Part shown: piece after piece, positions 1 to 64,000 of the stretch
Numbering within the stretch: position 1 is the stretch's first letter
Layout: each line of letters opens with the position of its first letter
NCBI GenBank assembly: GCA_028277745.1
Contig: JANQFR010000049.1
Location: 1-64,000 of the forward strand
Direction: 5' to 3'
DNA: 64,000 bases
Source of the DNA: Phycisphaeraceae bacterium
GTDB lineage: Bacteria > Planctomycetota > Phycisphaerae > Phycisphaerales > Phycisphaeraceae
The notes under the pieces: model-generated
Seen by the model: only the letters and a program-made list of their open reading frames with translations
Databases searched by the model: none
What the model was told of the DNA's origin: nothing
Program-made: the position numbers and the translations under genes

Positions 1-215
1 TCCCGCTCATGCTCGGCCCCGCCGACGCCGCGCTCGACGCCGCCGACCGGCTGGGCCGGCGCGGCCTGCTCGCCGTCGCCATCCGCCCCCCCACCGTCCC
101 GCCCAACACCGCCCGGGTCCGCGTCAGCCTCCGCGCCGACCTCGACGACGACGACGCCGACGCCCTGCTCGACGCCGCCCGCGGGCTCGCGCCCGGCGGA
201 CGCGACAAGACTTGA
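1..215 (+). CDS. bioF: 8-amino-7-oxononanoate synthase, C-terminal fragment
   Basis: This is the 3' end of a gene that enters the window already open, read in the frame of position 3. The visible residues include AIRPPTVPPNTARVRVSLRA, which matches the conserved C-terminal segment of BioF, the PLP-dependent enzyme that condenses pimeloyl-ACP with alanine in biotin synthesis. The catalytic lysine and most of the PLP fold lie outside the window, so the call rests on this tail alone. Its TGA stop (213-215) lies inside the -35 box of the arsR promoter. The related alpha-oxoamine synthase Kbl is a less likely alternative. Confidence 0.75.
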   Translation, partial: PLMLGPADAALDAADRLGRRGLLAVAIRPPTVPPNTARVRVSLRADLDDDDADALLDAARGLAPGGRDKT

Positions 216-249
216 CATATCATGATGTCTTGATATATTGATGTCATGA
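212..249 (+). promoter_or_regulatory. Sigma-70 promoter with embedded operator-like dyad, upstream of arsR
   Basis: A consensus -35 TTGACA (212-217) and a -10 TATATT (234-239) are separated by 16 bp. A perfect inverted repeat, ATATCA-N8-TGATAT (217-236), sits between and over the two boxes, where ArsR-family repressors commonly bind. Transcription would start about 6-7 bases after the -10, at or next to the ATG at 246, so the transcript is probably leaderless. There is no Shine-Dalgarno sequence. Autoregulation by the downstream ArsR is inferred. Confidence 0.65.
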
Positions 250-563
250 CACCCCCCAGAACCGCCCCCGACCCCCTCGGGATGGACGTGCTCCAGCAGG
301 CCGCCGACGTCCTCAAGGTCCTCGCCCACCCCCACCGGCTCAAGCTCATCGAGCTGCTCATGGTCCGCAAACACAGCGTCGGCGAGCTCGCCGACGAGCT
401 GGGTCTGGCCGCCAACGCCGTCAGCCAGCACCTCAACCAGATGAGGGCCCACCGCATCCTCGACGTCGAACGCGTCGGACGCACCGCCTACTACAAAGTC
501 GTCAACCCCAACGCCGCCAACGTCATCCGCTGCATCCGCAAACACGGCCACGGCCAGGACTGA
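246..563 (+). CDS. ArsR/SmtB-family transcriptional regulator
   Basis: A 105-residue winged-helix repressor. The region from about residue 15 to 90 has the family order: the LAHPHRLKLIELL helix, then a helix-turn-helix with recognition helix NAVSQHLNQMR, then a beta-wing ending in GRTAYYKVV. Only one cysteine is visible, near residue 97, so the two-cysteine thiol switch of the BigR/SqrR sulfide sensors is absent and the metal-site CVC motif is also missing. It lies 4 bp upstream of a persulfide-type reductase gene and probably represses itself and that operon. The ATG at 246 is at the predicted transcription start; an in-frame ATG at 282 is an alternative. Confidence 0.88.
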   Translation: MTPPRTAPDPLGMDVLQQAADVLKVLAHPHRLKLIELLMVRKHSVGELADELGLAANAVSQHLNQMRAHRILDVERVGRTAYYKVVNPNAANVIRCIRKHGHGQD

Positions 564-567
564 TCCC

Positions 568-2271
568 ATGAACCCACCGCTCCGCATCGTCATCGTCGGG
601 GGTGTCGCCGGCGGCGCGTCGGCCGCGACCCGCGCCCGACGCATCAATGAACACGCCCAGATCATCCTCCTCGAGAAGGACGAGCACATCTCCTTCGCCA
701 ACTGCGGCCTGCCCTACTACGTCGGCGGCGAGATCGCCGACCGCGCCAAGCTCCTGGTCGCCACCCCCGAGCTGCTCGAACGCCGCTACCGCATCGACGT
801 CCGCACCCGACAGGAGGCCGTCGCGATCGACCGGGCCGCCAGGACCCTGCGCGTCGTCGACCACCAGACCGGCGAGGCGTACGACCAGCCGTACGACAAG
901 CTGATCCTGTCCCCCGGCGCCTCGCCGATCGTGCCGCGGATCGAGGGCGTGGACGCGCCGAACGTGATGACGCTGCGCAACATCGCCGACGTCGACCGGA
1001 TCAAGGCCGCCGCGACCGACCCCCGCCCCGGCCGGGCGGCCGTCATCGGCGCGGGGTACATCGGGCTGGAGATGGTCGAGCAGTTCGTCGGCCTGGGCAT
1101 CGACGTCACGCTGGTCGAGCTGCAGGACCAGGTGCTGCCGCTGATGGACGCCGAGATGGCCCAACCGCTGCGGGACGCGCTCGAATCCCACGGCGTAGAA
1201 GTGCGGCTGGGCGACGGCATCGCCGCGGTGACCACGGAAAACGGCCGGGCGCGCGCCGTCCGGCTCAACAGTGGGGCCGTCATCGATGCCGACCTGGTCA
1301 TCCTCGGCATCGGCGTCCGGCCCAACAGCGGGCTCGCCGCGGCGGCGGGGATCGCGGTCGACGACGCCGGCGCCATCGTGACCGACGCCCATCAGCGCAC
1401 CAGCGACCCCGACATCTACGCGGTCGGCGACGCGGCGCAGTACCGCTATGGCCCCACCGGCACATCGATGCGCGTCCCCCTCGCCGGGCCCGCCAACCGC
1501 GCCGGGCGCCTCGCCGGCGAGCACGCCGCCGCCGGCCGCAGCGCCCCCATGCCGCCCGTCTACGGCACGGCCATCGTCCGCGTCTTCGAACAGACCGCCG
1601 CCATGACCGGCCTCACCCTCAAGCAGGCCCGACGCCTGGGCGCGCCCCCCGCCGCCGTCACCGTCATCGCCAACCACCACGTCGGCTATTACCCCGGCGC
1701 CCGGCCGATCACCCTCAAGCTGGTTTACGACCCCGCCTCCGGCGCGGTGCTCGGCGCCCAGGCGGTCGGCGAGCAAGGCGTCGACAAGCGGATCGACGTC
1801 ATCGCCACGCTCATGGCGATGAAGGGCACGGTGCGTGACCTGGCGGGCGTCGACCTGTGCTACGCCCCGCCGTTCGGCGCCGCCAAGGACCCGGTCCACA
1901 TGGCCGCGTTCGCCGCGTGTAACGACCTCGACGGCGGCGCCCGCTTCCTCCAGCCCGACGACGACCTGTCGGGTTATCAGGTGGTCGACGTGCGTACGCC
2001 TGGCGAGGTGCGGAAGACACCCCTGGCCGAGGCCGATCACGCGGCCGCCGTCCCGCTCGACGCGCTGCGCGACCGGCTGGACGAATTGGACCCCGACCGG
2101 CCCACCGTGGTGTCGTGCGCCTCGGGGCTGCGGAGCTACGTCGGCGCCCGCATCCTCATGCAGCACGGGTTCAAAGACGTATACGGCCTCAGCGGCGGCG
2201 CGACGCTCCGCGCCCGGGCGCTGGAGCATCAACCCGAAGCGACCAGGACGTCTGCTTTGAACAAGGATTAA
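568..2271 (+). CDS. FAD-dependent CoA-disulfide/persulfide reductase fused to rhodanese (CoADR-Rhd)
   Basis: A 567-residue fusion enzyme. Residues 1 to about 445 are a pyridine nucleotide-disulfide reductase: the FAD-binding GGVAGG near 11-16, the redox cysteine C46 in SFANCGLPYY, the NAD(P)H-binding VIGAGYIGLE near 157, and the second FAD motif DIYAVGDAA. Residues from about 470 to 567 form a rhodanese domain with active cysteine C517 (SCASGLRS). Family members reduce CoA disulfides, CoA persulfide or polysulfide with NAD(P)H. It follows arsR by 4 bp and precedes a rhodanese-DUF2892 gene by 3 bp, so the three form one probable sulfide/persulfide-handling operon. Confidence 0.9.
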   Translation: MNPPLRIVIVGGVAGGASAATRARRINEHAQIILLEKDEHISFANCGLPYYVGGEIADRAKLLVATPELLERRYRIDVRTRQEAVAIDRAARTLRVVDHQTGEAYDQPYDKLILSPGASPIVPRIEGVDAPNVMTLRNIADVDRIKAAATDPRPGRAAVIGAGYIGLEMVEQFVGLGIDVTLVELQDQVLPLMDAEMAQPLRDALESHGVEVRLGDGIAAVTTENGRARAVRLNSGAVIDADLVILGIGVRPNSGLAAAAGIAVDDAGAIVTDAHQRTSDPDIYAVGDAAQYRYGPTGTSMRVPLAGPANRAGRLAGEHAAAGRSAPMPPVYGTAIVRVFEQTAAMTGLTLKQARRLGAPPAAVTVIANHHVGYYPGARPITLKLVYDPASGAVLGAQAVGEQGVDKRIDVIATLMAMKGTVRDLAGVDLCYAPPFGAAKDPVHMAAFAACNDLDGGARFLQPDDDLSGYQVVDVRTPGEVRKTPLAEADHAAAVPLDALRDRLDELDPDRPTVVSCASGLRSYVGARILMQHGFKDVYGLSGGATLRARALEHQPEATRTSALNKD

Positions 2272-2274
2272 GCC

Positions 2275-2829
2275 ATGAACGCAATCACGATCGAACCGGC
2301 GAGACTGAAAGAACTGATCGACGGCGGCAAGCCGATCGACCTGATCGACGTGCGCACGCCCGTGGAGCACCGCGCCGTCCACCTGCCGGCGGCGCGGCTG
2401 ACGCCGCTGGACGCGCTCGATGCGCAAGCGGTGACGCAGGCCCGGCCCAGCGGGGCGGACGGGCCGTGTTACGTGCTGTGCAAGAGCGGGGCGCGTTCGC
2501 GTAAGGCGGCGCAGCGGCTGACGGCGGCGGGGGTCGAGAGCGTGGTGGTGGAGGGCGGCATGGACGCGTGCGCCGCGGCCGGGCTTGAGGTCGTGCGGGG
2601 CAAGGCGGCGATGTCGCTGGAGCGGCAGGTGCGGATCGTGGCCGGGACGCTGGTGTTCGTGTTCACCGTGCTGGGGGTGCTGGTCACGCCGTGGCTGCTG
2701 ATCGTGCCGGGGTTCGTCGGCGCCGGGCTGGTGTTCGCGGGAGTCACCGACACGTGCGGGATGGGGATGATGCTGGCGAGGATGCCCTGGAACCGCGCGG
2801 GATATGCGTGCGGGGTCAACCCCGGCTGA
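2275..2829 (+). CDS. Membrane rhodanese with DUF2892 tail (YgaP-like)
   Basis: 184 residues. The first 115 or so form a cytoplasmic rhodanese domain with catalytic cysteine C69 in the loop CKSGARS. Residues from about 120 carry two hydrophobic helices (GTLVFVFTVLGVLV and IVPGFVGAGLVFAG), followed by TDTCGMGMMLARMPWN, which is the DUF2892 signature. Proteins of this shape, such as YgaP, transfer sulfane sulfur at the inner face of the membrane. The gene starts 3 bp after the persulfide reductase and is the last gene of the ArsR operon. Substrate and direction of sulfur transfer are inferred from the family. Confidence 0.88.
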   Translation: MNAITIEPARLKELIDGGKPIDLIDVRTPVEHRAVHLPAARLTPLDALDAQAVTQARPSGADGPCYVLCKSGARSRKAAQRLTAAGVESVVVEGGMDACAAAGLEVVRGKAAMSLERQVRIVAGTLVFVFTVLGVLVTPWLLIVPGFVGAGLVFAGVTDTCGMGMMLARMPWNRAGYACGVNPG

Positions 2830-2881
2830 AACAGGCCGGGTCTTGATCAGCGTTTGGGTTCACCGGCGGACACCGCCCAGG

Positions 2882-4132
2882 TCACATCTCGATCGGATCG
2901 GCAGGGCCCCGAAGCGGCGCCTCGCCGTGACGCACCGCCCGAAAGAAGTCGGCGTATCGGGGCGCAAGGCGTTCCGGATGACACAGCCGCCCAGCCGACG
3001 CGGCCGCCTGGCTGGCTTGCTGGTAAAAAGCTTCGTCGTCGATCAGACGCTCGACCAGCTCGGTCCACGGCTGCACCGCCATCGGGGAAACGGGCGTCCG
3101 GGTGTCCAGCGTCAGATTCTCCGGGAGCGGCGCAATGAAGCCCGCGCCCGCGCAGGTCTCGGGCAGGCCCCCGCGGTCGCTGACGATCGGCGGGATGCCG
3201 TTGATCAAAGCCTCCGCCGCCACGCGGCCGCTGGGTTCCTGCCACACGCTGGGAACCAGCAGCACCCGGGTGACCGCGAAAATATCGCGCGGCTTCGGCG
3301 TCGACGGCGACACCATCAGGCTCTTATGCCGGCGAAGGTCAAACCCGCCCGCCCGGCCTGCCGCGAGGAGCATGCCGGCCGTGCCCCGGCTCTCGATCAC
3401 CAGCAGCGGGATATCCGGCCGGCGCCGGCCAAGCTCCTCCGCCAGGCGGCAATAAAAAAACACCCCCTTTTCCACCGAGGGGTTGATGAACGTCACAAAC
3501 GGCCGATCGCCCGGCTCGGCGACCACGTCTTCAACATTGATCTGCGTCGGCAGCGGCGTCGACTCGATCCCGAAACGCGCGCGGTAGGAGTCGCTGATGA
3601 AGGCGCTCGGCGTCAGGACCGCATCAACCTCATCAAACCAACGGCGATCCCGGTAGGACGTGTTGTAAAGCCCGAAGACCACCTTGCAGCCCGCGGACCG
3701 CGCGCGGCGGAGCCGGGCGTGGTCGCGCAGGATCCCGCCGTAGGTCAGCAGCAGGTCGGGCTTGAACTCCGACAGCAAGCCATCGAACAGCCGGTTGAAC
3801 GTGCGGTCGTGGGCCTGTTCCCAATCGATCGCGCGGCGTGGCTTGGTGTCGACGACGGCGTGATCGACGCCGCGATGCGTGAAGCGATACACCGGCCGGT
3901 CGGCCCGGGTCTTCATGAAACCGCGGTCGACGCGCACATCGAACCCGCGGTCGCGCAGCCAATCGAGCGGGGCCTGCTTCCTGCCGTCTTCCGTGGCCGT
4001 GACGCCGAGGCTGCGGACCGTGAACCCTTCGCCGGCGAGCATTTCCGCCGTCGTGAGCAGGCACCGGGCCGCGCCGCTGGCCGGGTCCTGCGGCAACTGC
4101 CCCAGGCAGAGCAGGACATGCAGGCTATCCAT
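2882..4132 (-). CDS. Glycosyltransferase family 4-like protein
   Basis: 416 residues from the ATG at 4132; an in-frame upstream start at 4177 only adds an implausible Cys-rich extension. The protein begins with a Rossmann strand (LHVLLCLGQLPQDPASGAARC) and carries the C-terminal GT-B signature, with E299 and E307 in the EPSGRVAAEAL motif followed by GIPPIVSDRGGLPE. It most likely transfers a nucleotide-activated sugar to a glycan or lipid on the cytoplasmic face; donor and acceptor cannot be read from sequence. It stands alone, convergent with the persulfide operon. Confidence 0.82.
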   Translation of the reverse strand: MDSLHVLLCLGQLPQDPASGAARCLLTTAEMLAGEGFTVRSLGVTATEDGRKQAPLDWLRDRGFDVRVDRGFMKTRADRPVYRFTHRGVDHAVVDTKPRRAIDWEQAHDRTFNRLFDGLLSEFKPDLLLTYGGILRDHARLRRARSAGCKVVFGLYNTSYRDRRWFDEVDAVLTPSAFISDSYRARFGIESTPLPTQINVEDVVAEPGDRPFVTFINPSVEKGVFFYCRLAEELGRRRPDIPLLVIESRGTAGMLLAAGRAGGFDLRRHKSLMVSPSTPKPRDIFAVTRVLLVPSVWQEPSGRVAAEALINGIPPIVSDRGGLPETCAGAGFIAPLPENLTLDTRTPVSPMAVQPWTELVERLIDDEAFYQQASQAAASAGRLCHPERLAPRYADFFRAVRHGEAPLRGPADPIEM

Positions 4133-4386
4133 GGCACAAGCATAGTGGCCGCAAGGGCATTGCAATACACCGTGCACTTCAGAAAAACAGGCTAGCCAGG
4201 GTAACCTAAACGTTTGAAAATCAGGTGTTTACCATTGTTTTTATCGGATCTTAAATATTGAAAATATATATCCATCAATTATTCTTAATGGGCCTGGAGG
4301 CGGATCCTTTCTCAAGCCGACCTGGCCGGCCTCGATAACTCACGAAGGCGGGGATTCCTCGAAACCACTCACTGGAGACCTGAGCG
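4133..4386 (+). promoter_or_regulatory. AT-rich intergenic region with a candidate promoter
   Basis: The middle of this gap (about 4200-4290) is much richer in A and T than the surrounding sequence. A possible sigma-70 promoter is TTTACC at 4228-4233, a 17-bp spacer, then TTAAAT at 4251-4256, pointing at the PEP-CTERM gene. A GGAG at 4374-4377 is a usable ribosome binding site for the ATG at 4387. No small gene or RNA was recognised. Confidence 0.35.
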
Positions 4387-5139
4387 ATGAATGCACTGTT
4401 GGACCGCGCGAACCGTATCGTCAAGACCGCCGGCGGGGCCACCGCCCTCGCGATCACCCCCATCGCCCTGGTGGCGGAGGACGCCTCGGCCGAGATCGCG
4501 TTGCAAGGCGGCGCCGAAGTCTTTGAATGGTTCAGCGGCGGTTCGGCGTGGCAGCCGACCACCAACGCCACCGTCACGCCCCTGGCGGCCGTGGACAACT
4601 TCGCCGGCGTCAAGATCACCGGCGATATCGTGTTGACGTCCATCAACGGCAGTTCCATCCTTGGATCAGCTTACGGCGTCGAAGGCGCGGTCGCGGCGTC
4701 GAACGACGTGATCGCCCCCGGCGCCAGCATCCCGGTCGCCTGGGACCTGACCGCGTTCGCGACCGACCCCATCAACACCCCGCCGTCCCTGGTCGTCAGC
4801 CTGACCCTCGACTATCAGGGAGGCGGGAGCGAAACCGCGGAGGTCTTCATCTTCGACAGCCAGCAGGTCGCGCCGACGGCCGGCTTTACCGGGGCCGGCG
4901 AACTGGTCTTCAACACGGGCGGCGAGGTCGTTGGCGGCTCCTGGCGCGTCGCCCTGACCAACTGGGCTTATGGCAGCAATAACAGCGTCGAGCCCGGGGA
5001 AGTGCTCGGCGTCGACTTCGGGACCGGCTCGCTCACGATCGGCGATATCCCCGAACCCGCTACCGCCGCCCTGCTCGCGTGCGGGGTCTGCGCGGCGCTC
5101 GTCCGACGCGGCCGTTTGAATGACCCGACGGGGAGTTGA
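4387..5139 (+). CDS. PEP-CTERM sorting-domain protein
   Basis: 250 residues with no hit outside the sorting signal that I recognise. A hydrophobic N-terminal segment (ATALAITPIALVAEDASA) looks like a signal peptide. The body is Gly/Thr/Val-rich and probably beta-sheet. The end carries IPEPATAALLACGVCAALVRRGR: a PEP motif near residues 222-224, a hydrophobic stretch and a basic tail, which together define PEP-CTERM proteins processed by an exosortase/archaeosortase-type enzyme. These proteins are usually exported and co-occur with exopolysaccharide production. No exosortase gene lies in this window. Confidence 0.85.
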   Translation: MNALLDRANRIVKTAGGATALAITPIALVAEDASAEIALQGGAEVFEWFSGGSAWQPTTNATVTPLAAVDNFAGVKITGDIVLTSINGSSILGSAYGVEGAVAASNDVIAPGASIPVAWDLTAFATDPINTPPSLVVSLTLDYQGGGSETAEVFIFDSQQVAPTAGFTGAGELVFNTGGEVVGGSWRVALTNWAYGSNNSVEPGEVLGVDFGTGSLTIGDIPEPATAALLACGVCAALVRRGRLNDPTGS

Positions 5140-5267
5140 CAGGTTGACGTTGTGGCAACCCCGCAAAAAGGCGGCAAACCCACGGGCCGGCGGGAACCTA
5201 TGATGAAGGCACGCGTCCGACAGGGACCGGGGTTGGAGTGACACGTTTTTTCATCAAGGAGCCTGCC

Positions 5268-6011
5268 ATGCGAAATCCACGATTCATGCTGCTGGGGTTG
5301 GGGTTGTTGTTGCTGGGCGTCGTCGGGCCGGCGTGGGCCGAGGAGAACGACCGGCCGCCGCTGATCGTCGTCTCTGGCCAGGGCGAGGTCCGCGTCAAGC
5401 CGGACATGGCGGTGCTGCGCCTCGGCGCCGAGGCGCAGGCGGACAACGCGGCCGACGCGCAGCAGCAGGTGAACCAGACCGTCAACGCCGTGATCGAAGC
5501 GGTCAAGAAACACGACATCCCCGCCCGGAAGATCCAGACGTCTTCGCTGTCGTTGCACCCGGTCTACTCGCAGGCCAATCGGATGGTGCGAAATGAGGGC
5601 GGCGTACACGAGCCCAAGATCGTCGGGTACCGGGCGAGCAACGTCATCACGATCCAGATCGACGACCTGCCGAAGATCGGCGACGTGATCGACCAGAGCA
5701 TCGTGGCGGGCGCCAACCAGGTGCAAGGGCTGATGTTCGGGCTGCAGAACGACGCCCCCCCGCGGATCCGGGCGATGCAGGACGCGGTGGGCGAGGCCCG
5801 CAACAAGGCCGAGGCGGTCGCCGAGGCGCTGGGCGTGCAGCTCGGCGCGGTGTACGAAGCCGCGGAGTCGAGCGGGTTTCAGCCGATGCCCATGGTCCAG
5901 CCGATGATGCGGATGGCGGCGATGGAGTCGGCCGGCGCGCCGATCGCGTTCGGCGAGCTCAAGGTCACGGCGAGCGTGACCCTGAAGTACGTGATCGCCC
6001 CGAAACAGTAG
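5268..6011 (+). CDS. Secreted SIMPL-domain (DUF541) protein
   Basis: 247 residues from the ATG at 5268, chosen because AAGGAG at 5256-5261 sits 6 bases upstream; the longer frame to 5238 has no such site. A signal peptide runs to about residue 24 (ending GPAWA). The mature part begins VVSGQGEVRVKPDMAVLRLG, the typical opening of SIMPL/BP26-like proteins, and continues with VGYRASNVITIQI. The family is periplasmic or outer-membrane associated and linked to stress tolerance; its exact function is unsettled. It converges on the ankyrin gene across a hairpin. Confidence 0.88.
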   Translation: MRNPRFMLLGLGLLLLGVVGPAWAEENDRPPLIVVSGQGEVRVKPDMAVLRLGAEAQADNAADAQQQVNQTVNAVIEAVKKHDIPARKIQTSSLSLHPVYSQANRMVRNEGGVHEPKIVGYRASNVITIQIDDLPKIGDVIDQSIVAGANQVQGLMFGLQNDAPPRIRAMQDAVGEARNKAEAVAEALGVQLGAVYEAAESSGFQPMPMVQPMMRMAAMESAGAPIAFGELKVTASVTLKYVIAPKQ

Positions 6012-6027
6012 TGCCATTGTTGTAAAG

Positions 6028-6046
6028 CCGCGGGCAATGCCCGCGG
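6028..6046. terminator. Hairpin between convergent genes
   Basis: A perfect 8-bp stem CCGCGGGC/GCCCGCGG with loop AAT sits between the stop of the SIMPL gene and the stop of the ankyrin gene. There is no T tract, so it may act as a weak bidirectional terminator or be a copy of a palindromic intergenic repeat. Confidence 0.45.
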
Positions 6047-6048
6047 TC

Positions 6049-6702
6049 CTACGGGCTCAGCAACGCCGCGAGCTCTTCATGCCCCCGCTGGCGCGCGAGG
6101 TCGGCGGGGGTTTCGCCGTCGCGCGCCTTGAGCGAGCGGTCGGCGCCGTGATCGAGCAGGAGCCGGGCGGCCTCGGTCTGGCCGTGGAACGCGGCCAGAT
6201 GCAGCGGGGTCATGGTCATGCCGTCGACCGCGTCCACCTCCACGCCGCGGCTCAGCAGGACCGTCATGGCGGGGACGCGGCCCTCCTGGGCGGCCAGGTG
6301 CAGCGGCGTGTAATTCCGCAGACCGCCCCGCGCCCGCAGGTCCGCGCCGTGGGCCAGCAGCACGTCGATAATGGGTCGATAGCCGCCCTGCGCGGCGTAG
6401 TGCAGGGGGGTCATGCGGGTGTTGTCCCCCGCGTCCACCTGCGCGCCACGCCAGATCAGCATCACCGCGATCGTAGGCTCATCGAGGTTGGCGGCGACGT
6501 GGAGCGGCGTGAGCGACGTGATCCGGTCCTTGGCGTTCACGTCCGCACCGTCGTCGATCAGCGTCTTCGCGGCTTCGTAATCGCCGGCGCCCACCGCTTC
6601 GTGCAGCGGCGTCAGCCCCGTGTCCGCCGCGATCGGGCCAGCCAGCAGCACCGCCAAGGCCGGCAGAAGCCCGGCCGCGTAGAGGGATGTTCTTTGTCGC
6701 AC
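6049..6702 (-). CDS. Exported ankyrin-repeat protein
   Basis: 217 residues. The GTG at 6702 is preferred because GGGAG lies a few bases upstream and it yields a clean signal peptide (SLYAAGLLPALAVLLAGPIAADTG); the TTG at 6729 would overlap the stop of mrp. The mature protein is almost entirely six ankyrin repeats, each with the TPLHxAA core and a GADVNA-like turn. Such repeats mediate protein-protein contacts; here they would act in the periplasm or outside the cell. It is 23 bp downstream of mrp and probably cotranscribed. The binding partner is unknown. Confidence 0.87.
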   Translation of the reverse strand: MRQRTSLYAAGLLPALAVLLAGPIAADTGLTPLHEAVGAGDYEAAKTLIDDGADVNAKDRITSLTPLHVAANLDEPTIAVMLIWRGAQVDAGDNTRMTPLHYAAQGGYRPIIDVLLAHGADLRARGGLRNYTPLHLAAQEGRVPAMTVLLSRGVEVDAVDGMTMTPLHLAAFHGQTEAARLLLDHGADRSLKARDGETPADLARQRGHEELAALLSP

Positions 6703-6725
6703 AGCGTCTCCCGAAAAGAGGTGAG

Positions 6726-7829
6726 TCAAGTGATGTTGAGCGTCGGCTGCTGGAGCGTTCCGGACATCTCCGCGGCGCTGAGTTGCTGAAGGAACCGCGC
6801 GACCAGGCGGTCGAGTTCTTCGGCGAGCTTGTCGTTGCCGGTGAAGTTGGCGGTCGGGTCGCCCGCGTCGGCGTTGCGGCGCAGGGCCGTATTGATCGGC
6901 ACGGCGCCGAGGAAGGGCGCGCCCTGCTGCTGGGCCATCATCTCCGCCCCGCCGCGGCCGAAGATGTCGTATTCGACCTGGTCATCGCCGATGAAGTAGG
7001 ACATGTTCTCGACCACGCCCAGGACCTCGACGCCCAGTTGCTGGAACATGCGCAGGGCGCGCACGGCGTCGTCCTGGGCAACCTTCTGAGGCGTGCAGAC
7101 GATCACCGCGCCCGAGAGGGGCAGGAGCTGCGACATCGTCAGCGGCACGTCGCCGGTGCCGGGGGGCAGGTCGATGATGAGGTGGTCCAGTTCGCCCCAC
7201 TCGGTCTGGGTGGCGAGCTGGCGGAAGGCGCCGTGGGCCATGGGGCCGCGCCAGATGAGGGGTTTGTCGTCTTCGACGAGCGCGCCGATGGTGACGGCGA
7301 ACACGCCGTGGACGTCGAAGGGGACGATCATGTTGCCGTGGGCCTGGGGCTCGAGCTTGTCGACGCCGAGCATGGTGGGGATGGACGGGCCGTAGATATC
7401 GCCGTCCATGAGCCCGACGCGGTGACCGGCGCGCGCGAGGCCGACGGCGAGGTTGACCGCGATGGTGGACTTGCCGACGCCGCCCTTGCCGGCGCCGACC
7501 GCGATGATGTGCTTGACCCCGGGCAGGGGGTTGTTGGCCTTGGCCTGTTCCTGGGGCCCGGCGGGCTGGCCGACGGGCTGTTTGGGCTGCTCGAAACGGA
7601 TGTCGACCTGCTTGACCTCGTCGCCGAGCTGGCGGATCGCGGCCTCAGCCTCGGCCCGGAGCTTGTGGGCCACGTCGGCGGACGGGTTGGAAGGCGCCAG
7701 GGTGACGCTGACCACGCCGTCGCAGACCGCCGCGTGCTTGACGAGGTTGAGGGTGACCACGTCGCGGTGCAGTTCCGGGTCGTTGACCGTCCGGAGGCGT
7801 TGGAGAATCTGGTCCTTGGTGAGGGGCAT
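6726..7829 (-). CDS. Mrp/ApbC-type P-loop ATPase (iron-sulfur carrier family) lacking CxxC
   Basis: 367 residues. Residues 1 to about 80 form a MIP18/DUF59 domain (RTVNDPELHRDVVTLNLV). The deviant Walker A GKGGVGKS is at 114-121, followed by DGDIYGPSIPTMLG and DLPPGTGD. Mrp/ApbC proteins carry a [4Fe-4S] cluster on a C-terminal CxxC pair that normally follows NMSYF; here that place reads NMSYFIGDDQVEYDIFG with no cysteine. Cluster transfer would therefore need other ligands or be lost. The rest of the family signature, including GRGGAEM, is intact, so this is a real gene and not a decayed one. Confidence 0.9.
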   Translation of the reverse strand: MPLTKDQILQRLRTVNDPELHRDVVTLNLVKHAAVCDGVVSVTLAPSNPSADVAHKLRAEAEAAIRQLGDEVKQVDIRFEQPKQPVGQPAGPQEQAKANNPLPGVKHIIAVGAGKGGVGKSTIAVNLAVGLARAGHRVGLMDGDIYGPSIPTMLGVDKLEPQAHGNMIVPFDVHGVFAVTIGALVEDDKPLIWRGPMAHGAFRQLATQTEWGELDHLIIDLPPGTGDVPLTMSQLLPLSGAVIVCTPQKVAQDDAVRALRMFQQLGVEVLGVVENMSYFIGDDQVEYDIFGRGGAEMMAQQQGAPFLGAVPINTALRRNADAGDPTANFTGNDKLAEELDRLVARFLQQLSAAEMSGTLQQPTLNIT

Positions 7830-7969
7830 GGGGTTTCCCGTAACGGGTGAGGATTGAAGCGATAGTCGGTCGAATCATAGGGAGGGCGGGCGGCGGCGTC
7901 GAACCGATGCAATAAGTCCGGGTCGGCGGCGTTTGACCAACATCAGCCTAATAACGAAAGGAGCCAATT

Positions 7970-8740
7970 ATGGCCAAATGGAATCAGACAATCAGCGTTT
8001 TAGTGATCGGCGGCGCCCTGGCGTTTGGCGGCGCGGCGATCGGCGAGACCGATGGGGACCGCCCCGATCAGACACGGGCCGAGCAAGGCGAACGGTCGGA
8101 CCGCGAGGCGCGCGGCGAGCGGGGCGAACGCCGTGAGGCCGGCGAACGGGGGGCGCGCGGTGAAAAGGGCGAAAAGAAAGCGCGCGGCAAAAAGGGGGAA
8201 AGAGGTGAACGCGGCGAACGCAGCAGGCGCGGCGACCGGGCCCGGCAGATGATGCAGCAGGCGTTCGAAGGCGTCGAACTCAGTGAGGAGCAGCGGGCCC
8301 AGCTCGAGGAGCTGCGCGAAACGGCCAGGACCCAGATGCAGGCCTGGCGCGAGGCGAATCAGGAACAGCTCAGCGCCCTGCGCGAAACCATGCGGGAAGC
8401 CCGCGAGTCCCGGGACAGCGACGCGATGGATGCCGCCCGTCAAGAGCTCCGCACCCTGATGCAGGAGTCGCCACGCGCCCAGAACCACATGGACGAAGTC
8501 AGGGGCGTCCTCACCGACGAACAGCGTGCGATCTTCGACGCCAACGTGGAACAGATACGAGCCCGGATGGAAGAGCGGCGTCAGGAGATGCAGGAACGCC
8601 GCGGCGAGGGTCGTGAAGGCCGCGAGGGTCGCGAAGGCCGTGAAGGCAGGGAGGGCCGCCGTGGCCGAGACGGCGACGAGCAGCCCGCGACCCGGCCGAA
8701 GCGCGACCGGGGCGAGCAGGATGATCAACTGGACCTGTAG
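7970..8740 (+). CDS. Secreted LTxxQ-like protein flanked by Gly-X-Y charged repeats
   Basis: 256 residues with a signal peptide (about 1-25). From about 35 to 85 the sequence is a near-continuous series of Gly-X-Y triplets rich in Glu, Arg and Lys (GER, GEK, GKK). The centre is helical and resembles Spy/CpxP-type proteins: VELSEEQRAQLEELRE near 104 and VLTDEQRAIFDANV near 182. The C-terminus has a second block of GRE/GRR/GRD triplets. GGAG lies upstream of the ATG. Spy-like proteins bind unfolded proteins or metals in the envelope; that role here is only a family guess. A terminator-like hairpin follows. Confidence 0.75.
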   Translation: MAKWNQTISVLVIGGALAFGGAAIGETDGDRPDQTRAEQGERSDREARGERGERREAGERGARGEKGEKKARGKKGERGERGERSRRGDRARQMMQQAFEGVELSEEQRAQLEELRETARTQMQAWREANQEQLSALRETMREARESRDSDAMDAARQELRTLMQESPRAQNHMDEVRGVLTDEQRAIFDANVEQIRARMEERRQEMQERRGEGREGREGREGREGREGRRGRDGDEQPATRPKRDRGEQDDQLDL

Positions 8741-8771
8741 GCCCGCCCACGGATCAACACTCCACCAACAG

Positions 8772-8800
8772 AGCCCCGTACGGATGACGTGCGGGGTTCT
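8772..8800 (+). terminator. Probable intrinsic terminator after the LTxxQ-like gene
   Basis: An 11-bp stem (AGCCCCGTACG with CGTGCGGGGTT, two G-T pairs) closes on a GATGA loop at 8772-8798 and is followed by CTGTTATG. The stem is strong but the T tract is weak. A second hairpin-like palindrome, AGCCC...GGGCT with a GCATGC core, follows at 8815-8838. Confidence 0.55.
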
Positions 8801-8855
8801 GTTATGCGCGCCGGAGCCCCGCATGCGCATGCAGGGCTAAGCGGTGTTCTGCCGC

Positions 8856-9791
8856 TTACTGCACGAGCCCCTTGGTCAGGCGCATGAACGCGGTCTCGAG
8901 GTTGACCTTTTCTTCTTCGAGGCGGGTGAGCGAATAGCCGCCGGTGACCAGGGCGTGGGCGATGGCGCCGGGGCCGGTGGCGGCGGGGTCGAGCCCGACG
9001 CGGATGTGGCCGTCGACCAGCTCGGCGGTCTGCACGCCCGGGGTCTGCTTGAGGAGCTGGGTCGCGTGGGGCAGCCGGTCGCTCACGCCGATGTGATACA
9101 CGATCCCGGTGCGGGCCCGTTCGAGCATTTCCTGGGTCGTGCCGATGAACTTGAGTTCCCCCTGCTCCATGATGCCGACCTTGTTGCACAGGTCGGCCAG
9201 CTCCATGAGGATGTGGGAGCTGATGAGGATGGTCTTGCCCATGCGGTGAAGCTCTTTGAGCAGCTCGCGCATCTCGATGCGGGCGCGGGGGTCGAGTCCG
9301 GAGGCGGGCTCGTCGAGCAGCAGGACCTTGGGGTCGTGGAGCAGGACGCGGGCGACGGACAGCCGCTGCTGCATGCCGCGGGAGAGGGAGTTGACCTCGG
9401 CCTCGCGTTTGTAGGACAGGTCGGTCAGGTCGAGCACGTCGGCGATGACGCGCTGGCGGGCCTCGCCGTGGATGTTGTAACTGGCGGCGAAGAACGCGAG
9501 GTATTCCTCGACCACCATGTCCTCGTAGGACCCGAAGTAGTCGGGGACGTAGCCGATGATGGAGCGGACCTGCCGGGCGTTGACCGGGCCGACCGACAGG
9601 CCGTCGATCCGGGCCTCGCCCCAGGTGGGCTTGAGGAGGGTGGCGAGGATCTTGATGGTGGTCGTCTTACCCGCGCCGTTGGGGCCGATGAACCCGAAGG
9701 CGTCGCCCTCTTCGATCTCGAGGTTGAGGTTCGACAGCGCCATCAGCTCGCCGTAACGTTTGGTCAAATTGATCGTCTGAATCATCGCCAT
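8856..9791 (-). CDS. ABC transporter ATP-binding protein
   Basis: 311 residues from the ATG at 9791, which has AGGAA 7 bases upstream. All ABC motifs are present: Walker A GPNGAGKT at 36-43, signature LSRGMQQR at 136-143, Walker B VLLLDEP at 156-162, and the H-loop in ISSHIL. The ATPase domain fills about 1-235 and a C-terminal extension follows, as in CcmA/NatA/GldA-like exporters of the ABC-2 type. No ABC-2 permease is adjacent; the nearest upstream gene on the same strand encodes a large exported membrane protein, which may be a functional partner. Substrate unknown. Confidence 0.9.
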   Translation of the reverse strand: MAMIQTINLTKRYGELMALSNLNLEIEEGDAFGFIGPNGAGKTTTIKILATLLKPTWGEARIDGLSVGPVNARQVRSIIGYVPDYFGSYEDMVVEEYLAFFAASYNIHGEARQRVIADVLDLTDLSYKREAEVNSLSRGMQQRLSVARVLLHDPKVLLLDEPASGLDPRARIEMRELLKELHRMGKTILISSHILMELADLCNKVGIMEQGELKFIGTTQEMLERARTGIVYHIGVSDRLPHATQLLKQTPGVQTAELVDGHIRVGLDPAATGPGAIAHALVTGGYSLTRLEEEKVNLETAFMRLTKGLVQ

Positions 9792-9980
9792 GCGGCGGTT
9801 CCTGTAAGGCATGAACCACAGAGATCACAGAGGGCGCCGAGAAAACACAAGAGGTCTATGGCAGGTCAAGATCGGGCCGGGCGTGTTCTGTGCTGGATCG
9901 TGGTCCGCTGGTTTTATCCTCGGTGAACGGGGTGTCCTCGTTGGTTCATGGTGTCGGACAAAAACATTGCCGCTCTTACG

Positions 9981-12254
9981 CTAATCAAAATCATAGATCC
10001 AACGCAGGACGGTCCATCCCTCGGCCTGGACCGCGTCGCCGTCGGCGGTGAACGGGAGAGGCAGGGGCCCGGCTTCAAGGTGGCCCAGCACGATCAGGCG
10101 TCGGCCGGTGGTGAGGGCGGAGAGGTCGAACATCCGTCCCAGCGAACGATTGTAAACGGTCATGCCCAGGTAGCCGGTGTCGCGGAAATTCGGCGACGGG
10201 AGCATGTCGTAGAACGAGAGCATCTCGATCGCGCTCTTGACCTTGTCGCCGGCGGGCTGGCGGCCCTCGGGCAGGTCCTCGAAGTTGACACCCTTGAGGT
10301 TGCCGATCGCGGCGCCGAGGAAGCCCTCGCTCGACCAGTTGCGGTCCTTGGTGTAGATCCGCGGCCGCAGCACGAGGCGCATCGGCCAGGGCTTGTCGCC
10401 GACGTCGAGTTGGGTCTTGGGCTCCCAGTCCCCGTAGCGTTTGACGAAAGGCGTCTGCCCGTCGCCGGGGCAGTAGATCAGGACGACGTCGCGCAGCGGG
10501 CCGGGCAGGCCGTGGGCGATCACCCCCTCGGGGAAGCTGAGGTTGTTGATGCGCAGGTCGCCCTGGGGCAGGACCCACGGCTCGGGCAGGCCGGGCTGGG
10601 GGGCGTCGATCCGGCCGAGGAAGTCGACCTCGAACTGCTTGGCGGTCGAGCGGTAGGGCACGTCGGCGGAGCTGGGCGCCGCAGCGTTGACGGCGTAGGA
10701 CTGGGGGTCGAGGAAGGCCTTCTCGTCGAGGCCGGTGCGGAGCCCGGGGCTGGCGAGGGTGTTCTGGTTGTCGGGCCGCTGGGGGTCGATCTCGATGTCG
10801 GCGGCGCCGAACTTGGGCAGGTACAGGGACAGGAAGCTGCGGGCGTGAACCGTCCCGGACCTGGCGTCGGCGTCGAGGAGGGTGAAGTGGGCGACATTGG
10901 CGAGGCTGGGCTGCATGACGTAGGCGCCGCCCCAGGCGACAGCGGTGAAGACGCCGACGACCGCGACGAACGCGACCCAGCTGTAGCGGGCCTTGCCCTG
11001 AGCCTTGAGGGCCATGAAGCTGACCGGGCCGGCCAAGAGCCAGTACAGGCCGAACACGACGATCGCCGCGAGCAGGGCCGGGGCGGTGGTGTTGCGCATG
11101 TCGATGAGGCGGGGGACGAAGTTGGTCAGGCTGGACTGCGCGCGGTTCTTGGGGTGGGCCATGCGCTGGTTCTTGATCTCATCGGCCATGTAGCTGGCGT
11201 CGAACACCGGCGAGGTCCACCCGAACAGGCCGCCCCAGAACTCGCGGCTCTTGGGCAGCCCCATGCCGATGAGGCGGCGGTCGGCCAGGTCCACGCCGAC
11301 CTGGGTCACGCTGCCGAAGCCGTAGCGGCGGGAGACGATCACGGGATTGCCCTGGCGGTCGCGCTCGAGGATCGACACGTCGCTGCCGGGCGGCACGTCG
11401 AAGACCGTGTAGTTGATCGGCGCCCGCTCGCCCAGCGTGGTCGGGCCCATCACCATCGGCGGGTCGTCCTGGACGCTGCGCATCCGGTCGGACCCCACCG
11501 GCAGCAGGTCAGACAACGCCGAGGAGGTCCACACCTTCTTCACCGCGGGCACGGAGATGATCAGACGCCCGCCCCGCCGGACCCAGTCGCGGATCGCCTG
11601 CTGCATCTCGGGCGTGACCAGGGCGTCATTGGGGTCGCCGCCCTCGCTGGTCCAGATGATCGCGTGCATAAGGGATAACCCGTACCAACGATCGGGCAAG
11701 GCTTCGAGCGACATGCCTTGGAGCAAGCGCAGCTCCTCGTGCTGAAAATCGAACCGCTGCCCCTGGTCCCGGCGGATGTAAGGGTTGAGTCCGAGCCGGG
11801 CGCTGCTGCAAACCCCGATCGCGCCGACGCGGGCGGGCAGGAGCTTGTTCGCGTTGGGCAGGACATCGCGCAGCGCCAGCACCCGGCCGGAGTCGGCGTC
11901 GATCACCTGGAACCGCCACGGGTCGCCCGGGCGGTTGTACGTCCTCAGCGGGATCGGAGCGTACAGCCACACCGTCTCTTCCCGCAGCGGGTTGAGGGTC
12001 ACGCGCCGCTGCATCCGGACTTCGTCGCCGTCGACGTCCTGGAGCACCCACTGGCAGATCACCGCCCGGCTGGCCGCGCCCTGGTTCTGCAGCGTCAGCC
12101 GCGCCGGCGTCCACGTCCCCACCCGCACCACGCCGTCGATCCCCACGTCCGACGGCCCGATGCTCAGCAGCACCTGGTCCAGCTGCGCCCACGCCGACGG
12201 CGCCGCGCCCAGCAGCGCGATCGCCAATATCCACCAACGGCGTTGCCCCGTCAT
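9981..12254 (-). CDS. Large exported membrane protein of unknown function
   Basis: 757 residues that I cannot assign to a named family. A signal peptide ends near AWA at 23. Residues about 30-380 are extracytoplasmic and include a segment resembling a Rossmann-like or GATase-like fold (WVRRGGRLIISVPAVKKVW). Two transmembrane helices lie near 390-412 and 425-447, and the remaining 300 residues return to the outside. The two-domain, mid-protein-membrane layout recalls accessory proteins of gliding-type or ABC-2 export systems. It lies upstream of, and in the same direction as, the ABC ATPase gene, 189 bp away. Function is not known. Confidence 0.7.
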   Translation of the reverse strand: MTGQRRWWILAIALLGAAPSAWAQLDQVLLSIGPSDVGIDGVVRVGTWTPARLTLQNQGAASRAVICQWVLQDVDGDEVRMQRRVTLNPLREETVWLYAPIPLRTYNRPGDPWRFQVIDADSGRVLALRDVLPNANKLLPARVGAIGVCSSARLGLNPYIRRDQGQRFDFQHEELRLLQGMSLEALPDRWYGLSLMHAIIWTSEGGDPNDALVTPEMQQAIRDWVRRGGRLIISVPAVKKVWTSSALSDLLPVGSDRMRSVQDDPPMVMGPTTLGERAPINYTVFDVPPGSDVSILERDRQGNPVIVSRRYGFGSVTQVGVDLADRRLIGMGLPKSREFWGGLFGWTSPVFDASYMADEIKNQRMAHPKNRAQSSLTNFVPRLIDMRNTTAPALLAAIVVFGLYWLLAGPVSFMALKAQGKARYSWVAFVAVVGVFTAVAWGGAYVMQPSLANVAHFTLLDADARSGTVHARSFLSLYLPKFGAADIEIDPQRPDNQNTLASPGLRTGLDEKAFLDPQSYAVNAAAPSSADVPYRSTAKQFEVDFLGRIDAPQPGLPEPWVLPQGDLRINNLSFPEGVIAHGLPGPLRDVVLIYCPGDGQTPFVKRYGDWEPKTQLDVGDKPWPMRLVLRPRIYTKDRNWSSEGFLGAAIGNLKGVNFEDLPEGRQPAGDKVKSAIEMLSFYDMLPSPNFRDTGYLGMTVYNRSLGRMFDLSALTTGRRLIVLGHLEAGPLPLPFTADGDAVQAEGWTVLRWIYDFD

Positions 12255-12280
12255 CCATGCAGTTTAGCTCACCGGGCCCG

Positions 12281-12580
12281 ATGAGGAAACGCCGCCCGAT
12301 AACCTCACGCCCGATAGCCCCCGGCCCGGGCGGGGCCCGGCGGCCGGCCGATGATGCCGTCGTGGGCCCGTCCTTCCAATATCTTGCCCTCCTTCTGGTC
12401 GCGGCGCTGTTTTACGTGCTGATCAAGTGCGTGCTGACGACCCTCTCCGCCCGGGTCCATCTCGAGTTGCAGCGGCACAACGTCATCCGTAAGGCCAAAC
12501 AACGCCGCCTCGACTACCTCGCCCAGCTCGCCGAGCGCCGCGAGGAGACCGAGGATTCGGTGGTCGTCGAAGAGGCCTGA
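12281..12580 (+). CDS. Small single-pass membrane protein
   Basis: About 99 residues, unrecognised. One hydrophobic helix (YLALLLVAALFYVLIKCVL) is followed by a charged, probably helical tail rich in Arg, Lys and Glu. The start is uncertain: ATG at 12257 would be only 3 bp from the divergent gene's start, ATG at 12281 is used here, and GTG at 12362 would begin just before the helix and may be the true one. It precedes pyrC by 34 bp and may be cotranscribed with it. Confidence 0.5.
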   Translation: MRKRRPITSRPIAPGPGGARRPADDAVVGPSFQYLALLLVAALFYVLIKCVLTTLSARVHLELQRHNVIRKAKQRRLDYLAQLAERREETEDSVVVEEA

Positions 12581-12614
12581 CCCGGCGGCCCAACGCCTCT
12601 GATATCCTGTCGGC

Positions 12615-13967
12615 ATGTCACGCCTGACCCTCACCGGTGGACGGGTCATCGACCCGGCGAGCCAATTCGACCAGATCGCCGACGTGGTTCTCGAAAATGG
12701 GAAAATCGCCGCGGTCGGCCGCGCCTCCAAGCCGCAGGGCCCGAGCCTGGATGCGTCGGGCTGCATCGTCTGTCCCGGGCTGATCGACGTGCATGTCCAT
12801 TTCCGCGAACCGGGGCAGGAAGAGAAGGAGACGATCGCGATCGGCGCCGCCGCCGCGGTCAGCGGCGGGTTCACCAGCGTCTGCTGCATGCCCAACACCC
12901 AGCCGGCGCTGGACGACGACTCGCGGATCGAGTTTGTCTACCGCCAGGCCGCCGCCGCGGGCCTGTGCAACGTCTACCCGGTCGGCGCCGCGACCAAGGG
13001 CCGGGCCGGGCGGGAGCTGGCGGAGATCGCGCTGATGGCCGAATCCGGCGCGGTCGGCTTCACCGACGACGGCGTGGGGATCGCGTCGGCCGGGGTGATG
13101 AACAAGGCCCTGACCTACATCGCCATGACCGGCAAGGTCTTCATGCAGCACTGCGAGGACCCCGACCTGGGCGGCGGCGTGATGAACGCCGGACCGCTGG
13201 CGACCCGGCTGGGCCTGCAAGGCTGGCCGCGGGTCGCCGAGGAGCTGATGATCCAGCGGGACATCATGCTCTGCAAGCATCTGGGCTACGCCCCGCGCTA
13301 CCACGTCCAGCACATCACCACCGGCGGCGGGGTGGAGCTGGTCCGACGCGCCCGTCAGGACACGCCCAACATCACCGCCGAGGTCTCGCCCCACCACCTG
13401 CTGCTGACCGAAGACGGCTGCGCGACATACGACACCCACTACAAGATGAACCCCCCCCTGCGTTCGCGCCTCGACATCGAGGCCCTGCTCGCCGGCGTCA
13501 AGGACGGGGTCATCACCGTCCTGGCCACCGACCACGCCCCGCACACGCCGGAGGAGAAGGAGCTGGAGTTCGCCGCGGCGCCGTTCGGCATCATCGGCCT
13601 CGAATCCGCCCTGCCGCTCTATGTCAAGGCGCTGATCGAGTCCCAGACCATCGACTGGCCCCGGCTGATCGCGATGATGACGGTGAACGGCGCCGAGCTG
13701 TGCGGCCTGGAGAACAAGGGCACGCTCGCCGTCGGCGCCGACGCCGACGTCACCGTGATCGACCCCTCCGAAACCTGGACCATCGACGCCGACGCGTTCG
13801 CCAGCAAGGCCCGCAACTGCCCGTTCGACGGCTGGTCGGTCACCGGCCGGGCGGCGGCGACCCTCGTCCACGGCGACCTGAAGCTCTGCCGCGACCCGGG
13901 ACGCGTCCGCGGGATCGACCGTTTCCACGCGTCGCCGGACGACCTGATCGCCTCCCTGCCGGCCTGA
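12615..13967 (+). CDS. pyrC: Dihydroorotase, class I
   Basis: 450 residues. It carries the dihydroorotase metal-site motif HVHFREPG (H60 and H62), the segment PNTQPALDD, GAVGFTDDG, later metal ligands in MQHCED and HVQHITT, and the ATDHAPHT catalytic segment. It interconverts carbamoyl aspartate and dihydroorotate in pyrimidine synthesis in the cytoplasm. The length and the FTDDG segment place it with the class I enzymes of Aquifex and Bacillus. No other pyr gene is nearby. The next gene, an RNase Z-like hydrolase, begins 11 bp downstream. Confidence 0.93.
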   Translation: MSRLTLTGGRVIDPASQFDQIADVVLENGKIAAVGRASKPQGPSLDASGCIVCPGLIDVHVHFREPGQEEKETIAIGAAAAVSGGFTSVCCMPNTQPALDDDSRIEFVYRQAAAAGLCNVYPVGAATKGRAGRELAEIALMAESGAVGFTDDGVGIASAGVMNKALTYIAMTGKVFMQHCEDPDLGGGVMNAGPLATRLGLQGWPRVAEELMIQRDIMLCKHLGYAPRYHVQHITTGGGVELVRRARQDTPNITAEVSPHHLLLTEDGCATYDTHYKMNPPLRSRLDIEALLAGVKDGVITVLATDHAPHTPEEKELEFAAAPFGIIGLESALPLYVKALIESQTIDWPRLIAMMTVNGAELCGLENKGTLAVGADADVTVIDPSETWTIDADAFASKARNCPFDGWSVTGRAAATLVHGDLKLCRDPGRVRGIDRFHASPDDLIASLPA

Positions 13968-13978
13968 CCACACGCCTC

Positions 13979-14773
13979 ATGTTCACCGACCTCAACGATC
14001 CCGCCAACCAGCCGGTCCGACTCTCGCTGCCCGGACTCACCCTCGCGGGCGTCTCCATCGCGGGGCAGCGCACCATGGTTTACGCGCCCGACCACGACGT
14101 CTGCTTCGACATCGGCCTGTGCCCAGCGGCCGTGCTCAACTGCCCCACCGTCGCCATCTCCCACGGCCACCTCGACCACACCAACGCCCTGCTCTACTAC
14201 CTCTGGCAGCGCCACATGCAGCACATGACCCCGGGGTGCGTGGTCTGCCCTCACGAGATCGGCCCCGCCATCCGCCGCATGATGGACGCCTGCCTCGAGC
14301 TGGAAGACCGCCCGCTGCCCTACGTGCTCACCCCGCTCAAGCCCGACCAGTCGACCCCCCTCAACGAAACGCTGACCCTCCGGGCGTTCGCCACGCGCCA
14401 CACCGTGGCCTCGCTGGGATATCTCGTCGTCAACACCGCCGACCAGAAGCCCCTGCTGGCCTACACCGGCGACACGTCCTGGGGGCCGCACTTCCAGCGG
14501 CCGGACGTGCGCGACGCCCAGGTCCTGGTGACCGAATGCACGTTTTTCGAGTCCGCCCACCGCCGGGCCGCGCTCGCCAGCGGGCACCTGCACCTGACCG
14601 ACATCGTGTCGCTGCTGGACCTGGTCAACGCCCGGACGGTGGTGCTGACCCACCTCTCCCGGCGGCTGCCCATCGAGCGGGCCCGCCGGATGCTCAACCG
14701 GGTGATCCCGGCCCGTCACCGGGACCGGGTTCGGCTGCTGTCGCACCCGACGCCGGGCGAGGCCGAAACATGA
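13979..14773 (+). CDS. MBL-fold hydrolase, RNase Z-like
   Basis: 264 residues starting at ATG 13979, in a frame that stays open far upstream; the start is set by the end of pyrC. The metallo-beta-lactamase motif SHGHLDHTNAL supplies the first zinc ligands, YTGDTS the bridging aspartate, and VLTHLSRR a late histidine. The arrangement resembles RNase Z/ElaC, which trims tRNA 3' ends, but the family also includes phosphodiesterases, so I do not give a gene name. It probably shares a transcript with pyrC. Its 3' end overlaps the convergent pssA by 80 bp. Confidence 0.8.
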   Translation: MFTDLNDPANQPVRLSLPGLTLAGVSIAGQRTMVYAPDHDVCFDIGLCPAAVLNCPTVAISHGHLDHTNALLYYLWQRHMQHMTPGCVVCPHEIGPAIRRMMDACLELEDRPLPYVLTPLKPDQSTPLNETLTLRAFATRHTVASLGYLVVNTADQKPLLAYTGDTSWGPHFQRPDVRDAQVLVTECTFFESAHRRAALASGHLHLTDIVSLLDLVNARTVVLTHLSRRLPIERARRMLNRVIPARHRDRVRLLSHPTPGEAET

Positions 14774-15620
14774 CCGTCCGCCACGCCGCGCACACCGGCG
14801 CCGACAGCGCATAGACCGTGAAACCGGCCGCGAGCGACCACTGCGGCCGGACCACCAGCAGCAGGCCGCAGATGATCACCTTCCACAGCGTGCCGAACGC
14901 CGCCTGGCCGCGCACGTAACGGTTCATCACGTGGACGTAGCGGAACTGGCTGACCATCGCGACGGCCACCAGCAGGGTGACCGCGACCATCACCACCGCG
15001 GCGGCGTCGACCGACCAGTGCGGCTCGGGATGCCGGGCCAGGAAGTGCTGGTGCAGCAGCACGAGCGACGCCACCGTGCCCGCCGCCCCGGGCGTGGGCA
15101 GGCCCTTGAAGAACAGGTGGTCGTCGTCCTGATCGGCGGCCATCTCGATGTTGAACCGCGCCAGCCGCAGGGCGGCGCAGGCGACGTAGATCAACGCCAC
15201 CACCAGCGCGGCCCGGCCGAACAGGGTGTCGTGGGTGTCGGTCAGGAACGGCGTGCCGATGCCGGCGAGCTGGACCGCCACGAACGCCGGCGCCACGCCG
15301 AAGGTGACCATGTCGGACATCGAATCGAGCTGCTCGCCCAGTTCGCTGGAGCTGCGGGTCAGCCGGGCGATGCGGCCGTCCAGCCCGTCCAGGAGCATCC
15401 CGCCGAAGATGAAGATCGCCGCGAAGGTCAGCGGCGTCCAGCCGAAGGGCAGGCTCAGGTCGTCCGGCCGGGAGGCGGCGAAAATCGCGGCGAACCCGCA
15501 CAGGGCGTTGCCCAGCGTAAAAAGCGTCGGCAGCACCGACACCGTCATCCGGGCGACCCGCCGGCCGCGGGTGGGTCGGGGGGCGTCGGCCTGGGGGGGC
15601 GTGATCCGCGGCTCGATCAT
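14694..15620 (-). CDS. pssA: CDP-diacylglycerol-serine O-phosphatidyltransferase
   Basis: 308 residues, membrane-bound. The CDP-alcohol phosphatidyltransferase motif D-G-x2-A-R-x8-G-x3-D-x3-D is complete: D81, G82, A85, R86, G95, D99, D103. Several hydrophobic helices precede and follow it. The opening SVLPTLFTLGNALCGFAAI is typical of PssA, which makes phosphatidylserine, the precursor of phosphatidylethanolamine. The last 25 or so residues are Gly/Pro-rich low complexity encoded opposite the RNase Z-like gene. A phosphatidylglycerophosphate synthase is possible but fits less well. Confidence 0.85.
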   Translation of the reverse strand: MIEPRITPPQADAPRPTRGRRVARMTVSVLPTLFTLGNALCGFAAIFAASRPDDLSLPFGWTPLTFAAIFIFGGMLLDGLDGRIARLTRSSSELGEQLDSMSDMVTFGVAPAFVAVQLAGIGTPFLTDTHDTLFGRAALVVALIYVACAALRLARFNIEMAADQDDDHLFFKGLPTPGAAGTVASLVLLHQHFLARHPEPHWSVDAAAVVMVAVTLLVAVAMVSQFRYVHVMNRYVRGQAAFGTLWKVIICGLLLVVRPQWSLAAGFTVYALSAPVCAAWRTVMFRPRPASGATAAEPGPGDGPGSPG

Positions 15621-15677
15621 CTCCTGATTCTATCGGGTTTTGCCCGCCACTCGGGGGCGGGTATCCTTATTGGGTTG

Positions 15678-16130
15678 ATGCACACCGCCGACGCAAACGC
15701 CGATCATGACGGTCGCCACACGATCCGCCGCCACCGACTCGTGGCGGCCGCCCTTTTCGCGCCCTCGGCGGCCGTCCTCCTCATCGCCGCCTACCTCAGC
15801 CCCCAGCACGGCCTCAGCGAGACGTTCGGGTTCCCCGGATGCGGGTTCCTGGTCACCACCGGCCTGCCCTGCGCGACCTGCGGCATGACCACCGCGTTCA
15901 CCCTCGCCGCCGACGCCCGCTTCCTCGACGCCTTGCTCACCCAGCCCGCCGGCGCCGCCCTGGCGGTCCTGACCGCCATGCTCGCCCTCGTCTCCGGCTA
16001 CGCCCTGCTCGCCGGTATGTCCCTCGCCCCGCTTGGACGCGCCCTGTGGCGCCCCGCGCCGGTCATCGCCCTGATCGCGCTGATCCTCGGAAGCTGGGCC
16101 TACACCCTCACCATGACCCTGATCGCATGA
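15678..16130 (+). CDS. DUF2752 membrane protein
   Basis: 150 residues with three hydrophobic helices. The DUF2752 signature is present: GFPGCGF (C55), then LPCATCGMTTAF with C65 and C68, just before a helix. The conserved cysteines suggest a metal or redox role but the family function is not known. The ATG at 15678 follows a GGGT; its stop overlaps the next start in an ATGA arrangement, so translation of the following lipoprotein is coupled to it. Confidence 0.85.
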   Translation: MHTADANADHDGRHTIRRHRLVAAALFAPSAAVLLIAAYLSPQHGLSETFGFPGCGFLVTTGLPCATCGMTTAFTLAADARFLDALLTQPAGAALAVLTAMLALVSGYALLAGMSLAPLGRALWRPAPVIALIALILGSWAYTLTMTLIA

Positions 16131-16780
16131 AGCCCCACCACCTCTCCCACCTGTCCCTGATCGTCCTGCTGGCCGCCTTCGCCGCCGGCGGGGGGTGCAA
16201 CTACATGGCCTACATGGGCCAGGCCCTCCAGGGCGACGAGGAGGTCACCGAGGTCGAGGCCGACTACCGCGGGCTGGAGGGCAAGAGTATCGCGGTCATG
16301 GTCGCCGCCGATGAATACGTCCTGTTCACCCACCCCGACGCCCAGATCGGCGTGGCCCGAGCCGTCTCCGCCCGGCTGGCGGACAACATGCCGTCGGTCA
16401 TCGTCATGGACCCGGCCAAGGTCGTCCAGTTCCAGGCCGAGAACCCCTACTGGTACGCGATCCCCTACAGCGAGCTGATCCAGAAGATGGACGTCGATGC
16501 GATCGTGCTCATCGACCTGGTCGAGTACCAGACCCACGAACCCGGCAACAAGTACATCTGGCAGGGCATCATCACCGGCAACGTGGGGGTGATCCTCGCG
16601 GATGCCGAGAACCCCGACGATTTCGTGTACTACACCACGGTCCGCGCCCTGTTCCCCGAAGACCGCAAGGTCGGCGTGGTCGACGCCAACAACGCCACGA
16701 TCCAACTCGGCATGCACTCGATCTTCTCGCGCGACGCGGCCGGACTGTTCTACGACCACAGCATCGTCAGGCCCAATTGA
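16127..16780 (+). CDS. Putative lipoprotein, first of a coupled pair
   Basis: 217 residues. The N-terminus is a lipoprotein signal peptide: a basic start, a hydrophobic run, and the lipobox-like AGGGC with C24. The mature part has alternating alpha/beta segments (GKSIAVMVAADEYVL, VDAIVLIDLVEYQTH, NVGVILADAEN) that recall CsgG/LpoB-type periplasmic lipoproteins, but I cannot confirm the family. It overlaps the DUF2752 gene by 4 bp and the next lipoprotein by 1 bp. The three genes are one translational unit, so a shared envelope job is likely. Confidence 0.75.
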   Translation: MKPHHLSHLSLIVLLAAFAAGGGCNYMAYMGQALQGDEEVTEVEADYRGLEGKSIAVMVAADEYVLFTHPDAQIGVARAVSARLADNMPSVIVMDPAKVVQFQAENPYWYAIPYSELIQKMDVDAIVLIDLVEYQTHEPGNKYIWQGIITGNVGVILADAENPDDFVYYTTVRALFPEDRKVGVVDANNATIQLGMHSIFSRDAAGLFYDHSIVRPN

Positions 16781-17484
16781 TGAAACGACGCCCCCGCGCC
16801 CCGATGCCGCTTCTCGCGCTGCTTGTCTGCTCCGCCGTGTTGCTCCTGCCGGGATGCGCGGGGCCGGGCTTCGTGGCCGACTTCATCACGGGCGATGAGA
16901 ACATCGAGAAGCGGTACCAGCTGCCCGACGAACGGACCGCGGTGGTGGTCGACGACCCCAACCGGGCGATGGGCGCCGGGGTGCTGGTGAACGTGGTGGC
17001 CAACAACGTGGTGTACAACCTCAAGAACGCCAAGGAGCCGGCGCTGCTCACGGCCGAGATCGTGCCGCCGGCCGAGGTGATGGCGCTGCGGACGAAGCTG
17101 GGCGAGAAGGAGTTCAACGTCACCCCGATCGATCGGCTCGGGCGGATGCTCGGCGCGGAGCAGGTCATCTACGTGCAGATCGAATCGGCGACGCTGGGCG
17201 AGATCGGCCGGACGGTCTACAAGCCGGAGCTGGTCGCGACGGTCAAGGTGGTCGACGCGGTCAACAGCGCCCGGCTCTGGCCCGAGGGCGGCACGCTGAT
17301 CGACTCGAGCGCGCCGCCGCCGGGGTTTAACCTGATCGTCAAGATGGACTACGAGGGGACCGACCACGGCGGCCGGGGGCTGGAGGCCCTGCTGGCGCAG
17401 CGTCTGGCCGAGCGCGCCGGGCGCGACGTCGCCCGGCTCTTCGTCGACTGGAAGAAGCCGCCGCCGGGCTCCACGATCCAGTAG
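16780..17484 (+). CDS. Putative lipoprotein, second of a coupled pair
   Basis: 234 residues from the ATG at 16780, which shares a base with the TGA of the gene before it. The signal peptide ends in the lipobox LLPGC with C26. The mature part resembles its neighbour in layout, with VVVDDPNRAMGAGVLVNVVAN, EVIPPAEV-like and GAEQVIYVQIESATLGE segments that suggest an alpha/beta fold similar to CsgG/TolB N-terminal domains. The parallel layout suggests the two lipoproteins are distant paralogues that work together at a membrane. Function unknown. Confidence 0.75.
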   Translation: MKRRPRAPMPLLALLVCSAVLLLPGCAGPGFVADFITGDENIEKRYQLPDERTAVVVDDPNRAMGAGVLVNVVANNVVYNLKNAKEPALLTAEIVPPAEVMALRTKLGEKEFNVTPIDRLGRMLGAEQVIYVQIESATLGEIGRTVYKPELVATVKVVDAVNSARLWPEGGTLIDSSAPPPGFNLIVKMDYEGTDHGGRGLEALLAQRLAERAGRDVARLFVDWKKPPPGSTIQ

Positions 17485-17497
17485 CCTCTTTCGCGCC

Positions 17498-18391
17498 ATG
17501 ACCGACGTGCTGCACCTGATCGACGGCCCACCCCGACCGCTCACGCTGCGGCTGATCGCCGACGCGGCCCGGACGCCCGGTCACCGCCACCGCGTCTGGC
17601 TCCTCGGGGGGGCGGCGATGGCCTATGCCGCCCGCGCCGTCGGGCTCGGTTTCGACCGCCGCGTCTCCACGCCGTTCGGCAATGCCGTGTTCGGCTGGCC
17701 CGCCCTGCGCGCCGCATGGCGCCGGGCGCCGAGGCCGAACCTGATTCACTGCTGGACCCCCACCACGCACCGCGCCGCGCGGCTGCTGCGCCAACCCGAC
17801 GCGGCGGTCATCGGCCCCGACAACCTCGGCCCCGCCGCCGACGCCGCGCAGATCGACCCCGCCGCCCGCGACGCGATCCGCCGGGAGTGGGGCGCCGGCC
17901 CGTCGACCCGGGTTGTCGCCCTGCTCAGCGACGACCCGGACAACGCCGACGCCTACCGGGCCATGATGGTCGTCGCGTTGACCTACGAATCCACCGGCGT
18001 CGACGGCGAGCCGATGGACCTGCGCCTCCTGGTGACGCCCCGCCAGCGCGGCCGGCCCCACGCGCGGCGAATGCTCGATGAGTTCGGCAAGGCCGAGATG
18101 CTCATGCAGGACAGCCGCCTGGCCGCCCCGTGGTCGGTCCTGCCCGGCTGCGACGCGGCGCTCGTGCTGGGCCCCCGCGGCGCCCCGCTGGCGTCCGCCT
18201 GGGCCGCCGCGGCCGGGGTCCCGCTCGTCAACGAGACGGCGCCCGACGACCTGCGGACGATGTCGCAGCAGCTCACCGACGTCCTCACCGACCCCGACGC
18301 CGCCGCCCGATGCATTGACCAGGGCCGCGCGTCGGCCGCGACGTTCCACGTGGATCGTCTGCACGCGAAACTCAACGAGCTGTACCGGTAG
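17498..18391 (+). CDS. Glycosyltransferase-like (GT-B fold) protein of unknown function
   Basis: 297 residues. The beginning MTDVLHLIDGP, the later RPNLIHCWTPTTHRAA and the late segment PLASAWAAAAGVPLVNETAPDDL resemble the N- and C-terminal halves of GT4-type transferases, but the usual E-x7-E pair is missing, so activity is doubtful. It follows the lipoprotein pair by 13 bp. Its TAG stop is the first three bases of a 51-bp palindromic repeat, which suggests the repeat landed on or replaced the original 3' end. Confidence 0.55.
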   Translation: MTDVLHLIDGPPRPLTLRLIADAARTPGHRHRVWLLGGAAMAYAARAVGLGFDRRVSTPFGNAVFGWPALRAAWRRAPRPNLIHCWTPTTHRAARLLRQPDAAVIGPDNLGPAADAAQIDPAARDAIRREWGAGPSTRVVALLSDDPDNADAYRAMMVVALTYESTGVDGEPMDLRLLVTPRQRGRPHARRMLDEFGKAEMLMQDSRLAAPWSVLPGCDAALVLGPRGAPLASAWAAAAGVPLVNETAPDDLRTMSQQLTDVLTDPDAAARCIDQGRASAATFHVDRLHAKLNELYR

Positions 18392-18439
18392 CCGGGCCGC
18401 TACGCGGCCCCGGACCAGGCGGGCGTAGCCCGCCGGCTA
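18389..18439. repeat. 51-bp double-hairpin repeat, family A, copy 1
   Basis: The element has outer inverted ends TAGCCGG/CCGGCTA and two internal hairpins: GGGCCGC-TAC-GCGGCCC and GGCGGGC-GTA-GCCCGCC. It differs from copy 2 (20000-20050) at one base in 51. Its first three bases are the stop codon of the upstream gene. It looks like a REP/REPIN-type element. Confidence 0.85.
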
Positions 18440-18455
18440 GGACCGCAGCGCTAGA

Positions 18456-19157
18456 ATGAATCGGATGACGTTTCCGCATCGACATGCGTTGTGTGAGTCC
18501 TGCGGTTACCCGTTGGTGGGCGTCACGGCCCGGGGGCAGTGCCCCGAGTGCGGCGAGGCGGTCGCCGCGTCTTCGCCCGCCCAGCGCACCGGCCCGGCGT
18601 GGCAGGCGCACCCGTCGATCCGCAACTGGTTCGCGATGGCGCGCGACCTGATGCTTCAGCCCAGACGGACGTTCCGGCACATGGATGTGGGCGGGTCCAA
18701 CCTCCCCCCGCGCGTGTTCCTGCTGGTGGTGGTCGGCGTGATCGTGGCCGGCTGGTGGCTGATCGAGTGGCTGGTGCGCGGCCAGCCGGGCGTGCTGGCG
18801 TGGGCGTACGCGATGGCGGCGGGCAAGACGGTGGTGGTGCTGACGTACGTGGAGGCGCTGGGGGTGACGTTCTTCAGCGCCCGCCGGGGCTGGCGGGTGC
18901 CGTTCCGGCTGGCGGAGCGCGTCGCGTGTTACGCGGCGCTGGGCTGGCTGCCCGCGGCGGCGGTGTTCGCCAAGGTCTATCTGCTCATGATCGACGGCGT
19001 GCTGGAGCAGTGGTGGATCCGGAATGTCGGGATGTGGACCGGCGACCGGGCCCTGCTGATCCTCGGCCTCGTCGGCGCGCTGGCGCTGATGGGCTTTGAA
19101 ATCCTCGTCTGGACCGGCGTGCGCCAGGTGCGGTACGCCAATGCGCCGGCGGGGTGA
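18456..19157 (+). CDS. Membrane protein with N-terminal Cys4 zinc ribbon
   Basis: 233 residues. The N-terminus has a zinc ribbon, C13-x2-C16 in CESCGYPLVG and C29-x2-C32 in CPECG. From residue 80 there are about four hydrophobic helices (VFLLVVVGVIVAGWWLIEWL and others), in a layout like Yip1-type membrane proteins. A second protein in this window (37411-37965) carries the same ribbon at its C-terminus. Function unknown. The ATG at 18456 is followed by another at 18465. Confidence 0.75.
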   Translation: MNRMTFPHRHALCESCGYPLVGVTARGQCPECGEAVAASSPAQRTGPAWQAHPSIRNWFAMARDLMLQPRRTFRHMDVGGSNLPPRVFLLVVVGVIVAGWWLIEWLVRGQPGVLAWAYAMAAGKTVVVLTYVEALGVTFFSARRGWRVPFRLAERVACYAALGWLPAAAVFAKVYLLMIDGVLEQWWIRNVGMWTGDRALLILGLVGALALMGFEILVWTGVRQVRYANAPAG

Positions 19158-19188
19158 GCGGAAGCCTGTGGATTGCAATGCCCCGGCT

Positions 19189-19956
19189 TTAAGCGGGCGT
19201 GGCGACGCGCTGCCGGACGTGGGCGACGGCGTTTTCGAAGAACGCCAGCCCGGGGCTGCGGCTCGCGAGGAAGTCCTCGCCCCTCCGCGTCCATTGGGGG
19301 TGGTGCGTGGGGTCGGTGAACCGCTCGGGGTGGGGCATCAGTCCCAGGACAACGCCGGTGGGGTCGCAGATGCCGGCGATGTCGGCGGCCGAGCCGTTGG
19401 GGTTGTCGGCGTAGCGCAGGGCGATCTGGCCGCGCTGACGGAGGGTGGCGATCACGTCATCGGGGGCGAGGAACCGGCCCTCGCCATGGGCGATCGGCAG
19501 GTCGAAGCGGGTGAGGCCCTGGGTCCAGATGCAGACGGACCCGGCGTCGGCGTCGATGGGGGTCCAGCGGTCGATGAATCGGCCGGTGGTGTTGTCGGCA
19601 AGGGTGGCGGTCTGGCGGCCGGCGTTGGGGTTGGGCAGGAGGCCGAGCTTGACGAGGACCTGGAAGCCGTTGCAGATGCCGATCATGGGCACGCCGCGGG
19701 CGACCGCGTCTTTGAGCGGGCCGTAGAGCCGATGCTTGAGGCGGTTGGCGAAGATGCGGCCGGCGGCGATGTCGTCGCCGTAGCTGAACCCGCCGGGGAA
19801 GCCGATCAGGTCGTAGCGTTCGAGGCCGGCGGGGTCGGCGATGAGTTCGTTGACGTGCACGGTCGCGGGCTCGGCCCCGGCGAGCCGAAAGGCGTGGGCG
19901 AGCTCGGCGTCGCAGTTGGTCCCGGCCGTGCGCAGGATCAAAACGCTGGGTGTCAT
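19189..19956 (-). CDS. purQ: Phosphoribosylformylglycinamidine synthase subunit PurQ
   Basis: 255 residues. It is a class I glutamine amidotransferase: nucleophile C95 in GICNGFQVL, the GGFSYGDDIAAG loop near 55-66, and the His/Glu partners in MPHPER. It supplies ammonia from glutamine to the PurL synthase in purine synthesis. The motif GGFSYGD and the opening LILRTAGTNCD are specific to PurQ. No purL or purS is in the window. Confidence 0.92.
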   Translation of the reverse strand: MTPSVLILRTAGTNCDAELAHAFRLAGAEPATVHVNELIADPAGLERYDLIGFPGGFSYGDDIAAGRIFANRLKHRLYGPLKDAVARGVPMIGICNGFQVLVKLGLLPNPNAGRQTATLADNTTGRFIDRWTPIDADAGSVCIWTQGLTRFDLPIAHGEGRFLAPDDVIATLRQRGQIALRYADNPNGSAADIAGICDPTGVVLGLMPHPERFTDPTHHPQWTRRGEDFLASRSPGLAFFENAVAHVRQRVATPA

Positions 19957-19999
19957 ACGTCACATCCTACCCGCGCACGCGGTCGGTTTCCGGGGACCA

Positions 20000-20050
20000 T
20001 AGCCGGGCCGCTACGCGGCCCCGGACCAGGCGGGCGTAGCCAGCCGGCTA
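20000..20050. repeat. 51-bp double-hairpin repeat, family A, copy 2
   Basis: Same element as at 18389-18439, with one C-to-A change in the second hairpin that breaks one pair. It lies between the start of purQ and the end of the oxidoreductase gene, 1.6 kb from copy 1 and in the same orientation. Confidence 0.85.
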
Positions 20051-20061
20051 AGGCGGCCAGA

Positions 20062-21189
20062 CTAATCATCCAGCAGGCCCGGCGGGGGGTCGGTGGGCAT
20101 GGGCGCGGGGCGGTCGAACGTGCTGGACATCTCGACGAACGTGTGCTCCCGGCCCGAATCGAGGAAGCCCTGCATGACGTCGAGCACGTGCCACGCCAGC
20201 GCCCCGCTGCAGCGGGACTCCCGGCCGGCGCGGATCGCCTGGGCCATGTCGGCCAGCCCGACCGCCCGGCCGTAGCCGGTCGGGTGCGCACACGCGACCT
20301 CGCGCCAATCGTCGTCGCCCAGCCGCATGACGAGCACCGGGGCGTCGAACCCATTGGGGTCGGGGACCTTCATGGCGCCCTCGCTGCCGTACACCGTGAT
20401 CGGGTGCTTGTGGTCGTAGGGGGCGTGATGACACGCGAACGACATGACCACCGTGCCGGTGACGCCGCTACGGGTGATGAGCGTGCCGGCGTAGTGGTCG
20501 GGGGTTTCGACGTCGATCGTCTGGCCGTAGAGCGGGCCGGGGTTCTCGGCCGAGCCGTGGGTGATGGTGCGCAGGGGCAACTTGATGTCGGCGAAGCCGG
20601 CGACCTGGGCGACGGGGCCGAAGAGGTTCACGATCGCGGTGAGGTAATAGGGCCCCATGTCGAACATCGGCCCGCCGCCGGGCTTGTAGTAGAACTCCGG
20701 GCTGGGGTGCCAGCTCTCGTGTCCGCTGCCCATCATGAACGCGGTGAAGGACAGGGGCCGGCCGATCAGCCCCTCGTCGATCGCCCGCCGGGCGGTCTGC
20801 TGGCCGGTCCCCAGGAAGGTGTCGGGCGCGTTGCCGACGTGCAGCCCCGCCGTCTTCGCGGCGTCCAGCAACTGGGCGGCGTCGTCGCGGTCGACGCCCA
20901 ACGGCTTCTCCGAGTAGACGTGCTTGCCGCCCGCGATCGCCTTCAGCCCCACCGGCACGTGCGCCGCGGGGATCGTGAGGTTCAACACGGCCTCGACCTC
21001 GTCGCCGGCGAGCAGGTCGTCCACGCCCATCACCGCGGTCACGCCGAACTCGTCCGCCGCGGCCTGGGCCGCGTCAGGGTTGAGGTCGGCGCAGGCGGTG
21101 ATGTCGAGCAGATCGAACCGGGCGGCCTGCCTGAAGTACTGTTTCGAGATGTTGCCGCAGCCGACCACGCCGATCTTCATGGGGTCCAT
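20062..21189 (-). CDS. Gfo/Idh/MocA-family oxidoreductase
   Basis: 375 residues. An N-terminal Rossmann domain opens with MKIGVVGCGNISKQYF, and the Gfo/Idh/MocA signature SEKPLGVD with the catalytic lysine follows. The C-terminal alpha/beta domain carries GGGPMFDMGPYYLTAI. These enzymes oxidise or reduce sugars and inositols with bound NAD(P). The ATG at 21189 has AAGGA upstream; ATG 21180 is an alternative. It stands alone, so the substrate cannot be inferred. Confidence 0.88.
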   Translation of the reverse strand: MDPMKIGVVGCGNISKQYFRQAARFDLLDITACADLNPDAAQAAADEFGVTAVMGVDDLLAGDEVEAVLNLTIPAAHVPVGLKAIAGGKHVYSEKPLGVDRDDAAQLLDAAKTAGLHVGNAPDTFLGTGQQTARRAIDEGLIGRPLSFTAFMMGSGHESWHPSPEFYYKPGGGPMFDMGPYYLTAIVNLFGPVAQVAGFADIKLPLRTITHGSAENPGPLYGQTIDVETPDHYAGTLITRSGVTGTVVMSFACHHAPYDHKHPITVYGSEGAMKVPDPNGFDAPVLVMRLGDDDWREVACAHPTGYGRAVGLADMAQAIRAGRESRCSGALAWHVLDVMQGFLDSGREHTFVEMSSTFDRPAPMPTDPPPGLLDD

Positions 21190-21303
21190 GGACTCAATCC
21201 TTGGAGGGAAAAAACATCGCGCCGTCGAGGCGTCCGGACCCGGCGTTCACGCGACAGGATCGGCTATTAGAGCAGATTGGGCGGGGCTTGGCCGATTCAC
21301 GCC

Positions 21304-21333
21304 AGCCCGGCCCTGCGGGCCGGCGCTAAACGG
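21304..21333. repeat. Hairpin repeat, family C, copy 1
   Basis: The 30-bp unit AGCCCGGCCC-TGC-GGGCCGG followed by CGCTAAACGG matches a copy at 36214-36243 at 27 of 30 positions. The hairpin stem is GCCCGGCCC/GGGCCGG. It lies in the gap between the oxidoreductase gene and the BFD-like gene; nothing else was recognised in that gap. Confidence 0.7.
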
Positions 21334-21350
21334 TAGGGGTGCAAGTCGGT

Positions 21351-21611
21351 TCAGCGCTCGCCGGTCTGGCGATACGCCGCTCGTTTGCGGGCGTACTCCT
21401 GGGGGCTCACCGGCAGGTCCGGGTCCGCGGCGCCGTCGAGGCACTGCTGGTGCAGCCGCTTGAGGTACGGCACGCACCACCCGCAGCCGGTGCCGGCGCT
21501 GAGGCATTCGCTGATCAGGCTCGCCACCGCCGGCCGCTCCCGCCGGCAGTAGTTCACGATCTTCCGCTTGCTCACGCGGAAGCACAGGCACACATGGTCG
21601 TCATCCTTCAT
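21351..21611 (-). CDS. BFD-like [2Fe-2S] ferredoxin
   Basis: 86 residues. Four cysteines, C8 and C10 in VCLCFRV and C43 and C46 in GTGCGWC, match the ligand spacing of bacterioferritin-associated ferredoxin (BFD-like [2Fe-2S] domain). In the best-known members the protein reduces bacterioferritin to release iron. A 25-residue polar tail follows the domain. It is a single gene, divergent from recR; no bacterioferritin gene is near. Confidence 0.82.
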   Translation of the reverse strand: MKDDDHVCLCFRVSKRKIVNYCRRERPAVASLISECLSAGTGCGWCVPYLKRLHQQCLDGAADPDLPVSPQEYARKRAAYRQTGER

Positions 21612-21639
21612 CCCCTACATCATAGGTCTCGCCCCTTCC

Positions 21640-21681
21640 GCCATCCGCCATCTGCCATCTGCCATCTGCCATCTGCCATCT
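21640..21681 (+). repeat. Heptanucleotide tandem repeat (GCCATCT)6
   Basis: Six consecutive 7-bp units, the first GCCATCC and the next five GCCATCT, lie 18 bp upstream of the recR start, in the divergent gap between the BFD-like gene and recR. The reading frame of recR is open through the repeat. A 7-bp unit changes frame with each copy gained or lost. Confidence 0.9.
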
Positions 21682-21699
21682 GCACATACAATATCTGTC

Positions 21700-22308
21700 A
21701 TGCCCCGCCCCTCCCGCCCTTCGGCCTACGACCGCCTGCTCGAGCACCTCCAGAAGCTGCCGGGCATCGGCTCGCGCTCGGCCGAGCGGATCGCCTTCCA
21801 CCTGCTCAAACAGCCCGCCGACGACGCCAACGCCCTGGCCGACGCGATCCGCGATTTCACCGCCAACCTCAAGGTCTGCTCGATCACCGGCCACGTCTCC
21901 GAGTCCGACCCGTGCGACATCGCGGTCGACCCCAACCGCGACCACAGCACCATCCTCGTGGTCGAGCAGCCCACCGACGTCTTCTCCATGGAACAGACCG
22001 GGGCCTACCGCGGCTCGTACCACGTCCTGATGGGCCGGATCGCCCCGCTCGAGGCGATCGGCCCGGGCGAGCTCAACATCGACAAACTCCTCGACCGGGT
22101 CCGGGCCGGGGGGGTCAAGGAGGTCATCATCGGCCTCAACCCGACCCTCGAAGGGGATGGCACCGCGCTGTACCTTCATGACGAGCTGACGCGGCTGGGC
22201 GTCAAGGTCACCCGGCTCGCTCGTGGCCTGCCCTCGGGGTCTTCCCTGAATACGTTGTCGAAGGCGGTGCTCTCCGACGCGGTCCAGGGTCGGCAAACCA
22301 TGTCTTGA
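21700..22308 (+). CDS. recR: Recombination protein RecR with degenerate zinc finger
   Basis: 203 residues. The helix-hairpin-helix LQKLPGIGSRSAERIAFHLL is near 18-37 and the Toprim domain follows (ILVVEQPTDVFSMEQTG, GLNPTLEGD, ARGLPSGSSLN). RecR acts with RecF/RecO to load RecA at gapped DNA. The central Cys4 zinc finger is only half present: C60 and C72 remain, while the partners expected at 63 and 75 are Thr and Ala. The ATG at 21700 matches the family start; the frame is open further up through the heptamer repeat. Confidence 0.93.
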   Translation: MPRPSRPSAYDRLLEHLQKLPGIGSRSAERIAFHLLKQPADDANALADAIRDFTANLKVCSITGHVSESDPCDIAVDPNRDHSTILVVEQPTDVFSMEQTGAYRGSYHVLMGRIAPLEAIGPGELNIDKLLDRVRAGGVKEVIIGLNPTLEGDGTALYLHDELTRLGVKVTRLARGLPSGSSLNTLSKAVLSDAVQGRQTMS

Positions 22309-22434
22309 CCAAGATTTGTGTTTTCTGCGGCGTATTCTTTGATTTTCGCGCGGGCTCATCCGATGATATGAGCGCGGCTGCTGTGCAAATGCCGGGCCAA
22401 AGCGGCCTGATCACCCCCTACCCCACGACGCCCC

Positions 22435-23961
22435 ATGCGGATCGACACCGGACAACACCTGCGGATGGACCAGCGGATGAAGCTGGCGCCCCGCATGATC
22501 CAGTCCATGGAGATCCTGCAGATGGCCCAGGCCGCCCTCGAGGAGCGGATCGAGCAGGAACTGGCGTCCAATCCCACGCTGGAGTTGGAGGACCCATCTG
22601 ACGCGGCGGACGACATCGCCGCCGACCTCCAGCAGGAGGCCCGCGACGCTCGCGAGAACGAGCGGGAGCTGGTCGTCACGGATAACGGCGAGGGCCAGAA
22701 CGCCGACGATTTCGAACGCCTCTCCAACCTCGCCGAGGAATACAGCGACGACTGGAAGGCCAACGCCACCGGCTCGGCCGACGACTTTTCCACCTACCAC
22801 GCCGCCGCCAACACCGGCGAACGCGACAAGAAGATGGACGCGATGGCCAACACCGCTGCGCGGTCCGCGTCCCTCTACGACCAGCTCCTGGACCAGTGGC
22901 ATCTGGTCGACGCCCCGCCCCGCATCGCCGAGGCGGGCGAATACCTGATCGGGTTCATCGACAACGACGGCTACCTCCGCACCGACCCCAAGGCCCTGCT
23001 CGACCAGGCCCCGCACCACCTCACCGCCGAGGACCTCGAGCAGGCCATCGACCTGCTGCAGCAGTCCCTCGAGCCGCCCGGCCTCGCGGCGCGCGACCTG
23101 CGCGAATGTCTGCTGCTGCAGATCGACGCCCGGCGGCGGGCCGACCCCGACGCCGATCTGTCCACCGAGCGCCTGCTCGTGGCCGACCACCTCAAGGACA
23201 TCGAGGCCAACCGCCTGCCCCGCATCGCCCGCACCACCGGCCTCACCATCGAGCAGATCACCCACGCCATCCACCACCTGCGCCAGTTCCAGCCCCACCC
23301 CGGCCGGCAGCTCGCCGACGACACGCCCCGCGCCATCACCCCCGACGCCATCGTCGAGTACGACGAGCAGGCCGACGCCTACGTCGCCCACCTCACCCAC
23401 GGCCGCACGCCCAACCTCCAGATCAGCGCCGATTACACCCGCATCGCTTCCGAGAAGTCGACCGACAAAAAAACCCGCGACTTCCTCGGCGGCCAGCTCC
23501 GCAACGCCCGCTGGCTCATCGACGCCATCGAGCAGCGCTCGTCCACGCTCCTGCGGGTGATCAACGTCGTCCTGACCGCTCAGCGCGACTTCTTCGACCT
23601 CGGCCCCCAGGCCCTCAAGCCGCTGCCCATGACCCAGGTCGCCGACCAGTTGGGCATCCACGTCGCCACCGTCAGCCGGGCGGTCAACGAAAAATACCTC
23701 CAGACCCCACGGGGCATCTTCCCCCTGCGGATGTTCTTCTCCGGCGGCGCCGAGACCGAGGACGGCCAGTCCATGGCCTGGGCCGCGATCCAGGCCAGGC
23801 TGGAAGAAGTGATCAACGCCGAGGACAAGTCCAACCCTCTGAGCGACGAGGCGCTGGTGGAGGAGCTGAAAAAGAAAGGCATCGACATCGCCCGGCGGAC
23901 GATCGCCAAGTACCGCAAACAACTCAACATCCCGTCGGCGCGGCAGAGGCGGGAGTATTGA
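22435..23961 (+). CDS. rpoN: RNA polymerase sigma-54 factor
   Basis: 508 residues. Region I (MKLAPRMIQSMEILQM, near 15-30) contacts activators, an acidic region II follows, and the core-binding and HTH segments come next (PMTQVADQLGIHVATVSRAVNEKY). The RpoN box ARRTIAKYRK is at 486-495. It directs transcription from -24/-12 promoters that need ATP-driven activators. No such activator gene is in the window. A glycosyltransferase gene starts 3 bp after the stop. Confidence 0.95.
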   Translation: MRIDTGQHLRMDQRMKLAPRMIQSMEILQMAQAALEERIEQELASNPTLELEDPSDAADDIAADLQQEARDARENERELVVTDNGEGQNADDFERLSNLAEEYSDDWKANATGSADDFSTYHAAANTGERDKKMDAMANTAARSASLYDQLLDQWHLVDAPPRIAEAGEYLIGFIDNDGYLRTDPKALLDQAPHHLTAEDLEQAIDLLQQSLEPPGLAARDLRECLLLQIDARRRADPDADLSTERLLVADHLKDIEANRLPRIARTTGLTIEQITHAIHHLRQFQPHPGRQLADDTPRAITPDAIVEYDEQADAYVAHLTHGRTPNLQISADYTRIASEKSTDKKTRDFLGGQLRNARWLIDAIEQRSSTLLRVINVVLTAQRDFFDLGPQALKPLPMTQVADQLGIHVATVSRAVNEKYLQTPRGIFPLRMFFSGGAETEDGQSMAWAAIQARLEEVINAEDKSNPLSDEALVEELKKKGIDIARRTIAKYRKQLNIPSARQRREY

Positions 23962-23964
23962 TTC

Positions 23965-24852
23965 ATGGCCAACCCGCTGCTGTCGATCGTGATCCCGGTC
24001 TACAACGCAACGCCCTGGCTGGAAAGAACCATCGCCAGTCTCGATCAGATCGCTGAGGGTCATCGTGCGCGTTGCGAAGCTGTTTTTGTAGATGATGGGT
24101 CCAGCGATCACTCCGCCGAGTTTGTTGAACAGATCATCACCTCCCGCAAGCTGACCTGGATGCGCCTGATCCGCAAGACGAACGGCGGGTCCGCTTCGGC
24201 AAGAAACCAGGGCCTGCGTGAAGCCAGAGGAGACTGGGTTTTTTTCCTGGACGCGGACGACGAATTGGCCTGCGACCTCACGACACAGATCGACAGCGCG
24301 CCGCACGCCAGTTGCATTTTGATGTCGACGCAATTCGTACGCCCGGGGACGAAGCCGCGGCAACGCCGGCCGCCCAGGATCGACCCGCACGACACATTGA
24401 CCTGCATGACCGCGGGCAACCCCGTGGTCATTTCATCGATCGTTCTGCGCCGCTCGGGGATCGACCATCTGTTCGATGAAAGATTCCTGAGCCGAGAAGA
24501 CTGGCACTTCTGGATGCAGAACCCGCGTGTTTTTACAGAACCCGTCCGTCGGCCGCAGGTCACGGCTTCGATTATTCACGCGCATGGCGGCAACAAAAGC
24601 GCCAACTACGCTCGCGCCGGCCGATTCCGCGCTATGGTCGCTGACGCTGTATTGAACGAGACAAATAACCCATTAACAAAGAAACAAAGCAACAACCTGG
24701 CAATTCAAAAAAAGGTCGGCAAACTCCAACAAGAACCCCGCATCGGTTTTTCACATCTTATGATCTGGCCGTGCTCATTATCACTATGGCTCAAATCGGT
24801 TGTTTATGGTTTTGGCGATTTCTTCGTTCAAAGGCTTGATCCCTATAGATGA
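23965..24852 (+). CDS. Glycosyltransferase family 2
   Basis: 295 residues. The GT-A fold begins LLSIVIPVYNATPWLERT, with nucleotide-sugar ligands in FVDDGSSDH and the DxD-type FFLDADDEL. Its start is 3 bp after rpoN, but the gene is not functionally related to it. The last 250 bases are AT-rich compared with the first part, which suggests a mosaic origin. It likely adds a sugar in the glycan cluster that follows on the other strand; it converges with the FkbM gene. Confidence 0.85.
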   Translation: MANPLLSIVIPVYNATPWLERTIASLDQIAEGHRARCEAVFVDDGSSDHSAEFVEQIITSRKLTWMRLIRKTNGGSASARNQGLREARGDWVFFLDADDELACDLTTQIDSAPHASCILMSTQFVRPGTKPRQRRPPRIDPHDTLTCMTAGNPVVISSIVLRRSGIDHLFDERFLSREDWHFWMQNPRVFTEPVRRPQVTASIIHAHGGNKSANYARAGRFRAMVADAVLNETNNPLTKKQSNNLAIQKKVGKLQQEPRIGFSHLMIWPCSLSLWLKSVVYGFGDFFVQRLDPYR

Positions 24853-24895
24853 CGCTTGGCCCACGAAACCCGCCGCATATGCGCCGTCTCTGAAG

Positions 24896-25744
24896 TTACG
24901 CTCGCCGGTAGTGGTCATGAACTGTGGAGCCGCGACGATCGGTCCACATCTGACGAAAACCAAAATCCTCAATGCTCTTCCGACACGATGCGAGGTCTTT
25001 CCCGCAACGATTTAATGCGTGCTCGTGCCATTCGATGAAAATTTCGCGCAACCGATCTCCACCCAGCAGATCTTTCATACCTTCCAATACCCCGACTTCT
25101 CCACCCTCCACATCGATTTTAATCACATCAGGGCCGCGTTGTTTTTGAGTGGCGAATGTGTCCAAGGAGATCACCTGCACATCAACGATGGCAAGCCCGT
25201 CTAGGGGTTCTTCGTCCGTAACCAGTCGGTTCTGACCGGACTTGCCTTTTTCTGCGATTTCCAGCTTTCCTGCGGCGTCTCGTTCACCAACCGCCAGACG
25301 ATGCAGGATCATGTTGTCCAATCCGTTGATCCGGCGGTTTTCTGAGAGACGATCAAAATTATCAATATCGGGTTCGAAACAATAAAAAACGCAATTCGAT
25401 TCCGAATCGACTTTCGCCAACGGGATCGTTGTCAAGCCGATATTCGCACCGACATCATAAACCACATCACCGGAACGCAGGCTGTCACGCAAACGCTTAA
25501 GAACCTCCATCTCCCAGATGACCATCGCGTCGATCTGAGCGATCTGGTAACGATTCTTAACCGAGAAAGCAAGGCCTTGTTCAAAGACTCGCTGACGATG
25601 CGTTCCCCGCATCAAGATGACACGATCTCTGGGCCACTTAATGATTGAACTAATGCCCGAACGCGCCAGCCATATCACCAATGGCGAGCGGCCAAACATC
25701 TTATACATGAAGGTTAAACCAATCATTATGACCTCCGGGCTCAC
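24896..25744 (-). CDS. FkbM-family methyltransferase
   Basis: 282 residues. The SAM-binding motif is VVYDVGANIGLTT, and the FkbM pattern continues with FEPDIDNFDRLSENRRING and DVIKIDVEGGEVGVLEGM. FkbM proteins O-methylate polyketides and, in polysaccharide clusters, sugars. The GTG at 25744 overlaps the TGA of the upstream fusion gene by 4 bp, so translation is coupled; an ATG at 25726 is a possible second start. Base composition is lower in GC than the housekeeping genes. Confidence 0.87.
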   Translation of the reverse strand: MSPEVIMIGLTFMYKMFGRSPLVIWLARSGISSIIKWPRDRVILMRGTHRQRVFEQGLAFSVKNRYQIAQIDAMVIWEMEVLKRLRDSLRSGDVVYDVGANIGLTTIPLAKVDSESNCVFYCFEPDIDNFDRLSENRRINGLDNMILHRLAVGERDAAGKLEIAEKGKSGQNRLVTDEEPLDGLAIVDVQVISLDTFATQKQRGPDVIKIDVEGGEVGVLEGMKDLLGGDRLREIFIEWHEHALNRCGKDLASCRKSIEDFGFRQMWTDRRGSTVHDHYRRA

Positions 25745-28149
25745 TCGCCATGCAAGCGCTTCTCACTCGCGTCGCTGATTCTCTTCCGCCATAGAAGATG
25801 GTGGAGCAAGAAAACACCACATAGTCCTCCGGCCGCTTGAGCGATGAAAACGCCTGAAGCCGCAATCCAATACCCCAGGAGGCCCCCACCAATCACAATC
25901 ACGAGGGTCAAGACCGCCGCAACAGCCCAGCCCAAGCTTAACTTGTTTAATCCCCGCGCCAGCGCGGACAATTGGCCATAAATTGCAGCTGCGAGTGCAA
26001 ACAGCATGGCTGACGCCAGCGTTGTGCGTGACACCACCGCGTCAGGACCGAGCCAAACGCTGACGATCCAGGGGCCGGCGATCATCACGCCCACCGATAC
26101 GACGAGCCAGGCGGCTCCCAGCAAGAGTACTGAGAAACCAAGCCCGCGGGCGAGCCAATGCGCCTCGCCCGAACTCACCGCATCGCCGTACGCCGGCCAA
26201 ACGGCCCGTTCGATCGACTGTGAAACAACGATCATCAGCATCGATAGACGGAAAGCCGCGGCGTAAATCGCCACCGCGGATGCTCCATCAGTCATCGCCA
26301 CCAGCAGCGGCCCCGATTGAAACAATAATAAATCCGCCCATATGAAACCCGCGTATCGCCAGCCGCGCCCGAGTAAAGGCGAGACCGCCCGACCACCTGC
26401 ATCACCCCGGGCGAAGGACGGCAGTATGCCCCATCGGCGCCCCAACCAACGCGACAGCAGTCCGCTGATCAGAGGCGGACTCATGAGAATCGCTGCGATC
26501 CACGACATCGGGACCCCGAGCCAGAGCCCTCCGACCGCTAAAGTAATCGCGGCAATCTGGGTGATGATCAGGAACGCGTAAGCCACGTCGCCGCGTTGAC
26601 TGGCTTGCAACGCCACCAGCCAGACGCCGCCATACAGACCTAAAGCCGCGGTCGCCATGGTCACGGCCGCCACCACCGCAACATTGACCGCTCCCGCAGC
26701 GGCCGCGGCGCCCAACACCGTTTCCCAGGGCATCCAGAACGCCGAAGACGCCGATAAGACCGCCGCCCCCAAGGCGACCCATCCGACAAACGCCGCCGCG
26801 CCCGCAATCAACGATCCGGCCCGTTGCGGGTCGACCCAGCGGGCGGCGCCGACCTGAGTCATCAAGGCGTGCGGCACGCCGACTGTCAGCATGCCTAAAC
26901 CGAGCGTTAACGCCGCGACCGTCACCCAGAACCCCATGGCGGCTTCGCCGATCGCCCTGATCATCACGCCAAGCAGGACAAACTGCCCCGCCGCGTATAC
27001 GAACTGATAGACGATCCCTGAAACCGCGGCTCTGATCGCTCTCCCGCCGCGGCTCCGGGACGCCTCCCCCCCGCCGATCAACGCCATTGATTGCGTCAAG
27101 AGGGTTTGATATGACTCCAGTACTGGATTCATGAGGCGGGTCAGCGCCCAACTATTGCCCGTCGGAAGAACAATCCGCCCCGCCAGGTCATGGATGCGAA
27201 GCGTATCGCTCAACCTTCTTTGATCCGAAGACTCACGGCGACGGGCGGCCACCGCAGCCCTGAAAGGTTTCGTCATCATCCGATAGTACTGACGACACTT
27301 CGCATTCGGCATCCAATGCGACAGCACAAACACCCATTGCCCTATTTCCATCAAAACCAGCACGGGCAGCAACAGCAGCAGCGTGCTCCATCGATAGTAG
27401 GTCAACAGCAACGCCCATCGGTTCCGCTCCAAATGTTCATAGGCCTTCAGCGGCGCATTGGGAATGTACTTATGCCGCACCGCCGCGTCCGGACAAAACC
27501 AGCAGGGATAGCCGGCTTGCGTGAGTTTCCATCCCAGGTCGGCGTCTTCGAGATACATGTAAAAGCTCTCGTCGAACAAGCCGAACCGGTCCAAGAGGTC
27601 CATCCGGAGCATGACCGCGCAGCCGGAGGGAAAGTCGATGGTGCGCGGCGTGTCGTACTGTCCCCGGTCCTCTTCGCCGTAGCCGGTCATCATGCCGAAG
27701 CCAAGGTAATGCGAGCGGTTGCCGACGGTGTTGATGATGTTCGGTTGGTCGAAAAGAACGATTTTCGGTTGAACGGCGCCCGCGTCGGGGTGCGCGGCCA
27801 TGAAGTCTGCGAGGGTCCGCAGCCAGCCCGATTCAACGGCGGTGTCCGCATTAAGCAGGACGAGATAGTCGGCGTCGGGGCGTGTCTCCTTAATGTGTTC
27901 ATAGCCCGCGTTATTGGCGCCGGCGTAGCCCCGGTTCTCCGGCAGCGCCAGGACCTCGACATCGGAAAAGTTCTGCCGGACCCACGCGACGCTCCCGTCG
28001 GTTGAGGCGTCATCGACCATCAGCAAGTGAACGTCAACGCCGGGATCGTCGGACGACAACAACGCCTCGAAACAATCTCTGAGGTCGGCTCGATTGTTGT
28101 AGCAAGCGACCATCACCACAACGCGGCGTTTCACGGCGGGATCATTCAC
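25741..28149 (-). CDS. GT2 glycosyltransferase fused to Wzx-type flippase
   Basis: 802 residues from the GTG at 28149, which overlaps the TGA of the DUF2304 gene by 4 bp; the frame is open further up but only over that gene. Residues 1 to about 260 are a GT2 domain (MVACYNN, VDDASTD at 45-51, LLNADT near 99, LEDADLGWKL near 200). One or two hydrophobic helices (250-285) and a basic linker follow. From about 370 to 802 there are 10-12 helices typical of polysaccharide flippases (VSGIVYQFVYAAGQFVLLG onward). One polypeptide thus joins sugar addition and lipid-linked glycan transport. No frameshift or stop separates the halves. Confidence 0.82.
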   Translation of the reverse strand: MNDPAVKRRVVVMVACYNNRADLRDCFEALLSSDDPGVDVHLLMVDDASTDGSVAWVRQNFSDVEVLALPENRGYAGANNAGYEHIKETRPDADYLVLLNADTAVESGWLRTLADFMAAHPDAGAVQPKIVLFDQPNIINTVGNRSHYLGFGMMTGYGEEDRGQYDTPRTIDFPSGCAVMLRMDLLDRFGLFDESFYMYLEDADLGWKLTQAGYPCWFCPDAAVRHKYIPNAPLKAYEHLERNRWALLLTYYRWSTLLLLLPVLVLMEIGQWVFVLSHWMPNAKCRQYYRMMTKPFRAAVAARRRESSDQRRLSDTLRIHDLAGRIVLPTGNSWALTRLMNPVLESYQTLLTQSMALIGGGEASRSRGGRAIRAAVSGIVYQFVYAAGQFVLLGVMIRAIGEAAMGFWVTVAALTLGLGMLTVGVPHALMTQVGAARWVDPQRAGSLIAGAAAFVGWVALGAAVLSASSAFWMPWETVLGAAAAAGAVNVAVVAAVTMATAALGLYGGVWLVALQASQRGDVAYAFLIITQIAAITLAVGGLWLGVPMSWIAAILMSPPLISGLLSRWLGRRWGILPSFARGDAGGRAVSPLLGRGWRYAGFIWADLLLFQSGPLLVAMTDGASAVAIYAAAFRLSMLMIVVSQSIERAVWPAYGDAVSSGEAHWLARGLGFSVLLLGAAWLVVSVGVMIAGPWIVSVWLGPDAVVSRTTLASAMLFALAAAIYGQLSALARGLNKLSLGWAVAAVLTLVIVIGGGLLGYWIAASGVFIAQAAGGLCGVFLLHHLLWRKRISDASEKRLHGE

Positions 28150-28523
28150 GAAGCGTTTGAGCCGGCGTCGGTTTCGGAACGGTTGGACGATTGCGAGATC
28201 GCGATGATCTGCGCCAACTGATCGATCTTGCGCTCCTGCACGCTCACGATCGAAAGCAGGATGAACGTGGTCAGCAGGAAGTAGATCGCGACGCAAAGGG
28301 TCAGCAGGGTCGGCTTTTCGATCTCCAAAACGTTCTGCAGGAAGACGACGCCGTTGGGCCAGAGGGCGAACAAGAGGAACGGCAGGCCGGTGAACAGCAG
28401 CAGCAGGACGTAGCGCTCCTTGAGGCGCTGGGCGCGGAGCGATCGGATCGTGAGCAGCGTGATGACCACGGCGACGCCCAGGAGGATCAACGTGCGCAGG
28501 TGCAGCAGCGTGTCGAGGTTCAT
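28146..28523 (-). CDS. DUF2304 membrane protein
   Basis: 125 residues with three hydrophobic helices and a polar C-terminal tail that begins VQERKIDQLAQIIA. The layout matches DUF2304, a family almost always found beside DPM1-like glycosyltransferases and thought to help present polyprenyl-linked sugars. It overlaps both neighbours by 4 bp (GT2 upstream, fusion gene downstream), which fits that role. Function remains inferred. Confidence 0.82.
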   Translation of the reverse strand: MNLDTLLHLRTLILLGVAVVITLLTIRSLRAQRLKERYVLLLLFTGLPFLLFALWPNGVVFLQNVLEIEKPTLLTLCVAIYFLLTTFILLSIVSVQERKIDQLAQIIAISQSSNRSETDAGSNAS

Positions 28524-29257
28524 GGCGGGGCGATCCTTTCAGCGGGCCAGGGGTTGCGGATCAGGTCGAGCAGCAAGGCGGCGGACACCTTGGCGACGTA
28601 GAAAAGGCCGTGGAGGAAGGGGATGGACGTGACGCCGGCGAGGCGCTCCTCCATGACCACGGACGCCTCGGCGACGCGGAAGCCGGCGCGGTGGAGCAGG
28701 AGGATGACCTCCGGCTCGGGGTAGTCGTCGGGGTACCAGTAGGCGTAAGCGTGGATGACGCGCCGGTTGGCGGCCCGGAAGCCGGAGGTCGGATCGGTGA
28801 TCCCGACGCGGGTGCAGAGATTGATCAGGTGCCGGATGACGCGGATGCCGAGCATGCGTGAGGCGGGGGGCAGGTAGCCGTCGCGTTGGAGGAAGCGGGA
28901 GCCGATGATCAGGTCGGCGTTTTTTTCACGCATGGCGTCGAGGAGTTTGCTTACTTCGGCGGGGGGGTGCTGCCCGTCGCCGTCGACCTGGACGGCGACG
29001 TCGTAGCCGTGCATGGCGGCGTAGCGGTATCCGGTCTGCATGGCCCCGCCGATGCCGAGGTTGAACGGCAGCCGGACGACCGCGGCGTCGGCGGGAACCT
29101 CCTGGGCGGTGCGGTCGGTCGAGGCGTCGTCGACCACGAGCACGTCGGCGCCGGGCAGGCAGCGGCGGACCTCCTGAACGACCGAGGCGATGGAGCCGGC
29201 CTCATTGTGCGCGGGGATGATAATCAGCAGGCGTGGCGACGCCGGATCGGTCGGCAT
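28520..29257 (-). CDS. DPM1-like glycosyltransferase family 2
   Basis: 245 residues without membrane helices. It has LLIIIPAHNEAGSI at the start, VVDDASTDRT near 40, and QVDGDGQHPP near 95, the pattern of dolichyl/polyprenyl-phosphate mannose or glucose synthases. Its product would be a lipid-linked sugar used on the outer face of the membrane. It is first in a run of four minus-strand genes with coupled stops and starts (DPM1-like, DUF2304, GT2-flippase, FkbM). Confidence 0.87.
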   Translation of the reverse strand: MPTDPASPRLLIIIPAHNEAGSIASVVQEVRRCLPGADVLVVDDASTDRTAQEVPADAAVVRLPFNLGIGGAMQTGYRYAAMHGYDVAVQVDGDGQHPPAEVSKLLDAMREKNADLIIGSRFLQRDGYLPPASRMLGIRVIRHLINLCTRVGITDPTSGFRAANRRVIHAYAYWYPDDYPEPEVILLLHRAGFRVAEASVVMEERLAGVTSIPFLHGLFYVAKVSAALLLDLIRNPWPAERIAPP

Positions 29258-29320
29258 AGATGGATGATAAAGGGTGGGCCCGCCGACTGCGAAGCGGCCG
29301 GGGTTGGTGATGTCTTGAGA

Positions 29321-29368
29321 TCCGGACCTTCGGCCGCCTGCGGCGCCCTCAGGACCGGCTTTGGGCTT
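29321..29368. repeat. Hairpin repeat, family B, copy 1
   Basis: A unit of about 48 bp, CCGGACCTTCG-GCCGCC-TGC-GGCG-CCCTCAGGACCGG, that recurs at 39637-39685 and, more diverged, at 60178-60226. The core can fold as GCCGCC-TGC-GGCGG. It is in the gap between glyA and the DPM1-like gene. Confidence 0.75.
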
Positions 29369-29372
29369 GGCG

Positions 29373-30653
29373 TCAGTGCGGCATCGGGAACCGTCGGCAA
29401 ACCTGCTGCACCTGCTCGCGCACCTCGTCGTGGACGGCCTCGTCGCCGCCGGCGGAGAGGACCTGATCGATCAGGGAGGCGACGATGCGGATGTCGTCTT
29501 CCTTGAAGCCGCGGGTGGTGAGGGCGGGCGTGCCCAGGCGCAGGCCGCTGGTGACCTTGGGGGGGCGGGGGTCGTTGGGGATGCCGTTCTTGTTGGTAAT
29601 GATGCCGGCGGCCTCGAGCCACTGCTCGGCCTCGGCGCCGGTGAGGGACTCGCTCTTGGGGCGGAGGTCGACGAGCATGAGGTGGTTGTCGGTGCCGCCG
29701 GAGCAGAGGCGGTAGCCGTGGCCGGTGAGGGCCTCGGCGAGGGCCTGGGCGTTGGCGACGACCTGCTGGGCGTAGGTCTTGAATTCGGGGCGCAGGGCTT
29801 CACCGAAGGCGGCGGCCTTGGCGGCGATGATGTGCATGAGCGGCCCGCCCTGCGAGCCGGGGAAGACGCGGCGGTCGACCTTCTTGGCGATCTCTTCATC
29901 GTCGGTGAGCAGCAGGCCGCCGCGCGGGCCGCGGAGGGTCTTGTGCGTCGTGGTGGAGACGAGGTGGGCGTGGGGGAACGGCGAGGGGTGGACGCCCGCG
30001 GCCACGAGCCCGGCGATGTGGGCGATGTCGGCCATGAGGAAGGCGCCGACCTCGTCGGCGATCTCACGGAACTTCGCGAAGTCGATGACGCGCGGGTAGG
30101 CGGAGTAGCCGCAGATGATGAGCTTGGGCTTGTGCTCGAGGGCCTGGCTGCGGACGTGATCGAAGTCGATCAGCTCGGTCTCCGGATCGAGGCGGTAGTC
30201 GACGATACGGTAGAAGTGGCCGGAGAAGTTGACCTTGAGCCCGTGGGAGAGGTGCCCGCCGGAGGCGATGGGCAGGGACAGGACGGTATCGCCGGGCTGG
30301 AGCAGGGCCATGAAGGCGGCGACGTTGGCGTTGGCGCCGGAGTGGGGCTGGACGTTGGCGAAGCGGCAGTTGAACAGCTGCTTGGCGCGGTCGCGGGCGA
30401 GGTCTTCGACCTGGTCGTGGAACTGGCAGCCGCCGTAGTAGCGTGCGCCGGGATAGCCCTCGGCGTACTTGTTGGTGAGCACGGTGCCCATCGCCGCCAT
30501 GACCGCGGGGGATGCGTGGTTCTCCGAAGCGATCATCTCGAGGGTGTTCTCCTGCCGCATCTGCTCGGCGGAGACCATCCGCCACAACTCGGGGTCGTGT
30601 TGCGCGATGGGGTTGGAGGGGGCGTCAAGGGTCGCGGCGTCTGCGGCGGTCAT
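29373..30653 (-). CDS. glyA: Serine hydroxymethyltransferase
   Basis: 426 residues from the ATG at 30653, chosen for the GGAG about 5 bases upstream; a longer frame to 30749 adds an unlikely Arg-rich leader. The PLP lysine is K238 in [14 protein letters not shown]. Other family segments are [28 protein letters not shown] and [10 protein letters not shown]. It converts serine and tetrahydrofolate to glycine and methylene-tetrahydrofolate. The catalytic features are all in place. Confidence 0.95.
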
Positions 30654-30745
30654 GGGCGTCTCCGGGGTATCGGATGTGGCGTCGGGAGGCGAGGCGGGGT
30701 GAGGATTCAATCGTAGCCGTGCGCGGCGGCGGCCGCAATCCGCGG

Positions 30746-33700
30746 TCATCGCGGGCCGAGCGGGGCGCCGTCGATGACGAACGTGCGGTTCTGGCCCCCC
30801 AGAAGCAGGCGATTATCGAGGGCGATCGTCAGGGACGGCGTCAACCGCTGGGGCGTGACCGGGAGATAGTGCTCTTCGAGGATGGCCCCGTTTTCGCGGT
30901 CAAGCACGAACAGGCCGCAAAGCGGCCGATGCTCCGCCGGGAGGGGCGGGTCGGCGTGGAGCCACGGCTCGTCATCGGGCCGGGCCTGGTCATCGGGGTC
31001 GAGCGCGGCGGCGACGACCACAAACCGTCGGGTGACCCATTGCGTCAACAGGCGTTTGCCGATGCCGCTGGAGATGGCGTCCCGCCAAAGCAGCGCCCCT
31101 TCGGCGGAAATCGCGACGGCTTCCATGGCGGAGAGCAGCTGCCATTGGTGCTCGGCCACGACCGCCTGGACCGTCGGGTCACCCTCGGTCGCTTGAAGGG
31201 GGACCATCGTGAGGGCCTGCCCGGACCTTGGGTCCAGGCCGAGGGCGGCGTTTTTGGCGTCAAACAGCATGAGGAGATTCGGGTCGACCCAGCAACGGTT
31301 GGTGAGCATGAAATCGGCCGGGCTGGTCCGCCACGCCACGACGCCGTCGAAGCTGTGGTAAGCGGTGATGCGCCGCACCCCGACCGCGATCAGCAGGCCG
31401 TCGCCGGTGAAGCCCAGCCACTGGCGGTTCTCCTCGTCTTCAAGGGTGGGGCAGCGGGGCTCGCCGGTAACCAGGTCGAGCATGACGACGGCGTTGCCCG
31501 CGGCGTCGGTGCCGGGCGAGGTGACGCCCGCCAGGGCGATGGTGTCGTAGCCGACCTCGAGCAGCGAGAGGCTGTCGATGTCACTGCGGTGCTGCCAGAG
31601 CGTCCGGCCGGTGCGGCGGTCGATCCCCGCGACCCGGCCGGCGGTGTTGGCCAACACGATCACGCTCTCACTCAGGCCCACGAAAAAGCCCGGTTCGGGC
31701 GTCGTGACATTGGGGGCCAACCGCCCATCCCGCACGATCACCGGGCCGAGGTCGATCTGTCGGATGAACTGCCGCTGCTCGGCGCGGTCGTCTTCCGCCC
31801 GGCGCGGCCCGCCGACCGCGTCAAGCAACGCCGCGCCGTCGACCATCGCGTAGGCGGCCTCTCCGGTCGCCGCTTCGAGCACGTACACCCGTCCCTGCCG
31901 CGGCGACCACAGCAACACGTCCGCATCGGTCATCGCCAGCAGTTCGAGCGGCCCATCGTCCGGCCGGCTGAAGCTCCACAGCGGCTGCGCCAGGTTGTCG
32001 CCGTAGCAGAAAGCGGTCTGGTCGCGGAACACCATGAACCGGTCGCGCGGCGCAAACAACGACGAAGACGCCGGGGGGGTCATCAACATGCCGGGCACCG
32101 ATTGGACGCCGGACAGCGGCAGCGTCACGGTCGGCAGCCGGCTGTGGACCGCCTCGCGCATCGACAGGTCCGCGAGCCAGCGGTCGATGTCGACCGGCGC
32201 GCCGTCGCGGATCGGCGCGAGCCCGGGCTGCTCACGGCTGACGCGGCGCAGCCATTGCGCGGCGCGCGACGGCTGGTCAGCGCGGTCGTACGCCTCCGCC
32301 AGGGCGCCCGCGATCAGGGCGATCAGCTCGGGGTCGTCGGACATCGGGTAGGCCCGCCGCAACGACCGCGCCGCCGCCGCCGACTCGCCGCGATCGATGT
32401 CGATCCGCCCCGCCTCATACAGCGCCCGCGGCGCCGCGGTCGACAAGGGGTAGGCGTCCGCCAGCGCCGTCATCGCCGCCGCGTCGGGCCCCGCGCGCCG
32501 CCGCAGCTCCGCCAGCCGCTGAGCCGCCATCGCGTCGTAGCGCTGATACACCGGCCGGCCGTGCCGCTCGATCAGCCGCGCCAGGCGGTGGCGGGCTTCG
32601 ATCCCCGCCTGCCGCACGTTCGTGCGGTCGGTGTAGAGTTGGGCCGACAACGTCGGGTCCAGCAGGATCGCCTGGTAGTGATCCACGGCCGACTCGATCC
32701 GGTCGACCTGCTCCAGGAACCGTGCAAGGGTGATCTGGTAAGCCGCCTCCTGGGCCGGGTCCGCCGTGGCGGTCGCCAGTCGGTCGAACAGTGCCGACCG
32801 CAGCTCGACCCCGCCGCCGCGGTCGGCGCGCGTCAAGTCCAGCACCTGCTCGAACACCCGCGCCTGGGTCAGCGATTCGTGATGCTCCACCGCCGCCAGG
32901 GTGTGGTCCACCCCCGCCAGCACCGCGTCATCCCGTCCCGAACGCAACGCGAGCTGCGCCAACGCCAGCCCCGGCTCGACCGACTGGGGCTGGTCCATCA
33001 TCTGTCGCGTCAGGTTCGCATACGCCCGGTTCCATCCCAGGTACGCCCGCAACAGCGTGCTGGTCGCCAGAACCGCCTGCCCCTCGAGCACGAGCACGTT
33101 GCCCGGTTCGCCCGTGCCCATCTCGCGGATGACCCGGCCGTCGTCGAGCGACACACAGACCACCCGGTCGTTGGTCGACGCCGCCACGAAGTCCCGCGTC
33201 ACGCTCACCATGCCGCTGACCTCACCCGCGGCGCCGGCGCCGAGCGGGGCCGTCCAGCGGGGCTCGAGCGTCCGCCCGTCAAACAGCGTCAACCCGCGCC
33301 CGACGCCCAGCACGTCGTCGCCCGCCTCGATCAGGTAACGCACCCCCGCCCAGGCCTTGCCGGTCGGCGGCTCAAGCAACGCGCCCGTCTCGGGGTCCAG
33401 CCGCATCACCCGCACCGATCGCTGCTGGACCATCGGCGCCAGCAGGCCCGCCTCGACCACCACCGGGCGGGCGAACCCGTAAGCGGATCCGTCGTTGCGC
33501 CCGCGCTGCCCCGCCGACGCCAGGACGTCGTCGCCGAACACCTTCACCCATCGCGCCTGGCCGCTGCGGCCGTCGATCGCGGCGACGACGCCCACGTTGT
33601 CGCTCACGTACACCCGTTGGCCGGCCGTCAACGCCTGAGGCGAGGGCCCCGCCGCGTACCGGCTCGCGGTCACCGTGCTCGAGATATGCCGCCGCCAGAG

Positions 33701-35068
33701 CACCTCCCCGGTTTCACTGTCCAGCGCCGCCACGAACGCGTCGCGGAACCCCGACATCTGGCTGCGGCGCACCAAGACATACACCCGCCCGTGTCCGGGC
33801 ATGGGCGTGCCGTGAAAGTAGGCCCGCTCCAACGTCGGGTCCAGCTCGCCCGGGGTCCGCGACCACAGCAGCTCACCGGTGGACCGGTCCACCGCCGCCA
33901 GTGTCGTCACCGACCGGGACGTCGCCAGGCCTCGCAACGGCCACTGCCGCGCCTGGCCCACGATCCCCACCACCTTGTCGGCCAGGACCGCCACGCCCCG
34001 CGCGTCGGCCGGCGCCTGGGTCATCCGTGCAAACCGGCGGTTCAGGCGGCTCGCCTCCTCGGGCTCGGCCTGCTCAAACACCCACAGCTCCCGGCCGGAA
34101 CTGCGGTCCAACGCCACGATCCGGCGCCCGTCATTGACGTAGAGCATGTCGCCGTCTCCCGACGTCGGGAGCATCAGCAACCGCCGCGACGACGCATTGC
34201 CATCGGCTTCGCGTCCGACCCGGCGCCGCAGCAGCGCCTCGGGCGAATCGGGCGGGTTGTCCGCGCCCATCTCCACCGTCCACAACGGCTCCATGCCGTC
34301 GGCCGGCAGCTCCGCCGGGTCCACCACCGGCCCGCGCTGCGCACGCTCCAGCCGCAACGGCGGGTTGAGCCCCAGCGCCATCGCGCGCACGGCCTCGGCG
34401 CCCTCGGTCAGCCCCCGCGCCGTCAACGTGTCCTCGTGGGCGGCCTGGCGCTCGGCGTCGCCGGTCAGCAACCCCGCGATCGCCTGGAGGGTGTGATACC
34501 GCTCGCGATGCCGGTCCAGGTCCGGATGGCCGCTGACTTCATCGAGCACGCCCGCCGCCGATGACGCGTCCGCCTGCTCCAGGTAGAGGGCCGCCAGCCC
34601 CAGCGCGGTTTCCAGGCCGGTGGGCGTCAGCGCATACCGGCGCATGACTTGTTCCATGGCCGCCGTGCTCGGGCCGCCCGCCGCCGCTTCCGCCAGCGCC
34701 CGCTCCGCCGCCGGCTCATAGACCCGACGATAAGCGGCCAGCAACTGCTCGTCGGACGCGATCCATCGACGCACCCACAGCACCGCGTCTTCGTAACGCG
34801 CCCCGTTCTCGTCACCCTCGCCCATCAGCTTGTGGGGGTATTGCTCAGCGACCCGCTGGAGCAGCTCCACCGCCTCGGTCAGCCGGCCCTGCTCGCGGCG
34901 CTGCCTGGCTTCGTCCACCAGCTCGTTGGCCGCGGGCGAGTCTTCGACGTAGACCGGCGCCGTCGCACGGGCGCGGGACCCCTGGCCCAAGGCCGGCGGC
35001 GCCCCCATCCCGATCATCGCCGCCACCACCGCCGCCCACGCGATCCGTCGCCGATTGAACTGCTCCAT
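30746..35068 (-). CDS. Very large exported PQQ-like beta-propeller and TPR protein
   Basis: 1440 residues. A signal peptide ends near AALG at 28. Residues about 40-230 are helical and TPR-like ([26 protein letters not shown]). Two blocks of PQQ-type blades follow, with repeated motifs such as [24 protein letters not shown] and [15 protein letters not shown], separated by another helical repeat region near 700-950. The C-terminal blades end MVPLQATEG to [16 protein letters not shown]-blade proteins without a dehydrogenase active site usually act as scaffolds; no enzyme activity is claimed here. A long opposite-strand frame over it is a composition artefact. Confidence 0.82.
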
Positions 35069-35240
35069 ACGCTAATTTTAGACCCCAGACGACGCCGACG
35101 CACGAGGTTTTATAGAGACAGCCCCGGCCCGGACGCGGGGCCCAATCCCCGCCCAGACGGTCATCCGTCAGCGATCGGCCATCCCAGCTAAGATGCACGC
35201 CACGCGTTCCTGATCCCGAGTTCCCAACCCCTGAAATCCC

Positions 35241-36134
35241 ATGCCTCGTTTCACCATCGTCGGCGTCGGCGAAGCCTTGTTTGACATCATCGACGGCGAA
35301 GAACGCCTCGGCGGCGCCCCGCTCAACGTCGCGGTCCACGCCCACCAGCTCGGCCGACGCCGCGGCGGGGAGGGCGTGATCGTCTCACGCGTCGGCCAGG
35401 ACGACCTGGGCGACCGGGCGATCGCGCTGGTCCAGCAACGCGACCTGTCGCCCGCGTTCCTCGAAACCGACCCCGACCGCGCCACCGGCCGGGTCTACGT
35501 CGACCTCGGCCCCGACGGCCAGCCCGCCTACGACATCGTCCAGAACGCCGCCTGGGACAACCTCCAGTTCGACCCCGACCTCGAAGACCTCGCCCAGCGC
35601 ACCACCGCTGTCTGCTACGGGTCGCTCGCCCAACGCGACGCCCAGACCCGCAACACCCTCTACCGCTTCCTCGACGCCTGTCCCCACGCCACGAAGATGT
35701 TCGACGTCAACCTCCGCCAGGAGTTTTACGACCGCCGCATCATCCAGCGCAGCGTCGACCAGGCCACGATCCTCAAGCTCAACCTCGACGAGCTGCCGAT
35801 CGTCGCCCAGATGCTCGCGGCCGACCCCGACCCGCGGGCGATCCTGGACAAGCGGCCCGGCCTCCAGATGATCGCCCTGACCCGCGGCGCGGACGGCACC
35901 CGCCTGGTCACGCGTCAGGACACGGTCGACGGCGAGCCGGCCAGCTACCCGGCCCAGGACGGGGCCGACCCCGTCGGCGCGGGCGACGCCTGCGCCGCCG
36001 CCATCCTCGTCGCCCGGGCGTTGCACAAGCCCCTTCAGGACGTGGCCGACCTCGCCAACCACCTGGGCGCTTACGTCGCCTCGAGCCCCGGCGCCACGCC
36101 GGACCTGCCCGAGTCGATCCTCGACCGGGTGTGA
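35241..36134 (+). CDS. PfkB-family carbohydrate kinase (fructokinase-like)
   Basis: 297 residues. The ribokinase/PfkB fold is shown by the N-terminal GGAPLNVAVHAHQLGRR and the C-terminal anion-hole motif DPVGAGDACAAAIL, in which D249 is the catalytic base. The EALFDIIDG opening and the GGAPLN box resemble bacterial fructokinases. It phosphorylates a sugar with ATP in the cytoplasm; the exact sugar is uncertain. It is a single gene, divergent from the PQQ protein. Confidence 0.87.
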   Translation: MPRFTIVGVGEALFDIIDGEERLGGAPLNVAVHAHQLGRRRGGEGVIVSRVGQDDLGDRAIALVQQRDLSPAFLETDPDRATGRVYVDLGPDGQPAYDIVQNAAWDNLQFDPDLEDLAQRTTAVCYGSLAQRDAQTRNTLYRFLDACPHATKMFDVNLRQEFYDRRIIQRSVDQATILKLNLDELPIVAQMLAADPDPRAILDKRPGLQMIALTRGADGTRLVTRQDTVDGEPASYPAQDGADPVGAGDACAAAILVARALHKPLQDVADLANHLGAYVASSPGATPDLPESILDRV

Positions 36135-36213
36135 CCGACCGTTCCGCGGCGGGGGGCTACTCCGCGCGGCGGACTTCCCGATTGACCATGACGGTCCCCG
36201 TGTGGGCGACGAC

Positions 36214-36243
36214 AGCCCGGCCCTTCGGGCCGGCGTTCAACGG
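36214..36243. repeat. Hairpin repeat, family C, copy 2
   Basis: AGCCCGGCCC-TTC-GGGCCGG followed by CGTTCAACGG, 27 of 30 bases identical to 21304-21333. It lies directly upstream of the asd promoter and downstream of the sugar kinase gene, so it may end the kinase transcript. Confidence 0.7.
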
Positions 36244-36259
36244 CGCGTATCCGTGGGTG

Positions 36260-36268
36260 TGCTATAAT
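36260..36268 (+). promoter_or_regulatory. Extended -10 promoter of asd
   Basis: TGC-TATAAT is a perfect extended -10 (TGnTATAAT). No convincing -35 box lies 17 bp upstream, as is common for extended -10 promoters. The predicted transcript start, near 36275, leaves a 30-base leader with GAGGAG (36292-36297) eight bases before the GTG start of asd. Confidence 0.65.
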
Positions 36269-36305
36269 GCAAGATTCGCAATCCCGCGAGAGAGGAGCCG
36301 GTTCC

Positions 36306-37355
36306 GTGCCGCTCGACCATGCCCCCAACGTCGCGATCGTGGGCGCCACCGGCGCCGTTGGGCAGGAGTTCCTCCAGCTCCTGGCCGAACGGGATTTCCC
36401 GATCAACCGGCTGAAACTGCTGGCCTCGGCGCGCAGCGCCGGCAAGGCCGTCGACTTTAAGGGCCAGACGCACACGATCGAAGAGCTCACCGCCGAGAGC
36501 TTCGCGGGCGTGGACCTGGCGCTGTTCTCCGCCGGCGGGTCGATCAGCAAGGCCTTCGCCCCCGCCGCGGTCGAGGCCGGCGCCGTGGTCGTCGACAACT
36601 CCTCCGCCTTCCGCATGGATGACGGCGTCCCGCTGATTGTCCCCGAGGTCAATCCGCAGGACATGCGCGACATCGCCCTGGGCGAGGGCGGCGCGATCAT
36701 CGCCAACCCCAACTGCTCGACCATCATCATGCTGCTGGCGGTCACCCCGCTGCACCGCAAGGCGGGGGTCAAGCGGATGGTCGTGAGCACCTACCAAGCC
36801 GCCTCCGGCGCCGGCGCCGCGGCCATGGCCGAACTCGAGCAGCAGACCCGCGAGGCCCTCGACGGCGAGGTCACGACCCAGGACATCTTCCCCTTCCAGT
36901 ACGCGTTCAACCTCTTCAGCCACAACTCCCCCATGCAGCCCAACGGCTACAACCAGGAGGAGATGAAGATGGTGAACGAGACCCATAAGATGTGGCATGA
37001 CCCGGGCGTGCGCATCACCGCGACCTGTGTGCGCGTGCCGGTCATGCGGGCTCATGCCGAGTCGATCAACCTCGAGTTCAACCGGCCTTTGAGCGAAGCC
37101 GAAGCGCGGGCGATCCTTGCCGAGGCGCCCGGCGTCAGCCTGATCGACGACCGCGACCGCAACACGTTCCCGATGCCGCTGCACGCCTCGGGCAAGGACG
37201 ACGTGTTCGTTGGCCGGATCCGGCAGGACGTGTCTCAGCCCGATGGTGCGGGGATCGACCTGTTCGTCTGCGGCGACCAGGTCCGCAAAGGGGCGGCCCT
37301 CAACGCGGTCCAGATCGCCGAGCTGCTGGTCAGCCAGCCCGCCCCCGCGACGTAG
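36306..37355 (+). CDS. asd: Aspartate-semialdehyde dehydrogenase
   Basis: 349 residues starting at GTG 36306, which has GAGGAG at 36292-36297. An ATG at 36267 in the same frame lies inside the -10 box and cannot be the start. The NADP-binding motif VAIVGATGAVGQEF opens the protein, and the catalytic cysteine is C137 in ANPNCSTI. It reduces aspartyl phosphate to the semialdehyde in the lysine/threonine/methionine pathway. The length and motifs fit the bacterial family closely. Confidence 0.95.
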   Translation: MPLDHAPNVAIVGATGAVGQEFLQLLAERDFPINRLKLLASARSAGKAVDFKGQTHTIEELTAESFAGVDLALFSAGGSISKAFAPAAVEAGAVVVDNSSAFRMDDGVPLIVPEVNPQDMRDIALGEGGAIIANPNCSTIIMLLAVTPLHRKAGVKRMVVSTYQAASGAGAAAMAELEQQTREALDGEVTTQDIFPFQYAFNLFSHNSPMQPNGYNQEEMKMVNETHKMWHDPGVRITATCVRVPVMRAHAESINLEFNRPLSEAEARAILAEAPGVSLIDDRDRNTFPMPLHASGKDDVFVGRIRQDVSQPDGAGIDLFVCGDQVRKGAALNAVQIAELLVSQPAPAT

Positions 37356-37410
37356 CCGAAACGCCGCATTTATTTCCCTTCACGGCTCGGGATGCGTTAA
37401 GCTGACGCTC

Positions 37411-37965
37411 ATGTCCGGGACGCTCACACGCCTTATTCTGTGCCTCGGCGTCATCATCGGGATGGTCCCTATCTATGTCGTGGTGGTCATGGCGGTTGCG
37501 AATCAAGCGTCGGGCGACTATGACACCCCGTTTCTGGTCGCAGGCGCAGTCACCGGATTATGTTTCATGGCCTCATGGAACATGGTCTGGCGGACGCAGG
37601 TCAAGTGGACCAACGCACGGATCGGGTTAACGACGATGCTGCTGCCCGCTTCACTTTTGCTGGCGGTCGTGGCCTATGGCGTGGTCGTGGCCATCGAAAG
37701 CCACGCCACTGAGGTGGGCATCGTCCTCGGCACGATCGCGTGGGCCGCCGGGTGGCTGATCGGCACCGCCCTGATCTGGCGGGAGACCAAACCGGAGCGG
37801 GCCGCGCGGCTGCGGGCCCACGGCGTCCACGCCCTGCCGTGCCCGCAGTGCGGCTACAACCTCACCGGCCTGACGCAGACGCAGTGCCCCGAATGCGGCA
37901 CGAAGTTCACCCTCGACCAGCTCGTCGCCGACGCCCTGGACCAGCGGGCCGAAGCATCGGTGTAA
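37411..37965 (+). CDS. Membrane protein with C-terminal Cys4 zinc ribbon
   Basis: 184 residues. Four hydrophobic helices fill residues 1-125, followed by a short basic stretch and a zinc ribbon: C144-x2-C147 (CPQCGYNLTG) and C159-x2-C162 (CPECG). It mirrors the protein at 18456-19157, in which the ribbon is at the N-terminus. Function unknown. The frame is open upstream into asd, so the start was set at the ATG at 37411. Confidence 0.75.
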   Translation: MSGTLTRLILCLGVIIGMVPIYVVVVMAVANQASGDYDTPFLVAGAVTGLCFMASWNMVWRTQVKWTNARIGLTTMLLPASLLLAVVAYGVVVAIESHATEVGIVLGTIAWAAGWLIGTALIWRETKPERAARLRAHGVHALPCPQCGYNLTGLTQTQCPECGTKFTLDQLVADALDQRAEASV

Positions 37966-38031
37966 ACCCTTTGTGGAACTTCTCCACGGCTCAGGCATCT
38001 AAGAACCGACTCCCTTTCCTCGGAGCCCGTC

Positions 38032-39618
38032 ATGCGCATCGCCCTGCTCGCCGCCGTATTGCTCGCCTCAGCCGCCCACGCCGAACCGATCGAGTTGACC
38101 GCCACGCCCACGCGCGTCGCCATGTTCAAGAACGGCTACGGCGTCGTTTCCGCCACGGCCCCGCTGCCGGACCAGCCCGGGCCGGTGCGGGTGGCGCCCC
38201 TACCTAACGCGGCGCTCGGCTCGCTCTGGCTCGGTTGGCCCGAAGGCGTCGAGATCACCGGCGTCACCTCCCGTTACGCCGATCGCAGCGAAGCGGTCCC
38301 CGCTGGGACCCTGCCCCAGATGATCCAGGCCAACCTGGGCCAGACCGCCGATGTCATGGTTCACAACGAATGGCTCACGGGCGTCCTGCGGACCCCAGAC
38401 GGCGGGGCCGGCGAGATTTCGCTGCTCCTGCTGGAGCAGAACGGGCAGTCCCGCGTGATCCCGGTCGGCCAGGTCCAACAGCTCCGCCTCGCGGGCGACC
38501 CCGTCCTCACGATCGATCACACCACGCCTGAGCCGGTGCTTGATTTCGACCTGACCACCGCCGCGGATCAGGCTCAACTCGGCGTCACGTACATGGCGGC
38601 CGGCATCACGTGGGCGCCCAGCTACCGGGTTGATATCACCGACGACACAAACGCCCGGCTGTCGGCCAAGGCCGTCATCGTCAACGACCTGATCGACCTT
38701 GACGGCATCGCCGTCGAACTCGTCACCGGCTTCCCCCACCTCCAGTACGCCCATGCGCCCACCGCGATGAGCCTCGTGTCTCTCGATGAGTTCATCCGGT
38801 CATTCAGCGAGCGCGGCCGATACAACCAGGCATCCATCTTCGGCAACCAACTGCTGGGGCAAAGCGCCGAGTTCGATCTGCAGGCAGCCCTGAGCAACAC
38901 CAACAGCGGCGGCGAGGGCGGGGGGATGCCCAGCTTCTCCGCCATGGGGCAGACGGTGGAAGACCTGTTCTTCTATCAGATCGCTGACGTCACCCTCAAA
39001 AAGGGCGAACGCGGCTACTTCCCGCTGTTCGCCGCGGAGACGCCCTACCGCCATGTTTACACATGGAAGATCCGCGACTTCGTGGACGAAGACAACCGAT
39101 ACCGCCGGCGGCGGGACGACGGCGTGAACCAACCCGAGGTCGTCTGGCACGCGATCCGCCTGACCAACACGACCGATCAGCCCTGGACCACCGCCCCGGC
39201 GCAGACCGTCCAGGGCGGCCGGGTGCTCGGTCAGGACACGCTCCGCTACACCGCGCCCGGCGGCACGACCGATCTGCGCATCACGCAGGCCCTGTCCATC
39301 CGCGCTGAACAGAACGAGTATGAAACCGCACGCGAACGCAACGCCGCCCGGTTCCACGGCTCCAGCTATGACAAGGTCACCGTCCGCGGCGAACTGGCCA
39401 TCACCAACTTCAAGGACCGGCCCGTCACGGTCGACGTCGTCAAAGTCGTCAGCGGCGAGATCCTCTCCGCGGCGGACGACCCCGAGGTCGCCAAGCTCAC
39501 CACCGGCTTGCGGCGGGTGAACCCGCGGTCGCAGCTGAAATGGTCGATCCGCGTCGACCCCGGCAAAGAGAAGACCGTCAAGGTCGCTTACAGCTATGAG
39601 GTGTTTGTCCGCAACTGA
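38032..39618 (+). CDS. Exported DUF4139 domain protein
   Basis: 528 residues with a signal peptide (about 1-18, ending AAHA). The segment VTYMAAGITWAPSYRVDI near 188 and the ending LKWSIRVDPGKEKTVKVAYSYEVFV match DUF4139, a beta-rich domain seen in the mucoidy inhibitor A group. A low-complexity Gly/Ser stretch lies near 285-300. GGAG sits 7 bases before the ATG. Function unknown. A family B repeat follows the stop. Confidence 0.8.
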   Translation: MRIALLAAVLLASAAHAEPIELTATPTRVAMFKNGYGVVSATAPLPDQPGPVRVAPLPNAALGSLWLGWPEGVEITGVTSRYADRSEAVPAGTLPQMIQANLGQTADVMVHNEWLTGVLRTPDGGAGEISLLLLEQNGQSRVIPVGQVQQLRLAGDPVLTIDHTTPEPVLDFDLTTAADQAQLGVTYMAAGITWAPSYRVDITDDTNARLSAKAVIVNDLIDLDGIAVELVTGFPHLQYAHAPTAMSLVSLDEFIRSFSERGRYNQASIFGNQLLGQSAEFDLQAALSNTNSGGEGGGMPSFSAMGQTVEDLFFYQIADVTLKKGERGYFPLFAAETPYRHVYTWKIRDFVDEDNRYRRRRDDGVNQPEVVWHAIRLTNTTDQPWTTAPAQTVQGGRVLGQDTLRYTAPGGTTDLRITQALSIRAEQNEYETARERNAARFHGSSYDKVTVRGELAITNFKDRPVTVDVVKVVSGEILSAADDPEVAKLTTGLRRVNPRSQLKWSIRVDPGKEKTVKVAYSYEVFVRN

Positions 39619-39636
39619 CGGTCGAAGCCCGGGCTA

Positions 39637-39685
39637 TCCGGACCTTCGACCGCCTGCGGCGGCCTCAGGACCGGCTTTGCGGCTT
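39637..39685. repeat. Hairpin repeat, family B, copy 2
   Basis: CCGGACCTTCG-ACCGCC-TGC-GGCGG-CCTCAGGACCGG, nearly identical to 29321-29368. It sits between the convergent ends of the DUF4139 gene and the HDOD-GGDEF gene, where it may end transcription from either side. Confidence 0.75.
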
Positions 39686-39760
39686 ACTTATTGCCAGACG
39701 GTCGATGGCGGCAGGTGTTGGGAGGCGAGACGGATGCGGCCCGGCCGGAAGAACGACTGA

Positions 39761-41254
39761 TCACGCGGCGGCCTGGGGCTTGGCGGGGCGCGGGGTGAAG
39801 ATGCGGACGCAGTTGCGTCCGGCGGCCTTGGCGGCGTAGACGCCCTGGTCGGCGGCCTTGACCAGTTGCTCGACGTTGTCGAAGAACACGCCTTCGAACG
39901 TCGAGACGCCGATGCTCGCGGTGATGTGCAACGCTTCACCGTCGTCCGACATGACCGAAGAATGCTCGATCTGCTGGCGGAGTTGCTCGGCGAGGCGGGC
40001 GGCGTCGCGCCGGGACGTGGCGGGCAGCACGACCGCGAACTCTTCCCCGCCGTAGCGGGAAACAAGGCCCGCGTCGGGCATCGCGGCGGTGAGGGTCTTG
40101 CCGAGCTGGACCAGGACGCGGTCCCCCACGGCGTGGCCGTAGGTGTCGTTGAAGTTCTTGAAGTGATCGGTGTCGAGGAACAACACGCTCAGATCGCCCG
40201 CCCCGCCGGCCACGAGGTCGAACTGCTCGGCGATGTATTCATTAAATCGGCGACGGTTGGCGACCCCGGTGAGCGGGTCGGTGTTGGCTTCGGTCAGGAG
40301 CTTCTGCTTTTCCTGCTCCAGCTGATTGGTCTGCTGGAGCGAAAGGGCCGTGAGGGCTTCATTGGCTTGGGCGAGGATCTCGTCGGGGTTGCCCAACTCG
40401 CCGGTGGGCAGGTCGAACAACCGGCTCATCTCGCTGGTCTGCTTGTGGATCTCCTTGAGCAGCGGCTCGGCGCTGGGGCGGTTGAGCCCCAGGGAGGTCT
40501 GGGCCGCGGCGTAGTATTCTTCAAGGGCCTGGGCGCAGGCGCCCTCGCTCATGAAGAGCTCGGCGACGCTGTTGCCGATGACCACGCAGCGGACCAGGTC
40601 CGCGAACGGGGCCGGGGTCTGGTCGGGGTTCACGTGATGACGGATCGGGGCGATGAGTTGAGGCGGCAGCTTCCAGCTCTCGGCGAGGGCGGCGCCGACC
40701 TCCGCGTGGTTGCATTCATACGCCTGCTGCTCGAGCTCGAGGAGCTTGCCGTGGTCCTGGCCGGCCTGAGCCAGCAGGTCGGTGTACTCGTCGCCCAGCG
40801 CCTGGGTCATCGCGAGAACGCCCAGGTCCTGAAGCAACCCGCCGAGGAACGTCTCTTCCTGGGCGAGATTGCCGGTCGCTTTCGCGAGCGCCTTCGCGCC
40901 GGCAGCGGCGTAGAGGCTGCGCCGCCAGAACGCGATATGGTCGAACCCCTCTCCGCCTGAGTCCTGCAGGTTGGCGACGAGGCTGAAGCCCAACGCCAGC
41001 GTTTTCACGCTGTTGAGCCCCAAGACGACCAACGCGTGGCTGATGGTGCTGACCGACTTGGCCTGGCCGTAGAAACTGGAATTCACGGTCCGGAGGATCT
41101 TGCTCGACAGCGCCGGGTCGTGCTGGATCGTGTACGCGATCTGCTTGATCGGCACGTCCTTCTGCTGGACGAGTTCAATGACCTCCAACGCGATCGTCGG
41201 CAGGCTCGGGAGCCTGGGCGACTTCAGCACACGGTCCAACACTTCCTGGTTCAT
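39761..41254 (-). CDS. HDOD-GGDEF signalling protein (putative diguanylate cyclase)
   Basis: 497 residues. An HDOD domain fills about 10-225 (SLPTIALEVIELVQQKDV, DPALSSKILRTVNSSFYG, ISHALVVLGLNSVKTLAL). After a linker helix a GGDEF domain begins (DPLTGVANRRRFNEYIAEQ) with active motif GGEEF at 402-406. It would make cyclic di-GMP. The inhibitory RxxD site usually found five residues upstream reads AMPD, so product inhibition is probably absent. HDOD domains relay signals by protein contact. Single gene. Confidence 0.9.
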   Translation of the reverse strand: MNQEVLDRVLKSPRLPSLPTIALEVIELVQQKDVPIKQIAYTIQHDPALSSKILRTVNSSFYGQAKSVSTISHALVVLGLNSVKTLALGFSLVANLQDSGGEGFDHIAFWRRSLYAAAGAKALAKATGNLAQEETFLGGLLQDLGVLAMTQALGDEYTDLLAQAGQDHGKLLELEQQAYECNHAEVGAALAESWKLPPQLIAPIRHHVNPDQTPAPFADLVRCVVIGNSVAELFMSEGACAQALEEYYAAAQTSLGLNRPSAEPLLKEIHKQTSEMSRLFDLPTGELGNPDEILAQANEALTALSLQQTNQLEQEKQKLLTEANTDPLTGVANRRRFNEYIAEQFDLVAGGAGDLSVLFLDTDHFKNFNDTYGHAVGDRVLVQLGKTLTAAMPDAGLVSRYGGEEFAVVLPATSRRDAARLAEQLRQQIEHSSVMSDDGEALHITASIGVSTFEGVFFDNVEQLVKAADQGVYAAKAAGRNCVRIFTPRPAKPQAAA

Positions 41255-41530
41255 TCAGAGCGACCTGTTGCACACACCCTGGTTCAATCCGCAATCACAT
41301 CGGCGTCGCAATCGTGGCGACAGGTCGGGCGTTTCCCAAAACATGCAATACGCCCTGCCGGATCATCGACGCAATGCCGAGTCTACTTAACTGCGATAAA
41401 CAGGTACTTCGGTCAAATCGGTCGTAGGACCGCCCCTGCAAACGCCGACAGCAGGGGAATTATCAGAAGTCATGGGGGATCGATGGTGAATTCGAAGCCC
41501 CGTGGCCCTGGAAGCCGGATTTGAACGATT
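41255..41530. other. Intergenic region without a recognised gene
   Basis: The upstream side of the HDOD-GGDEF gene and the downstream side of clpC. No open frame with coding character, no tRNA cloverleaf and no clear promoter was found; a GGTTCAATCC near 41280 is not part of a tRNA. Confidence 0.4.
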
Positions 41531-41561
41531 AAAAAAAACCCCGCCGCACGGGGCGGCGGGG
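41531..41561 (-). terminator. Intrinsic terminator of clpC
   Basis: On the minus strand, CCCCGCCGC-CCCGT-GCGGCGGGG forms a perfect 9-bp stem with a 5-base loop and is followed by eight T residues. It lies 31 bp after the clpC stop codon. Confidence 0.92.
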
Positions 41562-41591
41562 ACGAGAATCGTGGGGGCGGCGGACCGGGGG

Positions 41592-44126
<2,535 letters not shown>

Positions 44127-44458
44127 GACGGTTTGCTCTTCAGGTGATGGGCTGTCGTATTTACGTCGTATTCTAGGCGATGGTTCGATGGACGGCAGGC
44201 GACACCATGATTCTAAGTTCCGTCGCCGCCACCCGCCATCGGGCGAAAAGCCCACCCCCCCTTGATGTCGGCGATCCGCGGCGGATCCGGCCAACCGCGA
44301 CGCGGCCCCCGGCGACGGGTCCGAAATGACGGCGGCCGCCCGGACGATCATCCCCGAACCGACCCGACCGGTTTCCGGACCCGCCCGGCCGCCCCGGTTT
44401 GCCGCCTTGCCCGCCAACGGCTACCTTTTGCGCTCTGAAATGAGAAAGGATTAGAACG
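44127..44458. promoter_or_regulatory. Divergent intergenic region, clpC/dnaN
   Basis: 332 bp between two divergent starts. It must hold promoters for both genes. On the clpC side, a TAGAAT reads as a possible -10 (minus strand), but I see no matching -35 box. On the dnaN side AAAGGA is a usable ribosome binding site about 9 bases before the ATG. No CtsR-type operator or small gene was recognised. Confidence 0.35.
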
Positions 44459-45556
44459 ATGAAGGTCATTTGCGATCGGGGGGCTCTGGTCGAGTCGCTC
44501 AACCTCATTGGCGGCGTCGTCGTCGCCCGCACCCCCAAGCCGGTGCTCACCTGCGTGAAGCTCGCCGCCTCCAGCGACAGCGTCACCCTTGCCGCCACCG
44601 ACCTGGAGGTCTCCGTCACGCTCTCGACCCCCAAGGTCGACGTCGCCGAGGCCGGCGAGGCCCTCATCCCCGCCGACAAGCTCACCCAGATCGTCCGCGA
44701 GTCCATCGACCCCACCCTCACGCTCACCACCGAGCAGGACGTCGCTCACATCACCGGCCAGGACTCCAAGTACAAGATCTATGGCCACGCGCCCGGCGAC
44801 TTCCCCGCCGTCCCCGGGTTCGAGGGCGAGCCCGATTTCGAGGTCACCGCCGCCGAGCTGCACCGGCTCATCGCCATGACCATCTTCGCCACCGCGCGCG
44901 AGAACTCCCGCTACGCCATCAACGGCGTGCTCCTGGAACGCGACGGCAAGAAGCTCTCCGTGGTCGCCACCGACGGGCACCGCCTCGCCCTGGCTAAAGG
45001 CGCCTGCACCGGCGGCGGCGAAAAGCAGTCCGCCATCGTCCCGACCAAGGCCCTCAACCTCCTGCTGAGGCTCTTCGACGACGCCGAGCAGACCGTCCGC
45101 GTCAAGATCGACAGCAACCAGATCCTCTTCACCACCGACGGCGCCGTGCTCGCGTCCAACCTCGTCGAGGGCAATTTCCCGCCCTACGCCGACGTCATCC
45201 CCAAAGACGGCGACAAGAAGGCGATGCTGGCCACCGACGTGTTCATCTCCGCCGTCCGCCGGGCCGCGCTGCTGACCAACGAGGAGTCCAAGGGCGTGCG
45301 CCTGGCGTTCAGCCCCGAGGGCCTGGTCCTCTCCAGCCGGGCGCCCGAGATGGGCGAGGCCGAGATCAAGGTCGACGTTGCCGAATACAGCGGCGATCCG
45401 ATCGAGATCGGCTTCAACCCCGCTTACGTCCTCGATGCGCTCAAGGTGGTCGATGAGAACCAGGTTCAGTTCGACTTCAAGGCCGGCAACAAGCCCGGCG
45501 TCCTCCGCACCGGCCCGAACTTCCTCTACGTCGTGATGCCCGTGAACCTGCAGTGA
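44459..45556 (+). CDS. dnaN: DNA polymerase III beta sliding clamp
   Basis: 365 residues in three repeated clamp domains. Family segments include LAATDLEVSVTL (domain 1), ATARENSRYAINGVLLE and VATDGHRLALAKG (domain 2), and GFNPAYVLDALK with the closing YVVMPVNL (domain 3). Two rings of the dimer encircle DNA and tether the replicase. dnaA and recF, its usual neighbours, are absent here; it lies between clpC and an iscX-like gene. Confidence 0.95.
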   Translation: MKVICDRGALVESLNLIGGVVVARTPKPVLTCVKLAASSDSVTLAATDLEVSVTLSTPKVDVAEAGEALIPADKLTQIVRESIDPTLTLTTEQDVAHITGQDSKYKIYGHAPGDFPAVPGFEGEPDFEVTAAELHRLIAMTIFATARENSRYAINGVLLERDGKKLSVVATDGHRLALAKGACTGGGEKQSAIVPTKALNLLLRLFDDAEQTVRVKIDSNQILFTTDGAVLASNLVEGNFPPYADVIPKDGDKKAMLATDVFISAVRRAALLTNEESKGVRLAFSPEGLVLSSRAPEMGEAEIKVDVAEYSGDPIEIGFNPAYVLDALKVVDENQVQFDFKAGNKPGVLRTGPNFLYVVMPVNLQ

Positions 45557-45560
45557 GGAG

Positions 45561-45636
45561 GAGGGTTTAGGGTATAGGGTGTCGGGTGTGCCTAATACCC
45601 GCCATGCCCCTACACCCTAAACCCGATACCCTACAC
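45561..45636. repeat. Inverted TTTAGGG-like heptad repeats
   Basis: On the plus strand three heptads read TTTAGGG, TATAGGG, TGTCGGG. About 30 bp later the same kind of heptads appear on the minus strand (TGTAGGG, TATCGGG, TTTAGGG, TGTAGGG), so the two halves can pair imperfectly. It fills the short gap between dnaN and the iscX-like gene. Confidence 0.7.
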
Positions 45637-45646
45637 CCTCACCCCC

Positions 45647-45901
45647 ATGCTCTGGACCGACATCGAAGACATCGCGATCGCCCTGGCCGAGACTCACCCC
45701 GACCGGGACCCGCTGGCGGTCCGCTTCACCGAGCTGCGGGAGCTGGTCGAGGCCCTGCCCGGGTTTGAGGCCGACCCGGACCACCAGGTCAACGAGCAGA
45801 TCCTCGAGGCCATCCAGGCCGGCTGGTACGAGGAAAAACAGGACCTCGACGGCGAAAACGACGACGGACGGTCTTACACCCCCGTCAACCCGTTCCGCTG
45901 A
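45647..45901 (+). CDS. IscX-like iron-sulfur assembly protein
   Basis: 84 residues. The opening LWTDIEDIAIALAETHPDRDP, then VRFTELRELVEAL, then NEQILEAIQAGWYEE follows E. coli IscX closely in order and spacing. IscX is a small acidic protein that binds the cysteine desulfurase IscS and iron, tuning cluster assembly. A polar tail of about 20 residues is added here. No isc or suf gene is near; it is next to dnaN. Confidence 0.85.
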   Translation: MLWTDIEDIAIALAETHPDRDPLAVRFTELRELVEALPGFEADPDHQVNEQILEAIQAGWYEEKQDLDGENDDGRSYTPVNPFR

Positions 45902-45991
45902 TGCGGCCCCCACATCCGGCCACCCCCCAACAAGAAATTCGCAAGATCGACGCGGACACACCCGGCGCCATCCGGTAAAGTATGACATCCC

Positions 45992-46654
45992 ATGAGCTCC
46001 CTGGAAGCGCCCACCACTCCACCGCCCGAACAGGACGTGTCCGCTCCCGACGTGGTCCTGCCCGCTGACCAGGCGGACCAGCTGTCGCTCAATCAGGACC
46101 GACACAACCATAAGTTCTCGCGCTGGCAGCGTTTCCATCTCCGCCTCGAACGCCGGATCGCCCGGATGTCGACCCGGTCCAACTTCTGGCACCGGGTGCT
46201 GAGCTGGAAGTACCTTCCCCTGGCGTTCCGCAGCGGCATCAAGATCCACAAGGGTTCGCCCGGCACGTCGTTCGCCGCGTTCCTGCCGTTCCGCAAGTTC
46301 AACCAGAACTGGTACAAGGCCATGGCCGGCGGCGCCCTGCTGGGCAACGCCGAGGTCGCCGGCGGGATGTACCTGCTCAAGATCCTCGGCGCCGACTGGA
46401 CCATCGTCTGCAAACACCTCGAATACGACTTCCTCCGCCCCTGCCTCGGCCCCGCGGTCTACAAGATCGAGCCGCGGGAGAACATCCAGGACTTCGTCGA
46501 CGCCGGCAAGGAGTTCAACATCACCATCGACATGCTCGTGGTGCAGATGGTCCAGCCGAAGATGGAGCGCGAACGCCGCGTCGGCAAGTGCTCCGCCGAC
46601 TTCCATATCACCCCGCGCAAGCAATACCTCGCCCGCGAATCACGTAAGTCGTGA
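45992..46654 (+). CDS. Hotdog-fold (DUF4442-like) protein
   Basis: 220 residues. After a proline-rich and a basic N-terminal part, the segment FNQNWYKAMAGGALLGNAEVAGGMYL resembles the central helix region of DUF4442/PaaI-type hotdog proteins, which include acyl-CoA thioesterases. The remainder (ENIQDFVDAGKEFNITIDMLV) fits the following strands. Enzyme activity is not certain. It converges with the DUF4914-like gene across a perfect palindrome. Confidence 0.6.
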   Translation: MSSLEAPTTPPPEQDVSAPDVVLPADQADQLSLNQDRHNHKFSRWQRFHLRLERRIARMSTRSNFWHRVLSWKYLPLAFRSGIKIHKGSPGTSFAAFLPFRKFNQNWYKAMAGGALLGNAEVAGGMYLLKILGADWTIVCKHLEYDFLRPCLGPAVYKIEPRENIQDFVDAGKEFNITIDMLVVQMVQPKMERERRVGKCSADFHITPRKQYLARESRKS

Positions 46655-46678
46655 CCGCTCACGGGTACGGGACACAAA

Positions 46679-46708
46679 GAAGCCCAGGGATTGCAATCCC
46701 TGGGCTTC
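46679..46708. terminator. Perfect 30-bp palindrome, probable bidirectional terminator
   Basis: The arms GAAGCCCAGGGATT and AATCCCTGGGCTTC are exact complements separated by GC. It lies between two convergent stop codons. On the minus strand it is followed by a short CTTTGTG; the T tracts are weak on both sides. Confidence 0.7.
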
Positions 46709-46736
46709 GAATGGTTGCAAAACTGAGATACGTCGC

Positions 46737-48638
46737 TCAATCGGCCACGACGCCCAGACGCTCGTAATCCTCCGCGCTGGCGCCGTCGAAGCAGGCCTCG
46801 ATGATCTTGCGGCCGTGCGGATCAAGGTCGGCTTCAAGGAACTGCTCCAGTTCGCTTTTGAAAAACTCACGCAGCTTGGCCGCCCCCGCGTCATACGCCT
46901 CTTCGCCCACCTCGGGCTGCGTCTCGACCTGGAGGAACCCGTTGCTCAACGTCGTGCCTTCCACCTGGAGGTGCCGGAGGCTGTAGCCCAGCAAGGGGCA
47001 ACGGGACGGCTCGACCTGCTCGGGGCTGAAGTCGGCGTTCCCGCGTCGCGCCAGGTACTCGCGGGTGATCCACTGCGGCATGAAGCCGACCTCCCAAGCG
47101 CCGATGTGCTGATTGGGGCACAACACGAACAGCGTGCGGTCGGAATGCCGGAACTGCTTGAGCAGCAGGTTGGCCTGATCGACCCGGCGGCCGGTCGCGA
47201 AGGGCCAGTACGACCCGACCCCTTCGGAGGTCATGCCGACGGTGTCAACGATGCTCGGGTTCGCGTGTCCGCGCGGCGCGGTCAACCGCCAGAGCCACGC
47301 CAGCGCCGGGGGCAGGATGTGGAAGATGCCGAGGATCCCGTAGGACGGGTGCTCGCGCGTGCACGGCGGGGTCCGGACCCCGAAGCTGCGCACGTCGATC
47401 GTGACCGGCCCATCCACCACGTCGGGGACCATCTCGCGGGGGATGATCACACGCGGGTTGGGGCAGGGCTGGCCCGGGGCGTCTTCGGTGTGCTCCCAGA
47501 TCAACGCCCGGCTGTCGGGGACCGCATCGATATTGAGGAACAGCAGCGGCTGGTCGGGCTCGAGCGTCAGCCGCTCGAGGTGCGGGTCGGTGCCGTACCG
47601 CGTGATATGGTTGACCCGCACGAACCACGCCTCCTCGGCGTCCCGAAGCCGCAGCTTGCCGATGGTGCGGTCCTGCAGGTAATCGGGGCAGAGGGCCATG
47701 TCATCGGTGACCGGCCTCAGCCGGCAGGCTCGGGGCAGGGTGAGCAGTTGCCGCTTGTCGGTGACGGTGTTGTGTCCCAGCAGCAGCCGGCCGTCGTCTT
47801 CGCGGTGGATATGCTCGAGCATCTCGCTCTTGCCCCCTCCGCTGGCGCCCTCGTGCATGATGGTGACGGTGTTGTCGTATGGGGTGACGACCTGAACCGT
47901 GGAGCAATGGGCGGTGACCCAGCCTTCGCGTTCGCCCAGGTCGATGAGGACGCCGTAGATCCCCTTTTTGGCGCTGGGTCCGGGATAGAGGTTGTAGCTG
48001 AACAGCTCATAGAGGCCGTTAGCGCGGTGATGGACGACAACCTGCTTGCCGTCAAAGTGCGTGTGCCGGAACGGGGGGGCGACGTAGATCAGGACCGACG
48101 GGTTGAAGCTCTCATCGAGGCTGTCGATCGGCCGGATGCCTTGCAGCAGCGCCAGGCCCAGGGCGAAAAAGCCCGCGTTGGCCGGGGCGATCACCGCCGC
48201 GTCCAGGCCCTTGCGGCCGACGCCGGCGGTGAACGCGAAGACCGCCAGGTCCTGCTGCGCCAGCCACTCGAACGTCTCTTTGCGGAGGCCGGCGAACGGC
48301 GTCCCGAACCGATCCTCGAACCGCACCTTGTTGGTCGCCTGCTGATCCCCGATGACCATGCACTCGGGGTCGCGGCGGCGCATGTAAATTTCCTGATAGT
48401 TCGCCGCGATGCCGTTGCGCACGCGGCAGACGCTCGCCTCCGAAACCCGCCCCTGGCCGGGGACGTCGTAAGCCACTTCGTGCCACCCCGTGGCGTCGGC
48501 GTCGCGCACCGCCAGGTTGACGAGGTCGTTCACGCTGGACGCGGCGGTCACGCTCGGCGCCCGTCGCAAGGCGTCCGCGGCTTCTTCGGGCGGGTTGAGG
48601 CGTGACCAGCCCGCAGGGATTTGGGTGGTCTGGGACAT
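46737..48638 (-). CDS. DUF4914-like P-loop protein (PEPCK-like)
   Basis: 633 residues starting at ATG 48638, which has GGAGGT at 48646-48651, an excellent ribosome binding site. A kinase-like P-loop GASGGGKS is at 264-271 after VTPYDNTVTIMHE. The overall pattern fits DUF4914, which I recall as related to phosphoenolpyruvate carboxykinase; the catalytic metal ligands cannot be verified by eye. The substrate is unknown. A consensus promoter with a dyad lies just upstream. Single gene. Confidence 0.6.
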   Translation of the reverse strand: MSQTTQIPAGWSRLNPPEEAADALRRAPSVTAASSVNDLVNLAVRDADATGWHEVAYDVPGQGRVSEASVCRVRNGIAANYQEIYMRRRDPECMVIGDQQATNKVRFEDRFGTPFAGLRKETFEWLAQQDLAVFAFTAGVGRKGLDAAVIAPANAGFFALGLALLQGIRPIDSLDESFNPSVLIYVAPPFRHTHFDGKQVVVHHRANGLYELFSYNLYPGPSAKKGIYGVLIDLGEREGWVTAHCSTVQVVTPYDNTVTIMHEGASGGGKSEMLEHIHREDDGRLLLGHNTVTDKRQLLTLPRACRLRPVTDDMALCPDYLQDRTIGKLRLRDAEEAWFVRVNHITRYGTDPHLERLTLEPDQPLLFLNIDAVPDSRALIWEHTEDAPGQPCPNPRVIIPREMVPDVVDGPVTIDVRSFGVRTPPCTREHPSYGILGIFHILPPALAWLWRLTAPRGHANPSIVDTVGMTSEGVGSYWPFATGRRVDQANLLLKQFRHSDRTLFVLCPNQHIGAWEVGFMPQWITREYLARRGNADFSPEQVEPSRCPLLGYSLRHLQVEGTTLSNGFLQVETQPEVGEEAYDAGAAKLREFFKSELEQFLEADLDPHGRKIIEACFDGASAEDYERLGVVAD

Positions 48639-48690
48639 AACAATACCTCCTTGGTCGGTCTGACCGAACGGATTAAGCAGGGCCCAAACG

Positions 48691-48736
48691 CGATCTACAT
48701 TACACGAAATATAGATCGTGTGTTGGTCTACATCAA
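48691..48736 (-). promoter_or_regulatory. Sigma-70 promoter with dyad, upstream of the DUF4914-like gene
   Basis: On the minus strand, TTGATG (48731-48736), a 17-bp spacer and TATATT (48708-48713) form a near-consensus promoter. An inverted repeat CGATCTA (48691-48697) / TAGATCG (48712-48718) covers the -10 and start region, a typical place for a repressor site. The regulator is unknown. Confidence 0.65.
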
Positions 48737-48875
48737 ATGTTAGCGATTTACGACCGAAGCTGCAGACCATCACATTGTGAAAAATGCCTGAGCCGGGGAC
48801 CTGTTCCGGGGCCGGGCCTGCAGGCCCTGACTATCCCGCCGTTTCCGCCGGTCAATGCCGCCGATCCCGAACGGG
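48737..48875. other. Intergenic region with palindrome GGGCCTGCAGGCCC
   Basis: A perfect 14-bp palindrome at 48814-48827 lies after the heparinase-like stop. It may be a terminator or another palindromic repeat. No gene was recognised in this stretch. Confidence 0.4.
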
Positions 48876-50891
48876 TCAAAGCGGCTGACAGGAGAGTTCA
48901 TCATTCGACGAAGACAACGCCCAGCGCCGCTCGCCGCGGCGGACCTCGATCGACAGACGGTCTGCTTCGGCCGGCGCCACGGCGAGGGACGCGGGGTCGG
49001 CGCCGACGCTGATGCACCACACAAAATCCGTCTCCGCGGCGCGGCGGCGGAACAGCACCGTGGGGAGGCGATCACCGGCGTGATCGCCGACGCCGGTCGC
49101 GGTGATGAGCGTCGTCGAGACGCCCCCGGCGAGCGTCACCCACGCCGGCGTGTCTTCGTGAACCGCGCCCAACACGGCCGGTTGATCCGCCGTGACCGTC
49201 TCCGCGTCCTGCAGGTAGCGGTACCCCGGCGTATCGGGCGCCGACCATGGGGCCGCGTCGGGGCGCTGCCGCCAGACGCCGCGCTGGTGATAGGCCAGGT
49301 CCAGCTGCCGCGGATGGTCGCACCGCACACGGTCGATCAGCACGACCAGGCCCTCATCGAGCAGCGCGGCCGTGCGCTGAAAACGGACGCCCTCCCCAAT
49401 CGGGCCGGCGTCGGCGATGACGTAATCCATGTCGCCGGAGGTCTCGAACACGAGGCAACGCCCCTCGGCGGGCTCCTGGGACTGCTCATCAACGATGAGC
49501 GTGTTGTGAGCGAGAGAGGTTTTGTACCAGCCGCTGTGGAGCGGGACACCATAGCGGCACGTGCCGGGGTCGACAGCGACCTCCCGGCCAGCGGCGAAGA
49601 GGACAAAGCTGAGCTTATCCGGGTGGCCATGCCCGCCGCCGTGAGGGCCGTACTTGAGGCAAAGCCAGGTCGCGCCCACGCCGCGGCCGCGCGTCAGCAC
49701 GGCGTAGCCGCTAAGGGGCAGGTTGCGGCTGACCTGGTCGGGCGGTTCAGGCGCGTCGCCGGGCGCCGGGTCCGCGCCCATCCACAGGACGGTCTCGCCG
49801 CCCCGGTCGGCCCCGGCGATGATCTGCGCGAACCGCGGATCATCGAAACGCGCCGCCGCCACCTCGAATTCCGCCGCCTGGCTGGCCAGCGGGACGCGGC
49901 GGCTGTCGTTGAACGCCGGCAACACCCGCGTCGGCCCCGCCAGCTCCAACGGGGCGGCAAACATCCGGCGGTACGGCTCGGTGTACAGATCGACCCCGTT
50001 GAGCCGGGCCGCCTCGGCCAGGGGCCACAGCGAACTCAGCGTGTAGAAGTGGTAGCTCCACGCCCCCTCCCACCACATGCCGTCGTCCCGCACCCCTTCC
50101 GCAAGGTTGCGGTGGAACCCGGACTGGGGATCGTCGATCGCACGCTCGATCCACGAGGCCTCGTCGAAGAGGAAGCCCGCCAGGCCGATTGCGCTGTTGA
50201 GCCAGCACTGGATGTTGTGAACGCCGTCGCCCACCCGCTGCACCAGAATGACCTCATCCAGCGCCGGCTTGACGATCTGATCGAGAATAGCGGCGCGATG
50301 CCCATCGCTCAGCGCGGGCCAGACGAGGTCGGCCGCCTGCAGGAGGCGGATCAGCCAGGTCGATTCGCACAGGTTCTGCGAACCGATATGCCCGCCCGTC
50401 AGGCCGCGTGTGGTGTCACCGTCGTTGTTGTGGATCGGGTAACCGCGGTAAACCTTGACATAAGCCAGCAGCACCTCCCGGGCCTTGTCGGCGTAGCCCT
50501 CGTCGCCCGTCACCCGCCACGCCAGGGCAAGCGACCGGGCGTCCTCCGACCAGGTTTGATGGAGTCCACGGATCACGCAGCCGTCGTAATCCTTCAATGG
50601 GGTCGACGGATCGCCGAGATAGACCTGACCGCTGACCGGACAGCGATGCTCCCATTGCCAGGGCCCGAGGCGTCGGCCGGTTTTGAGCGGGGCGCCGTGC
50701 TCGGGGCTGGTGTAGGCGTGGAACCACGCCCCGCCGCGCGGCGGCAGCTCCACCGGCTCGCTCAGCCGGGCGTCGGCGGCCCGGCGCACGCCGCGCCACA
50801 CATCAGCCGCCCATGCGTGTTCATCGATCCGTCGCTGCAGGTCCGACAAGCCGGCTGCGCCCAGAAGCAGCCGTGGAGGGGAGATAGCCAT
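48876..50891 (-). CDS. Heparinase II/III-like protein
   Basis: 671 residues from the ATG at 50891, where the family-like part begins (PPRLLLGAAGLSDLQRRIDEH); the frame is open to 51044 with a weaker start. The helical toroid (about 30-360) includes GDEGYADKAREVLLAYV and NIQCWLNSAIGLAGFLFDE. The beta-sandwich lyase domain carries KYGPHGGGHGHPDKLSFVL and SLAHNTLIVDEQSQEP, the heparinase II/III signature with candidate catalytic His and Tyr. Such lyases often trim or release exopolysaccharide in synthesis clusters. No clear signal peptide is seen from this start. Confidence 0.82.
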   Translation of the reverse strand: MAISPPRLLLGAAGLSDLQRRIDEHAWAADVWRGVRRAADARLSEPVELPPRGGAWFHAYTSPEHGAPLKTGRRLGPWQWEHRCPVSGQVYLGDPSTPLKDYDGCVIRGLHQTWSEDARSLALAWRVTGDEGYADKAREVLLAYVKVYRGYPIHNNDGDTTRGLTGGHIGSQNLCESTWLIRLLQAADLVWPALSDGHRAAILDQIVKPALDEVILVQRVGDGVHNIQCWLNSAIGLAGFLFDEASWIERAIDDPQSGFHRNLAEGVRDDGMWWEGAWSYHFYTLSSLWPLAEAARLNGVDLYTEPYRRMFAAPLELAGPTRVLPAFNDSRRVPLASQAAEFEVAAARFDDPRFAQIIAGADRGGETVLWMGADPAPGDAPEPPDQVSRNLPLSGYAVLTRGRGVGATWLCLKYGPHGGGHGHPDKLSFVLFAAGREVAVDPGTCRYGVPLHSGWYKTSLAHNTLIVDEQSQEPAEGRCLVFETSGDMDYVIADAGPIGEGVRFQRTAALLDEGLVVLIDRVRCDHPRQLDLAYHQRGVWRQRPDAAPWSAPDTPGYRYLQDAETVTADQPAVLGAVHEDTPAWVTLAGGVSTTLITATGVGDHAGDRLPTVLFRRRAAETDFVWCISVGADPASLAVAPAEADRLSIEVRRGERRWALSSSNDELSCQPL

Positions 50892-51080
50892 CCCAACAAG
50901 GTCCTCGAGCCAGGTGCGCGTCGGCGGCCGCCCGCCGAACCTAAGCCCCATGCTGACCGCCGGGGCCACGCCATGCCCCGCCAACCCTACCCGCCCCGCC
51001 CGCAGAAGCCAACCCGCCCCCCAGGCGTCGGCCATTGGGGTCATCTTGAACGGCTGAACGACGCACGTGATAAGCCTGAG

Positions 51081-52073
51081 TTACTCGTCCTGTTCGCGTC
51101 CAGACCGTTCGCCCTGATCGGGCTTCGGGCGGGAAGAAGCAGCCTCTCCACCTTCTGGTTTTGCCAGAGCCGATGTCTCTTGAACGAGGTTGCGATTGAG
51201 CACCGCTTCCGGCGTCTCCCCGGACCGCTTGGCCTCGTGCAAAAGACATCGGAGCTTAAACGCGACCATGCCGTCATAGTTTGCGATAAACAGGCAAAAA
51301 CGGTAACCCACCCATCCATCGAGTAAACCCAGTCGAAAAATATACATGTATGCAAAACGCCAGAATGCCGGAAACGGAATAGTCCGAGTCACGTTCCGTT
51401 TGAGCCACCGACGGCGGCGGGTCTGATCGGTCAGGTTTGCAGAGTCGATGTTATCACGCAGCCCCATGATCTCGCGGTAAGTTTCACGGGATTCCAGCGT
51501 CGAATAACGGTTGTGCTTTGCATAGAAATGCTCAAGTCCACGACGGTCGTTATGGATCATGGGCTCAGAGATGTAACCAACCGGATCATCGATGATGACA
51601 TGCTCGTGGACCTGTCGATCCTCGTACCGTGCAGAGCCGCGTTTGAACAGCCGTAGATTCCAACTTGGGAAATAGCCGCAGTGACGGATTGGCCTGTCTA
51701 GAAAGTAAGTCAGTCGATTAAGAAAGAAACCATTCTCGTGAATTTCATCCGCCGGTTTTGAAGTGATTTCAAGGATCTGTTCCCGAAGCCGGGGGGTGAT
51801 CTCTTCGTCTGCATCAAGAACCAGGACCCAGTCCGCATGAATCGGCAGGTTCTCCAGCGCCCAGTTCCGCTGCGCCGCGTAACCCGGCCACGGATGCTCC
51901 ACCACTTCAGCGCCCATCTCACGGGCGACATCATGCGTGCCGTCAACAGAGCCCGAGTCAATGACGAACACCTTGCGGGTCCAGCCCTGCAAGGACCGTA
52001 AAGCGTGCGGAAGGTTCAGAACCTCGTTGTATGTAATGATAATAACATCAATCATGGCGGCCCAGTTTGACAT
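51081..52073 (-). CDS. Glycosyltransferase family 2 (WaaE/KdtX-like)
   Basis: 330 residues. MIDVIIITYNEVLNLPHALRSL opens the fold, VIDSGSVDGTHDVAREMGAEVV is close to the WaaE/KdtX group, and VLVLDADEEITPRL gives the metal ligand. Members add glucose or related sugars to core oligosaccharide. A basic tail (RPKPDQGERSGREQDE) follows. ATG 52073 is used; ATG 52055 is an alternative. It is upstream of the heparinase-like gene on the same strand. Confidence 0.87.
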   Translation of the reverse strand: MSNWAAMIDVIIITYNEVLNLPHALRSLQGWTRKVFVIDSGSVDGTHDVAREMGAEVVEHPWPGYAAQRNWALENLPIHADWVLVLDADEEITPRLREQILEITSKPADEIHENGFFLNRLTYFLDRPIRHCGYFPSWNLRLFKRGSARYEDRQVHEHVIIDDPVGYISEPMIHNDRRGLEHFYAKHNRYSTLESRETYREIMGLRDNIDSANLTDQTRRRRWLKRNVTRTIPFPAFWRFAYMYIFRLGLLDGWVGYRFCLFIANYDGMVAFKLRCLLHEAKRSGETPEAVLNRNLVQETSALAKPEGGEAASSRPKPDQGERSGREQDE

Positions 52074-52209
52074 CGACTAAAGATTGAATGTGTAAGGCCT
52101 TTCTCCTCCCTGCCCGAACTTCATGATGTCAGGCAGGCGTTAACACAAACCGTTTCAATATCAGGTTTCGGCGCTATTATTGGCTTATCGCCGCGATCGT
52201 CAACTCATA

Positions 52210-53424
52210 CTATCGGGATTCAAGGAAGTCCAGATATAACTCGGCCTGACGTTTAACATTGAAATTCTCCATCGCCCGCGACCGCGCCGCCATAGAGAAC
52301 TGAGGCCAACGCGGACGGTCACTCAGCACCCGACGGATTCCCGATTCAAACGCCTCGACATCAGGGGCCGATACATGCCAACCCGTCTGCCCGTCCAGGA
52401 CTGTTTCCGCCGGGCCGCCCAGAGCGTGGACCAGAACCGGCACGCCCATCATCATTGCTTCGATCACCGATAGACCAAACGGCTCAGGATCCACGCGGCT
52501 GTTTACGGCAATATCCATCGCCCCATAATATCGCTCTGGATGATCGACCTGGCCTGGCATGTGTAACCTATGCGATTGCCCGGCGCCCTCCGCCAGCCTG
52601 AGAAGACCCTTGGCGTAAGCCCCTTCCACGGGGCCGCCTATCAACAGCAAATGCAAATCCTCATCATCTTTCGCCGCAACATTCAACATGGCTTGTAAAA
52701 ACCGATCGGCTCCCTTACTGGCATCCAGCCGGGCCACGATGCCGAACACCACCGCCTTGTCGGGCAAGTTCAATGCGGCGCGTGTCAATGGCTCGACACG
52801 GCCCGGGTTAAAGATGGTTGAATCTACGCCCAGATGCATCAGCCGTCTCCTGACACCCGCCGCCTTGCCAAGTGTCGCCGCCGTATACGCGCTGTTGGCC
52901 AACACCGTAACGCCATATCTTCGACAAAGCCCTAAGTAGTATCTGCGGTTAAGCCCCCACAAGGATTCGTTCATCGCATTTGGCATTTCCCATACAGGCT
53001 GGGCGCCCAGGCGCTCCGCGACGCCGCCAACGATGCCGACAAAACTGGGCCACAGACAATGCACCACGTCCACCCTGCTGTCCACGAACGCTTGTCCAAC
53101 TGCATCAACGATCCGGCGACGGAACCGCCGGAGCCTCCAGACTCCCAACGCCTTCGCAATGACCCCCCCGGCAAGGTCTGGAGCACGCTCCAGGTTCAGA
53201 CGCACGACCTTAAAACCCAACGCATCGCCTCGCGACGCCATCGGTCCATCAATGCAGCAGATAAAAATCGGCCGGCGCCCCATCCGATCCAGTTGCGCAG
53301 CCAGTGACTCCACCGCCCGCGCCACGCCAAACCCCTCGTCGCCCTGAAGCATCCACGCGATGGTCAACGGGTGATTAGTTGATAAATGTGACGCGGCAGC
53401 ATCAACTGAAATATTGTTGTTCAT
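52210..53424 (-). CDS. Glycosyltransferase family 4
   Basis: 404 residues with the GT-B layout: LTIAWMLQGDEGFGVARAVESLAAQL at the start, then VVFGIVARLDASKGADRFL and DPEPFGLSVIEAMMMGVPVLVHALGG, the E-x7-E signature region. It transfers an activated sugar to a growing glycan. Its ATG overlaps the TGA of the next gene upstream by 4 bp, so the two glycosyltransferases are translated together. Confidence 0.88.
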   Translation of the reverse strand: MNNNISVDAAASHLSTNHPLTIAWMLQGDEGFGVARAVESLAAQLDRMGRRPIFICCIDGPMASRGDALGFKVVRLNLERAPDLAGGVIAKALGVWRLRRFRRRIVDAVGQAFVDSRVDVVHCLWPSFVGIVGGVAERLGAQPVWEMPNAMNESLWGLNRRYYLGLCRRYGVTVLANSAYTAATLGKAAGVRRRLMHLGVDSTIFNPGRVEPLTRAALNLPDKAVVFGIVARLDASKGADRFLQAMLNVAAKDDEDLHLLLIGGPVEGAYAKGLLRLAEGAGQSHRLHMPGQVDHPERYYGAMDIAVNSRVDPEPFGLSVIEAMMMGVPVLVHALGGPAETVLDGQTGWHVSAPDVEAFESGIRRVLSDRPRWPQFSMAARSRAMENFNVKRQAELYLDFLESR

Positions 53425-54689
53425 GATGCTCCCGCCAGCCGACTATTTTCATATCGGTTCAACGTAGACTCAATGGTCTGGTGAACCTCAGAACGAAATC
53501 GTTCAAAAGAGAAATGCTCCACAACCACCTGCCTACCATTGGCGGCCAATCGCCGCGCTTCATCCGGATGAGTCAATAGCGTCGCGATAACATCGGCCAT
53601 TTCCGTATCATTATCGGCCACCCTCACCGCAAGTCCATCCGCCAAGATATGTTCGTAGCCGCAAAGTGAATGGGACGTCGTAACGCAAGCGCGGTTATAT
53701 GCAAGCGACTCAATAACCTTGATCTTGGTTCCCCCCCCTTCATATATTGGCGAAACCGTGAAACACGCTTTTCGATACGCTTCCTCGAGCTGTGGAATAA
53801 AGCCCGCTACCTCGACCCCATTTTCGGCGCCCCACCGTCGACGCTGCTTGTCTGACGTGTGAGATCCAACGATTCGCAGTACCGCGTTCGGACAACGCTG
53901 ACGAACGCGCGGCCATACCTGTGTCACCAGCCGATCAATTCCACGAGCATTTGGCCCATGATTCATGCTCCCGACAACCATCACCGTCCGGCCGTCAGAT
54001 TCAGGATGAGGCTGCGGTGACGGGACTCGGTCCGCAAACGCAAATGGAATGTTAGGCAGAACTGATACGTTGCGGTGGTGTTGAACCAGCGGCAGGTCGG
54101 TCTGATTCGAAAGCCAAAGATGCTGCATTCGTGACAGGCAAGACGGTAACAGTCGCTCGAGCTGGCGGAGATGACGACGAATCACCCAGCGGGACGCCGC
54201 GGTTTCCCACGGCGCATTCAAACGTGTTGCGTAAACCTGCGTGTCTAAGTCATCGATGTCAAGTATCGTCTTCAGCCCATCAGCCACACCAGACTGAAGC
54301 GTCGGTAAAAGATATCTCCCAACCGCCAGATCGTATGAACGACCCGCCGTCGCAGCCTTCACCCGCTCGACGGTGACTGGGTCGCTCCGATAATCCAGCG
54401 TCCGGCGGCCCAGATTATGCGCCAGTCGCTGGACCAACTTCGGTGCTAATGGACGAATGTGCCGCCACGGCGCCCGGTCGCTGTGCAACGGTGCAGGGAA
54501 CACACCCAGGAAACCCCAGGCTTTCTCCAAGTCAACCCACGTATCCTTGGGGATGTCATGACGCACCAGTCCAATAGCGTCGACCTCCGCGACTTCCCGC
54601 AAAGCACGCATCAGCAAGTTCGTCCGCTGATTGCCGCCGATGACGGGCGGGATCGGCAGGATTTTTGAAATAAAGAGAATTCGCAACAT
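53421..54689 (-). CDS. Glycosyltransferase family 4-like protein
   Basis: 422 residues from the ATG at 54689. N-terminal LRILFISKILPIPPVIGGNQRTNLLMRAL and C-terminal ACFTVSPIYEGGGTKIKVIESLAYNRACVTT match the GT4 variety that carries EGGGTKIK before the second glutamate. The nucleotide-binding part includes VMVVGSMNHGPNARG. It is directly downstream of the flippase and coupled to the following glycosyltransferase. Confidence 0.87.
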   Translation of the reverse strand: MLRILFISKILPIPPVIGGNQRTNLLMRALREVAEVDAIGLVRHDIPKDTWVDLEKAWGFLGVFPAPLHSDRAPWRHIRPLAPKLVQRLAHNLGRRTLDYRSDPVTVERVKAATAGRSYDLAVGRYLLPTLQSGVADGLKTILDIDDLDTQVYATRLNAPWETAASRWVIRRHLRQLERLLPSCLSRMQHLWLSNQTDLPLVQHHRNVSVLPNIPFAFADRVPSPQPHPESDGRTVMVVGSMNHGPNARGIDRLVTQVWPRVRQRCPNAVLRIVGSHTSDKQRRRWGAENGVEVAGFIPQLEEAYRKACFTVSPIYEGGGTKIKVIESLAYNRACVTTSHSLCGYEHILADGLAVRVADNDTEMADVIATLLTHPDEARRLAANGRQVVVEHFSFERFRSEVHQTIESTLNRYENSRLAGAS

Positions 54690-54729
54690 CGGCAAGAGAT
54701 TTTAGCAGCTGATTCCCATGCGGGTCGAG

Positions 54730-56328
54730 CTACGGTTTGGGAGGTTGAGGAAAAGTAGAGCGCCGCTTAATAATCGACTGGAGTTTCATGGCCGCCACCG
54801 ATGCAACACGGCGGCAATGATGCCGTTCGAAAGATGTTAAACCAATGGTCCATGCGGCGACCAACGTAGCCAACGTAGTAATCACAACGATTAATCCGAG
54901 ACGAACGTATCCTGGCGCCAACAGGGCGTACACCACACCACTCGACACGAGCGTCACAGCGGAAACCCCCGAAATTGGGGCAAGGCTTCGCCAAATAAAG
55001 TCTGACGCCGGCATTTCCGTGACGATCGAAACATAAATCGCGCGAACAATACTCCAGATCCCGGTTGCCGCCAAGGCGGCCCAAACAAAGCCGGAAGGAC
55101 CCCAAGAAAACGTTGCGGCGCCGAACCAGCCGATCACCACTGCTGCGAGTTGAAATGCGACGCCTAAAATCGTGAGGGTTCGAAGCTGGCCGCGGGCGGA
55201 CATTAAAATGGCGTAACCACTACTAATCGTCTCAAACAACATGGTCACCATTGCGATGCGCACAAACAACGGCGTCCAGTCTGGGTAATCACTCAGCCAA
55301 AGCGTCAAGACCATTTCGGTCTCCCACCACACAGGGACAAACAACAAAAATGAAACATAAAACGGGAACTTGTTCGCCATATGGACGAGTTGATTCACCC
55401 CTGTCGATTGCCCCCCTCGGCCATACATCGTCGCCATCGCCGGTTGAATCGCGCTCATTAAGGCCCAAGTCAACTGGCTCTGATAACTCACAACCTGAAC
55501 AGCAATTGCATAAGACGCATTGACCACTGTTCCGAACAACACATTCAATAGAAAGACCGTACCTTGCAGCCGAACCCGGGTGGCCATCGCCAACAATACG
55601 GCCCATCCGCCGAAGGAAAGCAATTCCGCCGCCATCGTACGGCTTGCGCCTCGTATCCCTTGCCGACACGCGGGGTAACGCACCATACACACCAGAACCA
55701 TCAGCGCTTCCAGCACAGTTGAAGCCAGCAAAGTCAATACCGCGTATGTCGCAAGCCGGTCGGCCGGGGTTATCAGCAACACTAACACGACCGCCAACGT
55801 CGCCAGCCGCCCTACGAGTTCAAACGCGGTGCTGATGGGGATTTCCTGGCGGGCGGTAATCATGGCCGAATACGGCGTGACCGCGAGAGCTACCCCCACC
55901 CGGACGATCGTTGCCCCCAACACCCACCACGCCGCAACCTGCCGCCCTTCTGGAATCTGAACAACATAGATAATGCCGGGCATCAGTAAAGCGCCAAGTA
56001 ATACTATTCCCCCGCCAGCGGCAAGATGAATCAGTAGACTTGAAGCAAATACACGACGCAATGCCGCATCATCTTCACGGCCAATCTCATGCGCCATATG
56101 TCGCACGCCGCTGGCGTTAAGCGCGTCACGAAGCATAGAGAGAAGCGCCCCGCTGGCGCCTAATGCGGTCAGAAGCCCGAAGTCTGACACTCCTATGAAC
56201 CGGATCAACAGCCGCGTCACCACCAAGCCAATGCCGACCGTTACCCCCATGCGGAGATACATTACGGTTGAGTTGACTATCAAACGCGTCGACTGGCGCA
56301 ATTGAACCCGCCTTATCGCAAGCAACAC
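54730..56328 (-). CDS. Wzx-type oligosaccharide flippase
   Basis: 532 residues from a GTG at 56328; the frame opens at a TTG at 56349, and neither start has a strong ribosome site, so the N-terminus is uncertain. About 13 hydrophobic helices are seen, the first at VMYLRMGVTVGIGLVVTRLLI. The pattern (RFIGVSDFGLLTALGASGALLSML, NVLFGTVVNASYAIAVQV) is that of MATE-like polysaccharide flippases that move undecaprenyl-linked glycans across the inner membrane. It heads the minus-strand glycan operon. Confidence 0.85.
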   Translation of the reverse strand: MLLAIRRVQLRQSTRLIVNSTVMYLRMGVTVGIGLVVTRLLIRFIGVSDFGLLTALGASGALLSMLRDALNASGVRHMAHEIGREDDAALRRVFASSLLIHLAAGGGIVLLGALLMPGIIYVVQIPEGRQVAAWWVLGATIVRVGVALAVTPYSAMITARQEIPISTAFELVGRLATLAVVLVLLITPADRLATYAVLTLLASTVLEALMVLVCMVRYPACRQGIRGASRTMAAELLSFGGWAVLLAMATRVRLQGTVFLLNVLFGTVVNASYAIAVQVVSYQSQLTWALMSAIQPAMATMYGRGGQSTGVNQLVHMANKFPFYVSFLLFVPVWWETEMVLTLWLSDYPDWTPLFVRIAMVTMLFETISSGYAILMSARGQLRTLTILGVAFQLAAVVIGWFGAATFSWGPSGFVWAALAATGIWSIVRAIYVSIVTEMPASDFIWRSLAPISGVSAVTLVSSGVVYALLAPGYVRLGLIVVITTLATLVAAWTIGLTSFERHHCRRVASVAAMKLQSIIKRRSTFPQPPKP

Positions 56329-56524
56329 TTCACCGGCATTCCCCGGCAATTATTCGAAATTTCCCGCATCAGTGCAATCGCCGCGTTCATTAATGAAAGG
56401 TTATCTTCGTTTTACATTAAATATTATCGGGAAAGTAACGGCGACAGACAGCGACACTTAATGGCGGACCTCTGGCTCATATCATCATCCGGCCCTGGAT
56501 TGATCATAAAACCATTCCAGGTTT

Positions 56525-56738
56525 CGACAAAAGACGTCATAGAACATAATCACTCGGTTTACCGACATATCTCACTAGAAGCGACATCGCGACTGATGAC
56601 TACAGACACTCGCAGTGGCCAGGCATTGCGTAAACCATGGTTCGCTTTCTGCAAGAAACGCCATATGTCAGGATGTTCGCGGACATCAATCCGCGGGGAA
56701 CGTGCAGCGGGGAATTACATCCAAGCAAAAAAAGCTGA
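56525..56738 (+). pseudogene. Decayed C-terminal fragment of a SAM methyltransferase
   Basis: In the frame of 56583 the sequence reads IATDDYRHSQWPGIA, stop, TMVRFLQETPYVRMFADINPRG, which matches the intact gene downstream (IAIDDYKHPRWPGVTQAANRFLHETP...ILADLN). A Gln codon has become TAA at 56631, and the frame is lost near 56580. The remnant and the intact gene are in tandem on the same strand, so one arose by duplication or recombination. The open frame at 56302-56805 over it is a different, meaningless frame. Confidence 0.75.
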
Positions 56739-56886
56739 GGGATCCGGCCGGGCGCTGCAATCCAAGAAACAGCTCCAACCACACGGCTTTCAGATAGCGG
56801 ATTAGCATCGTTCAAAAATGATTTCCAAGTATGAAAATCTAGGCGTAACAAACCGGCAAACAATTGTTCTGTGGTACTATATTATT

Positions 56887-57675
56887 ATGACGAGCCGTGT
56901 AAAGCCAAAAAGAACAATCGCTAATCGCATCCACTCCATAGCTGGAAGACTGCTCCCCGACCGCTACAGGTTCCGTGTCGCACGGGCTTACCACGGATTC
57001 CGTGGCTCTCCATGCGTCGACCGCCCCGCATACGACACCCACTCCTTCGGCAATGATGCCGAGATGAGCTCCATTTCTCAGATGTTTGCGAAGCTCAAAG
57101 GGGTTCCCGGCTTCTTTAACATCGACGACTGTGCTCATTTCTCACTCATTTTACGCACACAAACAGCTTTAAGAATTACTGGGGACATACTCGAAATCGG
57201 TAGTTACTTCGGACGTTCAACCGCCCTGCTTGCCGCGGGCCTCGCTGACGGTGAAAAACTGGTTATCTGCGATGCTTTCGAGGCGGATACGCCTGACGTA
57301 TATATAGAACGCCCATCACCCGAGCAATTACTGTCTACAATCCGGCGTATTAACCCCGATATAGAAAACGAGCGACTGGAAATTCACGTTTGCTTGAGTC
57401 ATCAACTGCGATTAGACCCGGCGAAACGTTTCCGCTTCGTTCATATCGACGGCGATCACTCGGAAGATGGAGCGCTTAAAGATATTCAAATGGTTCACCA
57501 GCACCTCCTCCCCGGAGGCGTCATCGCGATCGATGACTACAAACACCCGAGATGGCCAGGTGTTACGCAAGCGGCTAACCGCTTTCTCCATGAGACGCCC
57601 GATGTCAGCATACTCGCCGACCTCAATCGGCACGGAGAAAGCGGTCAGAAACTTTATCTATGCAAGAAACATTAG
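56887..57675 (+). CDS. Class I SAM-dependent methyltransferase (TylF/Methyltransf_24-like)
   Basis: 262 residues from the ATG at 56887; ATG 56818 is in frame but lacks family similarity. The SAM motif is GDILEIGSYFGRSTALLAAGL, followed by FVHIDGDHSEDGALKDI and GGVIAIDDYKHPRWPGV, the typical acidic metal-binding pattern of this group. It probably methylates a sugar in the surface glycan. The region is AT-rich. The gene diverges from the flippase operon and is preceded by its own decayed copy. Confidence 0.85.
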   Translation: MTSRVKPKRTIANRIHSIAGRLLPDRYRFRVARAYHGFRGSPCVDRPAYDTHSFGNDAEMSSISQMFAKLKGVPGFFNIDDCAHFSLILRTQTALRITGDILEIGSYFGRSTALLAAGLADGEKLVICDAFEADTPDVYIERPSPEQLLSTIRRINPDIENERLEIHVCLSHQLRLDPAKRFRFVHIDGDHSEDGALKDIQMVHQHLLPGGVIAIDDYKHPRWPGVTQAANRFLHETPDVSILADLNRHGESGQKLYLCKKH

Positions 57676-57798
57676 AAAAAGACGATTTTGATTCACTTGA
57701 TCAAAACCACTCGGCTCAAACACATCTCGTATTTTACAACGTATATAAAGTGAGCCTCTTTGCGGGCATCCTTAAGGCGCCTCTTCCGCCCATCACGT

Positions 57799-57832
57799 AA
57801 AAAACTCCCCGCTTATGAATAAGCGGGGGAGT
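57799..57832 (-). terminator. Intrinsic terminator after the prepilin-like gene
   Basis: On the minus strand a stem ACTCCCCCGCTTA/TAAGCGGGGAGT, with one bulged base and a short loop, is followed by six T residues. It lies 55 bp after the stop of the prepilin-like gene and also faces the end of the methyltransferase gene. Confidence 0.85.
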
Positions 57833-57887
57833 ATGAATTCAAACAGTTGCATTGTCTCAAACGCTGTTAAAGCAATAATCAAACTGT

Positions 57888-58679
57888 TTATTGCTCATCA
57901 GCCAATGCGTGTGAATTATGACCTGTCGCAATGAGGAAAGCATTACCATCGTCAGGATTCGCCGGTGCGGGAGTTGATGTGGCGCCGGTGTGTCGAAACA
58001 GATCGTCATCTGTTGTCCGGATATCACCATACTTGGTATCAACCTCGTGGCTGGTTTCAAAATTCACGTGATTATCGTTCCAGCCAACGCTGCCGCGCCA
58101 GTCTCCGCTCGCCTCCTCCGTATGAATACTTGAGTAGCTCGAAGGCGTCTGCCATTGGCCGCGCACACGGTCTCCGATGACGGGAGCCTCGGTGTTAATT
58201 GAATCTCTCCACTCTTCACGTCTCACGTCATTAAGGGTGCCGAGTGTTGTTGAGTCCGAATCATTGATCCATAGCAAGGCATAGGAGAAATTTTCATTCG
58301 TCACATCATTCGTGGTCCACTCGACTTTGTCTTCGGTAGGGCTGATCATGTATTCCCCGGTGAAGAAATTGCCATCCACAAGCCGGCCATAGCGATGCTG
58401 AACGGTCGCCCCGGTCGTGGTTCCATAGGCATCAGTGGCTGCTCCCCCCGCTGCGATACCGCCACTTCCAGTCATGCCCGGGAAGTACGTCCGGTTGCCT
58501 TGCGCAAACATCACCATGGCCTGGTGAATACCACGGACCTGGGTGTTGTTCTGCATCTGCCGGGCCGTGCGTCGGGCGGCGCCGAGGGCGGGCAGCAGGA
58601 TGCCGATGAGGAGGGCGATGATGCTGATCACCACCAACAGTTCGATAAGGGTAAAACCTGGTCCAACTCGATGTTTCAT
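57888..58679 (-). CDS. Type II/IV prepilin-like protein
   Basis: 263 residues from the ATG at 58679, which has AGGAG 8 bases upstream. The class III signal is complete: a basic leader, cleavage after G8, then FTLIELLVVIS with the glutamate at +5, and a long hydrophobic helix (IIALLIGILLPALGAARR). The head is unlike that of classical pilins. Planctomycetes encode many such proteins with H-X9-DG or similar heads; the ending here contains GWNDNHVNFE. The role could be a pseudopilin or a surface fibre. Confidence 0.85.
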   Translation of the reverse strand: MKHRVGPGFTLIELLVVISIIALLIGILLPALGAARRTARQMQNNTQVRGIHQAMVMFAQGNRTYFPGMTGSGGIAAGGAATDAYGTTTGATVQHRYGRLVDGNFFTGEYMISPTEDKVEWTTNDVTNENFSYALLWINDSDSTTLGTLNDVRREEWRDSINTEAPVIGDRVRGQWQTPSSYSSIHTEEASGDWRGSVGWNDNHVNFETSHEVDTKYGDIRTTDDDLFRHTGATSTPAPANPDDGNAFLIATGHNSHALADEQ

Positions 58680-59103
58680 TCTACAAGCTCCTATGAAGTA
58701 TAAAATTATAGAAATATCGCGCCGCTTACAGCGAACGTTCATAGACTCATATTATAGGGTATGTCGGGTATGAGGCGGTGTTGGTTTCAAGCCTATGCCG
58801 ACTTTATTCCATTCCACCCCATCGTATATACATATCATTCAGTTTAACGGACGTTTGCCCACCGATCCACTGTTTTATCGGGTCGCGGAAAGACCACATT
58901 CACCCGATTCGGCGGCCATTTAGCGGGATTCAGGCCGCGGCCAATTCAGGATAGCGGCCCCAACAACCTAACATAACGCTATCAACAGTCACCTTGTTAA
59001 CCCGTCCATTACCATACAAAAAGACCAAAAAGCCAAAGGCGACGCCAAGCCGGGATGTATCACCGCCGGTCAGGCATTGAATCACGCCGCCGGCGGGCGC
59101 CGA
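58680..59103. other. AT-rich intergenic region
   Basis: A stretch of 424 bp with lower GC than its surroundings. On the minus strand, TATAAT-like hexamers at 58705-58710 and 58751-58756 could serve the prepilin-like gene, but no good -35 box is spaced correctly. No gene was recognised. Confidence 0.35.
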
Positions 59104-60036
59104 TCAGTCGTCATCCTCGTCGGCCTGAAAGGTGAGCACGATGGGGTAGTGGTCTGAGAGGTCACGTTTGAAGGCTTCGCGGTGACGGGGCGGCAAGACC
59201 TTGAAGCGCGCGCGCTGGAACTCGGGCTGGTCAGCCGGGACGAAGGCGCGATCGAGCGGCCTGCCGCCCACGTGCGTCGGCGCGTCCCGCCGGTTCAGGT
59301 CGACGAACCCCGCCTCGGCCATCGTCTTGATCGCCGGTTCGTCCGCGCTGCTGCAGTTGGCGTCCCCGATCACGATCACGTCCGGGTCGTCGAAGCAGAC
59401 GCGCAGGCCGGCCGTGATCTCGGCGGCCTCCCGGGCCCGTTGCTCGCGGAAGTCACCGTTCCAACTGCTCTTCCAGTGGATCGGGACGACCACGAAGTCG
59501 GTGAGCCCGTCCCCGCAGGTGAATTTCATGCCGTGCGGGGGGCGGGGCCCGGCGGTGCGGGGGCGGGCGCCTTCCGGAGCGTCGGGGCCGAGGTCGCGGT
59601 GGATCTGCCTCCACCGCCCAACGGTCCGGACCCGATCGGTGTTCCACGCCAGCCCGGTCAGCTGAGCGCCCGATCCGCTGTGGACGGGGAACATAACGTG
59701 ATCCCACGTCCCACCCATGCGTTGCTCCAGGGCGTCGAGCATCGCCGCGATCTGGGGCGATTCCAGGTCGGGGTCCTCGTCGATCGAGCCGTCGGCCCGG
59801 ACCTCCTGCAACACGATGATGTCAGGCTTGGCTCGCAGCAAAACGTTGGCCAGCGCTGCGGGCTTCTGGGCCACCCCTTTGCCCTGGTGGCGGCGGCTAT
59901 CGGGTGTGCCGAGCCATTCGATGTTCCAGGAGACGATCCGCACGGGGCTCTTGGCCCTGATCGGCTGGACCTGGGCCCAGGCGGGGGCGGACAGCAGCAA
60001 CGCGATGGCGACGAGGATCAATCGGGAGTTTGGCAT
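59104..60036 (-). CDS. Exported endonuclease/exonuclease/phosphatase family protein
   Basis: 310 residues from the ATG at 60036; upstream in-frame starts at 60066 and 60105 are less likely. A signal peptide ends near APAWA at 22. The EEP fold is shown by VRIVSWNIEWLG, IIVLQEVRADG, VIVIGDANCSS and SDHYPIVL, which hold the metal-binding Asn, Glu, Asp and His. Substrates of this family include nucleic acids and phospholipids; an extracytoplasmic site favours scavenging of DNA or lipid phosphates. It is a single gene. Confidence 0.87.
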   Translation of the reverse strand: MPNSRLILVAIALLLSAPAWAQVQPIRAKSPVRIVSWNIEWLGTPDSRRHQGKGVAQKPAALANVLLRAKPDIIVLQEVRADGSIDEDPDLESPQIAAMLDALEQRMGGTWDHVMFPVHSGSGAQLTGLAWNTDRVRTVGRWRQIHRDLGPDAPEGARPRTAGPRPPHGMKFTCGDGLTDFVVVPIHWKSSWNGDFREQRAREAAEITAGLRVCFDDPDVIVIGDANCSSADEPAIKTMAEAGFVDLNRRDAPTHVGGRPLDRAFVPADQPEFQRARFKVLPPRHREAFKRDLSDHYPIVLTFQADEDDD

Positions 60037-60177
60037 GGCCCACCGGAGGGTGTGAGGTATCGGCATCAAGACAACTTCGATTAAACGTATCCCCCGCAGG
60101 TCCACGTTTGATGAAAAGCGGATTCAGACACGTCCCACATCCGAGTCGTGTTCCACCCATCCATTTTGAGCCGGGTA

Positions 60178-60226
60178 CCCGGACCTTCGGCCAACTGCTG
60201 CGTCCTCAGAACCGGCTTCACGCCTT
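60178..60226. repeat. Hairpin repeat, family B, copy 3 (diverged)
   Basis: CCGGACCTTCGGCC-AACTGCTGCG-TCCTCAGAACCGGCTT is a diverged relative of the units at 29321 and 39637. It supplies the last codons and the stop (60218-60220) of the XylR-family gene. Confidence 0.6.
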
Positions 60227-61465
60227 GACATGGCGTTCAGGGGTCCTGGAACCGCTCCGATGCAGGTGAACGCGATAATCGGTGGGGGTTCGGCGGTAGG
60301 CCTGTTTAAAGTCCCGGCAGAACTGAGAGAGGTGGTCGAAGCCGGCGGTGGCGGCGATGTCGGCGAGGGGCTGGTCGGTGGTCGCCAGGAGGCGCGTGGC
60401 GATGTCGAGCCGGGCCCGCTTGATCTGCTGAGCGGGGGTGCGGCCCAGGTGATGCCGGAAGCGGCGCAGCAGCGTGCTGGCGGAAACGGACACGTGATCG
60501 AGCACGTCTTCGACGCCGATGCCGTTGCCGGCTTGCTCGCGGATGTACCGGACCGCTTGCCGCACCACCGGGTCCTCCACCGCGATCGTGTCGGACGACC
60601 GCCGTTCGAGGACGCCCAAAGGCGGGATGCGGATCGGCTGCTCGGGCGGCGGTTGGCCGCGCATCAGGCGGTCGAGCAACGTCGCCGCTTCGTACCCCAT
60701 CCGCGGTTGATCGGTCGCCAGACTCGACAGCGGCGGCTCGCAGAACTCGCACAACGTCTGCTCGTTTTTATAACCGACCACGGCCACGTCATCGGGCACA
60801 TGCAAGCCGGCCAGTCGGCAGGCCTGCACCGCCTGCCACCCGCAAGGGTCGCTGATCGCCCACAGCCCGATCGGCCGGGGCTGGTCGCGCAGCCAGGCGG
60901 TCAATTGATGGATCCGCGCGACCATGCCCGATTCATGCGCCGGCACACCGTCGCGCCGGGGAGCGAACAGGCCGTACGTGCCGTCCATCCTCTTGGCGAT
61001 CCGTTCGAAGGCTTCGGCCCGCTCCCGCATCGCGGGGGTCAGGTGCTCCCCGACGTACAGCCGCAGGTGCGTCAGCCGCCGATCGGCAAAGTACTCCGCC
61101 ACGGCGCGGGCGGAGGGCGCGGGGTCGTTGTACACCTTGAGGTTCGCCGGCATGGGGCTGGTGCTGACCAACGACACCGCGGCGATCCCGTGCGCCCGGG
61201 CTCGCTCGATCAGGCCGGCCTGCAGCATCCCGATCAGCCCGTGAGGCCGCCAATGCCGGAGGTAGTCGTCGATCTGGCCGAAGTCGCCGCCGGGCAGGGC
61301 CAGTTCCCATCGGCCGGTCTGCCGCTCGAACCGGCGGATCCCCGCCAGCGTGCCATAGACGGTCGGGTTGTGGCTGTCCACGGCGACCAGCACGCGGAAT
61401 GGAGCGGCCGCGGCGGCCGTCGGGCCCTGGGCCTGAGCTCGGGCTGAGGGATGACGCGGGGCCAT
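60218..61465 (-). CDS. XylR-family regulator: sugar-sensor domain plus AraC HTH
   Basis: 415 residues. After a low-complexity leader, residues about 22-285 form a LacI/GGBP-like sugar-binding domain (FRVLVAVDSHNPTVYGTLAGI, VPDDVAVVGYKNEQTLCEF). The AraC-type DNA-binding domain follows at about 300-400 (DHVSVSASTLLRRFRHHLGRTPAQQIKRARL, and FDHLSQFCRDFKQAYRRTPTDYR). The same layout is seen in E. coli XylR. It probably senses a sugar and controls the divergent PEP-CTERM gene and the following BNR-like gene, or itself. Confidence 0.88.
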   Translation of the reverse strand: MAPRHPSARAQAQGPTAAAAAPFRVLVAVDSHNPTVYGTLAGIRRFERQTGRWELALPGGDFGQIDDYLRHWRPHGLIGMLQAGLIERARAHGIAAVSLVSTSPMPANLKVYNDPAPSARAVAEYFADRRLTHLRLYVGEHLTPAMRERAEAFERIAKRMDGTYGLFAPRRDGVPAHESGMVARIHQLTAWLRDQPRPIGLWAISDPCGWQAVQACRLAGLHVPDDVAVVGYKNEQTLCEFCEPPLSSLATDQPRMGYEAATLLDRLMRGQPPPEQPIRIPPLGVLERRSSDTIAVEDPVVRQAVRYIREQAGNGIGVEDVLDHVSVSASTLLRRFRHHLGRTPAQQIKRARLDIATRLLATTDQPLADIAATAGFDHLSQFCRDFKQAYRRTPTDYRVHLHRSGSRTPERHVKA

Positions 61466-61610
61466 ATGACGAATAATGTTAATTGAATTGACGATTCATG
61501 TCACTCATGTTTCTGTGCCCTGCTTGATAATTGGAGTCTGTTTTCGGCGTATCTCTGCCGGTTGGCATCATGCCTGCCGGGGCGAACCGGCTTCAGGAGG
61601 TTGATCCACC
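61466..61610. promoter_or_regulatory. Divergent promoter region with near-palindrome
   Basis: GTTAATT-G-AATTGAC at 61478-61492 is a near-perfect palindrome (one mismatch) next to the start of the regulator. It is a candidate operator for the XylR-family protein. AGGAGG at 61595-61600 is the ribosome binding site of the PEP-CTERM gene. Confidence 0.4.
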
Positions 61611-62480
61611 ATGAATCGATTGATTAATCCGATGTTCATCGGCGTGGCCTTGTCCGCCCTGACGGTCGCCGCGGGCTCTCACGCGGCCACGATCCAGTCG
61701 ATCACCACCAGCACGGTGGGAAACGACACCCAACTGGACTCGATCACGATCGACCAGGACACGGCCGGCAGCGTGACTTACCACACCGCGAGCCTGATCG
61801 GGATCGACGTGACCGGCTACGCGTCGTCCAACGATTCATTTGCCTATGTGGACGATGACAACCCGATCCCGGCGACGGGGAGCCGCGCTGCGCAGTTGGA
61901 CGGCGACCGGTTCCTGACCACAGGACTGACGAATATCCCGGAAGACGACACCGGCGGAGCCGGGCCGACGACTTTTCTGACGTTCAATTTCAACCGCGCC
62001 GTGGTCAACGGCGAGGGCGCCGAGATCATCCTCACCGACCTCGGCGGCAACGACAGCATCCGCGTCACGAAGAAGGACGGGTCGCTTCTGGGAATCTCCT
62101 CGTCGAACTTCATCAAAACACTGACGGTGAACGGCTCGGTGAACAGTTCTGTCGGGGTTGCCGTTGATATCATCCAACAGCCGGGCAACGACACGACGGA
62201 CTCGCTGGCCGAGCTTGAATCGGCCGTGGGCGTGGTCGGCGCCAACTCGAGCCAGGATATCGGTTTTCTGCTGATCGACCTGACCGACCTGGGATACGGC
62301 GTCGGTGAGTCGATCACTTCACTGGGCATCTCGTCGAGTCCGAACAATGGATTCGATCCGGGTTTCATTGGTGCGATCCCTGAACCCGCGTCGCTGGTGC
62401 TGCTGTGCCTGGGCAGCCTCTGCCTGCTGACGAAACGGCGTGCGTTCCTGAACACACCCGTCGTTGTCCACCACTCCTGA
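61611..62480 (+). CDS. PEP-CTERM sorting-domain protein
   Basis: 289 residues with a strong AGGAGG ribosome site. A signal peptide ends near GSHA at 25. The mature part is Thr/Ser/Asp-rich and beta-like (IQSITTSTVGNDTQLDSITIDQD). The end carries IPEPASLVLLCLGSLCLLTKRR: PEP, hydrophobic run, basic residues. It is unrelated in sequence to the PEP-CTERM protein at 4387 outside this tail. It lies divergent to the XylR-family regulator and 67 bp before a secreted BNR-like protein. Confidence 0.87.
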   Translation: MNRLINPMFIGVALSALTVAAGSHAATIQSITTSTVGNDTQLDSITIDQDTAGSVTYHTASLIGIDVTGYASSNDSFAYVDDDNPIPATGSRAAQLDGDRFLTTGLTNIPEDDTGGAGPTTFLTFNFNRAVVNGEGAEIILTDLGGNDSIRVTKKDGSLLGISSSNFIKTLTVNGSVNSSVGVAVDIIQQPGNDTTDSLAELESAVGVVGANSSQDIGFLLIDLTDLGYGVGESITSLGISSSPNNGFDPGFIGAIPEPASLVLLCLGSLCLLTKRRAFLNTPVVVHHS

Positions 62481-62547
62481 TGACCGCGCCGCCTCAAGCC
62501 CCGGCCCGCATGATGACTATCGTTCCCGACGAGTGAAGCTCCCCATC

Positions 62548-64000
62548 ATGGCAAGCCGCCCAGAACCCACACGCACCTTCCCGTTTCTTGTCTTGTTCGT
62601 GCTGATCGCCGCGGCCTCGCCCGGCGCCCGCGCCGTCGACGCTGTCCCCGCCGACGGGTTTACGGGGATCTGGTACGAAATCACCAGCGGCAGCGGCTGG
62701 GGCGGCCCGTGGAACGCCAACAAATACGGCGGCGGCATGGCCACCTACCCCCAGCAGGTCGCGCCGCTGGCCATCTACCGCCCCGAGGTCGACAAGACCT
62801 TTTTCACCGTCCAGCTCGACCCCGGCGACGGCAACATCCGCCACGCCCTGAGCTACTACGACCATCAGACCGGCCTCGTCGCCCGGCCGCAGGTCTGGCT
62901 AAACAAAGGTACGGGCGACGCCCACGACGCCGCGGTCATCGCCATCGACGACGCCGGCTACATCTACCAGTTCAACATGACCCACGGCGAGACCCGCCGG
63001 GCCTACATCCGCAAGAGTGAGAACCCCTACGACATCTCCTCATTCACCGGCCTGCTGTCCAACGCCAGCGCCGATGACATGGCCGTCTTCGGCAACCCCG
63101 CCTCCAACCCCGGCTCCAGCGGCAGCCCGCGCTTCAGCTACGCCGCGGCGTGGCACGTCCCCAACGCCGACACCGACGACAAGTTCCTGCTCCTGCACAC
63201 CCGCTACCTCAGCGGGCAACGCGACCTGTTCACCTCGACCAGCGCAGACGGGGATTCCTGGAACCCGCGGCGGACCCTGGCGCAGATCGAACTGGGGCAG
63301 TACCAGACCAGTTGGATCAAGCTGGACGGCAAAACAGTGGGCACGATCTTCAACGTCCACCCCAGCAGCGGCTCTCAGACCGGCCTCGACGGGCGGACCG
63401 ACCTGTATTACCTCCAGACCCGGGACCAGGCCACGACCTGGCAGGCGGCGGACGGGACGACCGTCGTCGATCATTCGACGGGCAACCAGCCGTTGACCAG
63501 CCGGCCCACCGGCCACGCCCTGGTCTACGACGCCGCGGACGGCGAACGCGTCTACCTCAAGGACGTCAACTACGACGCCCACGGCAACCCTGTCATCATG
63601 TTCCTCACCAGCCCGACCCACACGCCCAGCGTCGATGACCGCACCGTCCGCGTCGCTCACTGGACCGGCTCCGCCTGGGTCGTCAGCACCGTCACCACCA
63701 CCGACCACAACTACGACCATGGTTCGCTGTACGTCGAAGAGGACGGGACCTGGCGGGTCATCGCCCCGTACCTCGACGGCCCACAGCAGAACGGGACCGG
63801 GGGCGAGATCGGCGTCTGGACCAGCGAAGATCAAGGCGCCAACTGGACCCTGACCGATCAACTGACCCACAGCAGTGTTTTCAATCACAGCTACGTCCGC
63901 CGACCGCTGAACGCCGACGACGACTTCTACGCCCTCTGGTCGGACGGCGACGCGTGGGACGAGTCCGCGGTAAAGCTGTACTTCAGCGACAAGGCCGGCA
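62548..64000 (+). CDS. Secreted BNR/sialidase-like protein, truncated by window end
   Basis: The frame of ATG 62548 stays open for 484 codons to the end of the window. A signal peptide (FPFLVLFVLIAAASPGARA) is followed by GFTGIWYEITSG and KYGGGMATYPQQVAPLAIY, then repeated blades with TSADGDSWNPRRTL, TRDQATTWQAADG and TSEDQGANWTLTD, where Ser/Thr-x-Asp-x-Gly-x-Thr-Trp is the BNR (Asp-box) pattern. It resembles BNR-4 proteins, some of which act on rhamnose-containing or uronic glycans. With the sugar regulator nearby, a role in polysaccharide use is inferred. The C-terminus is not visible. Confidence 0.75.
   Translation, partial: MASRPEPTRTFPFLVLFVLIAAASPGARAVDAVPADGFTGIWYEITSGSGWGGPWNANKYGGGMATYPQQVAPLAIYRPEVDKTFFTVQLDPGDGNIRHALSYYDHQTGLVARPQVWLNKGTGDAHDAAVIAIDDAGYIYQFNMTHGETRRAYIRKSENPYDISSFTGLLSNASADDMAVFGNPASNPGSSGSPRFSYAAAWHVPNADTDDKFLLLHTRYLSGQRDLFTSTSADGDSWNPRRTLAQIELGQYQTSWIKLDGKTVGTIFNVHPSSGSQTGLDGRTDLYYLQTRDQATTWQAADGTTVVDHSTGNQPLTSRPTGHALVYDAADGERVYLKDVNYDAHGNPVIMFLTSPTHTPSVDDRTVRVAHWTGSAWVVSTVTTTDHNYDHGSLYVEEDGTWRVIAPYLDGPQQNGTGGEIGVWTSEDQGANWTLTDQLTHSSVFNHSYVRRPLNADDDFYALWSDGDAWDESAVKLYFSDKAG

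Follow-up and report, generated by a model that had tools for sequence, protein, structure and literature searches.

We found a single open reading frame that joins a GT2 glycosyltransferase to a Wzx-type flippase in a 64,000-nucleotide stretch of bacterial DNA (the window). With a probability of about one half, two modular glycan genes were joined end to end by a small indel, recently and in this lineage only, and such a young natural fusion is favoured over an assembly error. Both halves are conserved and share one frame, so the fusion is far from being a chance open frame. The frame runs on the minus strand from a GTG at 28149 to a TGA at 25743-25741 and has no internal stops; this agrees with the uninterrupted 802 residues reported, with no strand given, in a first-pass annotation of the window. 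The frame and its neighbours, together with the flippase gene of another cluster, are as follows.

28520..29257, minus strand: DPM1-like GT2 in a GacI-like position (PF00535, 1.3e-20)
28146..28523, minus strand: DUF2304 small membrane protein, GacJ-like (PF10066, 2.8e-14)
25741..28149, minus strand: GT2-flippase fused gene, one open frame of 802 aa, GTG start, TGA stop
24896..25744, minus strand: FkbM-type methyltransferase (PF05050, 3.1e-17)
54730..56349, minus strand: second flippase, unfused, in the other polysaccharide cluster (profile match, 8.6e-25)

The coupled four-gene unit described in the first-pass annotation is real, since every neighbouring pair (DPM1-like/DUF2304, DUF2304/fused gene, fused gene/FkbM) overlaps by 4 nt. 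As had been stated, the flippase gene at 54730 stands by itself. The source genome carries a further free-standing Polysacc_synt flippase (G000:C90:6335-7129), with an open frame of 513 codons.

The fused frame was divided into two modules.

27109..28149, minus strand: GT2 module, residues 1-347, GT-A fold (PF00535, identity to relatives, fused model)
25741..27087, minus strand: MOP/Wzx-type flippase module, residues 355-802 (start aligned to the start codons of free-standing relatives; structure)

The N-terminal part matched PF00535 at 4.4e-21 (76 bits, against a Pfam cut-off of 23.3). In the model of the fused chain it adopts a GT-A fold with structural matches to GalNAc-T2, SpsA and WrtF, followed by a single hydrophobic membrane helix at about 254-277 and then a basic tail (K+R 13 vs D+E 5). 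Free-standing GT2 relatives from nine genomes of the same family were 39-47% identical over the whole GT2. Of the 46 positions at which the nine relatives do not vary, the fused protein retains the residue at 43 and differs at three (L27F, F197Y and W348Q). The acidic residues D46, D51, D102, E201 and D202 are invariant in all ten proteins, and we take their roles to be catalytic from knowledge of the family. The profile match, the fold and the acidic motifs agree with the complete GT2 domain proposed earlier. The free-standing membrane-associated GT2s (G034, G026, G016 and others) share with the fused gene the PF00535 domain, the helix, the basic tail and the cassette slot after DUF2304. However, they end in YWxxARRLIxW, whereas the fused frame continues into the flippase.

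A Pfam search of residues 355-802 matched no family. Flippase homologues in the class match PF01943 (Polysacc_synt), PF13440 (Polysacc_synt_3) or MatE; when PF01943, PF13440 and MurJ were considered, five homologues (L044, L046, L047, L051 and L053) gave a match and the fused protein gave none. The model of the flippase half had a pLDDT of 89.1 and a pTM of 0.87. Its matches extended over the whole length, with Z-scores of 32.7 for WzxE, the nearest solved structure, about 26 for MurJ and about 25-29 for MATE proteins. Because the predicted fold matches all three over the whole length, the earlier assignment to the Wzx type is right at the level of the fold, as a predicted transporter of the MOP superfamily. 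The lipid III flippase WzxE (PDB 9G9N/9G9P; PMC11706664) shares this fold over 403-408 residues, and the 12-helix class is common to it, to the other Wzx and MurJ proteins of the superfamily and to the flippase half of the fused protein. However, identity to these proteins is only 11-15%, and the fused protein differs from them in having a flippase with no Pfam match and a GT2 at its N-terminus.

We then compared the locus with those of relatives. A variable cassette is bounded by glyA, DPM1-like and DUF2304 genes on one side and by rpoN-recR on the other, and its layout in relatives is glyA / DPM1-like / DUF2304 / GT2 and/or flippase / rpoN. Six genomes (G016, G002, G025, G073, G074 and G026) have the GT2 with no homologous flippase next to it, and in three (G068, G070 and G067) the flippase follows immediately on DUF2304, with no homologue of this GT2. 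Wherever both modules occur, they are adjacent and in the same order as separate genes, overlapping in G006 and with a 43-nt gap in G035. The closest GT2, that of G034, is also separate, and a different Polysacc_synt flippase lies 17 nt downstream of it. Thus, the relatives do show two genes with a stop near residues 340-370, which the first-pass annotation had named as evidence against its reading. The GT2 genes of the nine same-family relatives end at query residues 357-359, and four homologous flippases have their start at the position matching M355; therefore, the fusion point is the normal border between the two genes.

Two features define the join.

27085..27126, minus strand: junction region, residues 342-355, from P342 (27126-27124) to the internal ATG M355 (27087-27085)
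27096..27122, minus strand: +1-frame remnant YWSHIKPS-TGA, resembling the conserved GT2 tail; probable original C-terminus and stop

The join lies close to the junction near 27040 that had been annotated, and no linker has been added at this usual gene border. In frame, residues 343-347 matched the GT2 family weakly (0.026), and the residues after Y347 (QTLLTQSMALI) showed no more likeness to the conserved GT2 tail than random sequence does (0.27); W348Q removes an otherwise invariant tail tryptophan. In the +1 frame, the DNA at 27122-27096 reads TAC TGG AGT CAT ATC AAA CCC TCT TGA. This tail scored 10.0 against the tail profile, a value that 40 of 5000 random sequences reached (a chance of about 0.8%); the relatives' own tails, left out one by one, scored 8.0-24.4. 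A gap of 8 nt separates the TGA (27098-27096) from the flippase ATG (27087). This suggests that the ancestral GT2 tail, with its stop, survives in the other frame, an indication tempered by the weak in-frame match of residues 343-347. Because the in-frame tail is random and the +1 frame reads a tail-like YWSHIKPS-stop, the fusion looks like a small indel that bypassed this TGA. We also considered the G7 run (27073-27067) as an error site but preferred 27123-27126, because on reading the frames a one-base shift at the G7 run gave a GT2-like tail in neither.

The young fusion may be explained as follows. The ancestor would have carried the DPM1-like, DUF2304, GT2, flippase and FkbM genes as separate, coupled genes, and we infer that the change ran from separate genes to the fusion. 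A small indel in the last GT2 codons (about 27123-27126, next to P342), net one base out of frame, would have put the GT2 stop at 27098-27096 out of phase; the original frame would then continue into the flippase, whose ATG at 27087 is in that frame. In the product, a cytoplasmic GT2 would add a sugar to a presumably undecaprenyl-linked glycan at the inner leaflet, and its basic tail would tether it to a 12-helix flippase for the export of such a lipid. The fused chain is presumably made in the cell with both halves working, and each half probably does no more than its separate counterpart would. Translation from the internal ATG may also still yield free flippase.

The fusion could also be an artefact of assembly or base calling, in which a wrong base or small indel merged two genes whose true border is the TGA at 27098-27096, or a stop nearby, with the flippase 8 nt on. 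This would account for the two genes in all relatives and for the +1 frame holding a tail-like peptide and stop where they would be expected, with a normal spacing of 8 nt. The fusion is known from a single draft genome of 99 contigs, where a base-level assembly error would look identical. However, there is no homopolymer at the indel site (CCAGTACTGG), and the other genes of the 64-kb window are intact long frames. Moreover, four codons separate NP from YW in the relatives and only one base does so in the fused gene, so that a pure one-base error would need a natural 12-base deletion as well. Taken together, an artefact is possible but rather unlikely.

The first-pass annotation had interpreted the gene as an evolved device that couples sugar addition to export. 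The domains, open frame, operon partners and unfused second flippase on which it drew all stand; the idea of a coupling device is not supported. A selected bifunctional chain, in which the last cytoplasmic sugar addition is tethered one to one to flipping and only completed glycans are exported, would fit the frame being intact in both halves, the coupled operon with its DPM1-like/DUF2304 pair, and the plausibly cytoplasmic position of both termini at the join, given the basic tail. We found no specific support for it. The join is sited at the gene border, and it shows no linker, second occurrence or conserved inter-domain feature. The fused model is weak there (pLDDT 56-68 over residues 320-370), the modules are exchangeable among relatives, where they also occur alone or as a separate pair, and the +1-frame remnant also speaks against selection for coupling. 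We regard this reading as improbable. Loss of the GT2 stop by a single substitution, with no indel, is very improbable: several codons in 345-362 are one base from a stop (353, 354 and 357 each so), but this would leave unexplained W348Q, the randomness of the tail in frame and its likeness in the +1 frame.

The homologues in the family, order and class samples and the phylum matches listed included no other fused GT2-flippase, so the same domain order in independent genomes, which would mark a stable fusion family, was not seen. A frame of 818 codons in the order sample (G829:C47) was rejected as a second fusion, since its upstream part is an Arg/Pro-rich out-of-phase translation and not a GT2. 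Eight long Polysacc_synt frames among the phylum-sample matches listed (two in G135, and one each in G278, G372, G219, G246, G230 and G269) were rejected on the same grounds. In the high-GC genomes of the phylum sample (L071-L078), open frames upstream of the true flippase starts are out-of-phase translations that mimic fusions; open-frame length alone misleads as a sign of fusion in such genomes. A scan of genome contigs for closer relatives gave distant GT2s only, and no description of a GT-flippase fusion was found in the titles and abstracts of a limited open-access library.

In the GacI-GacJ system, a DPM1-like transferase and its DUF2304 partner make an undecaprenyl-phosphate sugar that is later flipped by Wzx (PMC8327497). 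In GacI-GacJ and EpaI-EpaJ (PMC8327497), the DPM1-like gene is followed immediately by DUF2304, with a flippase downstream, as in the unit studied here. However, their flippase is a separate protein, and in our unit it is joined to the GT2. By analogy with GacI-GacJ, the product of the unit is probably a small lipid-linked glycan, methylated by FkbM and exported, and the fused gene would supply its second transferase and its flippase. Transferases and export components that are separate proteins have been proposed to interact (PMC4182512), so a tethered pair would agree with known biology. Should the fused chain be made and work, it would show that a Wzx-type flippase can carry a transferase at its N-terminus, on the cytoplasmic side, and the protein would be a ready tethered pair for asking whether completion of the glycan is coupled to its flipping. 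Should the fusion instead stem from the assembly, one small indel between abutting genes is enough to give a convincing 'new' fusion in high-GC drafts.

The glyA/DPM1-like/DUF2304/rpoN-recR frame (21568-30749) is conserved (L036, L037, L041, L042 and L067), and the glycan genes that it holds differ between genera. GC3 was 0.51-0.71 in both polysaccharide cassettes of the window (23965-28149 and 51081-58742), whereas backbone genes are at about 0.85-0.95; such a drop is what one expects of glycan genes that are imported or change fast.
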